A stretch of DNA of 64,000 nucleotides from Coniferiporia sulphurascens (lineage: Eukaryota; Basidiomycota; Agaricomycetes; Hymenochaetales; Hymenochaetaceae), in NCBI GenBank assembly GCA_002794785.1, contig NBBA01000010.1, positions 558,001 to 622,000 of the forward strand, read 5' to 3'. This document shows positions 1 through 64,000 of this stretch, one piece after another. The translations under genes were made by a program, and so were the position numbers. The stretch's first letter is position 1. Every line of letters starts with the position of its first letter. The notes beneath the pieces are model-generated. The model did not search any database and had not been told where the DNA came from. It saw nothing but the letters and a program-made list of their open reading frames with translations.

Positions 1-2815
1 CAGGCGGCGAAGGGGAGGGGACGTCTGTCGGAGAAGAGCGGAGAGGCTTATAAGTCGACCGTCGTGGTGGTAAGTCTGAGTGAGGAGCAGGCGAAGGACG
101 CAAGCAGCCGTATTCGGCTAGACGGGGTGGGGCCAAAACGTCATGAGATCCGCGCCACCGCCGCGAAAACAGTCCCTCGCAACGAACTCGTCGTCGTCGC
201 CCTCGACCGGACAAACGCGCGCTCCCGCCGTCGGGGTGCGGGCGGGAGTCGGGGCGCGAATCAATGTGGTATAAGAGAGAGGCTAATTGCAGAATCGGGA
301 CGGAGGGGGAGCGGACCTGAGGATCGGCACGTCGTCAGACTACGAATTGCCCTGGCGCGGTCTAGACTGCCACAGACCGCCCGCTTGCTTTCTCCTAACA
401 CTCTTCCTCCTCCGCCCTTCTACAATTCCGTCTCTGCTCTCCGGTATCTCCCGGCGGCGCCTCCTGCTGTTCAATCGGCGCTCAGATTAATTTTGTGCGC
501 TCATCCCCCCATCACGGCGACCAACCTGTCCTTTACCTTGCGTCCACTTACATCTTCTGGACTCCCAGGCGACCATCTTCGGGCGCTGATATCCAACTAC
601 TGAGCAGAATGGTGAAACTCACAACAATGCTCTGCGCCGGCTTCACCAACGGCCCCCTGCGAAGTAATGGGCGCTTCATATCAGAGCCCTCGCACCCAGT
701 CTCCTGTCCACCTTTTTCAGACATCCCTACGGCGCCTGTCAACACGGCCTAGCCTCATCCCAGCGTCTGCTACACGTACCGTGCTTCATATCTCCAATAC
801 GCTTACCACGGCCCTGCCCCCGAGCACAGTCTTCTTGCCGACGGACACCGTGCAGTCCCTTTCCGGCGTACACGGGGCGCGTGGTTTCAGATGTGGACCA
901 GGGTTTCCGCGATGAAGTGCTGAATGGGGGGAGTCGTCGCAAGAACGTAAGCAAAAGCAAAGGCGCGCGATCCCCAAACACCCAGGTGCCCGGCCTGGGG
1001 GGAAACGCAAGCTCAACGAACGTGGGATCTACAAGCCGCGAACACAAAAAGAACATCAACCTCTGGCCCGGCGGGAGTCATCTACAATTAAACTGCACTT
1101 CGAGTCCAGGAACACTTTCAAGGCATCCCTACTGCTCAATTCGATTGGGGATTAAGGTACAACTTATTAGGTAAAGGGTCTCGGCCCCGCTCGAAGGCTA
1201 CAGCCTTTAGGCTGCATATAAGTAAGTTCTTGCTTACGGCTATGTGTCGAGTTGGTTCCTCAGCATCGAAGTGGCTTGTTTAGTCGAGCTGCTTGATACA
1301 GGTACGAGAAGAAGTACCAGTACTCCGAACGCGCCGAAGACGCGTCTCCGTCTTCCCCTACCCCTTTAGACGTGACTTTGGAACTTTAGGCTTCTAACTT
1401 CGGGAGCCGATTCCGGGAAGGGACTTCCCCCCTTGGCAGAAGATCGTCCGAGCGAATTTGGGCTCGGGACGATGTTCTGTTGCAAATATTGGTTTCGGTA
1501 AGCCCGCGGTGCACATCCGTTTCTCTTAGTCTAATTTAGCCGCCTATCATTCCCACGATCAGAATATGCCGTACGTCAATCCCGCTGTATCACTCGTCCT
1601 GAATGTCAGGTCCGGGGGCTCGCGTTTTACCTAAAAGAAGTAACCTATGTTTTCTCCGTTTTGATCGCGCAGGACGCCACGACTTGGAAACGGTCGCAAC
1701 TCAAGGCTGCACGTTCGGCATTTTCATTTCCGGATACGACATACATACGTGAACGCAGAGCTGAAGCAGGTTACACAACTAATGGCTCGCTATTAAGACC
1801 ACACCCCGGGATATGGCGCCCGCAGCAAGTGAAGTGACGAGCGCCGCACTTGGTCAAAAAAATGGTTACATGGTTGTATGACTGTGTCGATCCTGTTTAT
1901 ACGAACTGAGGCTGCGTCGTGTTTCGTGTTCAAGACTTGCAGCACACGACAGGGGGGAACATGAACCCCGAAACGCTCCAAGTGGGTTCAACTATGTGTA
2001 TTACAAACATGAGGTCGTACATCGGCAGCGGTGCCCGGGATCAGACTTGGGTATGGACTTGGACTCAGGCTTGGACTCAGTTAGACTCAGACTCGGATTC
2101 GGATTCGGATTCGGGCTCAGGCTTGTCCGTCAGGCTATTTCGGAGGGGATGTCTCAGATTGTGCCATGTCTCGCCCTACGTGCATCTTACAACAGCTGTG
2201 GTCATTCCCCGGTCCTTGATCTTGACTCTAAAATTCGCTTTTCGTTGTGTGTACCTCACCGTCAGTCTCTCGATGACACCACAATTGGGACGTCGACAGA
2301 ATGGCGTCTCTAAAGAGACAAATGCTGAGGGGCGGATTCGTTTTCGTACACATGCACAAAGGGAGGCTTGTGCTGATACGAATGTCGATTCGTTAACATA
2401 AAGTGAGAGTTGTACAGTAAGAATGTCTCTTATTCCTCGGTGGGTTTCCGAGACACGGAAATCTCTTGGATCCTCATCTTTGTTATCGTAACATTGCAAA
2501 CTCGGAGACTCGACTATAGGTTATACGATGGGTAAAACTCCCCGCCTGGGAATGGGTACTAAGACGACTCCCCGCGATTCACGATCCATGAGCCACTCGC
2601 ACTTCCAGGCCTCAGAGCGGTGCTTCAAACCAGAAGAGAAAAGCGTACCGACTTTAATTATGATTTAAAGACAAGCTGTGTATGTCCCAAAGGAAGTTCT
2701 ATTGCACGAACTCGCTGTACATTAACGCAAAGGCTCTATCACTGTCATACATCAACTCCGTGACACTGTGTAGTTTATTGCCTCTGACCACAGGGACGGT
2801 GCGTCGTAACTTTAA
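1..2815. other. Left flank without a recognised gene
   Basis: No family could be recognised on either strand. The first ~1.1 kb is GC-rich and contains only short overlapping open frames with low-complexity Arg/Pro/Ser translations, which look like chance frames. A CTCGGATTC-type microsatellite lies at about 2057-2122, and a 9-bp inverted pair (TTAGGTAAA at 1167-1175, its complement at 1626-1634) could mark a short element. The stretch may hold the promoter or UTR of a gene left of the window. Confidence 0.4.
2057..2122. repeat. Degenerate GGACTC/GGATTC microsatellite
   Basis: A 6-bp-period simple repeat drifts from TTGGACTCAGGC-like units to three consecutive TCGGAT units. It is open in some frames as Ser-Asp repeats, but no gene context supports translation. 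Confidence 0.7.
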
Positions 2816-3909
2816 TCAGCTGGAGTAAAACTCCTTGGCAGCCTCCTCCAAAGACCGGACTTTCAAGTCTGGATAAAGCTCTCGCGCATCCAGAGCCCCA
2901 CCGAATTCCTCCTTCTTAGCATTTTCGACCGTGTTATGGCCGCGTAACCAGATGCTGATCATATACTGTGAGTACGACGCTACAAGTGGGCTTTCTGCCT
3001 CCTTCGTCATCTTCACCAGCGCGTCTTCACTGGTGTATATGACATCGACTTTCTTGCCGGAGATGCGCTCCGCGATCGCGAAGGCTTCGTGTTGCGTTAC
3101 CTCTTCTCCCCAGGCGAAGACATAGCGGTTCTGCGTGCGCGTGTCGTCGATAATGCATGCGACGAACTTCCCAATGTCGCTCCTATCGGTGACGGCATTC
3201 CTCACGTCTCCAGCACCATAAAAGGACCTGCTAGCCTCGAGGATGAATGGAAATCCGAAATCATTGGAGTTGAGAATGGGGAGGGCCAACTCCATCCTAT
3301 GGGTTAATTAGGATTTGAAATGCCAAAAGCAAAAAATGACGGGCTTACCACCAGCCAACGTCAATAAAGGTATATCCTACACCAGCCTCTTTAATGTAAT
3401 CCTGAATCCCGAGTTTCTAGGAACAAGATTCAGTATACACATGCGCGTACGCAAGAAGCTGGGATTATGTACCGTGTCGTGGAGTTGCAAAATTCCTCGG
3501 GGCGACGCAGGACCCCAGTCACACGGGACAAGCCTCTTCACCCCAGCCTTCTTCGCCGCGTCAACAAGAGATTTTTGGAGCTCAAGATTGGTGAGTTCGA
3601 TGGTGGATATGACAGTCTCCACTCCGTCCAACACTTTAACGAGCTCGTCGATTTCCGCCTTCTCGAGATCTAAGAGACGGATCTCGACTCCGCGAGACTT
3701 CAAAGCGTCTACGTTGGGCTTGGACGCCGAAGACGGGCAGACGCCAGCTATCACGGTCTGTGCAGGCATGAACCAATATGATGTGAGTGGTGTGGCATAA
3801 TAGTGGATGAAGGGCAGCGTACGAAATTAGCACTGTCGAGGAGTGCATCCAAAATGGACGAGCCTGTCCTCCCTGTGGCGCCTATGAGCAGAACTGTGGA
3901 TTTACTCAT
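2816..3909 (-). CDS. NmrA-like / isoflavone-reductase-like NAD(P)-binding protein, 4 exons
   Basis: The exon model on the minus strand is 3909-3823, 3757-3473, 3416-3349 and 3296-2816, giving 306 aa. The three introns (65, 56 and 52 bp) begin GT and end AG, and each restores the frame exactly. Exon 1 encodes the N-terminal Rossmann nucleotide-binding loop, GATGRTGSSI at residues 10-19. Exon 2 carries the VETVISTI segment and the CDWGPASPRG motif, and exon 3 ends in DVGWW. Exon 4 contains SRSFYGAGDVRNAVTDRSD and ends in EFYSS. The family binds NAD(P)H and includes atypical short-chain reductases and redox-sensing regulators; the substrate cannot be told from sequence. The start was chosen because the ATG at 3909 lies 9 codons before the glycine loop. 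Length is normal for the family and no stop or frameshift is present, so this is the only host gene in the window that looks intact. Confidence 0.9.
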
Positions 3910-4313
3910 GGCAATCGTATGGTTCAGACTGTTGCAGGTGATGGTTGAGTGGTATAGTATTTCGCACAGAGAAATATTGACCTCTTTATACGCCTTTTCG
4001 TTCTGTATCTAAATAAGGTTCAGTTGATAACTCCTTAATCAGTGTTGTGATGCCGCCTACGTCAGCAAGAGGCCAAATTGTTCAGCTTGCCAGAAACGTC
4101 AACCAATTCATTTGTGCAATCTGCTCGAGGATGTCAGCAGTATTAGAAGTCTTATTAAATAAATATAACGAACGAAGTAATTATAGAATGGTCATATGAA
4201 CAACCATCTTACTAACAAAATGATAACGCAACGATAACGCAATATGATAGGAGCTATGATAGTTATAGTATATGTAGCTCATGGTAGATGTATATAAGGA
4301 GAGCTGGTCTCTA

Positions 4314-5134
4314 TATTAAATAAATATAACGAACGTACTAAATATAAAGGTGGTCATATGAACAACCACCTTACTAAGTGAACAATAATGCAATGATAAC
4401 ACCATATGAATAGGAGCTATGTGTTAAGCTCAACAGTTATGTGGTGATCGACGTCGGGGCTTCCTGATTGTCGGAACTAATGGTACGGCAATGGGGCTTC
4501 CTAGATGTCGTAAGTTGAGGGTGATCGTCGATGGGGCTTCCTGATCAGCGATGTGGACGCGATAGGCTTCTGGAGTGAGTCGGGTTACGATGAAGCGACT
4601 AATGGCCAAGTGGCACACAGTAGACTGGTGGTAGCAGATAATGGGCTTGTATGAACAAAGAGCACAAGCTTAGGGCTTGTGCTACTGAAGTTACATGCTT
4701 ATATGCTACTCTATGTGTTTGCTACTGTAGCGACTTGGTTAGGTATGTTTGCCAGACCATGGAAGGTCATGGAAACTCAAGGCAGGCCTTGGTAATACAA
4801 GTACGGTGATCAGTAAGCAAAGCACATCATGATGGTGCAATAAGGCGTTATCATGGCGTCTTATGGCGCAAGGCGAATAAGGATGAGTAAGATAGAGAAA
4901 TGGGGGAGTTGCGCTGACTGATGATGACGAATGTGAAGTGAGTCAGCGCTATAGAGGAAAGTAAGGGAAAATTGTAACACTATGATAGTTATAGTATACG
5001 TAGCCCACGGTAGATGTATATAAGGAGAGCTGGTCTCTACTATGAAATACATCGGTTTACACTGATAACCCCATTCCCTCTCAACTACTACCACTGCACC
5101 TCATCGTCTATCACAATGTGTGTAGATTTTAAGA
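4314..5134 (+). repeat. Solo Copia LTR nested in the Copia 5' LTR
   Basis: A second copy of the same 255-bp LTR family is inserted in the outer 5' LTR. It is flanked by CTCTA at 4309-4313 and 5135-5139. Its own length is about 258 bp after removing the GyL insertion at 4422-4979. Confidence 0.92.
4422..4979 (-). repeat. Solo GyL (Gypsy-family) LTR, antisense
   Basis: 558 bp, reading TGTTAAG...TTGTAACA on the plus strand, with TSD CTATG at 4417-4421 and 4980-4984. It is the third level of nesting: GyL within a Copia solo LTR within a Copia 5' LTR. Confidence 0.95.
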
Positions 5135-5233
5135 CTCTACTACAAAATACATCGGTTTACACTGATAACCCCGTTCCTCTCTTACTACACCACTGCACCT
5201 CATTGTCTACCACAACATGTGTAGATTTTAAGA

Positions 5234-5244
5234 GGTTATGAGCC
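5234..5244 (+). promoter_or_regulatory. Copia primer-binding site (half initiator tRNA-Met)
   Basis: GGTTATGAGCC follows the 5' LTR immediately. It is complementary to the anticodon stem-loop of eukaryotic initiator tRNA-Met (GGCTCATAACC), the internal half-tRNA priming known for Drosophila copia. The match is seen in the sequence; its use is inferred. Confidence 0.8.
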
Positions 5245-5281
5245 TTGACTCTACAACTAACGAAATGATTATAATGAAACT

Positions 5282-8200
5282 ATGTCCTCACCATCTGGTA
5301 GCAAACCCGAGACTGAAACAGAATGAAAAAATCATGAGCATGATAAATGAACACATTTAAACAATTTACGAAAAATTGCTAACAATCTAAAAATAGTATA
5401 TCCTCAAACACATACAGCAGAAGAATTACAAACAAAAATTAATGCAGCAAATGAAGCCAGTGAGCATTTCAACTTAATAATGGAATGTAATAAAAGACTA
5501 ATACCAATTCATGGAAACATTAATGAAATTCGAGCCAGAATTGAAAGGTATGATGCAGCCACAAATGAACAAAGGCAAAATTATCAAACTAATTATTTAA
5601 ATGAACAAAAGGAAATAGCCAAACAATTAGGAATATCTAATTCTGGTGACGCAACCCAGATAAGAATCTGAATAAGTGAGTTTAATGATTTAAAAACAAA
5701 TGAGGAAAAAGCTAATTTTAAAAACGAAAATCCTTATATAAAGTCAGAAGAATCCGAAGAAGAAGAAGAAGAAAAAGAAGAAAAAGAACCAAGTGAGCCA
5801 TCTGATCCTGGAAATGATTCTGATGCTAATGACGAAACAGATGAACCGGATATGGCCCAAAAACTCACAGAAATCCAAAAATTCTTCAACAGAATCGAAA
5901 AACTCGATGGCCAACGAAACTTTAAGCTTTGGAATTTCCGTATCTGAAGTGCAATCGAAAGTGCAGGTTATGGTAACTTGCTCATTAACACGCCAGGAAC
6001 TGGCGAAACTGGAGTCACTAGTGCTTTATACAATGGCATTATGCATACTATGCCCGATAAAATATTGGCTTATTATCTTAATTTCTCTGAGGATATACCA
6101 GCGCTTCTTAAAGCACTTGATGGATGATATAACGTCCAGACAACAATTACTAAGGGCTTTAACGAGGCTGCCCTATTTGATATTGGAGGCCATGTCAGCC
6201 ATTTCGATAGAACACTCGATAAACTCAGCAATTTATACAAGGAGCTCATTGCCCAGGGAGTCAGTGTCTCCGAGTCGACTTATATATCGGCCATTACAAG
6301 AGCAACTCCCGAACAATACCAATACGTCTTAACTCAAAGTGAGTTATATATAAAAACAATAAACAAAACAAATGCAAACATGGGGAACCCGCCTATTACA
6401 CTAACCCCAACATTTTTATTAACGGCATTACGAAATGCCTTTGAAGGATGGCATAAAAACCATCAGAGGACAGGAGCAGTGGCTAATCACCTGCCCAAGG
6501 ACAAACGGAACCACCCTTATTTTAGGGGCCATGGATGCAGTTTTAGCTGCGGTGTTCAATCACGAGGGAGCGGATATAGGGGCCATGGCGGATACAGAGG
6601 ACAAGGATGTGGGGGATATTCCCCTAACCAACAATCACAAGTGGTAAAGTGCTATAATTGTAATAAGCTAGGGCACTTTAGTCGAGTCTGCTGGGTGCTG
6701 AAAACGGAATGGACGAAAGCAGCCCACAAAAAGAAAGAGGAAGTGAACAATGAAAAAGGAAAAGGGAAGGAAACAGGTGCATCAGCAGCACCAATGACGA
6801 CTGGGGCAAGTGCAGCCCAGGCTAAACATACTGCAACAGCAGCAGCAGCTGTTAGGGCAACACTATACACCAACATGGCACACAGGTTCTACCAGTGAAA
6901 CAACTTAGGAAAGTGAGACGCAAGTTGGCAAGGAGGGATCACACAGAGATAGTGGATATCCTAAGAGAACTCAACTGAGTTCCCCAGGTCTGCATTGGTT
7001 GCTACTTATACACATTTGACTACTTAAGGGCAGGTCAAATCTATAATAAACTACCAATCAGAAGCATGAAACAGTCATGACGCCATTACTATGTAATATG
7101 TCACCATACTGATGCAATATGGCATCATTGCTCTAGAACCTTCTACTGTGACGTCATAGATCTAGAACTATCTGTGCCTGCTTACTACTGATCAGACGAA
7201 GCGTACCTAATGACTAATCCATCATTATACAATAAAAGATGAAACTAGAATTGAAAAATGTATATATCATAACAGCAGCAACAATGAATATCGCATCAAG
7301 CTCTCAAATCGAACTAAGTGCCGTAATCGGCCGAGGCGAAACCGCCTTCATCGAGGAAATTGACAACAATCTCGAAATGGGAGAATTCCCAATTTATTCA
7401 TACAATGACTTCCTAGACGCTTTAGGAAACTTCGATAGCGCTATGGAAGATGTGGATGACAACAATCTAGATGTAAGCATAAATGCAGCTACTACAAATG
7501 AATTTGCTAACAATATTTATTCATTAATGGATATAATTGATACTGGTGCAATGATACACTTAACACCATATCTAAATCAATTACGAAATACATACAAAAC
7601 TAATTCAATAACGATAACGGCCGCTAACAAATTGATGTTTACATCAAATATAGTAGGGGATCTTAAGCTTTACATTCCCAATGGACACTCGGTAAGTGTC
7701 ATTACATTATCAAACGTTTACTACAATCCAAAAATGAATATGACACTAGTCTCTCAAGGACTTCTATGTCAAGACAGTTACAAATTTATTTATAAAGAAA
7801 ATGAATGTATAATAAAGTATCCTAATGGATCTTTATGTGGAAAAATTCAAAAAACAAATGGATTGTATAGTATATTTAATAACAATGTACAAGCAGCTAC
7901 AAAAAATGTAACATTATTCGAACTTCACAAAAAACTTGGACACACAAGCTATGCTTATATAAAGCAATTACTAAAAGAAGAACAAATTACAAATAATAAA
8001 ATTTCAAATTACAACAAAACTCAATGCACGACTTGCATTAAAGCAAATATAAAAAGAATGCAAATTCCAAAAATAAGAATTACAAAATTAGCTGAAAAAT
8101 TTGGGGATCATATCCATATGGACATATGGGGTCCTGCATCCACACATGCTATAGGAGGATATAAATACCTTCTAACACTTGTAGATGATGCTATGAGATG

Positions 8201-10535
8201 GATAAAAATGATTTTATTAAAAACAAAAGACAAGGGTTTTAATGCATATACAACTTGGGCTACAATGCTCAATACGCAATATAATATAAAAATAAAAATA
8301 TTACAAAGTGATAATGATACAGTGTTTTTAAGTAAACAATTCACTGAATATTTAGAAAAACATGGAACAATACAAAAGCTGACTGTTCACAATACACCCC
8401 AACAAAATGGCATAGCAGAACAATCACATCGAACAATTTTAAATAATACACAAGTAAATCTGCTACAAGCAAAATTACCACCAAGTTTATGGGGAGAAGC
8501 TGTGAAATACAGCACTTATGTTTACAATAGAACGCCAAAAAGCGCTATTGATTTCAAAACACCATATTTTAAACGATATAATGAAAACTATAACATTGAC
8601 AACTTAAAAGAATTTGGCCAACATTGCATTATACGACAAGAAGACGTTAACAAATTACAACCAAAAGGAATATATGCATAATGGCTAGGATTCGACAAAG
8701 AAAGTAAAGGTCACAGAACTTATCATGACTGAAAAATCACAGTCAAATGAAATCTGCAATTTTTAGATTCTCCACCATCTAAAATTGAAGGGGAGAATAT
8801 AGCAGAAAAACAAAAAGAACAAATTCAAGAATTAACAAAAGAAAGACCAACAAGAACAATTAACCCAACGAAATGATCATTAGGTCTTAATTTTGATGAA
8901 CAGAATACAGCAGCCTATCTTACTGAATTCAATCAATTCAATATAGATTTAATAGGCGATCCAAATTCATATCAACAAGTGATCAATAGAATTGACGCAA
9001 ATCAATGGATCACAGCAATGAAAGAAGAAATAAAAACGCTAATCGAAAGATCTACATGGACGATCATTGATCCACCAGATGATATAAATATAATTGGAAC
9101 AAGATTTGTTTATAAAACAAAAAAATTAGCAAACGGAGAAATTGAATGTTACAAAGCAAGATTAGTAGTTCAAGGATTTGCCCAAATAGAAGGCATTGAC
9201 TACTATTCAAATGACACATTTGCTCCAGTGGCATGACTAGCCACAGTAAGAACTATATTAAGTTGGAGCACAACAAACAATTACAAAATTCACCAAATCG
9301 ATATTAAATCAGCATACTTATATGGTGAATTAGAAAAAGATGAAAACATATACATAAAACCACCGCCAGGAAACTTAATTGAAATAAAACCTGGACAAGT
9401 ATTAAAATTAAATAAAGCCTTATATGGACTAAAACAGGCTGGAAGATGATGGTATAAAAAATTATCAGAAATATTAAACGGAATAGGACTTACATGATCA
9501 GTCCAGGATAACGCAGTATTCTTTAGAAAAGTAAAAGGAAAAAAAATCTTAATGCTATTCATACATGTTGATGATATAACAATTTGCGGCTTAAATTTAT
9601 TAATAATAAAAGCCTTTAAAGATGAAATTCGAAAACACATAAAATTTACTGACAGAAATGATGTGCATTGGTTACTAGGTATAGAAATTGAATGAAACCG
9701 AGAAGAAAGAATAATCAAACTAAGACAAAAGAATTATATTGATATGATCATCGAAAAATATAATCTAAAAGATGCTGCAACAGTATGAACACCAATGACA
9801 CCAGGACAAGTGTTAAAATCACTTGAAAATCCAACCAATGAAGAATTAAACTTCATGAGACAAATACCTTACATGAATATGGTTGGAGCATTATGATATG
9901 CAGCAGATTGTACCAGACCTGATATATCATTCGCAACAGGTCAATTTGCTAGGTATTTAAATAAGCCTAGTATCGAACATTACAATGCAGTAAAACACTG
10001 CTTTAAATATTTAAAAGGAATGAATGATTATTGGTTAATACTTGGGGGTAATAACCCAATTGAATTAATCGGATATACTGATGCTGATGGAATGACACAA
10101 GAAGGCCATAAAGCAATATCCAGATATATATTTCAAATAGCAAATGCAATGACATCATGGTCAAGTAAAAAACAAGAATTAGTGTCATTATCAGTATGTG
10201 AAGCAGAATTACAAGCTTTAACACATGGGGTTAAAGAAGCTATATGGCTTAGAAGACTCATTGAAGAGGTACTGCAGACCTTGGATACACCTACAAAAAT
10301 ATTATGCGATAATCAAGCAGCCATAACAATAGTAAATTCAACAGAACAAAAATATATGCAATGAACGAAACATATTGATATACGAAAAGATTTTTTACGA
10401 GATTATATAGAAAATGAAACTATATCAGTTTCATATATTCCAACTGGACAGCAAAAAGCTGATATTATGACAAAAGCGCTAACAATCGAATTAATCAAAC
10501 ATTTTACAAGTCTACTTCACCTAGTAAAAGTTTGA
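5282..10535 (+). pseudogene. Copia gag-pol polyprotein, inactivated by TGA stops
   Basis: The ATG at 5282 opens a frame that, with the LTR at 6850-7274 and one TSD removed, runs 1608 codons to TGA 10533-10535. In order it shows: gag; an RGG/Gly-rich tract and CCHC knuckle (CYNCNKLGHFSRVC, residue ~456); protease DTGA (~610); integrase HHCC and core with DIWGP (~740-960); RT with the catalytic HVDD (~1285); RNase H with CDNQAA and TKHIDIR near the end. Internal stops are TGA at 5324, 5348, 5669, 5945, 6125, 8730, 8748, 8874, 9234, 9447, 9495, 9693, 9786, 9894 and 10362, plus one TAA at 8679. Several fall where Copia motifs have Arg (APVA-R-L, GR-R-WY, R-TKHID), so CGA to TGA decay is the simplest reading. 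I see no frameshift other than the LTR insertion. Confidence 0.93.
6850..7274 (+). repeat. Family D solo LTR-like insertion in Copia gag
   Basis: 425 bp, TGTTAGGGC...CATAACA, with TSD GCAGC at 6845-6849 and 7275-7279. Its removal joins the alanine-rich gag frame exactly. A second copy of the same length is at 20412-20836. No long ORF was found; orientation is unknown and is given as plus only by convention. Confidence 0.93.
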
Positions 10536-10542
10536 AGGGGAG
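10534..10542 (+). promoter_or_regulatory. Copia polypurine tract
   Basis: GAAGGGGAG lies directly before the 3' LTR and overlaps the pol stop codon. It is the expected primer site for plus-strand DNA. Confidence 0.8.
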
Positions 10543-10797
10543 TATTAAATAAATATAATGAATGAAGTAATTATAGAATGGTCATATGAACAACCATCTT
10601 ACTAATGAAACGATAATGCAATGATAATGCAATACGATAGGAGCTATGATAGTTATAGTATATGTAGCTCACGGTAGATGTATATAAGGAGAGCTGGTCT
10701 CTACTACAAAATACATTGGTTTACACTGATAACCCCATTCCTCTCTTACTACACCACTGCACCTCATTGTCTACCACAACATGCGTAGATTTTAAGA
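10543..10797 (+). repeat. Copia 3' LTR
   Basis: 255 bp, TATTAAAT...TTTTAAGA, followed by TSD AGTCT. It is uninterrupted and defines the family. Confidence 0.95.
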
Positions 10798-10802
10798 AGT
10801 CT

Positions 10803-11156
10803 CAAGGATTGGGATGTGATGACTGTGTCGAAATACAAGTATCTGGAAAAACAGTTTTCCCTGAGGCCCGCTACCCCACATGCACAAAAACGACATGGTT
10901 AGTTGTAATTGGTTTTTTATTTTATTTTTAAATGCATTTCTATAGCATGTCATGACTATCTAGTACAAAATATGCTCCAGGGGCCTTTAGGCCCCTGTAT
11001 TTGAATGAGATGGTGTTTGTAATAAAGGGCTCAAAATAAGGGGATGCCATCAGCAGAGATGGTGGCTGGCACCCAAGGGGGGACAGTGAAAGGGAGGGTG
11101 ATGTTGTCCACTCAGTTGCCTAAGGCAAAACCCAATGCAGAGATAAAGACAACAGG
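10803..11156. other. Unassigned spacer
   Basis: This continues the sequence left of 4148 once the Copia element and one TSD are removed. Only short open frames occur and none is recognised. Its last 5 bp (ACAGG) are the TSD of element E1. Confidence 0.5.
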
Positions 11157-11413
11157 TGTTAGATTCACTCCCTGATTAAGGGTTAGAAACAAGTGATAAC
11201 AGATTCACACAATAATACTAGTTAGTTTAGGGCAGGCTTAGTACCCTTCACTCGCTAGAGTGTTAGAGCTGATGATGGTGGTAAGAGACAAGAGTGAATT
11301 AAACTGCTTTTTACTGCAATTTTATGTTGGGCTTTTATACCCTACATGTTGTAGTCTATTTACTACATTCTAGTATGTACCACTACATACTACTATGTTT
11401 TTGTGAGTCGTAG

Positions 11414-11855
11414 TGTTAGGTGGCAGCTGGGGATAACTTGACAGGGCCCTGAAGAGATCGATGAAACACTGACTAGCATGAAGGGAACACCTAGTAATCT
11501 GAGGGGAAACTCAGAGGGACTATGTTCAGATCACACATAATGCTAAGTCAACACAATGGTAAGTAGATTGCTCAAAAATGAAAAGACCATACAGGTAAAT
11601 ACCTAAGTCGACATGACAGTAAGTAGAAGAGAAGAACAGGAAACAATAATGTTTGGCTCAACTACTTATAGGGCAATCAGAATGTGTGAAGGTATTGCCA
11701 AAAGGGAAAAGTCACAAGTCATAATGAGTCATTCAACTAAGGGGGATCAAGGAACAGGTGATCATGCTGAAAGGGGAAACATGAAAGGAAGGAATAGAAA
11801 AGGAAAAAGGATCAGAGGCAGATGAAAAAGGAAAGAAGATCAACCACATCTAACA
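11414..11855 (+). repeat. Family F LTR-like insertion (copy F1)
   Basis: 442 bp, TGTTAGGTGG...ATCTAACA, flanked by CGTAG (11409-11413) and CATAG (11856-11860), a TSD differing by one CpG-to-CpA change. It carries a 70-codon ORF at 11613-11825 with a very basic C-terminus, kept open in F2 also. It is about 59 bp longer than F2 because of an extra internal segment. Confidence 0.82.
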
Positions 11856-12874
11856 CATAGGAATGTTCCTGTACAATCCTGTACATGCTATTTACTATTC
11901 TTAGCTTCCTATGAGTCGGTTACATACTCCAGTACATTCTACAGCCTACTGTGCTATCTTTATCCTTGTTAGAACCTTCCCCTAGTTTCCATTGAGTCAT
12001 AAAGCATAATACCTAAGGTAACCAATCTTGGATACTACCTTTACCTAGATGCTTCTCCTAGTTTCCTAATCAGTTCTCCTGTGCAATGCGTTATTTATGG
12101 CTTCCATCAATTACATCTTTAATTGAGTGCCTTAGCTCCCATCAGTTATATTACCAGACACTTAATTCAGATATTACATTTATATTAAGGTTATAGCCCC
12201 TGGCATCTGTAACCTTAACTAGTGCTTCTTTGTGGCTTCACACTTTGTTCCATCAATTGTGGCTTGAGCCTTGATATTACCTTTCTGGGATACTTGGGAT
12301 GCTGTACTGGATTTATTTCAGATGTCCATTATCCCTAATATTGGTGTCTCCTGTGGTGTCCTGTCATCTATTGGCATAAAGAGCTCTTCAGACCCTGTAG
12401 CATTTATATTTGCTATCCTACTATACCCTGGTGTAATTCTATACAAAGGTTCATCATTGAACCATCATATTATGATTTCTTTGTCTATGGGTATTAACTC
12501 CTGTCCTGGTCTTGGTTCCTTTTGATCAACTGTTGTATGTCCTTTGGCTATGAAGTTGGCTTTGTATGCAAACATTTGTTCTCATAGTTGTTTATTGATA
12601 GTGTGAACTATTTGGTGTGCCACTTCTGCATAATCGGTTGATGTAATAACTGCCCTTTGATAACATAATACATTATGTGGCTGATTATAAATCTTGGTTC
12701 TTGTATAAGCACTGATCACATATCTATTCAATTGGTATGAGAACATAGTTGCTCTATGTTTGATTACTAATTCTTGTCTTTCCGCCACTTGTTGTTCCCT
12801 TGTTGTATGATCAAATGCTATTTGACAGTTGTCATATCCTGCATTCTGTCCTACTGTTGCACATGCAATGTTAA

Positions 12875-13691
12875 TCTTAAAATCTACGCATGTTGTGGTA
12901 GATGATGAGGTGCAGTGGTGAAGTTGAGGCAAAGGTGGTGTTAAGCTCAATGGTTACGTGGTGATCGACGTCGGGGCTTCCTGATCGTCGGAACTGATGG
13001 TATGGCAACGGGGCTTCCTAGATGTTGTAAGTCGAAGATGATCGTCGATGGGCTTCCTGATTGGCGATGTGGACGCGAGGTGCTTCTTAGTGGAGTCGGG
13101 TTACAACGAAGTGACTAATGGCCAAGTGGCGCACAGTAGACTGGTGGTAGCAGATAATGGGCTTGTATGAACAAAGAGCACAAGCTTAGGGCTTGTGCTA
13201 CTGAAGTTACATGCTTATATGCTACTCTATGTGTTTGCTACTGTAGCGACTTGGTTAGGTATGTTTGCCAGACTATGGAAGGTCATGGAAACTCAAGGAA
13301 TGCCTTGGTAATACAAGTACGGTGATCAGTAAGCAAAGCACATCATGATGGTGCAATAAGGCGTCATCATGGCGTCTTATGGTGCAAGGCAAATAATGAT
13401 GAGTAAGGCAGAGAAATGGGGGAGTTGCGCTGACTGATGATGACGAAGGGAAAGTGCGTCAGCGCAATAGGGAAAGTAAAGGAAAATTGTAACAGGTGGG
13501 TTATCAGTGTAAACCGATGTATTTCATGGTAGAGACCAGCTCTCCTTATATACATCTACTGTGAGCTACATATACTATAACTATCATAGCTCCTATCATA
13601 TGGCGTTATCATTGCGTTATCGTTCACTTAGTAAGGTGGGTGTTCATATGACCACCTTTATATTTAGTACATTTGTTATATTTATTTAATA
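12875..13691 (-). repeat. Solo Copia LTR in E1
   Basis: Antisense copy of the 255-bp Copia LTR, TCTTAAAATC...TTTAATA on the plus strand, with TSD GTTAA at 12870-12874 and 13692-13696. Own length is about 256 bp without the GyL insertion. Confidence 0.93.
12939..13494 (-). repeat. Solo GyL LTR nested in the Copia solo LTR
   Basis: 556 bp, antisense, with TSD GGTGG at 12934-12938 and 13495-13499. Confidence 0.95.
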
Positions 13692-13812
13692 GTTAAACAC
13701 TCCCCATGCTACTTGATCTGCATCTTTACAGTGTTGGCATAGGTTCCTGGTATCAATTAGAGTTATGGGTCTTGCCATATCAATCACCACAATTTTCATC
13801 AATTTACTAACA

Positions 13813-14160
13813 ACAGGGGGGCCACCCAGGTCAAAGACAAGGATGGGGTCTGCTTCAAAAGCAGGGGAGACAGCCAGAAAATCGGTGAGGTGGGGGAGCC
13901 CATCTTTAGAGAACCAATTGGCCTCCATGGAGGGTATGGGGGTTTTCCACACAGTTTTACGGTCCATGAGGGTGGTGGGGCAAGACAGAAGGAGATGAGC
14001 CCTAGTCTTGGGTATGTGGCAGGTGGGGCAAAGGAGGTTGCGTCCCTAGTCATAGTTGGTGTAGCTTTTGAAATGTTCTTGCATACTGCTGAGGTCTTTC
14101 CATGGACTAGGGCACACCATGTACATGTATTTTAAGTTTCTCCAAGTCAGAATGTAAGCG
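13813..14160 (-). pseudogene. LINE-type C-terminal fragment (zinc-binding segment)
   Basis: A minus-strand frame reads NLLCPTCHIPKTRAHLLLSC followed by RKTVW. The CxxC...H...C spacing resembles the zinc-binding segment at the C-terminus of fungal non-LTR retrotransposon polyproteins. One in-frame TAG lies upstream (…TNYD-stop-GRN). No RT motif was found, so this is a short relic; a host zinc-binding protein is the alternative. Confidence 0.45.
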
Positions 14161-14655
14161 CTAACTTTCTGTGGGTGGTAAGGAAACAGCTGGGTCCCGA
14201 AAGGGAGTATGGACTCTAGGGAGTGACCGCACTGGCAGCAAAAATAGTGTTGTTAACTTGTTGCTGCCAGTACTGGCTCAATAGTACCAGTGCCCTGAGG
14301 GAATATTGTCTGGGAGGAATTCCAAATATGGAAAAAGATGTGGCAAGAGAGACTCCCATTCTGGCAACTAGTACATGTATGCAAATAATGTGAAGGCAAA
14401 ATAATTAAGCGCTGTGGGGCCAAATTACGAAGCCTTTGTAAAAGTGGTCATCTATATCAGCTCAAACAAGCTAGGTGTCGATCTCGAAGCCGCTGATCAT
14501 GAAAATGACATAGAATTGCTTATGAGTGCCGAAGAATTTGTCACTAGTACTGTCCACTTCACATACAAAATAAATAAACAATAATATTGTGGTTTGCTGC
14601 CTATTTCCCCCCACCTCATCTTCAAACCTCGCAGTCCAAACAGCACTTTCGAAAA
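14161..14655. other. Spacer upstream of the AAD relic
   Basis: No gene recognised. The last ~200 bp would be the promoter and leader of the aryl-alcohol dehydrogenase relic. Confidence 0.4.
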
Positions 14656-16419
14656 ATGTCATTTTTTGCACCTGTGCCTCCACCAGCCAATCCCCTCAGC
14701 CGCTACCATGTGCTATCACCACTTGCTGGTGTGCATGTCTCGCCACTCCGGCTTGGTGCTATGAACATTGGAGACAAGTGGGGGAAATTTGGTATGGGGG
14801 AAATGGACAAGGAGTCGTCATTCAAACTCCTCGATGCATTTTATGACGCTGGTGGAAACTTTATTGACATGGCCAACAACTAGTGCGTTACTCATGAACT
14901 GCCAGTGCCGAATTAATATATTTTATGTGGCTAATGCTATATTTACAGTCAGGACGAGACGAGAATGGGCAGAAAAGTGTGGAATCCGAGACCAGCTTGT
15001 TATTGCGACAAAGGTGTGTGATTACGGATTTTCTCTTTGTAATGATTGACTTATACATTAAATAGTACACGGCGAACTACATGTGTGGACAAGAGAATAT
15101 CAATATCCAGGCCAACTACTTGGGCAATAGCGGTAAGTCGCTCAAAGTCAGCATCGAGGCGAGTCTCAAGAAGCTCTGCACAAGCTACATCGACATCCTC
15201 TATGTTCATTGATGGGACTACAAGAGCTCCATCGAGGAGGTCATGAACAACTTGCATCATCTCGTCATCTCTGGAAAGGTACTTTATTTAGGAGTGTCGG
15301 ACATGCCCATGTGGGTTGTCTCAGCCACGAACCAGTACGTGAGGGATCATGGCAAGACGCCATTCGTAATTTACTAGGATGCGTGGAATGTCATGGCGCA
15401 CAGCCTTGAGTGCAACATCATCTCTATGGCCCGTGCACAAGGACTTGCCCTCGCACCTTGACAAGTACTTGCAGGAGGACGTTTACACGCAGATGCTGAG
15501 GAGGCCTGCCGAGCCGAGTCTGGAGAAAAGGGCCGAACTATCTTGCAGCCTGATTGGATGCATAACGAGGATGAAAAAAGGATGTGTGTGGTGCTGGAAA
15601 ATGTTAAGCCTACTGATGAGGTAAGGCTTAATAAGCGATTGACGAAGATCAACCGAGTAAGACAAGGTAGAGATGAGGCGACAATTGAACAAGGGTTTCC
15701 CCAAGGACTAGTAGACTGGTGGACTTGGTGACTGGTGACTTAATATCCTGTAGAGGAGATAGTGAATGAGTAGGCTCTGTTGAACAAAGAGCACAAGCTT
15801 AAGGCTTGATGCTCTGAAAGCGAGTCCTTATGTACATGTGTAGAACACTATAGAATAATATGGAATGCTGACTGAGCGAACAGTAAGGATCAGTCAGCAT
15901 GGAAGGAGATAGAAACTGGTAGAAGAATCTGACTGATCATGAGGCTAGGATCAGTCAGTGTACAAGGTAGTTTAGTCAATGAAGATGACTAATGCTGATA
16001 AAGCGATGAATAAAGGAAATTTGTAACAGAAAAGGCAGCGAAGGAGGTGGGGGCAGAGCACATCACGGCAGTTGCGATTGCATACGTGATGCAGAAGACG
16101 CTCTACGTCTTCCCTATCATTGGTGGACGAAAGGTAGAGCATCTAATGGCGAACACCGAAGCACTTAAGATATCGTTGACAAATGATCAAATAAAGTACA
16201 TCGAGAGCATCCTTCTGTTTGACCCAGGATTCCCAAATACCATGATTGTGAGTGTCCCCTGCGATTTATACACTTGTGAACCTCACATTCTCCTCTCCAG
16301 GGTGACGGAACATCTCGGCCTCTTCACTCATATCAGCTGCACATGAGGATGCATGGCCACTGAAGCAGGCGATACGGCCTCAGCAGCTGAACGATACTGC
16401 GAAAAAATGCATGTTATAA
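14656..16419 (+). pseudogene. Aryl-alcohol dehydrogenase (aldo-keto reductase) pseudogene
   Basis: Exon 1 (14656-14882) encodes an N-terminus with SPLAGVHVSPLRLGAMNIGD and GGNFIDMANN. Further exons begin at 14949 and 15066, and the last intron starts after TMI at about 16242. The family reduces aryl aldehydes with NADPH. Recognisable blocks are WAEKCGIRDQLVIATK, SIEEVMNNLHHLVISGK, VLYLGVSD, AWNVM, VLAGG and VAIAYVMQKT. It is broken by a small deletion and frameshift after QDET in exon 2, TGA at 15210 (a Trp position), TAG at 15375, TGA at 15457 (Trp), and a 427-bp solo LTR at 15602-16028 inside the codons for LEK. The stops fit C-to-T or G-to-A changes. The C-terminal PLKQAIRPQQ block is out of frame with the preceding part. 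Confidence 0.9.
15602..16028 (-). repeat. Solo GyL-b LTR in the AAD relic
   Basis: 427 bp, antisense, TGTTAAGCC...TTTGTAACA on the plus strand, with TSD GAAAA at 15597-15601 and 16029-16033. Same family and length as 40755-41181. Confidence 0.95.
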
Positions 16420-17258
16420 TAAATCTGTTGCATATATTTATGAGGGTGTACTTTAGACTATTATTACGAGATGGATGGTCCAATCCCCAAAACAAGGTGT
16501 AACCTTGGACATTATTCACCGGAATTGAACCTACTCAATAAAATACGAAGTAGGTGTAAAGAAGTCGACTCAGACAGATTAGAAAACTAGCATCCAGTGC
16601 TTGCCGAGTCGGTGTGACTAATCAATCATATAAATGAAGGACTTATTCCCAAAGTGCTACCAGTCAAATACCCTCTACTACAAGAGTTATCCCAGCATCC
16701 TAATATCCAGGATGTTAAATAGCGAGTTTTTACGCTTTGGCTGCTCACCCTTACCTTGCATGGAGAATGAGACAGGCGCACAGGTGAACTTGAGGGATAT
16801 TGAATTGTCCTCGGCCAAGCCAATACACTTAACAGACTGTGTCCGACCCCTGCTCAATAAGGGGCAAAAGCCATCAGTAACGAGACTTCGAAAGCTTTTG
16901 AACAGGTGCATCGCAGGTATCGTGACTTAGCCTTTGCACCCAGAAAAGTTCAGGCAGGCTGGTTTTCAACGTTTTCCGGTGCTCCTATCATCCCGATTCA
17001 TCTGTGTTATTCAAGTTGGTTTTTACAAAGAGGTCAAAAGATTGAGCATGCCAACTTGAGTGAGTGCTAGTTCATTAAGCTGACAACAGAATTGAGCACT
17101 GTAATATTGGAATCAAATGAGGTCATGAAAATACTGTGGAAACAGTGGATCTCTCTCTTTTTTCTTCATACTGAGGAGAAAGGGATACAATTGGGGTATC
17201 TGTGTTTGCGGCTGGGCAACTGCGCCAGAGACTCGGAGTCAGAGACACTGGCAGGACA
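16420..17258. other. Unassigned spacer
   Basis: A 98-codon plus-strand open frame (16634-16930) matches nothing I recognise and has no supporting introns or motifs. No repeat detected. Confidence 0.4.
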
Positions 17259-17266
17259 GTCAGATG

Positions 17267-18102
17267 CAGTGTTGTGCATCCCTGTGGTGTTACAATTTTC
17301 CTTTACTTTCCCTTACTGCACTGACTCACTTCCTCTTCGTCATCATCAGTCAGCGCAACTCCCCCATTTCTCTTCCTTACTCATCCTTCTCCACCTTGCA
17401 CCATAAGATGCCATGATGACGCTATATCACATCACCATGACGTGCTTTGCTTACTGATACCTTCAACTGTATTACCAAGACCTTCCTTGGGTTTCCATGA
17501 CCTTCCATAGCCATGTAAACGACCTTATACATGACCCTACAGTAGCAAACACATAGAGTAGCATATAAGCATGTAACTTCAGTAGCACAAGCCCTAAGCT
17601 TGTGCTCTTTGTTCATACAAGCCCATTATCTGCTACCACCAGTCTACTGTGTGCCGTTGAGCCACTAGTCGTTTCGTCGTAACCCGACTCCGCTCAGAAG
17701 CCTACTGCGTCCACATTGTCGATCAGGAAGCCCTGCTGATGATCACCTTCGACTTACGACATCTAGGAAGCCCTGTTGCCGTACTACCAGCCCCGACGAT
17801 CAGGAAGCCCCGATGTTGATCACTGTGTAACCGTTGAGCTTAACATGTGGGATTGATTAGCTGGCAGGGAAGGGATGCAGGGATCCCTGCACCTTGCAGG
17901 GATTCCCAATATGGGAAGGGGATGCAGCAACCCACAAGCGATGCTCCCGTTTGGGACATTAACATGTAAGACGTGTGCAAAAATGACCTAAGCTTCTAAA
18001 TCAAGCTATCATGACGGGATTCCCATGGTGCAGAGATCTCGCAGGGATGCAGGGGTGCAGGGATGTAGGGATCCCTGCATCCCTGTGGGATGCACAACAC
18101 TG
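17267..18102. mobile_element. hAT-type MITE interrupted by a solo LTR
   Basis: A perfect 16-bp terminal inverted repeat, CAGTGTTGTGCATCCC (17267-17282) and its complement (18087-18102), is flanked by the 8-bp TSD GTCAGATG (17259-17266, 18103-18110). The CAGTG-type end and 8-bp TSD are diagnostic of the hAT superfamily. Own length is about 273 bp without the LTR, with no ORF, so it is non-autonomous. The interior is rich in GCAGGGATGCAGGGATC-like repeats in both orientations. Confidence 0.93.
17288..17845 (+). repeat. Solo GyL LTR in the hAT MITE
   Basis: 558 bp, sense, TGTTACAATTTTCC...GAGCTTAACA, with TSD TGTGG at 17283-17287 and 17846-17850. Confidence 0.95.
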
Positions 18103-18110
18103 GTCAGATG

Positions 18111-18581
18111 ACATAACAATTATTCATCAACACAAATCTTAGATTCATCTTCAGACTCTTTTACTCTTCTACCCATCTTTATAAGTATAGGGCCAGCTGT
18201 GCAGGCAAGGCCCAATACCTGTTTTTAAGGGTAAAAATACACATATATGGAGGAATTAGGGCAGTATATTAGTAACAAGAAATAAACCTTTATTGGTTAA
18301 ACATGTTGCTACCACTTTCAGGACTGTAAGAGGAGAAAAAGGTTGTAACACCTCAGCAGAATGGATTGATCCAATCAGAGCATATACAGTCAACCACCAT
18401 TCCTTTAGACACCACCCATCCTTTAGACACCAGTCTTTTTCTCCTTCATTTCCATCTCTTTTCATTTGAAAATATTTGTGTAGATACAGGCTGGCTCTAG
18501 CTATATATATTATAATTTTAGTGCAGAGTGCTGTCCCAGTTCTTTCACAAAAAAAAGAAAGGTGTTGAAAAGTAGGATTTT
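18111..18581. other. Unassigned spacer
   Basis: A/T-rich; nothing recognised apart from short open frames. Confidence 0.4.
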
Positions 18582-18678
18582 GTTAGTAAATTGATGAAAA
18601 TCATGATTGCCGGATTGACGGATTAACAAGATTGACATGGAGAGACCCATAAATGTAATAGATACCCAGGGAATGTGT

Positions 18679-19002
18679 TATTAGAGCTATTGATTTCTGT
18701 CAGTAGATAGCCTATGGTCTCTCTTTATATTCCCCTTATTTTCTTTCTATTTTCTTTATTATGACGAGCCACCTTCCTAATAAGGAAATTATCCACCGGA
18801 CACATCCAGTGGCTTGTCCTTTGTCATTTGGCTTGTCACATGACCCAAGGTCCACTGGACACGTCCAGTGGACCAGCTAGTCACATGACCATGTAGCTAC
18901 AAAGCGGCAGCCCAGTAGTAGTGTCCCTTATCTTGTACACTCATCACTGGACTCACTGTGATTGCCCAGACTAAGTCTAGTCTTTCGTTCACTGTGCTTA
19001 AT
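18679..19002. repeat. 324-bp insertion with palindromes in E2
   Basis: Relative to E3 and E5, 324 bp are inserted, flanked by ATGTGT at 18673-18678 and 19003-19008. It carries a perfect palindrome with 12-bp arms (GGTCCACTGGAC, 2-bp spacer) at 18849-18874 and a weaker version at about 18792-18811. No clear terminal inverted repeat and no ORF; class unknown. Confidence 0.55.
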
Positions 19003-19008
19003 ATGTGT

Positions 19009-19602
19009 CAGTGATGTAAAGATGCAAATCTAATTAGCTAGAAGGTATTCAACATAGCATGTGCAACGATAGGCACAAATGCAGGATATGATAACTGTCA
19101 AATCATATTTGATCATACTACAAGGGAAATACCAGTAATGGATAAACAAGAAATTGTAATTGAACACAAAGCCACGATGTTCTCTTACCAATTAAACAAA
19201 TGGGTAATCAATGCTTACATCAGAACTAGGATATGTAATCAGCCACATAACAACTTATGTTATCAATGAACGGTGATAGCACAAACTGATTATGCTAAGA
19301 ATGCCAACCAAATAGTTCACAATATCAATAAGCAATTACGAGAACAAATGTTTGCATACATGAACAACTTTGTAGCCAAAGGAAATACAACAGTAGATCA
19401 AAGAGAAGAAGGAACACCTCAGATGATGAACATGGACAGAGAACTCCTAATGCGCTGGATGAATGAAGAACCATCATATCGAGTCATGACAGGTTACAAT
19501 AGAATTGTAAACCTTATGAATGTAGGGCCTGAAGAGCTCTTTATGCTAATAGACAATAGGACACCAGAGCAAACCCCTTTCACCAATATCATTAATCTAT
19601 AG
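19009..19602 (+). pseudogene. E-protein ORF of E2, broken
   Basis: The N-terminus was destroyed by the insertion at 18679. The rest reads through an AGYDNCQ...DH-like segment to a TGA at 19267-19269, then an open stretch with INKQLREQMFAY, AKGNTTVDQ and NRTPEQTPF to the stop at 19602. At 19339-19341 it has CGA (Arg) where E1, E3 and E5 have TGA, the direct evidence that the shared TGA in the others replaced an Arg codon. Confidence 0.75.
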
Positions 19603-20036
19603 GTGGAATGACTCAATCTTAGTCCACAGTAATAAGTAATAAGCCACAACAAGATAAGATTCAGAAGGCTAGCATAAGTGCTGAGCCACACAAGTATATC
19701 TAAGTGTTCAGCTAAGAATAGCTGATGGAAGCATGGCAATCAATTGAAGATGCAATTGATGGGAGCCAAGTATAGCACATTGCACAGCAAGACCAATTAG
19801 GAAATCAGGAGAAGCATCATAGGTATAGGAATATCCAAGCTTGGTTACCTTAGATATTATACTGTATGACTCAATGGAAACTGGATGAAGGTTCTAGTAT
19901 AAGATAAAGATAGCATGGTAGGCTGTAGAATGTACCAGAATAGACTGTTGACTCATAGGACACTTAGTAATAGTTAAAACACATGTACAAGTGCATACTG
20001 GAATGTTCCTATGACTTATAAATCAATAGTAGTATG

Positions 20037-20849
20037 TGTTAGGCGGTGGCTGGGAATAACTCAACAGGGCCCCTGAAGAGATTGACGAAATACTGACTAG
20101 CATGAAAGGAACACCTAGTAATCTGAGGGGGAACTCAGAGGGACTATGTTCAGATCACATGTAATGCTAAGTCGACATGATGGTAAGTAGAAGAGAAGAA
20201 CAGGAAACAATAATGTTCGGCTCAACTACTTATAGGGCTGGGGTGTCATGTGAAGGTATTACCAAAAGGGAAAGGTCACGAGTCATAATGAGTCATTCGA
20301 CTAAAGGGGATCAGGGAACAGGTGATCATGCCGAAAGGGGAAACATGAAAGGGAAGAACAGAAAAGGAAAAAGGATCGGAGGCAGATGAAAAAGGAAAGA
20401 AGATCAACCATTGTTAGGGCAACACTATACACCAACATGGTGCACAGGTTCTACCAGTGAAACAACTTAGGAGAGGGGTATGCAAGTTGACAAGGAGGGA
20501 TCACACAGAGATAGTGGATATCCTAAGAGAACTCAACTGAGTTCCCCAGGTCTGCATTGGTTGCTACTTATACACATTTGACTACTTAAGGGCAGGTCAA
20601 ATCTATAATAAACTACCAATCAGAAGCATGAAACAGTCATGATGCCATTACTATGTAATATGTCACCATACTGATGCAATATGGTGTCATTGCTCTAGAA
20701 CCTTCTACTGTGACGTCATAGATCTAGAACTATCTGTGCCTGCTTACTACTGATCAGACGAAGCATACCTAATGACTAATCCATCATTATATAATAAAAG
20801 ATGAAACTAGAATTGAAAAATGTATATATCATAACAACTGTATCTAACA
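20037..20849 (+). repeat. Family F LTR-like insertion (copy F2)
   Basis: TGTTAGGCGG...ATCTAACA, flanked by GTATG and GTATT (one mismatch). Own length is 383 bp after removing the D element. The 70-codon ORF (20177-20389) is open, differs from that of F1 at several residues, and ends in the same basic tail. Confidence 0.8.
20412..20836 (+). repeat. Family D insertion in F2
   Basis: 425 bp, same length and ends as 6850-7274. The flanks are ACCAT and ACTGT, which differ in the two ways expected if the original ACCGT lost its CpG on opposite strands. Confidence 0.85.
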
Positions 20850-21084
20850 GTATTTAGTGGTACATACTAGAACATAGTAAATAGACTACAACATGTAGGG
20901 TATAAAAGCCCAACATAAAATTGTGGTAAAAAGCAGTTTAATTCATCTCTTGTCTCTTACCACCATCATCAGCTCTAACACTCTAGCAAGTGGAGGGTAA
21001 CAAGCCTACCCTAAACTAACTAGTATTATTGTGTGAATCTGTTATCACTTGTTTCTAACCCTTAATCAGGGAGTGAATCTAACA

Positions 21085-22025
21085 AATACCATTCTGAAGG
21101 CACTGATTGTGATATTGGGCCACATTCTCAATTCCCATGCCTGAAGCTTCCAGACCTTTGGTTATGCAGACAAAATACCAGCCTGCGTGGGAATGTAAAC
21201 CCCTGATTGACACATTTATCATGCTGTCATGGGTGTCCAAAGGACCCAGATCTGTGACAAAACTCTTGATTTCACTAAAGAATTCACTATAATTGATTAT
21301 TTGCATCTGCATTGCTGAGGATTTCACAGAGCGCCCTTAGCACTTTGTGGATCATCTGTGGTTGGTTTTGAAAGAGCAAACAATTCGGAAAAAATAGCAA
21401 ATAATATTATTTGATTGGGTGTCTAAAGGAAAGGTGGTTGACTGTAATAGTTCTGATCATTACTTACTAAATATGCTATTGGGGTCAGATCAGTAGTAAG
21501 GATGTCCATTTTTACACAAGCACCAGAGCTACAATGATGAAAAAATGTGTGTTGTTGGAGTCATCAACCCAAGGGGTAAAGTCTGATTAATACTTCCAAG
21601 GGCATTAAATCCATTTAGTCATGGATTACACATGAGATTGAAAAGCGGGGCAACCAATTTCTTTCCATTGTCCAAAAGGTTATGTCCATCATCCGCCTTT
21701 AATTTACTATGTCCCCGGGTGTATATAACCATTTGAGCTGCACGGTTGGTGCTGGACAATAATTATTGACTACTTTTGGCAGATATACTGCGCTATTCTT
21801 GACGATTAGTAACTGGGTACACCGCCGGCTATTCCGGGAAATCCCGTGCAAGCCACATGATGCGTCCGCGTCGCCTCAAGACTCGCCTGGCACGAGTGTC
21901 TGTTCACCGAATCCGAGTCCGCAGCCACGGCACAGGTAGAATTTGCTCTTGAGACTCACTCAAACAAATCGTATTGGCTTGCTACTGCCTGATATAAGAC
22001 CAGGAAGAACTGAAAGCCGTAAGAA
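21085..22025. other. Unassigned spacer
   Basis: An 82-codon minus-strand open frame (21079-21327) is not recognised. The last ~300 bp lead into the Cdc23 relic and may include its former promoter. Confidence 0.4.
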
Positions 22026-23510
22026 ATGGACGGAGGTGTCGTGACCGCCCTGCGGAGGGCCGTGAAAGACTGCTCGGACAGAGGCCTCTACTATGCATCG
22101 AAGTGGTGCGCCTACCGCTTACTTGATATGTCCGACTGTACAACCGCAATCTGAACGTTCTACATCAACAGGGCATCCGAGCTTTTTCTTGAAATCCCGG
22201 TGGAGCACCGAAAGACTGCAGGGTCCGCGCAGTCCGCTACGGCAATGGACTTGGATGCGGACCGTGACGCTGAGCTCGAGGTGGATGAACAAGACACGCT
22301 CGTGGCCGCCCATGCACTCTGTGAGGCTAAAGAGCACATGCGCGCATCACGCTTGCTTGGCGAGTGCAGGAGTGCGCGCGACCGGTTTATGCACTGGTAC
22401 TTTGACTCTCTGGTGCGTAGACACATCATGTCTGGGGCCCCGAGCCTGCTACGCATAATTGCAAGCACGGGAGCTGACCGAATTCAAAGACAGAGGAGAA
22501 GCGTGCGCTGAGGGACTGGCATAACCTTGACTGTAAGATGTGCCGCCGTTCTTGTGATGCTTGTTACGTGTGTATATGCTGATCTCTTCAAATATTCATG
22601 GGCACAGAACAGACAGGCCTCGTCCACGTTCTACGTCCTCACTCGCAATTCCCGGCCAGCGAATACTTCACATGTTCCGTATCAGCTACCTGTTAACGTA
22701 CACATACCGGGGATTCTGGAGATGGTCTCGGATGAGACAGATCCATGGTTACTATTTCTGTGCGTCCGTATTTCCACACTAGATTAACCTGAGCCGCAAA
22801 CAATGAGCCTTTGGCAAGGCTTTATTTCTGAAGCGGTTAGCGCGAAGGGAAGAAGCCGTCGAGGCAGCAATACTTTCTATCAAAGGAATGGTTGGCATGG
22901 CCGTTCCTCGCTAGTAGTATAGGCAATCACGAGGAAGTGAGTGATCCCCCCCCCTTCCCCTTGGCGTCGTTCTAGTCTTACTGACATGAAGGTACTACAA
23001 GCTTGGTGCCATCATCCCTATAGATGTCCCATTGGACCATTCGCCCATCGAGTTCTTCAAGACGAAAGTCATCGTCGACTTGCATGCTCCGGTTGAGGGC
23101 CTCATCGTGTGGGAATATCTCCTTGGGGCCGACTTCTTTCCGAAGAGTGCATGACTTATGGGCCTGCGGGCCACCATTCTATGCCATTTACACGGTATAT
23201 TTGCTCATATTGCTCGCTTGTATACATGCTGAAACTCATGCCCTTCCCCAGTCCCAGAATTCCACGGCTCCGAGGCTCAGTTCGATGCGATAATGAAGAT
23301 TGGCCTGATGCGGCTCGACGATATCGACATCCTCTCAAATATTCTGTACGTCGCAGAGAATCGTGTGAAGCTCTCCAAGCTTGCGCATTATTACCTGAGC
23401 ATATACAAGGACCGGCCTGAGGTGTGCTGCATGGTCGGAAACCACTACTTGCTGCGCAGGAAGCCCGAACGCGCAATCCGGTACTTCCGCCGCACAATGC
23501 CTTCGAATTT
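22026..23510 (+). pseudogene. Truncated, decayed copy of APC/C subunit Cdc23 (APC8)
   Basis: Exon 1 (22026-22105) gives a start with LRRAVKDCSDRGLYYASKW; an intron (22106-22171) follows and ASELFLEIP opens exon 2. Further blocks are EKRALRDWHNLD (after a frameshift near 22490), DPWLLFL, LARREEAVEAAILSIKGM, HSPIEFFKTKV, ADFFPKSA, then FDAIMKIGLMRLDDIDILSNILYV and SKLAHYYL, KDRPEVCCMVGN and AIRYFRR. The last group is the TPR region typical of Cdc23, a scaffold of the anaphase-promoting complex. It carries a TGA at a Trp position (about 23152), at least one frameshift, and ends at about 23510 with the remaining C-terminal TPRs missing. Because Cdc23 is essential, an intact gene should exist elsewhere and this would be a duplicated relic. 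Confidence 0.85.
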
Positions 23511-23985
23511 AAAGCCAGCAAGGGTGTGATTGACTATAAAGATGCCAATGTCCTGTTGCCAACAGGTGTGATGTTTGGTGACAATATGACCCCTAGTTCA
23601 CAAGTCGATATTCCCTCTTCACCCACTCCTGTCAAAAAGACCAAGAAGAAATGGGAACCAGAAACAAAGTTGCAGGCATGAGCAAAGGGAATGTGAGACA
23701 TCACGTGATGGCACACTCAGCTACAATCAAAGAAATCATCATCACCAAGAATCGCCAAGAATCTCTCTGAGCAGCTTCCACAGAAATACATGTATATGAT
23801 TATGAAGCTGTGCAAATTATGACAAATGAATGAGTCACTCACATCAAAAAGGGTAAGTTCACACAATGCCATACTTCGGCATTACATATATAGCAAGGCT
23901 GCGGGCCCCGCCCCGTTTTTCGATGATTCCAATTATCACTATACAAGACCCTCTACCTAAAGGTATTGGGAATTGTCATTAGTAG
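23511..23985. other. Unassigned, includes a short Lys-rich open frame
   Basis: Directly after the break in Cdc23 an open frame (about 23521-23681) reads DYKDANVLLPTGVMFGDN and ends in a KKTKKKW-rich tail. It may be a fragment of another element; not recognised. The remainder holds nothing recognisable. Confidence 0.35.
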
Positions 23986-24204
23986 TGTTAGTAAATTGAT
24001 GAAAATTGTGATCGCTGGATCAACGGATTAGCAAGATCAACATGGCAAGACCCGTAACTCTAATTGATACCAGAAACCTATGCCAGTGCTGTAAAGATGC
24101 AGATCAAGTAGCATGGAAAGCGTTTAATATTGCATGTGTAACAGTAGGACAGAATGCAGGATACGACAACTGTCAAATTACATTCGATCATACTACAGGG
24201 GAAC
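23986..24204 (+). mobile_element. Element E, 5' fragment (E4)
   Basis: The first 219 bp of E (TGTTAGTAAATTG...), including the ATG at 24042 and 54 codons of the E protein up to DHTTGE. The Gypsy array LTR at 24205 cuts it. The rest of E does not reappear on the other side of the array. Confidence 0.9.
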
Positions 24205-24765
24205 TGTTACAATTTTCCCTTACTTTCCTCTCATTGCGCTGACTCACTTCCTCTTCATCATCATCAGTCAGCACAACTCCCCCATTTCCCTTCCTTACTC
24301 ATCCTTATTCACCTTGCACCATAAGACGCCATGATGACGCTATATCACATCACCATGACGTGCTTTGCTTACTGATACCTTCAACTGTATTACCAAGACC
24401 TTCCTTGGGTTTCCATGACCTTCCATAGCCATGTAAACGACCTTATACATGACCCTACAGTAGCAAACACATAGAGTAGCATATAAGCATGTAATGTAGA
24501 TCACACAAGCCCTAAGCTTGTGCTCTTTGTTCATACAAGCCCATTATCTGCTCCTCAGTGCCTTAGTGTGCACTCTACTACCACCAGTCACTTTGTTGTA
24601 ACCCAACACCTCTAAGAAACCTACCGCATCCACATCGCCGATCAGGAAGCCCCATCGCCGATCACCTTCGACTTACAACATCTAGGAAGCCCCATTGTCG
24701 TACTACCAGTCATTGCTGATCAGGAAGTCCCGACGTCGATCACCATGTAACCGTTGAGCTTAACA
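24205..24765 (+). repeat. Gypsy array LTR1
   Basis: 561 bp, TGTTACAATTTTCC...GAGCTTAACA. TATAAG is at 24482-24487. The presumed RNA 5' end AAGCTTGTGCT is at 24514-24524. Confidence 0.95.
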
Positions 24766-24767
24766 CT

Positions 24768-24778
24768 AGCACAAGCTT
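24768..24778 (+). promoter_or_regulatory. Gypsy G1 primer-binding site, probable self-priming
   Basis: AGCACAAGCTT starts 2 nt after LTR1 and is the exact complement of AAGCTTGTGCT in the LTR, which begins 32 nt after the TATA box, where transcription would start. This is the layout of Tf1/sushi-type self-primed retrotransposons, in which the RNA 5' end anneals to the PBS. Confidence 0.75.
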
Positions 24779-25087
24779 TCCCAAAAAATTTTTTGCTGAC
24801 ATATCCAATGTCCAAGCACCAACCCTCTGCCCAACCTGTCAACCAAACTTGCTATCCCGCAGCCCACCTACCCCATCATTGGAGGTACCTGGGACCATAC
24901 CCTCAAGTGCTTTAAGAAAAAGCAGACCAACTCGAACGACTACAACTATTACTCATGGTTACAGAACCTAAACAGAGAATTTCAGTGGTCCAAAGCCAAC
25001 AATGCTGACGACGCACATATTACCTTCGCGCAAAACATACCCGACTACTGCCTACTCTTCCCAAGGACCCAGACACCACCTCCCCAA

Positions 25088-26089
25088 ATGTCGACCACCA
25101 CTTCAGCACCCAAGGAGATCAACCTTGCCCGTCCCAATACCTTCGATGGGGACCACAAGTATGCCTGTCGCTTCTTATCCAGTTGCGAGGCGTACCTCCA
25201 TATCAACCGCCACATCTACACCTCTGATGAGTTGAAGATCAACTTTATCCTCTCCTATATGCAGACAGGAACTGCAGGAGATTGGGCCATCAACTGTGAA
25301 ATGCTCGCCTCCACCTTCACCAAGGACCCCAGCGGCAAGACTCTCACCACACTCGTAGGATATGGAATGTGGGGTGACTTTAAATGCGACTTCCACAACA
25401 CCTTCATCACCACAAATGACATCGCCGAAGCGTCTCAGGAAATCATGACTCTCCAACAGACTGGCTTGGCTGACGACTACAATAGTCATTTCCAGTCACT
25501 TGTAACCCGAGCAGGCATGTCAGGGGACAACAATCTCATCCCCATCTATGAGAAAGGTCTCAAACATGGCCTCCTGGCGCATGTTCTATCTAACGCCAAA
25601 CAGCCCACCACTATTGAGGAATGGTACCATGAGGCCTCCAAACAGGATGCTGTCTACCAACGACTCAAGGCCCTCCGTGGCCTGGGACAAGCTCCCATTA
25701 AACAAGAAAACCGTTTCTGTAACCTCGGCAACAACCAGCAATGCTGCCCATACCAGCCTAACCAGCGTGATATGCAGGTTAACGCTACTAACCGTCCACC
25801 ATGTCTCTCAGAAGAAGAATGTGCCAAATGCATGCATGAAGGACGTTGTCTTGCCTGTAGAGAGAAAGGCCACAATGCTCACGACTGCACCAAGTACCAG
25901 CAGGGACCCAGCCAACAGTGTATGGTCCGTACCATCGATAATGCATTCCCCATTGTCGAGACACCTGAACCCACTCTGGAGAACGATACTCCTGAGCACA
26001 TCGCTGCAAGCATCCATAACTTGCTCAGCCACTTCGACGAGACAAAGAAAGACAAGATCTTTGACATCCTGGATAAACAGGGTTTTTAA
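25088..26089 (+). CDS. Gypsy G1 gag
   Basis: 333 codons from the first ATG, with no internal stop. The protein contains a capsid-like region ([24 protein letters not shown]) and a cysteine motif near residue 265 ([14 protein letters not shown]) that fits a CCHC nucleocapsid knuckle. It ends KQGF-TAA on a slippery heptamer. The same frame is open and conserved with G2 for about 95 codons upstream of this ATG, with no other ATG, so translation may start earlier at a non-AUG codon. Confidence 0.88.
26080..26086 (+). promoter_or_regulatory. -1 frameshift slippery site G GGT TTT (G1)
   Basis: The heptamer GGGTTTT sits in the X XXY YYZ register of gag, immediately before the gag stop TAA (26087-26089). 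After a -1 slip the frame runs open (FLKRKLRQT...) into the protease. The same heptamer and register occur in G2 at 35607-35613. Confidence 0.7.
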
Positions 26090-29000
26090 AGAGGAAGCTT
26101 AGACAGACATTAAGTCTTCCTGTTACTATGTCTCCAATTGTAAATTCTGATCCTTCACTCCCTGCAATGAAGATCCCAATTTCTATGATTGTTTATGACA
26201 AAACCGTCCCCACCAATGTGCTCATCGACTCTGGCACTGAAGGCCAGTTTATCGATGCCAAATTCATTATCAAGTATCGCATACCAACACAAACGCTTGC
26301 CTGCCCCATTACTGTTCTTAATGTGGACAGATCCACCAACGAGCATGGAACCATCACCAAATACACATGGCGATTGGTTTGCATTGAGGGAAAATCTTTC
26401 CCTTCAAAGCTCCTAGTTACATCCCTAGGAAAGGAGGATATTATCCTCGGTTTACCATGGTTAAAAAACCATAACCCGGTTATTGATTGGAATAAAGGCA
26501 CTCTCACTATCACAAAAGTCACTACCGCTACCACACTTGCTCAGGAACGGGTCAAGGAAACGAAACCTGTGGAAGACATGATTCCACCCAAGTATCACCA
26601 GTACCTGGACATTTTCCATAAAAAGTCGGCAGAACAATTCCCCATATCTAGACCATATGATCACGCCATCAATCTCAAACCTGACTTCGTACCATGCAAC
26701 TGTAAAGTCTACCCACTGGCACCCAAAGAACTGGCCATGCTCGACGAATTCCTAGACGAAAACTTGCGTAAAGGCTACATCCGCCCATCCAAATCACCAA
26801 TGGCATCTCCTTTCTTCTTTGTCAGAAAGAAGGACACTAGCCTTTGTGGATGCCAGGACTACCGAGCCCTTAATGAGGGAACTATCAAGAACGCATACCC
26901 TTTACCCCTGATTAGTGATCTCATGGATAAACTCAAAGGAGCAAAATACTTCACAAAACTTGACCTTCACTCCGGCTACAATAACATTTGGATAAAAGAT
27001 GGCGATCAATGGAAAGCCGCTTTTAAAACTCCTTGAGGATTATTCGAACCAACCGTCATGTTCTTCGGGCTATGCAATTTGCCCACCACCTTCCAAGCAT
27101 TCATGGATGATACTTTCCACTTCATAATACTCAAAGACGGAACCATGATTTATATGGATGACGTACTCATCCCGGCAAACTCGATGAAAGAACTTTACCA
27201 ATGCACTTGCCAAATTCTGGATCTCTGTGCAGCCAATGATCTTTATTGCAAACCAGAAAAATGCCTATTCGGTGTACAACATGTCAAATTTCTGGGGATG
27301 ATCATCACCCCGGATAACATTCACATGGACCCTGTCAAACTGGCAGGCATTGCCGGTTGGCCCACCCTGCGAACGGTTAAACAGCTTCGAAGCTTTATGG
27401 GATTCTGCAATTACTACAGACATTTTATCCCCAGTTTCTCGGATATTGTATATCCACTTAACGAACTCACCCGCACCAATGAACAGTGGAAATGGACACC
27501 GGAAAGGGACCAAGTGTTTACGAAACTCAAAACATTATTTCTTGACAAACCGGCATTACTCGTACCTGACCCCACCAAGCCATTCATCCTTGAAACGGAC
27601 GCATCCAAAGTAGCCTCTGGAGCCGTGCTTTACCAAGCCAATTCAAATGGAGACTTACAGCCTTGTGGATATATTTCGGAGACATTCGGACCCACCCAAC
27701 AGTGCTACAAAGTTTATGACAGAGAACTTCTAGGGATAATACATGGCCTTGAAGCCTGGCGCCACTATCTACTTGGCAATCCACACACAACCACAATCTG
27801 GTGTGATCACAAGAACTTGTCATACTTCCGTTCGGAACACCGCTTAACCCCTAGACAATCACGATGGAATCTTTTCCTGTCTCAGTTCAATTGTGTAATC
27901 ACTCACCATCCGGGAAAGTCTATCCCTGGCACTGATGCACTATCTAGACGCCCAGATCATGGTGAGGAACCACTAGAAGAACATATTATGCTACCAGAGA
28001 CACTATTCATCGGAACAATCAATGTTGATCTCCAAAATCGCATCCAAAACGCCCAGGAAGGGGACTTGTTTGCAAAAACGATCCAGGATGCACGAGCCTT
28101 AAAAATCCCATCTCCTTTCTGATTCTCTCTTGATGACTGGACCATTGACTCTGATCTTCTCCGATACCAGAAACGGGTTTATGTACCAGACAACACAGAC
28201 ATTAAACGTGAAATCTTACAGATGTTCCATGACCTCCTGTCTTTTGGCCACCCAGGGGTATTTAAAACCTCCCAATTAGTGCGACAACACTATTGGTGGC
28301 CCGGCTTAACTGTATTTGTGGGGAACTACGTCAAAGGTTGCGTGGCATGCCAACAGATGAAAATCAACATGCATCCGACCAAACCACCCATGCTTCCGAT
28401 ACCCGCAGACGCCTCTATGCTCCCATTTCAATCGGTATCAATGGACTTTATTACCGATCTGTCTGCATCAAATGGATATGACTCCATAATGGTAGTAGTT
28501 GACCATGACGCTTCCAAAGGAATCGTCCTTATCCCCTGCCATAAGACGATTGATGCACTCAGAACAGCGAAGTGTTACCATGACAATGTTTATTGGCGTT
28601 TTGGACTCCCCAAATGCATTATCTCCAACTGGGGACCCCAATTCGCATCACAAGTCTTCCAAACGCTATGCAAGCGCCTCGGAATTAAGTCTAAACTGTC
28701 AACAGCCTATCACCCACAAACGGACAGACAAACTGAACATGCCAATCAGGAAGTAGAGGCTTATCTGCGCATTTATTGCGGCACATCGCCTCATTCCTGG
28801 GCCGACTTGCTTACGGATCTGGAGTTCTCACACAATATCCAGACTCATTCAGTTACCAAGACCTTGCCCTTCACCATCATGCTCAGGTACAACCCTATAC
28901 CCATCCCCTCGGTGATAGAAGACACTGATCTCCCATCTCTCTCACAGTGCCTGCACCTTCTTACATCAATCAGAAAAGAAGCACTCACCGCCCATGATCT

Positions 29001-29476
29001 AGCCTGCACCCATATGGCACGTTTCAGAGCATGAGGCTTCAAACCATTCAAACCTGGAGACAAGGTTTGGTTAGAAGCCACCAATTTGCATTTCCCCAAC
29101 CGCTCCCGCAAATTGTCGCCTAAACAGGAGGGACCATTTCCCATAGTTCAGGTATTATCACCCCTGAATTATCACCTCAAGCTCCCAGACACATGGCGCA
29201 TCCACCCCGTTTTCCATGCCTCGCTTCTTTTGGCTTACTCAGAGACCAAGGCACACAGACCTCCATTCAGTCAACCACCTCCTGACCTGATAGAAGATCA
29301 GCAGGAATATGAAATTGAGGCCATCATCTCTCACAAGGGCGCCAGGAACAGACGCCATTTCCTGGTCAAGTGGACCAGATACCCCTTGTCTGAAAATCAA
29401 TGGCTAGCCAAAAAAGACCTTTCACATGCTTCTGACATCCTAGAAACATATAAAACCCTCAAAAAAAATCACCTAA
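26087..29476 (+). pseudogene. Gypsy G1 pol with chromodomain, few stops
   Basis: In the -1 frame relative to gag. In order: protease with [11 protein letters not shown] (~26232), RT with YMDD at 27151-27162, RNase H with LETDAS (~27592), integrase H2C2 zinc segment (~28240-28350), integrase core with MDFITDL (~28441), a GPF segment, and a chromodomain (about 29311-29440) with YEIEAIISHK and FLVKW. This is the chromovirus type, which targets chromatin marks. Three in-frame TGAs interrupt it (27034, 28120, 29032), where G2 has CGC, CAT and CAA. An extra A in the run at 29460-29468 removes the stop seen in G2, so pol runs on into ORF3a. Confidence 0.9.
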
Positions 29477-29505
29477 CATTCTTCATCCGCCTCCCCCCCA
29501 GTTAC

Positions 29506-30489
29506 ATGATCACCACCCACATCACCCACCACAACCATCTGTGGTACCTAGCCATCATCATTCCTGGAGGTATCATCGTTGTTAAGCTCAACGGTTACGC
29601 AGTGATCGACGTCAGGGCTTCCTGATCGTCAGAACTGATGGTATGGCAACGGGGCTTCCTAGATGTCATAAGTCGAGGATGATTGGCGGTGGGGCTTCCT
29701 AGAGCGAGTCGGGTTACAACGAAGCGGCTGGTGGCACAACGGCACACAGTGAACTGGTGGTGGCAGATAATGGGCTTGTATGAACAAAGAGCACAAGCTT
29801 AGGGCTTGTGCTACTGAAGTTACATGCTTATATGCTACTTTATGTGTTTGCTACTGTAGCGACTTGGTTAGGTATGTTTACCAGACTATGGAGGGTCATG
29901 GAAACGCAAGGAATGCCTTGGTAATACAAGTTCGGTGATCAGTAAGCAAAGCATGTCATGATGGTGCAATAAGGCGTCATCATGGCGTCGTATGGTGTAA
30001 GGCAGATAAGGATGAGTAAGGCAGAGAAATGGGGGAGTTGCGCTGACTGATGATGATGAATAAGAAGTGAGTCAGCGCATTAAAGGAAAGTAAAGGAAAA
30101 TTGTAACAATTGTCCTCATCTATGCTATCAACCTCATCACCCGCCCTCGCCCTACACCACCCGTCTCCCGCCTCCATTTCCTGACCATCGCAAACTGCCG
30201 ACCCGTCTCCCCTCTACTCCCTCTCCAGAACCCCCAACCTCAAGTATGCCATCAAGAATTCATCAACCGGCCCAGAGTTCCAACCAGACAGGACATCCTT
30301 GTGCAACTCCAACGCACCTTCCCCGCCGATTTCCCCACCGCCTCTCACATATCCCATGTCGAGGTGAACCCCATAGGACAAGTTTACGACATCCGTCCTT
30401 TCGAAGTACCCCCCACCGCTCTTCTTCTCACCCTTGCTGATATCCACACCTGAGCAGTTCGCAACCATGAACTCCTCCAGCAACAATGA
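29506..30489 (+). pseudogene. Gypsy G1 ORF3a, membrane-anchored accessory protein, interrupted
   Basis: 150 codons once the GyL at 29580-30108 (plus one TSD) is removed, the same length as in G2. It starts near a hydrophobic segment LWYLAIIIPGG...IVLIYAINLI that could span a membrane, followed by a Pro/Arg-rich middle and a conserved block YDIRPFEVPPTALLLTLADI. TGA at 30451-30453 replaces the CGA of G2 (40009-40011). It overlaps ORF3b in another frame. Position after pol recalls env-like genes, but no fusion-protein or glycoprotein features are seen. Confidence 0.75.
29580..30108 (-). repeat. Solo GyL LTR in G1 ORF3a
   Basis: 529 bp, antisense. Flanks ATCGT (29575-29579) and ATTGT (30109-30113) differ by one CpG-to-TpG change. 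Confidence 0.93.
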
Positions 30490-30961
30490 GATCGACTCGG
30501 AATACTGACACCGACACCAGCATGCTACTCGGAGGCATTACCCCCAGCCCCAGCGCCCCCTTACGAGGCTGCCACCCAGGACAATCCTCCAGCATATCCT
30601 GGGGGCCCCAGACATGGATACAGATGTCAATCGTCTCCTCTCCACACATCTGAGAGCGATCCAAGTCAACCGGATGTGCCAATGCCTTCGCACGGTGGAG
30701 GACATGCAGTGCCTGGCATGGCACACCCAAGAGCTGATGGAAATGCTTGAGTCTCGCTTGGGTAATCTGGTTGACGATCTCCACCTACTGCGCAACACGG
30801 ACTATGAGTCGCTTGAGGAAGAGGACATTCACATGGTGCTCGTTCCATTACACCCGCAAGCTCACCTGTACCGTCCAGCACAGCGCCCACCTCTCATCCC
30901 AACCACCCTGCCTTCACCTGTGGTCACCTGTTGCAACTCCGCCACCCAGACCGAACCATGC

Positions 30962-32310
30962 TGTTAGATTCACTCCCTGAATGAGGGATTGAAGCAAGTG
31001 ATAACAGATTCACACAATAATACTAGTTAGTTTAGGGTAGGCTTGTTACCCTCCACTCGCTAGAGTGTTAGAGCTGATGATGATGGTAAGAGACAAGAGA
31101 TGAATTAAACTGCTTTTTACTGCAATTTTATGTTGGGCTTTTATACCCTACATGTTGTAGTCTATTTACTATGTTCTGGTAGATACTACAACATACTACT
31201 CTCGCTTTATAAGTCATAAGAATGTTCCGGTACAATCCTGTACATGCTATTTACTATTCTTAGCTTCTTATGAGTCAGTAAAATATTCCGGTATGTCCTA
31301 CAGCCTACCGTGCTATCTTTATCTTATGCCAGAACCTTCCTTGAGTTTCCATCGAGTCATACAGTATAATACCTAAGTTAACCATTCTCGGATACTACTA
31401 TACCTATGATGCTTCTCCTTATTTCCTAATTGGTTCTGCTGTGCAATGTGCTATACTTGGCTCCCATCAATTGTGTCTTCAATTGATTGCCATGCTTCCA
31501 TCGGCTATTCTTAGCCGCACACTTAGATATACTTGTGTGGCTCAGTGATTATGCTAGCCTTCTGAATCTTATCTTGTTGTGGCTTGTTACTTATTACCAT
31601 AGACTAAGATTGAGTCATACCTTCCATAATATCATTAAAAGGGGTTCATTCTGGTGTCCTATCGTCTACTGGCATAAAGAGCGCCTCAGGCCCTATAGCA
31701 TTTATATTTGTTATCCTGCTATACCCTGGTGTGACTCTATATGACGGTTCATCATTGAACCATCATATTATAATCTCTTTATCTATTGGTACTAACTCCT
31801 GTCTTTGGTTTGGTTCCTTTCGATCTACTGTTGTGTGTCCTTTGGCTATGAAGTTGGCTTTGTATGCGAATAGTTGTTCTCATAATTGTTTATTGATAGT
31901 ATGAACTATTTGGTGTGCCGCTTCTGCATAATCAGTTGATGTAATAACTGCCCTTTGATAACATAATTCATTATGTGGCTGATTATAAATCTTGGTTCTT
32001 GTATAAGTGCTGATTACATATCTATTCAATTGATATGAGAACATAGTCGCTCTATGTTCGATTATTACTTCTAGCCTTTCTGCTACTTGTTGTTCCCTTG
32101 TAGTATGATCGAATGTAATTTGACAGTTGTCATATCCTGCATTCTGTCCTACTGTTGCACATGCAATGTTAAATGCTTTCCATGCTACTTGATCTGCATC
32201 TTTACAGTGTTGGCATAGATTCCTTGTATCGATTAGAGTTACAGGTCTTGCCATGTCGATCTTGCTAATCCGTTGATCTGGTGATCATGATTTTCATCAA
32301 TTTACTAACA
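30962..32310 (-). mobile_element. Element E, copy E3 (1349 bp)
   Basis: An uninterrupted copy with exactly the own length of E5. Its 5' end is at 32310 and its 3' end at 30962. Flanks CATGC (30957-30961) and CACAC (32311-32315) both derive from CACGC by CpG loss on opposite strands. Removing it restores the ORF3b frame. Confidence 0.92.
31604..32254 (-). pseudogene. E-protein ORF of E3
   Basis: 217 codons, the same length as in E5, from ATG 32254 to TAG 31606-31604. It carries TRNLCQHC, AFNIACATVGQNAGYDNCQ and the DH motif, TGA at 31882-31880 at the position where E2 has CGA, and further TGAs downstream. Unknown function. Confidence 0.8.
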
Positions 32311-32784
32311 CACACCCCATTCAAGTGGATCCCCCATCCCAGTCATCATCCTCGACATCCTCGCGCACACACTGCTCCACATGTCTGTCACCGCATCACC
32401 TCACCACCTACTGTGCGCAGTACATCTGCCCATGGTGTAACGAGGCCGCCCCTGGACATCCCCCGGGAAACTGCCCTCAACACAGATGACAGTCGGCATC
32501 CCCTCCACCTCTGGCACCAATGTCTACTCCAGACGAAAACGTACTGCCACCACCTCCCACATCTGCCAATGGCAGATGATCAGTACGTTTATCGGACTTA
32601 GGAGCCCGCATTCTCCTCCAAGCTTACATGGATGATATTGCAGCAGGCATCAACCCCAACGATGTCGATATGGGGTCTAACAATGACGATCTCTCCAACT
32701 AGGGGACTCAAGTCCACAATGACAGAAAACTAGCATGTGTCTGCAATGACCATAAACTACTACTCCTGGGTATGACCTTAAAAG

Positions 32785-33345
32785 TGTTAAGCTCAACGGT
32801 TACGCGGTGATCGATGTCGGGGCTTCCTGATCGTCGGGACTGGTAGTTATGGCAACGGGGCTTCCTAGATGTCATAAGTCGGAGATGATCATCGAGGGGA
32901 CTTCCTGATCGACAATGTGGACGCGGTAGGCTTCTGAGAGTAAGTCGGGTTACGACGAAGTGACTAGTGGCACACTGGTGCACAGTAGACTGGTGGTAGC
33001 AGATAATGGGCTTGTATGAACAAAGAGCACAAGCTTAGGGCTTGTGCTACTGAAGTTACATGCTTATATGCTACTTTATGTGTTTGCTACTGTAGCGACT
33101 TGGTTAGGTATGTTTACCAGACTATGGAGGGTCATGGAAACGCAAGGAATGCCTTGGTAATACAAGTAGGGCTATCAGTAAGCAAAGCACGTCATGATGG
33201 TGCAATAAGGCGTCATCATGGCGTCTTATGGCACAAGGCAAATGAGAATGAGTAAGGCAGAGAAATGGGGGAGTTGCACTGACTGATGATGACGAAGAGG
33301 AAGTGAGTCAGTGCAGTAAGGTAAAAGTAAAGGAAAATTGTAACA
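32785..33345 (-). repeat. Solo GyL LTR in G1 3' region
   Basis: 561 bp, antisense, with TSD AAAAG at 32780-32784 and 33346-33350. Confidence 0.95.
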
Positions 33346-33740
33346 AAAAGGCCCACCAGTGCATTTCTTCTTCTTTTTTTTATGCCCATTTCCCTGCTTG
33401 TTATCATCCTTATTGGCAGCTTGCCTTTTCCTTATTGTTTATTGGCCTTCACTTGGCCACTATAGGCGCCTATGACTCGCAATCCGGGTTAGGGATTCTT
33501 TTTGCATCTATTTTCCGCTTCTTCACCGTCTTTTGACATTATACCATTAATTTTGGTGAAGGACCAGGATTAGGTACCAAAGGGTGCAGTAACAAACCCT
33601 GCGGTGAACCTAGCATTACACTTAAAGACCTGCTAGGCCGGCATCTGGATACACTTGGATTTTTCTTTATTTTTGTGACTTGTTTTCTTTTCTCTTCTTT
33701 TGTTTTATTTTGTTTTGACAATTCAGTGACTTGTCAATCC

Positions 33741-33754
33741 TAAATGGGAGGCAA
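33741..33754 (+). promoter_or_regulatory. Gypsy G1 polypurine tract
   Basis: TAAATGGGAGGCAA directly before LTR2; the same sequence precedes LTR3. Confidence 0.7.
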
Positions 33755-34300
33755 TGTTACAATTTTCCCTTACTTTCCTCTCATTGTGCTGACTCACTTC
33801 CTCTTCATCATCATCAGTCAGCACAACTCCCCCATTCCTCTTCCTTACTCATCCCTATGTCACCTTACACCATAAGATGCCATGATGACGCCATATCGCA
33901 CCATCATGACGTGCTTTGCTTACTGATGCCTTCACCTGTATTACCAAGACATTCCTTGGGTTTCCATGACCTTCCATAGCCATGTAAACAACCTTATACA
34001 CGACCCTACAGTAGCAAACACACAGAGTAGCATATAAGCATGTAACTTCGGTAGCACAAGTCCTAAGCTTGTGCTCTTTGTTCATACAAGCCCATTATAT
34101 GCACCTCAGTGCCCTCTGTGTGCTATACCTCCTCATCTGGCACTTCGTCATAACCTGACTCCTCTAAGAAGTCTACCGTGTCCACATCGTCGATCTGGAA
34201 GCCCCACCGACAATCCTCTTCGACTTACAGCATCTAGGAAGCCCCGTTGCCATAACCACCAGACCCGACATTGATCACCATGTAACCGTTGAGCTTAACA
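33755..34300 (+). repeat. Gypsy array LTR2 (shared)
   Basis: 546 bp. TATAAG at 34033-34038 and AAGCTTGTGCT at 34065-34075, again 32 nt apart. It follows the polypurine tract of G1 and precedes the primer-binding site of G2. Confidence 0.95.
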
Positions 34301-34302
34301 CT

Positions 34303-34313
34303 AGCACAAGCTT
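34303..34313 (+). promoter_or_regulatory. Gypsy G2 primer-binding site, probable self-priming
   Basis: AGCACAAGCTT, 2 nt after LTR2, exactly complementary to AAGCTTGTGCT at 34065-34075 in LTR2. Confidence 0.75.
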
Positions 34314-34620
34314 TCCCAATTTTTTTTGCTGACGTACCCAACGTCCAAGTACCAACCCTCTGCCCAACCTGTTGACCAAGATTTCCATCCCACAGCCCAC
34401 TTACCCCATTGTCGGTGGTACCTGGGACCACACCCTCAAGTGCTTTAAGAAAAAGCAAACCAACCCGAATGACTACAACTACTACTTGTGGTTACAAAAC
34501 CCAAACGGAGAATTTCAGTGGTCCAAAGCCAATGACGCAAACGACGTGCAAATCACTTTCGCGCAAAATGTACCCAACTACTGGCTACTCTTTCCAAGAA
34601 CCCAGACCCCACCACTACAA

Positions 34621-35616
34621 ATGTCGACTCCCACACCCAAGGAAATCAACCTTGCCCATCCCAACACCTTTGATGGGGACCGCAAGTACTCATGCAGATT
34701 CCTCTCAAGCTGTGAAGCATACCTTCACATCAACCAACACATCTACACCTCTGATGAGTTGAAAATCAACTTTGTCCTCTCCTATATGCAAACAGGGACT
34801 GCAGGAGATTGGGCCATCAACTGCGAAACGCTCGCCTCTGCCTTCGCTAAAGACCAAAGTGGCAAGGCCCTCACCACCCTCGTTGGATACGGAATGTGGG
34901 GTGATTTCAAATGCGATTTCCGCAACACCTTCATCACTACCGATGACACTGCCGAAGCCTCTCAGGAAATCATGACGCTCCAACAGACTGGCCCGGCCGA
35001 CAATTATAACAGTCGTTTCCAGTCTCTTGTAACCAGAGCTGGCATGTCGGGGGACAACAACCTCATCCCCATCTACGAGAAAGGCCTCAAGCACGGCCTC
35101 CTGGCACGCATTCTATCCAACACCAAACCACCCACCACCATTGAGGAATGGTACCATGAGGCCTCAAAACAGGACACCATCTACCAACGACTCAAGGCCC
35201 TTCATGGCCTGGGACAATCTCCCAGTAAACAAGAAAACCGCTTCCGTAATCTCGGAACCAACCAGCAGCGCCATACCTACCAGCCTAACCAGCATGGTAC
35301 ACCGGTTAATGCGACCAACTGCCCACCATGCCTCTCTGAGGAAGAGTGGGCCAAATGCATGTGTGAAGGACATTGTCTCACCTGCAGAGAGAAAGGCCAC
35401 AACACTTGAGACTGTACCAAGTACCAGCAGGGACCCAGCCAACAGCACATGGTCCGCACCATCGATAATGCGTTCCCCATTGTTGAAGCCCCTGAGCCAA
35501 CTCCGGAGAACGCATCACCCAAGCACATCGCCACAAGCATCCATAACCTGCTCAGTCACTTCAACGAAGCAAAGAAAGACGAAATCTTTGACATCCTGGA
35601 TAAACAGGGTTTTTAA
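34621..35616 (+). pseudogene. Gypsy G2 gag, one TGA
   Basis: 332 codons from the ATG matching that of G1, ending on the slippery site at 35607-35613. TGA at 35407-35409 interrupts the nucleocapsid knuckle (CREKGHNT-stop-DC). The in-frame upstream extension conserved with G1 runs open from about 34335. Confidence 0.88.
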
Positions 35617-38600
35617 AGAGGAAGCTTAGATGGACATTAAGTCTTCCTGTTACCATGTTTCCAATTGTAAATTCCAATCCTTCACTCCCTGCAATGAAGA
35701 TCCCAATTTCTATGATTGTATATGACCAAACCATCCCCACCAATGCACTCATCGATTCAGGTGCTGAAGGCCAGTTCATCAATGCGAAATTTGTCATCAA
35801 GCATCGCATACCAACACAAACACTTGCCCGTCCCATTACAGTTCTAAATGCGGATGGATCCACCAACGAGCATGGAACCATCACCAAGTATACATGGCGA
35901 TTGGTTCGCATCAAGGAAAAAGCACTTCCCATGAAACTCCTTGTAACATCTTTAGGTAAGGAAGACATCATCCTCGGCCTACCATGGTTAAAGAACCATA
36001 ACCCAGTTATCAATTGGAACAAAGGCACTCTCACTATCACAAAAGTCACTACTGCTACCATGCTTGCTCAGGAACAGGTTAAAGAAATAAAACCTGTGGA
36101 AGGCATCGTTCCACCTGAATACCACCGGTACCTCAACATCTTTCGAAAGAAAGCTGCGGAACGATTCCCAATCTCCAGGCCATATGACCACACGATTGAT
36201 CTCAAACCAGACTTCATACCACGTGACTGTAAAGTCTACCCACTGGCACCTAAAGAACTAGCAGCACTTGATGAATTCCTAGACGAAAATCTACACAAAG
36301 GGTATATCTGCCCCTCCAAATCACCCATGGCATCTCCTTTCTTCTTTGTCAGGAAGAAGGACACTAGCCTCTGCAGATGCCAAGATTATCGAGCCCTTAA
36401 TGAAGGAACCATTAAGAACGCCTACCCGTTACCCCTAATCAGCGATCTCATGGACAAACTTAAAGGAGCCAAATACTTTACGAAACTTGACCTCCGCTTG
36501 GGCTACAATAACATTCGGATAAAAGATGGTGACCAATGGAAAGCCGCTTTTAAAACCCTGCGCAGATTATTCGAACCAACAGTCATGTTTTTCGGCTTAT
36601 GCAATTCGCCAGCCACATTTCCAGGCCTTCATGGATGATACCTTCCATTTTGTAATCCTCAAAGACAGAACCATGATCTATATGGATGATGTACTTATCC
36701 TGGCCAACTCACTGGAAGAACTTTACCAACGCATGTGCCGCATTCTGGATCTCTGCGCCACCAATTGTTAAGCTCAACGGTTACGCGGTGATCGACGTCG
36801 GGGCTTCCTGATCGTCGGGACTGGTGGTTACGGCAATGGGGCTTCCTAGATGTCGTAAGTCGGAGGTGATCGTCGGCAGGGCTTCCTGATCGACGATGTG
36901 GATGCGAGGTGCTTCTTAACTGAGTCGGGTTATGACAAAGCGACTAGTGGCCAGGTGGCTCACAGTAGACTGGTGGTAGCAGATAATGGGCTTGTATGAA
37001 CAAAGAGCACAAGCTTAGGGCTTGTGCTACTGAAGTTACATGCTTATATGCTACTCTATGTGTTTGCTACTGTAGCGACTTGGTTAGGTGTGTTTACCAG
37101 CCTATGGAAGGTCATGGAAACTCAAGGAAAGCCTTGGTAATACAAGTATGGTGATCAGTAAGCAAAGCACGTCATGATGGTGCAATAAGGCGTCATCATG
37201 GCGTCTTATGGCACAAGGCAAATGAGAATGAGTAAGGCAGAGAAATGGGGGAGTTGCGCTGACTGATGATGACGAAGAGGAAGCGAGTCAGCGCAGTAGG
37301 GGAATAATAGAGGAAAATTGTAACACCAATGATCTCTACTGCAAACCAGAGAAATGCCTATTTGGGGTACAACGCGTCGAATTCCTGGGTATGATCATTA
37401 CCCCGGACAACATCCACATGGATCCAGTCAAACTTGCTGGCATCACTGATTGGCCCATCCCGAAAACTGTTAAACAGCTCTGAAGCTTTATGGGATTCTG
37501 TAATTATTACAGGCGCTTTATCCCTAGCTTCTCGGACATCGTATGCCTGCTTAACAAACTCACCTGTACCAAGGAACCATGGAAATGGACACCTGAACGA
37601 GACCAAGCGTTCACTAAACTCAAAACACTCTTTCTAGATAAACCGGCCTTGCTTGTACCTGACCCCACCAGGCCATTTATCTTGGAAACTGATGCATCAA
37701 AAGTTGTGTCGGGTGCCGTCCTCTATCAAACAAACTCAAATGGAGATCTACAACCATGTGGATATATTTCGGAAACATTTGGACCCGCCCAACAACGGTA
37801 CGAAGTCTATGATCGAGAACTTCTTGGCATAATATGTGGCCTCGAAGCATGGCACCACTACCTACTTGGCAACCCACACACCACCACAATATGGTGTGAT
37901 CACAAAAACCTGTCGTACTTCAGATCAGAACGCCGGTTAACCCCGAGACAATCACGATGGAATCTATTTCTTTCCCAGTTCAACTGTAAAATCACTCACT
38001 GCCCAGGAAAGTCCATTCCCGGTGCTGATGTGCTATCTAGACGCCCTGATCATGGCGAAGAACCACTGGAAGAATGTATTATGCTACCAGCGACACTATT
38101 CATTGGAACAATTAATATTGATCTCCAAAACCATATTTGAGACGCCCAGGCAAGCGACTTGTTCGCAAAAACGATCCAGGATGCATGGGTTTTAAAAATT
38201 CTGTCTCCTTTCCATTTCTCTCTCGATGACTGGACCACCGATTCCGGCCTTCTCCGATACCAGAAACGGGTTTATGTACCAGACAATGCCGAAATCAAAC
38301 GTGAGATCTTGCAAATGTTCCATGATCTTCCATCCTTTGGCCACCCGGGGGTATTCAAGACCTCTCAATTAGTGCGACAACACTATTGGTGGCCCAGCTT
38401 AACGGTATTTGTAGGAAACTACATCAAAGGCTGTGCCACATGTCAACAGATGAAAATCAATACACATCCGACTAGACCGCCAATGCTTCCAATCCCCATG
38501 GATGCATCCATGCTCCCATTTCAATCGGTCTCCATGGATTTCATTACTGACCTACCCACATCTAATGGATATGATCCCATAATGGTAGTAGTGGATCATG

Positions 38601-39568
38601 ACACTTCGAAAGGAATCATCCTTATTCCTTGTCACAAGACCATTGATGCTCTCAGAACAGCAAAGTGTTACCATGATAATGTCTACCAGTGCTTCAGTCT
38701 TCCCAAATGCATCATTTCTGATTGCAGACCACAATTTGTGTCACAGGTATTCCAGACATTGTGCAAACACCTCGGTATTAAATCTAAACTGTCAACGGCT
38801 TACCACCCTCAAACCGATGGGCAAACTGAATGCGCCAATCAGGAAGTAGAAGCATATCTGCGCATTTATTGCGGCACTTTGCCTCACTCCTGGGCTGACT
38901 CACTCATGGACCTGGAATTCTCACACAATATCCAAACCCATTCAGTTACCAAGACATCACCATTCACCATCATGCTTGGGTACAACCCTATACCCATCCC
39001 CTTGGTAATAGAAGATACCGATCTCCTGTCCCTCTCACAGCACCTGTGCCTTCTTTCATCAATCAGGAAAGAAGCGCTCACCACCCATGACCTAGCCCGC
39101 GCCCACATGGCACATTTCGGTGCACAAGGCTTCCAACCATTCAAAGTTGGTGACAAGGTTTGGTTAGAAGCCACCAATTTGCATTTTCCCAACCGCTCCC
39201 GCAAATTATCACCTAAACGAGAGGGACCATTTCCCATAATTCAGGTACTATCACCCCTGAATTATCGCCTCAAATTGCCAGATGCATGGCGAATCCACCC
39301 TGTTTTCCACGCCTTGCTTCTTTCGGCTTACTCAGAGACCAAGGCACATGGACCTCCATTCAGTCAACCACCTCCTGACCTGATCAAAGACCAACAGGAA
39401 TATGAAATCGAGGCCATCATCTCCCACAAAGGTGCCGGAAACAGACAATGTTTCCTAGTAAAATGGACCAGTTACCCATCCTCCGAAAATCAATGGCTAG
39501 CTGAAAGAGACCTTTCACATGCTTCCGACCTTTTAGACATGTATAAAAACCTCAAAAAAATCACCTAA
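35614..39568 (+). pseudogene. Gypsy G2 pol with chromodomain, frameshifted
   Basis: Same order as in G1: protease LIDSGAEGQFI, RT with YMDD at 36679-36690, RNase H, H2C2 zinc segment, integrase core, GPF, chromodomain. It is broken by an extra T at about 36620 (TTTCCAGGC where G1 has TTCCAAGC), a GyL at 36766, TGA at 37481-37483 where G1 has CGA (27388-27390), and TGA at 38138-38140. The C-terminal part (38159-39568) is open through the chromodomain to TAA. Confidence 0.9.
36766..37325 (-). repeat. Solo GyL LTR in G2 RT
   Basis: 560 bp, antisense, with TSD CCAAT at 36761-36765 and 37326-37330. Confidence 0.95.
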
Positions 39569-39597
39569 CTTCCTGCATTTGCTCCACCTCCACTCGA

Positions 39598-40047
39598 ATG
39601 ATCACTGCCCACATCACCCACCACAATCATCTCTGGTACCTTGCTATCGTCATCCCCGGAGGTATCATTGTCCTCATCTACGCTATCAACCTCATCACCC
39701 ACCCTCGCCCTATGCCACCAGTCTCCCGTCTTCGCTTCCCAACCATCGCCAACTGCCGCCCCGTATCCCCTCTGCTTCCTCTCCAGAACCCTCAACCCCA
39801 ATTCCGCTGACACGAGTTCATTGACCGACCCAGAGTCCCAACCAGGCAGGATGTCCTTGCACAACTCCAATGCACATTCCTGGCAGACTTCCCCACTGCC
39901 TCACACATTTCTCATGTTGAGATCAACCCCTTAGTGCAGGTCTACGACATCCATCCTTTCGAAGTACCCCCCACCAAACTCCTTCTCACTCTCGCTGACA
40001 TCCACACCCGAGCAGTTCACAACCATGAACTCCTCCAACAACAATGA
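39598..40047 (+). pseudogene. Gypsy G2 ORF3a, membrane-anchored accessory protein
   Basis: 150 codons, starting 30 nt after the pol stop. Residues ~11-32 (LWYLAIVIPGGIIVLIYAIN) form one hydrophobic, probably membrane-spanning segment. Then come PRPMPPVSRL, RPRVPTRQDV and the block HPFEVPPTKLLLTLADIHT, conserved with G1. A single TGA at 39808-39810 breaks it. The stop overlaps the start of ORF3b by 23 nt. No known family recognised. Confidence 0.78.
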
Positions 40048-41338
40048 GACTGACTCGGAATACCATTGCCGTCACCAGCGCACTACTCGGAGACACTACC
40101 CCCAGCCCCACCACCCACTTATCAGTCTGCCACCCAGGACTGTCCTCCAGCATATCCTGGGGGCCCCGGACTTGGACACAGAGGTCAACTGCCTCCTCTC
40201 CACCCATCCGAGAGCGACCCAGGTCAACCGGATGCACCAATGCCTGCGCACAGTGGAGGACATGCAGCACCTGGTGTGGCACGCCCAGGAACTAATGGAG
40301 CTGCTTGAGTCTCGCTTGGGTAATCTGGTCGATGATCTCTGCCTGCTGCGCAACACTGACTATGAGTCGCTTGAGGAGGAGGACATTCATACGGTACTCG
40401 TCCCCCTCCATCCGCAAGCTCACCTCTACCGCCCAGCTCCTCAACCGCCACTCGTCCTGACCACACCCCCGACACCCGTGATCACTCGTCACAACTCCGC
40501 CACTCAGACGGAGCCTCGACCTATCTTGGTTCAACCCCCCTCCCAGTCATCGTCCTCGTCATCCTCGCACACGCACTGCTCCGTGTGCATGTCACCCGCC
40601 CACCTCACCACCTACTGCATGCAGTACATCTGCCCTTGGTGCAATGAGGCTGCACCCGGCCACCCCCCAGGCAACTGCCCTCGCCACAGCCATCAATCGA
40701 CATCCCCCCCCCCTCTGGCACCAGCATCCACTCCAGATGAGAACATCCCACCCCTGTTACAAATTTCCCTTACTCATCGCATTTATCAGCATTAGTCATC
40801 ACTGATGACTAATCCACTTTATATGCTGAATGATCCTAGCCCCATGATCAGTTAGACTCTTCTACTAGCTTCCATCCCCTTCCATGCTGACTGATCCTTG
40901 TCTTTGCTCAGTCAGCCTTCCACCTTGTTCCATAGTGTTCTATGCATGTATATAAGAACTTGCTTTCAGAGCACTAAGCCTTAAGCTTGTGCTCTTTGTT
41001 CAATAGAGCCTACTCGTTCACTATCTCCTCTATGGGATACTAAGTCACCAGTCACCAAGCCCACCAGTCTACTAGTCCTTGGGGAAACCCTTGCTCAATT
41101 GTTGCCTCATCTCTACCTTGTCTTACTTGGTTGATCTTTGTTGATCACTTATTAAGCCTTACTTAATCAGTAGGCTTAACAACCCCCTCCTACTGCACCA
41201 ACAAATGGTAGGCACCTGGTACGACTCTCTAATCTCAGGGCCCGCGTCCTTGTACAGGCCTACATGGATGACATAGTGGTGGGAATCAATCTCGATGACA
41301 TGGACATGGGTTCCAACAATGACGACCTCTCCAATTAG
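40025..41338 (+). CDS. Gypsy G2 ORF3b, zinc-motif accessory protein, interrupted by an LTR
   Basis: 293 aa once the GyL-b LTR (40755-41181, plus TSD; 432 nt, so in frame) is removed. A helical middle region (TVEDMQHLVW...LLESRLGNLVDDL) and a Pro/Ser-rich linker precede a zinc-type motif CSVCMSP...YICPWCNEAAPGHPPGNC at residues ~185-220. It ends NNDDLSN-TAG at 41336. No internal stop other than the insertion, unlike G1. The AYMDDI string near the end is not an RT motif in this context. Role unknown; the zinc motif suggests nucleic-acid or protein binding. Confidence 0.8.
40755..41181 (+). repeat. Solo GyL-b LTR in G2 ORF3b
   Basis: 427 bp, sense, TGTTACAAATTTCC...AGGCTTAACA, with TSD ACCCC at 40750-40754 and 41182-41186. 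It keeps TATATAAG and AAGCTTGTGCTCTTTGTTC at the GyL spacing although the rest of the LTR has diverged. Confidence 0.95.
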
Positions 41339-41825
41339 GGGACTCTAGTCCGCAATGACAGAAAACTAGCATGTGTCCACAATGACCCTAAACTACTACT
41401 CCTGGGTATGACCTTAAAAGGCCCACTAGTGCATTTCTTCTTCTTCTTTTTTTATGCCCACTCCTCTGCTTGTTATCATCCTTATTGGCAGCTTGCCTTT
41501 TCCTCATTGTTTATGGCCTTCACTTGGCCGCTATAGGCGCCTATGACTCACAATCCGGGTCAGGGATTCTTTTTGCATCTTTTTTCCACTTTTTCACCAT
41601 CTTTGGACATCATACCATTAATTTTGGTGAAAGACCTGGATTAGGTACCAAAGGGCATGGCAACAAACCCTGCGGTGAACCTAGCATTACACTTAAAGAC
41701 CTGCTAGGCCAGCATCTCGATATACCTGGATTCTGTTCTTATTTTCTTTGTGATGGGTCTCCTTTTCTCTTCTTTTTTTTATTTTCTGACAATTTGGTGA
41801 CTTGTTGATCCTAAATGGGAGGCAA

Positions 41826-42388
41826 TGTTACAATTTTCCTTACATTTCCCTTATTGCGCTGACTCACTTCCTATTTCGTCATCACCAGTCAGCACAACTC
41901 CCCCATTCCTCTTCCTTACTCATCCCTATGTCACCTTACACCATAAGATGCCATGATGACGCCATATCGCACCATCATGATGTGCTTTGCTTACTGATGC
42001 CTTCACCTGTATTACCAAGACATTCCTTGGGTTTCCATGACCTTCCATAGCCATGTAAACAACCTTATACACGACCCTACAGTAGCAAACACACAGAGTA
42101 GCATATAAGCATGTAACTTCGGTAGCACAAGTCCTAAGCTTGTGCTCTTTGTTCATACAAGCCCATTATATGCACCTCAGTGCCCTCTGTGTGCTATACA
42201 TCCTCATCTGGCACTTCATCATAACCCGACTCCTCTAAGAAGTCTACCGCGTCCACATTGTTGATCTGGAAGCCCCACCGATGATCCTATTTGACTTACA
42301 GCATCTAGGAAGCCCTGTTGCCGTAACCACCAGACCCGATGATCAGGAAGCCCCGATGTTGATCACCATGTAACTGTTGAGCTTAACA
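41826..42388 (+). repeat. Gypsy array LTR3
   Basis: 563 bp, preceded by the G2 polypurine tract (AAATGGGAGGCAA) and followed by GTACA. Confidence 0.95.
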
Positions 42389-44021
42389 GTACACACCAGT
42401 CGGAAAATTAGGTGCTTCAGGAAAGGAAGCTGAGAGAGGGTGGTGTGGATCAAGGAAATCTGCAGAGGTGCTTGGATGATGCGCTGCTAGAGTGGCCGTG
42501 AAAGTGCATCATTACTCTTTATTCCTTTGTGTTCAGTGAATGGATCGAAAATTGTGAGACTGTGTGGAGAATGGATGCTGAGAACAGAGATACAAGTTAG
42601 AAGAAGCTGGCTTTGACTGGGCTGATGTGGCTCTGATGTGGTAGGTAACATCATATAGAAATGTGTGACAGGGAGGACATGGCACATATGCAGTCCAAAG
42701 GACATGACTGTTGGACTTAACAAAGAAAAGAGCAACAGTGACAATGTGGGTTGTCATCGACTTTAATTTGAGTAAGTGGTTCTGGGAACACCCAGAACTG
42801 TATCCATGCATTGGGATGAACTTCTCCAAGGCCACCCAGAATTTGCTTTGCTATGACTATCTTCACAGGCATGTGGCCTAAATACCAAATGTTGGTTTTC
42901 AGAAATTTGTGGTGCTTGCAAATGATTTCCATATGCCAACATAGATATTTTGTAACCAGTAGATAATCGCGCAAGGGAAACCAAGCACATACAAGCAGTA
43001 AAAAAAACTACAAAAAAGATTTCAAACTCCGACACTGTTTCGGCATCGAGCTCGAAACACCAAATGTAGTTGCATAGTCAAGATTACCAAATCATAATTC
43101 CAACTATAAGGTATCTACATTGGAATCTGTCACAATGATAAGTCATTACAAGGACTGTCTACTATTATGAGGCTAATGCGAGTGCTTATATAGTCCCAAC
43201 AATAAATGCCATAAGACCACATTGCGCAGGCAAGTCCTGTACCACCTTTATAAGTCATTACAAAAAATGTCTACTGTTATAACTGCTGATATAGTTCCAA
43301 CAAGGAATGTTGAAAGACTATATAGTGTAGGAAAGCCTTGTGTTGCCTTTGCAAGGGTCTACAAGCCTTACAAGTCACTCTAATTCAAATGCAATAATTA
43401 TCTAGCCTTATATATACATGTAACTACTGATAACACGTCACAATGCTTGGTTAATGCTTGTCAGCCCTAAAAGTGTATATCTGGATCTGTCAAATTTCGT
43501 GATGACACGCTGCTACAACATCAGAGTACAAATTGCTCTTTCCCCTTCTCCCAGGACCAACAAAACATTTGTTAATAAAAAGAAAGGCCTTGCCATGGAA
43601 GTTCGGCCGTGCAGAGCTTAGATTCCCGCGTTCCGATTGCACACAACTCGAAGCTCACCGCATACGGCTCGCAGGGGCTCCCTATCTGACTTATCAGACC
43701 ACTAAATGCCCATTGTATGGAAGTCACGCAACTCCATCGAAAGTTTTCGACTTGACTGCGCATTGCTCTGCCATTGTTTCTTATGATCATTCCTCTTGGG
43801 GCAAGTAATGACATTATGCAGTGGTACTTCAGCTTGACTTTGAATGGCGGTCGAGTCATGACATCTATCAACTTCGTTGAACATCCGCAGTCGCTGGTCC
43901 ATGGCGGACTATTATGTAGTACAAGTCCTTGAGGATGTGCTTCGGGGTATATATACGCCCTCGTCTAGACGACCGAAATACCACGATGGACTCCTTACAC
44001 TCCAGCAGCATAGAGTCTACA
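42389..44021. other. Unassigned, contains a diverged tandem duplication
   Basis: A minus-strand frame near 42717-42974 reads LGGLGEVHPNAWIQFWVFPEP but no family was recognised. An imperfect tandem repeat, period about 112 bp, lies at 43140-43368 (AAGTCATTACAA...). The right part leads into the GT1 relic. Confidence 0.4.
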
Positions 44022-44688
44022 ATGACCATAGCTAGTTCTCTTCCACATGGACACATCGTCGCTATCGCCCCCCCAGTGTGGGGTATGCTCCTTATCGCTG
44101 TCTTTGCCTTCGTTGAGACTGGACTAATGCGGAAAACTTATCGAACATAGGACATGTGAAGCCTTTGTGCGCCCTGCTCACAAAGGTTGTGTGTCTCCGC
44201 CACATTTATGTGACGATGTTCATAACAACCACCTACTTTGACAAAGTCAATAACAAGGTCGCAAGACAATTCTTGCCCGAAGGAGAGGAAGATCTCAAGT
44301 CGCTCATTAGGTAGCCCTCTTAATTAATATGGTCGTAAATGCTGTTTATTGACTAGGACTCAAATTGCAAGGGTCATAGCGCTGCCTGCATCCCCTTATA
44401 TGACCGACATAGAACTTTTCAGGAAAGAGTCCTTCAAAGGATACAAAACACTTTTTGCCAGAAAGCCGATTGCGGCTGCGCCAGACGATAAACATGTGTA
44501 TGATGCCGTAGAAGTACCCCAGCTTGTCGTACTAGATGTGAGCCGCTGGATGTATTATATATTTTGCTGAGGTAAAGCTAACTTGGTTTTATCCATAGTT
44601 CTTCATGTATGATACCATCACGGACATACATAACTCCACAGGAGAATGGATCGATCCAATCCCATCACTGACAGGGATCCAATCATAG
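44022..44688 (+). pseudogene. N-terminal fragment of a GT1-like UDP-glycosyltransferase
   Basis: Exons 44022-44082, 44151-44310, 44357-44537 and 44599-44688, each joined at GT...AG with correct phase. The protein begins MTIASSLPHGHIVAIAPPVWG and continues HVKPLCALLTKV, VIALPASPYMTDIELFRKESFKG, then YDAVEVPQLVVLDFF. This is the N-terminal acceptor-binding half of fungal GT1 enzymes, in which HIV..P.WGH..P is typical. It runs into TAG at 44686 within GATC-rich sequence, and the C-terminal nucleotide-sugar-binding half is absent, so it is a relic. Confidence 0.7.
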
Positions 44689-45125
44689 CCAGGAGTAGTG
44701 ATCAGATCACTTCATTAGTAATAGTCTTATTAGACTAGTAACTTTCAATAGTTACAGCTCCTTATTAGGTGTTATGATCGGATCCACAACAGTGATCGGA
44801 TCCATACCAGGGATCCGATCTTTTGTTATTACATAAGACAGTAAGTGTCCAACAGGATCTAATTGTATGTATTCAAGTGCCGAGAGTGTTATGATTAGAT
44901 CATTTCTTCATCTATACGGATCCGATCATATGGCTATTGTTGGGATATTACTCACATAATTGTATTACATCATCTCAACTATGCCTGATCGGATCGACAA
45001 TCCACTCATTTCCTTTCTAGACCAGACTCCGATTGTGGGGATCTTCAGGTCGGCTATGCATGCTGACAGATGCGACATGATTAGATAATTACATATCCAA
45101 GTGGCTGTCAGTCGATCAGATCCGA
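44646..45125. repeat. GATC/GGATCC-rich cluster
   Basis: About 20 GATC sites in about 480 bp, many as GATCGGATCC or GGATCCGATC in both orientations, plus palindromes such as GTGATC-A-GATCAC. It starts within the last GT1 exon. It resembles transposase-binding subterminal repeats, but no bounding inverted repeat or TSD was found. Confidence 0.5.
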
Positions 45126-45805
45126 AGTGCAGCATTCAAGATTCAATATAATCTCTATTAAAAAAGTCTAACACTGCGACTACCAGATTTAAGGTCGTAT
45201 CCAAATCCAAAGGACGTTACGACAACAAACAACAAATAAGCAAGACAAAAGTTTATGCCCCCAGCGAACAGTCAATGAAAAACACAGGTATATGGTGTTG
45301 AACCAGATACATGCACAGCATTCGGTGTATTGAGCGTGTCCATAGATAAGTACTTATACTGGGTTGAACTGGAAGGGGGAAGAAAGAAAAACTTAAGGCC
45401 TGCCAAGTGAATGTGTGAAACAATTAGTCACTTGATCAACTTAATAGTACTGTATTTATTTACTCACTCCCTGGTCTAGCAACGTTGTACTTATCGGCCT
45501 CACGTTTCTCCACAACAGAGACATGTGACTGCATGGGTCGGTGGTTCATGAGAGGGATATCAGTGCCAGGGACCTCAACATGCCCCTTACCTTTGACCTG
45601 TTCCATGCCTTTATGGGAACTAAAGGCGCAACAATTTGTAAATTACAAAACAGGTGTGGACACAATAAACTTACCATGTACTCAGAGTGGCAGGTGTCGC
45701 AGGGCTGTTGGCCTGACGCTTGGCTTTGGCACTGGGACGTTTGGGGAGACCGCCACTATACATGAGTCAATGTGTGCTATCAAATCATGTAATGGCAGGC
45801 CAAAC
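45126..45805. other. Unassigned spacer
   Basis: No recognised gene. The right end may contain the 3' untranslated region of the minus-strand gene ending at 45806. Confidence 0.35.
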
Positions 45806-47427
45806 TCACCGTCTCGTTGAAGACTTCACTTTACCGGATTCCGCCACGTTCAGCTGGGCCATGGCATCCTTGACATTACGCAATTCTGGCATATTGTCAT
45901 GGAGGATTCCAGGGGAAAGTCCATCAGCAGTCTCACCTATGTTGGTGCCTGCGATCGATGCTGCGATTTGCGCAACACCTGTGTCTTCATTGATTGAGCG
46001 TCCCAGGGCAGCCGGCAGTACAACTTCACCAAAGGTGAGCTCAGAAGCACTTACTGAGCCCTCGATGCTTGGAGGAAGTCCCAGGCCGCTGCCGGTGGTG
46101 GCGGCCGAGCCGTTGGCACACGTGTCCTCGGATCTGTCAATTATGTCCTTGCAAACATTCATTGATGAAGGTCCAGACTGGTCCACATCTGTGCATACAG
46201 GGGACTGCGGAGATCCTCCTGCATTCCCCAGAGGCAGCTCTGTGGTGGAGTTCGAGTCGGCATCCTCCAGAGGCAAGTCCACCTCACACATCTCGATATC
46301 TTCGGACTCAACTGATATTTCCCTGTCAAGGGACGGGGCGTTTGGTGATGCACCATGCTGGATGTCAAGACTCCCAAGTTCTATTACAAATGTTAGATAT
46401 ATGCACCCATGTAGTTCACGTAAACTCTTACTAGCTGTGAGAGCATCAACAGACCACTGGGCCCACCGATCTTCTGGAGCAATAGCATATGTCCCAGTGA
46501 CAGAACCGACCTGTATGCTAGAAAACAAGTTCTGCAATGGAACAGATACAAATGCTAGGTAGATCTTACCTTTTCGTAACTGTGCCAGCCTCCCCCCAGT
46601 ATGTGTACTGGCAAAATAATATCCCATCCCCGATATCTGAGTGACCACGTCCCAACAGGGCATGGAAAATGTTCCCCAACGTACTTTCAAGTTTACACTG
46701 GTTCCTAATACACACAGCTGTCAGTGACAGTTTGACGAAGGTAGCAGCGTCCACTCACCGAAAGATGGTCTCGTCACTTGTGGGCGCCATGGCGTACTGC
46801 CTGTTGTCCTCCATCATTTCCTCCACCTTCATCTCATATGCAAGTTTATCCTCTTCTGGGATTTTATTGTACTCAGTGGAGATGAGGGACTGATGAAACC
46901 CTGCGGTGTCAGCAGGGGAGATGTTCCTACGCTTGACCTCCAAATTGACGAATGTCATGAGTGCATTGAACTTTGTCACCATGAAAAGCTTGTACGTGGT
47001 GACTTTCGTATATCTGATCGGCATACCGAGCAGGCCCAATGCATGTGGGTCATCTGGGATTACATCGAGGTCGTCATCGGCAGATTGACCACTTTTGTCA
47101 GATGCTTCGGCAATGTTCCTCTTCTAGTTGTGAAACCAGTGCCTTACTCTCTGCTGAGTGCATAAGAAACAAGAACTGATAATAAAAAGTACAACTCACC
47201 CCACACAACAACCCAAAGTCCTCAGTATCCTTGTAGTCTCCTGCAAAGGACTTGATATACTCATCACCACACCTTCTGTGCCATGCCTTCAGCTCCCTGT
47301 TCTTGCGAGTTTGATCCTGATGCAAGAATATGGGGTACTGCAAGGTGAGGAAAGCGAGCTGCTTGTTTGTAAAGGCTGCAGACTTCCGCTCATGCTGGCA
47401 TGTCTTCGGACTCTTGCAAACGGTCAT
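45806..47427 (-). pseudogene. Basidiomycete-type WFxN hypothetical protein, probably broken
   Basis: A probable start is ATG 47427. Exon 1 (to about 47200) contains FTNKQLAFLTLQYPIFLHQ and KAWHRRCGDEYIKSF; after an intron, RVRHWFHN is followed by an in-frame TAG and KRNIAEA. The next segment (47039-46755) has VTTYKLFMVTKFNALM and DKLAYEMKVEEMMEDN. The last exon (to 45806) has SVNLKVRWGTFSMPCWDVV and an acidic, Ser-rich tail. The block order recalls an uncharacterised family common in mushroom genomes; I know no function for it. The TAG could be CAG decayed, or my intron boundary may be off. Confidence 0.5.
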
Positions 47428-47894
47428 GACAGACAGGAGGGCACTTGGAGCAGCAAACACGAGTGGGAGGGGGGTGGATGCTGTACTTCTGAAAAATATC
47501 AGCACTTAAACGAGTCTGAACAAGGCAGATGCACCAAGTTGATGACAGACTTCGGCAAAAAAAAAAATACCAGAAAACTAGGGTGCATTCTTGCAACCCC
47601 ATAGAAAAGCAAGGACTCACCTGAAATAAAATTTTCAGCATGTTTTGTCCTAAAAAAATAACATAGCTAGCTATAATGAGTAAGGTGGTGTAGCACCTAC
47701 GATGATATCCACCCAGCTCAATTTTGGCAAGAGCTGGATGAATACAAAACACAATGACATTAGTCCATCGATCATGCAAACCAAGAAGTGCCACTTTGCA
47801 CAGGCAGATCTAAAGACATCTAATATTCAATCTAGACGAGTTCCTGAATGGAAAACAAATTAGTGATTAGCTAGAGTAAGTTACATTCCAGTAA

Positions 47895-50328
47895 TTAGTC
47901 TAAGTCATCCACAAGCATCAATTTAGACAAGGGTTCCTTCCATTTGTCCTTCTGGTTGTCTGTCCTGCAGACAAGTGCCATTTTTTCGCCATTGCTTCTT
48001 GGAAAGCCTAAAACGGTCAGAAACGTCCCTATAGTCTCTTCATTGGGGTCGCTAATAACCATGACCTTGGCTTTTTTTTTTGTCCGGGTGATGCGGTCCT
48101 AAGTCCCGTATGAGAAGTAGTTCAGGGGAAATTCTGTGCCCAGTACTGAGCCGAACGGTCATCTGACACTCCCCATGTTCATGGATGCACTTCTTGTGAT
48201 TCCCACCAGGCTCATTGAAGGTAGCAAACCTGTACTGAATACCCTTGTGCCTAATGTGGACCCGATGAGTAGCCAAGCGCGCTTGTATGGCAGGCATTAG
48301 CAGCCACATCCCTTTACCCGTGTAGGCTGATGGAAGGTTAGTTGACTGAAATGTGTTTCAATAGATAGAGCACACCAGAAACGGGAGGAAGGACGAAATC
48401 GGGAGCACACTGTTGCCTGTCAGAGGACTGCACTTGCCATGCCGAGTCCACATCGTCTGTCGCAGGAACAGTTTCGATTGGGGGTGGTGTGACACAGCAT
48501 GCCGACGTCCCTGCAACCATGCCTTGGTCTCGGAACTTGTCTGTGTAGGATTGTTGCTCTTTGGGTGAAAGAGGGGAATCCTTGTCCAGACATGAGATAG
48601 TTTTCCTGAGTATTGTCAGCTGCCAAACTCACAGACACACAACTGGAAAACATACACACATATTAACTGGTCGAGTGAAATGACATCAATTGACTTGGTA
48701 CCATCTCACGCAACATGGGCAGTTTTTTTTCATCGGATGGCTGTCCAATACATAGCCATAATAACCCTTCGCATGTTTATTGTTCCAAACAAGCATGAAA
48801 TGACCAGCGAAGGGATCCGACCATGTAGATAGAGGCGGCTGGGTCCCTGCACTGACAACAGTTCCAGGTGCCTCGACAAGCACATCGCATGATTTGACCC
48901 ACTTGGGCCGAATTCTTATCTATTGAATTAGAGTAAATCGGAATTAACGAGAGGTACATGCATTTGCTGGATATGAATGAAATACCTCTGAAGTCAAGAC
49001 CCTCTCATCTGAGATGTGAAGGGTCAAAACATCTTCCTCCACGAGGAGGATCAACCCGCATACCCCCTGTAGAGGGCCGATACGAACTCGAACATTAGTG
49101 CCTGCCTCCAAAACACGGCGCAAATCATCACGATGGTCAGAAACAACATCATCTACAGTTTTTCCCAAAACGTTATAGATGTCCCCGATCCAGACTATGT
49201 CACTGTCCATTGATGAGACATGACCAGTGAGGGAAATGTACGTCCCAGAAATCACTTGCACTTTATCCCCACATCGCAAAAGAAATTCCCTGTGTTCAAT
49301 GTCACCCAAACTACATCCACCAAGCGTGAAAAGGGTCATGTCATCAAAGCTCAGCGAGGCCTTCTCTACAGCATGAAGACTCGGGACATACATGAGGCGC
49401 AAGCCCCGAAGGTATACATGCCCCCGAAATTTAAATTTCACCTCAGCAAGAATCTCTATCAGTTCGCCATCGCATAAAACAGATATTTCTTCATATTTAA
49501 AGAGACGAGGCTCGGCTCGCTCAACAGACTTGCCGTTCCTCAGGGAAATGTGCGGGACAACCGCCAAAGGCAGTGTGTCACCATCACTTATCTCATGGAC
49601 TAATGCCAGGTTGCCTCTGTACTTTCCACAATGCACGGTAACCCAATTACCGGGACAAGGACGATTGCTTCCAAGTAGGCTCTTGCCATCATGGAGACCA
49701 AGTACAATGGACCTTTCCTCAGGGAGAATGAAGCTTATATGCACATGCTCCAGGCCATACAGACTGGAGCATGCATTATGCACCATCACAGCATCAGGAG
49801 CTTGAACATAGAATCTACCAGGGAGTGCCTTAACCGCAAAGGCGGACCATGGATCTGGAAGCTTATCGTTCACACACTCAGCATTCAAGAACTGATGTCT
49901 AGTCTAAGCATCGCAGGCGCTTAGATCGGTGTTTCAGTTGAAGGGCAAGATGAACTTACCAGCAAATAGATCATCCATAGCACGACTGACAGGCCTGCAT
50001 CCTCCTCAGAGGAAGGAATGCGCTTGCATCGCTTACAGTATCGAGCCACTAGTTGGTCCAAATCATCATTGTCGTCGACTAGTGTCAACCGATGTGAGCA
50101 GAACTGGGGCCTTGATGGCCCTGCTTGTGCGAGGGCCCCCTTGGTAGAGTTGTCAATAAAGCTGTCTTGGATTTAGTGTTAGACGCAGCAGGGACACCTG
50201 CGAAGATACAGTTATGGACCGGCAATATCCTCCTCTTCTGATAGGTCATCTTCATCGAGGTCTAACTCCGCAGCTTCGACATCGAAGAAGGTCGATACAT
50301 CGAACAGGCGTTGCCATTTTCCTGACAT
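47895..50328 (-). CDS. Spt5-like protein (NGN and KOW-type motifs), possibly decayed
   Basis: Exon 1 starts at ATG 50328 with an acidic N-terminus (FFDVEAAELDLDEDDLSEEED), typical of Spt5. A Lys/Arg segment, LDQLVARYCKRCKR, follows. The long open stretch 49888-48944 contains an NGN-like region, WSAFAVKALPGRFYVQAP, and two KOW-like motifs, PGNWVTVHCGKYRGNLALV and CGDKVQVISGTYISLTGHV. Further segments are FMLVWNNKHAKGYYGYV, ISPELLLIRDLGPHH and, after a shift at the T-run near 48069-48078, AKVMVISDPNEETIG, ending VDDLD-TAA at 47895. Spt5 proteins clamp RNA polymerase II; here the gene is more likely a repeat-associated paralogue. Exon borders between 48050 and 48950 are uncertain, and the homopolymer shift may be a mutation or an assembly error. 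Confidence 0.6.
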
Positions 50329-50566
50329 CTGAAATCTCATAAACAATGCAGTGAGGCAATCGGATCTGTACTTACTATGTAAGTGTTATCAAGTTTTCCT
50401 TATTTGAGTTACTTAGTTCTTTGTTCACACTTTACTTCCACTTTCGTATTATTTCTCAGTGTCTAATACTTTAATTACTCTAAAGAAATTATTAATGTAA
50501 AGATTTGTATTCTCGAGTCCCTTAGTTCATGGTTAGAGTGAACTGAAGCTGCGCAAATAAGCCCCA

Positions 50567-50803
50567 CACTTACCGGGGGTATGGTGGAGAAGGTAGTGGT
50601 CAGTGAAGAAGGAGGAAGTGCCTGACAAGTTTGGAAGGCAACATAATAAGCTTGCAGACCCCCGTGAGAACGAATTTTTATTATTACACTTACCAGAGGT
50701 ACGGTGGAGAGGGTAATGGTCAGCGGAAAAGGAGGAAGTGTGTCCCAAGTTTGGAAGGCGACATAATAAACTCGCAGACCCCCGTGAGAATCTTTTTTTT
50801 ATT
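50567..50803. repeat. Tandem duplication, 120-bp period
   Basis: Two units, each starting CACTTACC and including TTTGGAAGGC and GCAGACCCCCGTGAGAA, at 50567-50686 and 50687-50803. They are diverged by scattered substitutions. Confidence 0.8.
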
Positions 50804-51643
50804 CAACCCTGTACAAACACGCGCCCGCCACACTGTCTAAATATTAGCTGTGGCCGACTCATGCTGCCGTGAGTTTGGACACGCATATATGCTATGTACT
50901 GCGTCCGGCCTTTTCGTAAACTAACACACATTACAATTGGGGCTCGGTGATACAGTATATAGGTAATTCCTTTCCCCTGGGTGTGTACCTGATAAGCTCA
51001 CAGTCCCGCTCCTACTAAGCTGTTATAGTCATTCCAACCCAATAACCATCCTTTAATGCAGTCAATACCACATATCAGGCTGGCCATATGGTGCATCACA
51101 TGTACCTCATCTTTCCGGTCAATGCGGTGTGTACTTACTGGTGTGATCATATTCAGCGGCAGAGGACCAGGAGGCCCTGCGTTAGCAGTGGTCTTGAACA
51201 AGTACTGTAGCGACATTCATATTGACTCATATGAACCCGCTCCTAAATTCACGGAAACTGGGGTGGGAATATCCATGTGGAAACGAACATGGTTCATTAT
51301 GCAGACTCTTGGGCTCGACACGTCGCTGGGAAAGATGGCAGTCAGGCCCCCTGTTGACGAGCCTAGTGAGCAGACGGTACCTCAAATTGGCAGATCAGGT
51401 TTAATTTATTGACATGACTTTTCACACAGAGCCCAGATTTGCCTTTAGGAAAAGCGATCAGGAAGAACCTAGATTTAACTTCAGCCAGATGATCACACTG
51501 TGTAAGCGTTCAGGGAGTCTCTTCCCATCTCGCTCTTCGTTCCATCTAAACGCCTGCAGACGGCTCGATTACACTTCACTGGTAGAGGGCTCGTACATCC
51601 GAGTCAAGGAGGGCATGTCTTCCAGGTACCTTCAGTCAACGCA

Positions 51644-52373
51644 TTCAGATCGAAGTTTACCAAGAGTTATTCGTTCAATAGCCTACCAGTTTGCCGGGAC
51701 TTCAACCAAACCTGCCAGTGTCTCCCATACTCGCACCAATGGCTTCATCCAGGTACCTGCCTTCTGGGTGTAGTCGATCTCTGGCCAGATATCCCCACCG
51801 TGGAGGTAATATGCTTGGTAACTTTAAGTTCAAACGGGAACTCGGGTCAGTTTACGACTTCTTTCTGTCTCCAGAGTTTAAGGCGCTTACTCGTGTGCAA
51901 TATGTGAATGGTCTCTCAAGCACAATAAACGCGAGATATTGTCAGTAGAAGTTTAGGTTCGAAAGCGAACCATACTCGATGCGCCTCTCCAGCATCATGT
52001 CTACACCTTCCTTTGTTGCGCTTTCAGATCGAAGTTTTCCAAGAGTTATCCGTTCAATAGCCTACCAGTTTGCCGGGACTTCAACCAGACCTGCCAGTGT
52101 CTCCTGCACTCGCACCAATGGCTTCATCTAGGTACCTGCCTTCTGGGTGTAGTCGATCTCTGGCCAGATATCCCCATCGTGGAGGTAATATGCTTGGGAA
52201 CTTGGGTCAGTTTACAACTCTTTCCGTTTCCACAGTTTAAGACGCTTACTCATGTGCAGTGTGTGAATGGTCTTCCAAGCACAGTAAGTGTGAGATATTT
52301 TTTAGTAGGTGTTGAGGTTCGAAGGTGTACCATACTCGACGTGCCTCTCCAGCATCATGTCTACACCTTCCTT
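51644..52373. repeat. Tandem duplication, ~380-bp period
   Basis: Units begin TTCAGATCGAAGTTT (51644) and TTCAGATCGAAGTTTTCC (52023). Both contain CCAGTTTGCCGGGACTTCAA and CTCTCCAGCATCATGTC. The second lacks a short stretch present in the first. Confidence 0.8.
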
Positions 52374-52876
52374 GCTCATTTCGGACCATGGAGAAACGCT
52401 GCCCTTCGACACCTTGCCGTGGTTGTGCTTTGTGATCAAATTGAATGTATGGTTAATGACGTCCTTCTGCTACTCTGCCGAAATTCCAATGGGGTTCTGT
52501 TCATGCCAAGTGCATATACACTCTGACCAACTTGGTCGAATTCGATGTAAGTAAGAAGAGCACGCCTCGTGAGAGTAGCCGTGGAGTCCGCTATGTAATA
52601 CCGACTAACTTTATTCATGACCTTATTGACTCTAATGGGCGCATATATCTCATGCCCCGCATCCCACGTCAAAGCTAAATCCCATGCAGGCTGTGAGTGG
52701 AAATAGCCTCGTTCCAGAATGGGAAATAACTTACTCCTTTCCCATTAACCATCACCATGCATCCCGCCATCCGTAGATTAGTCTCTTAAATTAGCAATAA
52801 AAAGGTAATAAAAAAACTCTGAATAAATAATGCTTGCATTTACTTTCTAATTGCACTTGGAGCTACAATATGTATG

Positions 52877-53438
52877 TGTTAAGCTCAATGGTTATGCAAT
52901 GATCAACGTTGGGGCTTCCTGATTGTTGGGACTGGTGGTGATGACAACAGGGCTTCCTAGATGTCATAAGTCGAAGGTGATCATCGGCAGGGCTTCCTGA
53001 TCGATGATGTGGACGCGGTAGGCTTCTTAGCGGAGTCGGGTTACAACAAAGCAGCTGGTGACTTGGTAGACACACAGTAAACTGGTGGTAGCAGATAATG
53101 GGCTTGTATGAACAAAGAGCACAAGCTTAGGGCTTGTGCTACCAATGTTACATGCTTATATGCTACTCTATGTGTTTACTACTGTAGCGGCTTGTCTAGG
53201 TGTGTTTACATGGCTATGGAAGGTCATGGAAACCCAAGGAATATCTTGGTAATGCAAGTGGGCTGGTCAGTAAGCAAAGCATGCCATGGTGATGTGATAA
53301 GGCGTCATCATGGCATCTTATGGTGTAAGGCGAACAAGGATGAGTAAGGAAGAGAAATGGGGGATGTGTGCTGACTGATGATGATGAAGAGGAAGTGAGT
53401 CAGCACAAATAAGAGGAAAGTAAAGGAAAATTGTAACA
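52877..53438 (-). repeat. Solo GyL LTR
   Basis: 562 bp, antisense, with TSD GTATG at 52872-52876 and 53439-53443. It separates two copies of a duplicated segment (52655-52860 and about 53500-53715). Confidence 0.95.
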
Positions 53439-53443
53439 GTATG

Positions 53444-54601
53444 TAGCTCAATTCATAGCGAGCCGGTCCAATAGACCCTTAGTACATGGGAGGATAATCC
53501 CCACGTAGCATGGTGCCGCGTCAAAACTAATTCCCACGGTGGGCTGTGAGTGGAAATAGCCCCCTTCCAAATTAGGAACTTGCTTCATTCTTTCTCATTA
53601 ACCATCACCATCTCGTCCATGCATAGTTTAGCATATGGCCTAGCAATGTAAAGTAGTAATAAAAATAATAATACTGAATAGAAAGTCAGAGTGTCTTTCT
53701 AATGGTGCTTAGTTACACACTCATCGTCTTGATGACAATTCATGATGTGCCAGTGACATTATTTTGCCAGGACGTTAGTTGATTGCCTTCACAATTAGAA
53801 GGCCCTTAAGATAAGGGAGCTTTGCATGTAAGTTCATTCAACTCAGTCCTCATTATATGGGATAAGTGAAATCTATATCTAATCTAGATCTCATGCTAAT
53901 GTACTGCGGAAGGACAATGCACCCTGTCTGTCCTAAGTGGAATGGGGTAGGCAGATGAAACAACATTGGTCTCACGAGTACAACTTTTTTTCTTTCTTGC
54001 CGATTTTCTTTCTGTTCAGGTCGGGCTGACTGTTTGTGGTATAGTGCTCGCTATGGTCCACTGGGGCTGCCTGGGGCCTAACGAAGAAGCGATACCGCTA
54101 GGAAATTCGTCCGAACATATCACTTGATGCATATCTCGATCTGGGGTGCTCACTAAAATTATTCCATTCAGACTTTGTCATTCCATGGATGGGCGTATGT
54201 ATAAGAGTCTTTCTTTGCAGCTGCTCAGCAAAAGGTGAGGGACTTATTCATTTTTGGTCACTTGGTTTGCAGGCGTTCATTGAGTATAAGTAGGTATGAG
54301 TGCATACCAGGATCATCAGGCACTCCATCCTCAGTCCTCATGCCTCGTCAAAAAGCCGATTCCAGACCTGCCGACATCGTCAACAAACATGCCAAGAGTT
54401 ATGCTGCACTCCTCAAAAAGCATCTCCAAGAATCGTGCTGCAAGGACAGACGTGGTATACACAAGCTTCAAATCAGTTTGGGTGTAAAGCACCCTTCAAC
54501 TTTTGGAAGGGCATACTCATTGGTATGTCCCATCATCACAGAGTTGAACATACAGTGCTGATTTCATCCTTAAGTGCCTTGAAGATGACACGTGTTACGG
54601 T
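53444..54601. other. Unassigned, possible first exons of the downstream gene
   Basis: Includes the second copy of the segment duplicated around the GyL. An open frame from ATG 54340 (MPRQKADSRPADIVNKHAKSY, Lys-rich) may be an upstream exon of the gene at 54602; the splice sites could not be settled. Confidence 0.35.
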
Positions 54602-55670
54602 ATGAGGTGTGGCGAGCCTGTTAAAAGCAGGGCATTGTCATATCAATTGCCGCCTCATGTCGTTGACGAGATGCAGCTTGAGGCTAGCCAGCTCCATGAT
54701 CCGGCAACCATGGAGCGCAAAGTGTGCAAGGTCGAGATAGCTCGCCTCAAGGACATTGTGACATCTAGGAAGGCTATGTTGGATGCCCTCTCTACCGCAC
54801 TGAGGATCGCTAGAGGCGAGCTCACCATCGTGTCGGCTTTGCACAGGGTGCTCGACCCGCCCCACAGGGATGCTGAAAAGGTTGAGCATACTGAGACGCT
54901 GGGGATCAAGAAAGCGGAAATTGCAAGGCTGGTTCGACAGCAAAACGACACCCAACTTGCGGAGTCAAATGCGAAACTCGACTTGTGGCAAATCAGAAGC
55001 ACACCGACCCCATCTCCAAGCAAGGTCTTGACACCTTCAGCAGGGACCTTTGAATTGGATCCTCCGTCCAGTGATACATGGTTCCCATACACTGCGGCTG
55101 GAATCTTAAGCTTGCCGAAGGCAATGTTCAGTATGCCATCGCGCCGCTCTTCCGTATCAGTGAGTACACAAGCTTCATATTGTCTGCCTAAGACTGACAT
55201 AATTACAAGTCCTTGCCGGAGTCTAGCGCCGCCCTGTCAAGCGATGTTCCGTCATTGCCAACCACGTCTACTACGAATGTAAGCAGTAGCTCGATGTATT
55301 TCTCTTTCAAGGCTGACTTTTGTATCAAAGTATAATATGCACATTCCGCAATCACAGAGTTCTGTAGTTCAGGCACCTCTAAAGGTGGTGAGGGAACAGA
55401 ATATTTACATTCATCGGGATCCTTACTGAGGTTACAATATATCTGTTACAGATCGGTATGGAGGGGAGCGAACTAGGCAAGTCGATAGAGACCGCCATAG
55501 AGGTTCCCTCTGGCGATGATATGTCGAGCGATGATGTGTCTGTCATCAACATTACACGTGTTGCTGGCAATGGCGCTCCGAAGTCTAAGTTCGGACTTAA
55601 GAGGCTTCGTATGGGCTCAAATTCCGAGAGGCCCCAGAAAACGATGTGTGCTAATTTCCTTGGATATTAG
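54602..55670 (+). CDS. Hypothetical coiled-coil protein, at least 3 exons
   Basis: Exons 54602-55159, 55210-55278 and 55452-55670, with GT...AG introns in phase 0 at both joins. Total about 281 aa if the ATG at 54602 is used. The first part is helical with heptad-like Leu/Ala spacing (ATMERKVCKVEIARLKDIVT, IKKAEIARLVRQ) and then a Ser/Pro-rich region. The C-terminus is acidic and Ser-rich, then basic (KSKFGLKRLRMGSNS). No known family. It lies 5' of the KDZ transposase gene in the same orientation and could be a partner ORF of that transposon, which is conjecture. Confidence 0.5.
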
Positions 55671-57564
55671 AGGACAGCAGATCTAGATACTCAAAGCGAT
55701 CTTAAATATTAGCCAAAACAGTCTAACTTTCCAGGCAAATATAGTCCAATTTAGTTTAGTTTGTTATTTTTTGTAATACATGTTCTGATTTGTGTGTTTC
55801 ACTTCGACCTGTGTGGTGAGCGATAGCGATCAGGGCAAAAAACCTCGTATATAACAAGGCGTTTCCAGTGCGAGGATTGAAAACCCCACATTGAAAAGGG
55901 GAGAAACTCAATGTGGTATGGGAAAGTGAGTGCTAATTTAAAGCATATTTTCATTGCCTTGACATCGGGTATACACATACAGGCGATCCTCTCGAAAAGG
56001 CGTAGATGTCTTGAGGGACTCTGTTACTGGTGGTCCTTCCAGGACTGACATAGGTGGCGTAAGAGCCATTGGCCTTTCGCCAAATGCGCATATAGTAACT
56101 GGCACTACCAAACGCCATGATATACTAAGATGCTCGCATCTTACAATCGGAGTTCCAGATAATGGATCTGTTCACGTATCACGACATAGCGATATAGTGG
56201 ATGCACGTCCGTTCAAGAAGTCCAGGTCTGCTTTTACCGATGTATTACAGGCTTCCATCTACTTTACTGTTGCCAGTGTTTATTAACGTCCTTCATCTTA
56301 GGATGAAGACATTGCGGAAGATGGAGATGTCGGAGAAGACGGTGTACTTGCTGAGAACATATGCGAAGGTGAGGAGGAGTTTCATGTTATGTGTTCTCAA
56401 GTGGGTTTTATAAGTTTAAGCTTGATAGCTCTCTTAACTCTTTATAGACTTCAGAAGAGTTGCTGGAGGACTTTCTGCCAAAGAAGTCGACTATCCAAGA
56501 GGCTATCTTATCCCAGGAGTTCAGCATGGGGGTAGGTAGCCCGTGTCTGTGTGGGAGTGGACACACATGGCTATTCCAATGCGTTGATTGTGATGTTAGA
56601 AAGGTCATGTGTAAGGCATGCATTTTAATTGACCACACATGTAGTCTCTTCCACTGGGTGCAGCGCTGGACAGATTCACATTTTGTAAAGGTGGATCTGT
56701 CTGAATTGGGTCTTTTTGTCTGTCTGGGTCACGAAGGCGACTGTTGCAAATGGACAAGTCTCCTAGCAGCAAAGGCACTGTGTGTAGTGGACGTGAATGG
56801 CATACATGAGGCTAAGGTCGTGTATTGTGAATGTCCCAGACAAGGAGCTGAATATATTCAGTTAATCCAATGGGGATTGTTCCCAGCATCTGTGAATGTG
56901 CCTGAGTTGGCCTTCACTTTTCGCTGTCTTCATGAATTTCATATCCATACTAATTCGTCTCGGAAGTCCGCTTTTGATTACATGAAGGCAATCGAGCACC
57001 TGACCAACGATGACGATCCATCATCAGTTTCGGTAAGTCCCTTTTGCCACACTCCTGTATTGCCTTGAGGCTTATTATGTTGTCAAGACGGCAATAACAC
57101 AATTTACACATATCGCGCATTTATGGCATTATCTATCTGCAGAGCATGAAAGCGGACAGTCACTTGGTATTGATGGTCATATCCACTTTAGGCCTGAGGG
57201 TTCGTTTGCTGAGGTTTGCATGGCCTGTCCTATTTATGAAGTAAATATGCCTCGGACAATGTCAATTCCTGAAAGTGAGGATATTCCGACGCTGGTCTCC
57301 TCTGAGAGTTTGGCGGATCCAATACCGGAGCCTTGCGGTGCATTAGTACAGGACAAGCCGTACATTCTGTTTTATTATCAATGGTAATTCTCTGCATTTA
57401 ATACATGTTTACAGGCATCTGGACACTCTATACTTGTGCATGGATGGTAATTTCAAGCTCATTAACCTTGAAAAAAATAATAATTTGTATGAGACCATGC
57501 TCTGGAATTGTTAGTAAATTGATGAAAATCGTGATCACCAGATCAACGGATTATCAAGATTGAC

Positions 57565-58215
57565 ATGGCAAGACCCGTAACTTTAATTGATACCAGGAAC
57601 CTGTGCCAACACTGTAAAGATGCAGATCAAGTGGCATGGAAAGCATTTAACATTGCATGTGCAACAGTAGGACAGAATGCAGGATATGACAACTGTCAAA
57701 TTACATTTGATCATACTACAAGGGAACAACAAGTGGCAGAAAGGCTAGAAGTAATAATCGAACATAGAGCAACTATGTTCTCATACCAATTGAATAGATA
57801 TGTAATCAGCGCTTACACAAGAACCAAGATTTATAATCAGCCACATAATGAATTATGTTATCAAAGGGCAGTTATTACATCAACTGATTATGCAGAAGCA
57901 GCACACCAAATAGTCTATACTATCAATAAACAATTATGAGAACAACTATTCGCATACAAAGCCAACTTCATAGCCAAAGGACACACAACAGTAGATCAAA
58001 AGGAACCAAATCTAAGACAGGAGTTAGTACCAATAGACAAAGAGATTATAATATGGTGGTTCAATGATGAACCTTCATATAGAGTCACACCAGGGTATAG
58101 CAGGATAACAAATATAAACGCTATAGGACCCGAAGCACTCTTTATGCCAGTAGACGATAGGACACCAGAACAAACCCCTTTTAATGATACTATGGAAGGT
58201 ATGACTCAATCTTAG
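57565..58215 (+). CDS. E protein (216 aa, one TGA), unknown LTR-encoded protein
   Basis: The ATG is 57 bp into E5. The protein shows TRNLCQHCKDADQVAWKAFN, then QNAGYDNCQITFDHTT, a helical middle, INKQL-TGA-EQLFAY, AKGHTTVDQ, then PSYRVTPGYSRITN and VDDRTPEQTPF before the stop. The CxxC and later C...DH residues could bind zinc. TGA at 57937-57939 takes the place of Arg (CGA) in E2; translation may stop there (124 aa). Its H homologue keeps LCxxC, AFN, AGYxNCQxTxDH, AKGxTT and DDRTP, so these are the functional core. No signal peptide or membrane segment. Function unknown; retroviral LTR genes such as sag show that a U3 ORF can be expressed. Confidence 0.8.
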
Positions 58216-58331
58216 TCTACGGTAATTGTTAGGAATTGATGAATAAGCTTGTTTACAAGCTTAGACAATGATACCAGCAACTACCAATACAGGAAGGGAC
58301 TCCCACAGACACCATCCAGCGATCATTCAAC

Positions 58332-58997
58332 ATGGGGACAGAACTAACTAGAAAACCAGGACTTCTTGGGAACATCAGGCCAATCATGATGCTCAAGCGA
58401 CCGCTAAAGACTCTTGACACATCAAGACTCTGCCACCAATGCTGGACCACATACAATCAATCATGGGAAGCATTTAACATGGTAATAACTGAATGCTTTT
58501 ACATGGCAGGGTACATGAACTGCCAGGTAACTACAGATCACGCTGTAGACCCTATAGGCGATGGCACGGAGGTCAGGGTAATGCACATGATACAAATGTA
58601 CATCTTTGATATACAGGAGTTTTTGCACAACATCCATGTCCAGATGATAGTGAACCCACACATACATGACAAGGAATGTGACCTACAAGTGGTCTCAGGA
58701 TCCTTCCCGTACAGGACATTGCAGGACAACACATTCCTAGCTAACGCTCACCAATTACGCACAAAAGTAATCACCCTCTTCGAGAATCTATCAGCAAAGG
58801 GATCGACGACCGCCAATCAACAGATCGGCAATGTTAATCTTTACATGATAACACTATGGTTATCAAATGGATCACCCCTGGCGCCACCTCCAGGATACAT
58901 GCGATGTATCGCTAGGATAAACCACATTAACGAACCACTGGATAACATGATCGACGACAGGACACCAACTGAAAGGTACCCACCTATGGACCTTTAG
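58332..58997 (+). CDS. H protein (221 aa), intact homologue of the E protein
   Basis: One uninterrupted ORF. It shares with the E protein the order DTSRLCHQCW...WEAFN, then AGYMNCQVTTDH, LFENLSAKGSTTANQ, then PPGYMRCIARINHIN and MIDDRTP, but the rest differs strongly, so the similarity is ancient rather than copying. The N-terminal ~27 residues have no counterpart in E. Being the only stop-free member here, it is the best guide to the protein. Predicted soluble with a possible zinc site from CxxC and C...DH; no known family. It lies in the U3-like part of H on the transcribed strand. Confidence 0.85.
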   Translation: MGTELTRKPGLLGNIRPIMMLKRPLKTLDTSRLCHQCWTTYNQSWEAFNMVITECFYMAGYMNCQVTTDHAVDPIGDGTEVRVMHMIQMYIFDIQEFLHNIHVQMIVNPHIHDKECDLQVVSGSFPYRTLQDNTFLANAHQLRTKVITLFENLSAKGSTTANQQIGNVNLYMITLWLSNGSPLAPPPGYMRCIARINHINEPLDNMIDDRTPTERYPPMDL

Positions 58998-59442
58998 CCG
59001 ATATCGCATTACGTGATTAAGCCACACTCGGCAGGAACCAAAGCGCTTACCGAAGCCAGCCACAAACTCTAAAAAGACAATTGTCCAAGTCGACAGGATA
59101 ACATGGAGGAACCAGTACAGGAGACCAACAAGACAAGTCAATGACTTACCAATCATCAAGCTGTTAGGCAGCATCTTAACAAGAAGCCACTGGCACATAA
59201 GACTACAGGGTAGCATGCAGAACAGTGGGGCGACATGCACAGCCTAAGCATCATGGTGAAGTCATTATGACACCTATGACTTCACTATGAGCTCAGTGGA
59301 GCCAAGTGGAGTGTAGTGGAGCGCATGACATGCAGTGGAGCTCAGTGGAGCACCAACGGCCAATCGTAGATAGTTATTTCTCATATGATCCTCTAATGAG
59401 GTCATTTGCACTGGTATGCAGCTCCAAGTCAGTGGAGCTTAT

Positions 59443-60003
59443 TGTTACAATTTTCCTTTACTTTTACCTTACTGCGCTGACTCACTTCCTCTTCATCATC
59501 ATCAGTCAGCGCAACTCCCCCATTTCTCTGCCTTACTCATTCTCATTTGCCTTGTGCCATAAGATGCCATGATGACGCCTTATTGCACCATCATGACGTG
59601 CTTTGCTTACTGATAGCCCTACTTGTATTACCAAGGCATTCCTTGGGTTTCCATGACCTTCCATAGTCTGGTAAACTACCCTACACAGGCCGCTACAGTA
59701 GTAAACACATAGAGTAGCATATAAGCATGTAACTTCAGTAGCACAAGCCCTAAGCTTGTGCTCTTTGTTCATACAAGCCCATTATCTGCTACCACCAGTC
59801 TACTGTGCGCCAGTGTGCCACCAGTCGCTTCGTCATAACCCGACTTACTCTCAGAAGCCTACCACATCCACATTGTCGATCAGGAAGTCCCCTCGATGAT
59901 CATCTCCGACTTATGACATCTAGGAAGCCCCGTTGCCGTAACTACCAGTCTCGATGATCAGGAAGCCCCGACGTCAATCACCGCATAACCGTTGAGCTTA
60001 ACA
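59443..60003 (+). repeat. Solo GyL LTR in H
   Basis: 561 bp, sense, with TSD CTTAT at 59438-59442 and 60004-60008. Nesting here is four deep: GyL in H in E5 in the KDZ gene. Confidence 0.95.
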
Positions 60004-60087
60004 CTTATGATGACACTGTGAGATGTCATAGCTCCAACTGCAGAGCCTTGTGGAGCATCCACTTTCAAGCGGAGCTTCTTCTTCATG

Positions 60088-60095
60088 TATATAAG
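60088..60095 (+). promoter_or_regulatory. H promoter TATA box
   Basis: TATATAAG, 180 bp before the 3' end of H, on the same strand as the H ORF. Confidence 0.6.
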
Positions 60096-60719
60096 GAGGG
60101 CCTAGACCAGCCTAGACCCCCAGTTTAATTCACCTTCTCAATTCTCTCAGACTTCTCCTGAGCAAAGTACCAACATCTACTGACTTATTCTTGACTCAAT
60201 CACACACCTCAACTCTATCTCAACTACTTGTTCCATTGGCTAACCACGGTTACCCTTGGTCCTAACAGTAATAAGTAACAAGCCACAATAAGATAAGATT
60301 AAGAAGGCTAGCATAATCACTGAGCCACACAAGTATATCTAAGTGTTTGGCTAAGAATAGCCAATGGAAGCAGGGTGATCAATTAAAGATGTGATTGATG
60401 GGAGCCAAGTATAGCACATCGCACAGCAGGACCAATTAGGAAATAAGGAGAAGCATCATAGGTATAGTAGTATCCAAGAATGGTTAACTTAGATATTATA
60501 CTGTATGACTCAATGGAAACTCAGGGAAGGTTCTGGCATAAGATAAAGATAGCATGGTAGGCTGTAGAATGTACCGGAATATGTAACTGACTCATAAGAA
60601 GCTAAGAATAGTAAATAGCATGTACAGGATTGTACCAGAACATTCTTATGACTTATAAATCAAGAGTAGTATGTTGTAGTAACTACCGGAACATAGTAAA
60701 TAGATTACAACATGTAGGG

Positions 60720-60727
60720 TATAAAAG
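60720..60727 (+). promoter_or_regulatory. E promoter TATA box
   Basis: TATAAAAG, 184 bp before the 3' end of E5. TATAAAAG is also present in E1, E2 and E3. Transcription would start about 30 bp downstream and leave the element at its 3' end, as from an LTR. Confidence 0.65.
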
Positions 60728-61285
60728 CCCAATGTAAAATTGCAGTAAAAAGCAGTTTAATTCATCTCTTGTCTCTTACCACCATCATCAGCTCTAACAC
60801 TCTAGCAAGTGAAGGGTAACAAGCTTACCCTAAACTAACTAGTATTATTGTGTGAATCTGTTATCACTTGTTTCAATCCCTTCTTCAGGGAGCAAATCTA
60901 ACAGGAATGGTAGGGGTTACCTATGTGCCAAAGAGCCCTTGGACGTGCATGTAAAGAAGCATGTGAATATTAAGGTTGAGGTGTGCCTATTTATCTCGAC
61001 ATATGTGTGTTGCCATTAACTAAGTCTCCTGTAGAAAGGAAAATGCAAAGAGTTTACCACAATGGAGAATTGGAATTCTTTAAAATATGACAAGCAAACG
61101 GTTTCCGGAGTCATCATGACCATATGTCGCCATGGTCTCATTCGACCCGATTGTGCCGTCAACCTTACAAAGGGGGAAAAGTGAGTGTCTCACAACTGCT
61201 TTCATATTCCGTATCTGCATTGACCGCTTAAATCAGATTCATAATGGGGGATTGCTCACTGCAAGGTGCTTTGCAAACGACTGAG

Positions 61286-61844
61286 TGTTAAGCTCAACAG
61301 TTACACGGTGATCGACATCAGGGCTTCCTGATCGTCAGGACTAGTGGTTATGGCAACGGGGCTTCCTAGATGTCGTAAGTCGAAGATGATTGTCGATGGG
61401 GCTTCCTGATCAACGATGTGGACGCAGTATGCTTCGGAGGTGAGTCGGGTTACGACAAAGTGACTAATGGCCAGTAGGCACACAGTAGACTGGTGGTAGC
61501 AGATAATGGGCTTGTATGAACAAAGAGCACAAGCTTAGGGCTTGTGCTACTGAAGTTACATGCTTATATGCTACTCTATGTGTTTGTTACTGTAGCGACT
61601 TGGTTAGGTGTGTTTACCAGACTATGGAAGGTCATGGAAACTCAAGGAAGTCCTTGGTAATACAAGTACGATGATCAGTAAGCAAAGCACGTCATGATGG
61701 TGCAATAAGGTGTCATCATGGCGTCTTATGGTGCAAGGTGAATAAGGATGAGTAAGGCAGAGAAATGGGGGAGTTGCGCTGACTGATGATGACGAAGAGG
61801 AAGTGAGTCAGTGCAGTGGTGGAAAGTAAAGGAAAATTGTAACA
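61286..61844 (-). repeat. Solo GyL LTR in the KDZ gene
   Basis: 559 bp, antisense, with TSD CTGAG at 61281-61285 and 61845-61849. Its removal restores the KDZ frame (TTE-GIP). Confidence 0.95.
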
Positions 61845-62517
61845 CTGAGGGTATACCAAGAAAACTCCTTGCCTACGACATTGGATGCCAGTACTGCATT
61901 AATCTCAAGAGCCACTTCCAAGTTCAATTTCCCCAGGTTAGTATTGACAACCTACAGATAGCCATGGGTAAGATGCATTTGCAGAATCACATAGACAAAT
62001 GTCAATGGAGGTTCTCCCTGAACTACATGGAAGGGGTGGGGCGAATGGATGGTGAGGAGACCGAGCGGTGGTGGGCTGAGGTGAACCAGATTGTGGGGAG
62101 TACGAAACAGATGAATCCAGGACACAGAAATGACACTCTGGATGACTGCATAAGTGACTGGAACAGACGAAAGTCGCAAAATCAGGGTGGGTCGCTCCAT
62201 TTTCCTTTCACAGTGCAACTAATGGCCTCCCAGCGAGGGTGATTTCTCAAAAACTGATCAAGACTATCCAACCAGAGGCAAAAGCCAAGGCTAACAAGTT
62301 TTATGACACTGACCAATCCATGCGCCAGCAGTATGGAGATGCCGTGGTGAACGAATGGGCAAAGGTGAGCATCGCCCCATATGTTAACGAAAAGGGCGAA
62401 TGGGATTGTGTCTATCGTTCCACAATTGCTTGTATGCACTCATTTTCACAAACCGTATTGTGTTTTCATTGACCAGTTTGCAGTTCCAACTCTTAAACGC
62501 ACTCTGTGTGACCTGTC

Positions 62518-64000
62518 TGTTAGATTCGCTCCCTGATTAAGGGTTAGAAACAAGTGATAACAGATTCACACAATGTTACTAGTTAGTTTAGGGCAGGCTT
62601 GATACCCTTCACTCGCTAGAGTGTTAGAGCTGATGATGGTGGTTGTTACAATTTTCCTTTACTTTTCCTTATTGTGCTGACTCACTTCCCCTTCGTCATC
62701 ATCAGTCAGCGCAACTCCCCCATTTCTCTACCTTACTCATCCTTATTCACCTTGCACCATAAGATGCCATGATGACGCCTTATTGCACCATCATGACGTG
62801 CTTTGCTTACTGATAGCCCTACTTGTATTACCAAGGCATTCCTTGGGTTTCCATGACCTTCCATAGTCTGGTAAACTACCCTACACAGGCCACTACAGTA
62901 ACAAACACCTAGAGTAGCATATAAGCATGTAACTTCAGTAGCACAAGCCCTAAGCTTGTGCTCTTTGTTCATACAAGCCCATTATCTGCTACCACCAGTC
63001 TACTGTGTGCCTACTGGCCATTAGTCACTTTGTCGTAACCCGACTCACCTCCGAAGCATACTGCGTCCACATCGTCGATCAGGAAGCCCCCTCGACAATC
63101 ACCCTTGACTTATGACATCTAGGAAGCCCCATTGCCGTACCATCAGTCCCGACAATCAGGAAGCCCCGACGTTGATCACCGCATAACCATTGAGCTTAAC
63201 AGTGGTAAGAGACAAGAGATGAATTAAACTGCTTTTTACCGCAATTTTACGTTGGGCTTTTATACCCTACATGTTGTATGCTATTTACTATGTTCTGGTA
63301 GATACTACAACATACTACTCTTGCTTTATAAGTCATAGGAATATTCTGGTACAGTCCTGTACATGCTATTTACTATTCTTAGCTTCCTATGAGTCAGTCA
63401 TATATTCCGGTACATTCTACAGCCTACCGTGCTATCTTTATCTTATGCCAGAACCTTCCTTGAGTTTCCATCAAGTCATATAGTATACTACCTAAGGTAA
63501 CCATTCTCAGATACTACTATACCTATGATGCTTCTCCTTATTTCCTAATTGGTTCTGCTGTACAATGTGCTATACTTGGCTCCCATCAATTGCATCTTCT
63601 AATTGATTGCCATGCTCCCATCGGCTATTCTTAGCCGAACGCTTAGATATACTTGTGTGGCTTAGCGATTATGCTAGTCTTCTTAATCTTATCTTGTTGT
63701 GGCTTGTTACTTATTACCGTAGACTAGTATTGAGTCATACCTTCCATAATATCATTAGAAGGGGTTCGTTCTGGTGTTCTATCGTCTACTGGCATAAAGA
63801 GCACTTCAGGTCCTATAGCATTTATATTTGTTATCCTGCTATATCCTGGTGTGACTCTGTACGAAGGTTCATCATTGAACCACCGTATTATAATTTCTTT
63901 ATCTATTGGTACTAACTCCTGTCTTAGATTTGGTTCCTTTTGATCTACTGTTGTGTGTCCTTTGGCTATGAAGTTGGCCTTGTATGCGAATAGTTGTTCT
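62518..64000 (-). mobile_element. Element E, copy E6 (runs off the right edge)
   Basis: Minus orientation, 3' end TGTTAGATTCG at 62518, preceded by CTGTC. A GyL is inserted at 62644-63201. The copy runs to the window edge; the visible part stops within the coding half of the ORF (the region encoding EQLFAY... reads on the minus strand at 63600-64000), so the 5' end is outside. Confidence 0.88.
62644..63201 (+). repeat. Solo GyL LTR in E6
   Basis: 558 bp, sense, with TSD GTGGT at 62639-62643 and 63202-63206. Confidence 0.95.

Follow-up and report, generated by a model that had tools for sequence, protein, structure and literature searches.

Long LTRs with a protein gene in U3 in a fungus-like genome, and their probable chromovirus parent

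LTRs are usually viewed as regulatory DNA that codes for nothing, and a solo LTR as no more than an inert scar. In the window, the 64,000-bp stretch of DNA analysed here, two nested elements with the layout of solo LTRs, E5 and H, each carry a protein-coding frame, which raises the question of what such elements are. An earlier note had offered two answers, solo LTRs of unusual length that hold a gene in U3 or a separate class of non-autonomous element.

Anatomy of E5, H and their neighbours

The boundaries of E5 and H were read by eye. E5 lies on the plus strand in two parts: the first (57509..58226) starts with the 5' end TGTTAGTAAATTGATGAA and holds U3 with the gene, and the second (60268..60903) runs to the 3' end ...AATCTAACA. 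A 5-bp target site duplication (TSD), GGAAT, borders it on the left (57504..57508) and right (60904-60908). Nested between the parts, in the same orientation, is H (58227..60267), with TG...CA ends and its own TSD GTAAT (58222-58226 and 60268-60272). H is itself split by a Gypsy-type solo LTR of 561 bp (59443..60003, plus strand; TGTTACA...TTAACA, TSD CTTAT) that is not part of it, and measures 1475 bp once this insert and its TSD are subtracted.

As in a solo LTR, a core promoter is predicted from the sequence near the 3' end of both elements. On the plus strand of H (60088..60132), it consists of TATATAAG (60088) and CAGTTTAATTCA (60121-60132), and on that of E5 (60720..60764) of TATAAAAG (60720) and CAGTTTAATTCA (60753-60764). 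The TATA position is 180 bp from the 3' end in H and 184 bp in E5, and CAGTTTAATTCA begins 33 bp downstream of it in both (60121 and 60753); within the window, this 12-mer is confined to copies of E, X and H (6/6). The H gene is an intact plus-strand frame of 221 aa plus stop (58332..58997), while the E5 frame (57565..58215, plus strand), of 216 codons plus stop, has an in-frame TGA at codon 125 (57937-57939). For E5 and H, the outline given in the earlier note is therefore correct: TG...CA termini, TSDs of 5 bp, a TATA box some 180 bp from the 3' end and, upstream of it, a frame of about 220 codons. So is the absence of gag, RT and integrase between the ends. Its extension to every copy was too broad: the ORF is intact in H but interrupted in E5 and, by three TGAs, in E2, and E5 has a TSD but E2 has none.

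E2 is an unbroken E copy of 1349 bp on the minus strand (30962..32310). Also in the window are E1, an interrupted E-type copy (11157..13785, minus strand); a twice-interrupted copy of X, an E-related LTR with a divergent gene about 60% identical (18581..21084, plus strand); an E fragment (23986..24204, plus strand; E positions 1-219) truncated by a Gypsy LTR; and E6 (62518..64000, minus strand), which is cut by the window end and a Gypsy LTR (62643-63201) and whose frame at C10:621730-622377 is free of stops. ARAGORN found no tRNA in the window.

The gene in U3 and its protein

The E and H proteins can be aligned over approximately 200 aa with approximately 28% identity. The frame lies wholly within U3, as defined by the TATA position, and has been under purifying selection: pooled pN/pS is 0.162 for E (14 copies) and 0.330 for H (27 copies), compared to 0.72-1.20 in shifted frames, and dN/dS from E to X is 0.30-0.31. 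Because the proteins align and pN/pS is low relative to the shifted frames, the E/H frame is a real gene family, kept intact by selection while the elements spread. Intact E frames also exist outside the window, such as a 222-aa stop-to-stop frame at L039. One to four stops interrupt the frame in 32 of the 41 copies examined, which would suit an accidental frame or a functionless captured fragment. However, TGA accounts for 45 of the 48 stops, which is what later C-to-T decay would produce, and P0001, the only relative found outside this genome, has an open 199-aa frame whose identity to the scored copies of this genome does not exceed 86%. Together with the selection on the frame and the protein shared by E and H, these observations make an accident or a captured fragment hardly credible.

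No significant match to the E/H protein was obtained in Pfam, NCBIfam, PHROGs or PDB. The earlier note had named a match to a known transposase or integrase as one outcome that would count against it, and Pfam gave none at E <= 1. Four family members conserve C-x2-C, C, H, H and H-x3-C; by eye, their 36 invariant columns contain no spaced D-D-E, and no transposase domain family is matched. Foldseek of the H model returned nothing at E <= 0.001 in PDB or BFVD, the best match being an RNase H-like endonuclease V (E 0.018). Since the structure models have mean pLDDT values of 42.5 and 44.1, fold matches mean nothing here, and the faint ones to endonuclease V, RAD52 and ERF were disregarded.

These properties bear on the idea that E and H are self-contained one-LTR units or DNA transposons, whose 220-aa protein would be a helper or a small transposase. 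The single gene in each, the short inverted ends, the fixed TSD and the selection on coding all fit, and the endonuclease V match would too if the models could be trusted. The core promoter, on the other hand, sits close to the 3' end and faces outward, the protein has no notable database match, and one E copy is joined to a polypurine tract and a pol frame (below), so that we consider such units very improbable.

Copies across the genome and a chromovirus next to E

There are 195 matches to the E 3' end in the genome, and nearly every copy examined is solo. Among 43 complete copies, told apart by the 10 bases that flank them, 42 have TG...CA termini and 22 an exact 5-bp TSD, compared to 17 of 1806 non-self combinations, some of which stem from swapped pairs; the TSDs are therefore beyond chance. 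Swapping of TSDs between partners is seen in L041, L043, L051 (with one mismatch) and the C14/C26 pairs, and marks crossover between inverted copies. Recombination among copies is thus evident, and modules have been exchanged between families. The 55 distinct 3' flanks have no same-orientation stretch in common at the boundary, except for two segmental duplicates; the other same-orientation flank matches (18 rows for 3' and 32 for 5' flanks) are mostly away from the boundary and are probably common repeats at target sites.

Two kinds of paired copies were considered as larger elements and rejected. In five same-strand E pairs, seven of the ten copies have their own exact TSD, one has four of the five bases and two have none, and the outer flanks of all five pairs are mismatched (both by eye). 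A composite element with inverted ends is contradicted by the swapped TSDs just described and by the L039 partners, which have their own TSDs (GTCAT and CTTGA) and sit in different host elements, recognised by eye as a Gypsy RT in one case and a hAT-like frame in the other.

The pol frame lies at C2:697601-700943, where a chromodomain Ty3/Gypsy pol frame is followed by a polypurine tract and then by an E LTR whose gene is intact. Its domains are Integrase_H2C2, rve (41.4 bits; cut-off 32.6), SH3_Tf2-1 and Chromo (52.2 bits; cut-off 25.1), and the integrase-chromodomain frame (L096) is 873 aa long. An H insertion (TSD GGAAC) interrupts the pol frame, which resumes in the same phase beyond it and stops 67 bp ahead of the E copy, with the polypurine tract in between; the E copy is in 3'-LTR orientation and its frame is unbroken (C2:700997-701641). 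The tract CCAAAATTTGAYCTTARRRRGGGTGG followed by TGTTAG occurs at three sites genome-wide at <=3 mismatches, namely C2:700918 (E), C14:498453 (E) and C2:526655 (H), compared to none for the control. The C14 E copy is preceded by a 321-bp remnant (C14:498459-498779), the sole other copy of which, 90% identical, is at C2:700630-700940. Immediately before the LTR, the 5' flanks of E in L053 and H in L044 match in the same orientation; a purine-rich stretch precedes TG in nine of 62 5' flanks, and the tract is common only to these two. The H remnant has a polypurine tract of the same kind as E and approximately 208 bp of inside without pol, followed by an inverted H partner.

The search proposed in the earlier note, for two E copies with gag/pol between them, succeeds in part, on the 3' side. 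Of 150 scored integrase matches, only the one at C2:697739 has same-strand E copies on both sides within 12 kb. The outer flanks of this pair differ (GAAAC and CAGGC), without a TSD match for the upstream copy (C2:689608-690956), and the stretch behind that copy is unique in the genome; for these two reasons we can only infer the parent's 5' LTR and primer binding site.

The polypurine tract and pol frame adjoining an E copy support the reading as long solo LTRs with a U3 gene. We think it quite probable that E is the LTR of a chromovirus (chromodomain Ty3/Gypsy) and holds an accessory gene in its U3, much as MMTV holds sag, and that the LTRs X and H belong to sister lineages. H, as a sister lineage, and X would then once have had the same kind of inside as E. 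Transcription would begin near CAGTTTAATTCA of the 5' LTR, as its position in the sequence suggests, and proceed through gag-pol, so that the U3 gene comes to lie in the 3' part of the RNA, like sag in MMTV. Integration would produce the 5-bp TSD, and LTR-LTR recombination would later delete the inside, leaving solo LTRs nearly everywhere. The U3 protein may have a role in the life cycle of the element.

One point against a chromovirus parent is the very lopsided ratio of pol to LTR: of the 92 scored matches to the parent's integrase frame, a single copy exceeds 50% identity, compared to 195 E 3'-end matches. Most E, X and H copies might instead derive from TRIM-like two-LTR elements, non-autonomous and with almost no inside, carrying only the U3 gene, the C2 chromovirus being a helper or a recombinant with an E LTR. 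Only two places with an inside stand against the 195 matches, the gene shows selection whereas hardly any member of the pol family is present, and the families exchange modules; in addition, the fungal Helenus TRIMs include families of solo LTRs only (PMC10886601). However, none of the listed E sites has two LTRs around a short non-coding inside, and in the closest direct E pair (C2:1026940-1030132) each copy has a separate TSD. A TRIM-like origin seems unlikely to us, and the separate non-autonomous class of the earlier note has become less likely, though possible for most copies. A bolder proposal, to which we give a modest chance, is that the LTR-borne gene itself spreads. The E, X and H LTRs, each carrying its own form of the one selected U3 gene, would proliferate and exchange modules for the most part separately from the chromovirus, which would be the source of the enzymes. 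The protein would then be a factor encoded by retroelements and not described before, and selection would have acted on the LTR rather than on pol.

Comparison with known elements

With a chromovirus parent as the preferred reading, E resembles known chromoviruses in having integrase, SH3_Tf2-1 and chromodomain in one frame, a polypurine tract before a TG...CA LTR and a 5-bp TSD. It differs, as does H, in the length of the LTR (1.35-1.48 kb) and the selected protein gene in U3; we know of no chromovirus described with such a gene. The closest parallel in layout is the betaretrovirus MMTV, which has the sag gene in the U3 of its LTR. In E and H, too, U3 contains a protein gene, placed ahead of the TATA box on the transcribed strand, but the host is a fungus-like genome and the likeness is one of layout. 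The earlier note knew of no described fungal element of this layout, and a full-text literature search, largely of papers open without subscription, listed none in which a fungal LTR has a protein gene within U3. Helenus TRIMs share with E and H the many copies, the 5-bp TSDs and, in some families, the restriction to solo LTRs; they measure 311-1263 bp in all and have a tRNA-like sequence in the LTR, while the E and H LTRs are longer and have a protein gene (PMC10886601).

At least three related LTR families carry one protein gene once under purifying selection, with a history that differs from that of the rest of the LTR, and a Ty3/Gypsy element, in a fungus-like genome, shows the U3-gene layout of animal retroviruses. 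The gene also defines a new protein family that can be tested for a role in retrotransposition, and those who annotate fungal genomes should be aware that an orphan gene in many copies may be a piece of an LTR.

The Gypsy element of the window has TGTTA...TAACA ends and a 5-bp TSD like E and H, but its LTR, of 561 bp, is short and lacks a gene. At 24205 and 33755 this LTR is followed by frames that, by eye, resemble gag and pol.

A probable chromodomain parent of the E repeats

E5, an E copy of the window, spans 57509-60903 (target site duplication, TSD, GGAAT) and is split by an H copy at 58227-60267 (TSD GTAAT), itself split by a Gypsy-type LTR of 561 bp (59443-60003, TSD CTTAT). The lengths, ends and TATA positions assigned to E and H in an earlier note hold, as do the U3 frames, except that those of E5 and of another E copy, E2, contain one and three TGA stops, respectively; the frame of H is intact. 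The 5-bp TSDs described there are present for E5 and H and absent from E2; of the 43 complete copies, 22 have an exact TSD, as do an additional 7 of 10 and 3 of 8 copies read by eye. Both E and H have a TATA box approximately 180 bp upstream of the 3' end and, 33 bp past the TATA positions, an identical 12-mer, CAGTTTAATTCA, whose 6 occurrences in the window all fall inside copies of E, H or the related family X (shuffled sequence: mean of 0.58 at one mismatch).

We searched the assembly (39.35 Mb, 31 contigs, with the window at C10:558001-622000). Immediately outside the LTR, two 5' flanks in like orientation, one from an E copy on C14 (L053) and the other from an H copy on C2 (L044), are 82% identical over 50 bp. 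Each has CAAAATTTGA(T/C)CTTA, followed by a purine-rich stretch that abuts TGTTAG. This tract pattern occurs at 3 genome sites, C2:526655 (H), C2:700918 (E) and C14:498453 (E), versus 0 for the control; the other copies examined stand as solo LTRs, the state expected once LTR-LTR recombination has taken place. The 321 bp upstream of the C14 E copy have one further copy (C2:700630-700940, 90% identity), which is the end part of a reading frame. A reverse H copy (C2:698988-700473, TSD GGAAC) interrupts this frame, to the left of which it continues in unchanged phase with Integrase_H2C2, rve, SH3_Tf2-1 and Chromo; its stop at C2:700876 lies 67 bp upstream of an E copy (C2:700944-702289) whose own U3 frame (C2:700997-701641) has no stop. 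This arrangement makes up the 3' half of a Ty3/Gypsy element of the chromodomain type (a chromovirus) with an E LTR. Because this parent was found, the reading of E and H as LTRs moves from probable to highly probable.

The gag/pol neighbourhood of E that the earlier note proposed to look for is present in part, as a pol frame followed by a 3' E LTR. A same-strand E copy at C2:689608-690956 may be the parent's 5' LTR; the outer flanks of the two copies are not alike (GAAAC versus CAGGC), the stretch behind the upstream copy is unique, and an unrelated integrase piece (C2:688969-689583) adjoins it on the left. The parent integrase is single copy, the others among 92 scored matches being at most 50% identical. 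As for the inside of H, only the tract is seen, and an inverted H partner starts approximately 208 bp further left. A second chromodomain family (L042 5214-6540; C11:714006, C7:1744236, C7:1750872) has approximately 40% identity to the parent integrase; in L042, AAGGAGGGGGTAG and TGTTATG come after the frame of this family, which therefore has a different LTR.

The U3 gene and its relatives

In MMTV, the U3 of the LTR carries the sag gene. The U3 frame of E and H is likewise a gene, to judge by its substitution pattern. Divergence at codon positions 1, 2 and 3 is 4.05, 3.41 and 10.75% in E (14 distinct copies; 6.63% outside the frame) and 4.61, 5.29 and 9.15% in H (27 copies; 5.46% outside). 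E has a pooled pN/pS of 0.162 (0.96 and 1.20 in shifted frames) and H one of 0.330 (0.96 and 0.72); these ratios and divergences carry no p-value because pairs of copies are not independent of one another. Distinct gap intervals number 0 in frame versus 8 outside for E, and 4 versus 16 for H. With transversions only, the position-3 excess persists in E (0.319, 0.729 and 1.722%) and is absent from H (0.207, 0.286 and 0.201%), so that the coding signal of H rests on transitions. TGA accounts for 45 of the 48 stop codons in the copies compared, which would fit later decay of methylated CGA codons. Aligning four proteins (two H, one E, one X-type) gives 36 invariant columns, including C-x2-C, A-G-Y-x-N-C, A-K-G-x-T-T and D-D-R-T-P; individual further copies deviate at some of these positions. 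The ATG lies just 56 bp (E) or 105 bp (H) from the LTR start, and the core promoter that can be recognised is directed away from the gene, which in a solo copy therefore lacks an evident promoter.

The earlier note had called the ORF unknown, and the databases agree: Pfam gave nothing significant at E <= 1 (best 0.03), PHROGs no match, NCBIfam one family far under its cut-off and PDB sequences no match at E <= 1. Structure prediction yielded no usable model. Among 5.8 billion predicted proteins, H had no relative in 36 candidates and E had one in 29, P0001 (199 aa, 59% identical, from a 698-bp ENA contig). P0001 belongs to the X group; as none of the copies scored here exceeds 86% identity to it, it likely comes from another genome. 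Two frames (C1:248670-249236 and C23:154234-154800) have 65% identity to P0001 and may, on sequence, form a further subfamily.

Copy number, mosaicism and recombination

The E 3'-end pattern has at least 195 genome matches at up to one mismatch, versus 1 for the reversed control. The best 150 of 325 candidates scored with the E protein were all E-type (84-100% identity). Among the matches listed for the H protein (best 150 of 319 scored), at least 97 are H-type and the others E- or X-type (27-32%); at least 62 H-type matches, counting the query, cover 218 or more of the 221 residues, and the remainder are pieces. Group X has at least 22 matches (72-86% identity to P0001).

In 75-base steps, E and X are 64-84% identical through most of the gene and 85-97% in most of the LTR 3' of it, where identity falls to 72-83% at 976-1125; at the 5' end, it is 60% for one X copy. 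An L052 variant has the reverse pattern (85-96% within the gene, then 55-81% at 676-975, where the lowest step is unsure as it falls at a piece boundary, and 89-92% after). Gene and LTR seem, from these profiles, to have separate histories, as template switching would produce.

Among the matches listed, 58 same-family neighbour pairs lie within 25 kb, 22 direct and 36 inverted; all 9 equal-score pairs are inverted (chance 0.0088), as are 3 more whose scores are equal with the P0001 query alone. Partner identity is 99.9-100% (L039, L043), 99.1-99.3% (L041, L051) or 94.9% (L053). Near-identical inverted neighbours occur at L039, L041, L043 and L051 and at C14:83416/108797 and C26:109914/129257. 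At L041, L043, L051 and the C14 and C26 pairs, TSDs are swapped between partners; the intervening segment has therefore flipped, by crossover between copies. Direct partners would undergo deletion in place of inversion; this would account for the solo state as well as for the direct pairs that are missing. The partners of the C18 pair (L040) also have 390 bp or more of 5' flank in common, so this pair is an inverted duplication. At L047 (1584-3946), an E copy is inserted in another and one side is lost, as recombination between direct copies would leave it. A segmental duplication (C14 approximately 83-110 kb and C26 approximately 109-131 kb; L027/L049, L028/L050), whose 400-bp flanks are 96-97% identical where compared, carries a flipped H pair.

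Other elements of the window were labelled by eye. Gypsy elements with approximately 561-bp LTRs lie at 24205-29034, 33755-36638 and 38141-40795; an extra frame (39935-40795) sits 3' of a pol-like frame, in env position, and has a look-alike at L039 4993-5826. A Copia-type element (4153-10800) has TGTATATAAGG boxes and short terminal repeats, the left one of which is broken by a Gypsy LTR (4418-4979).
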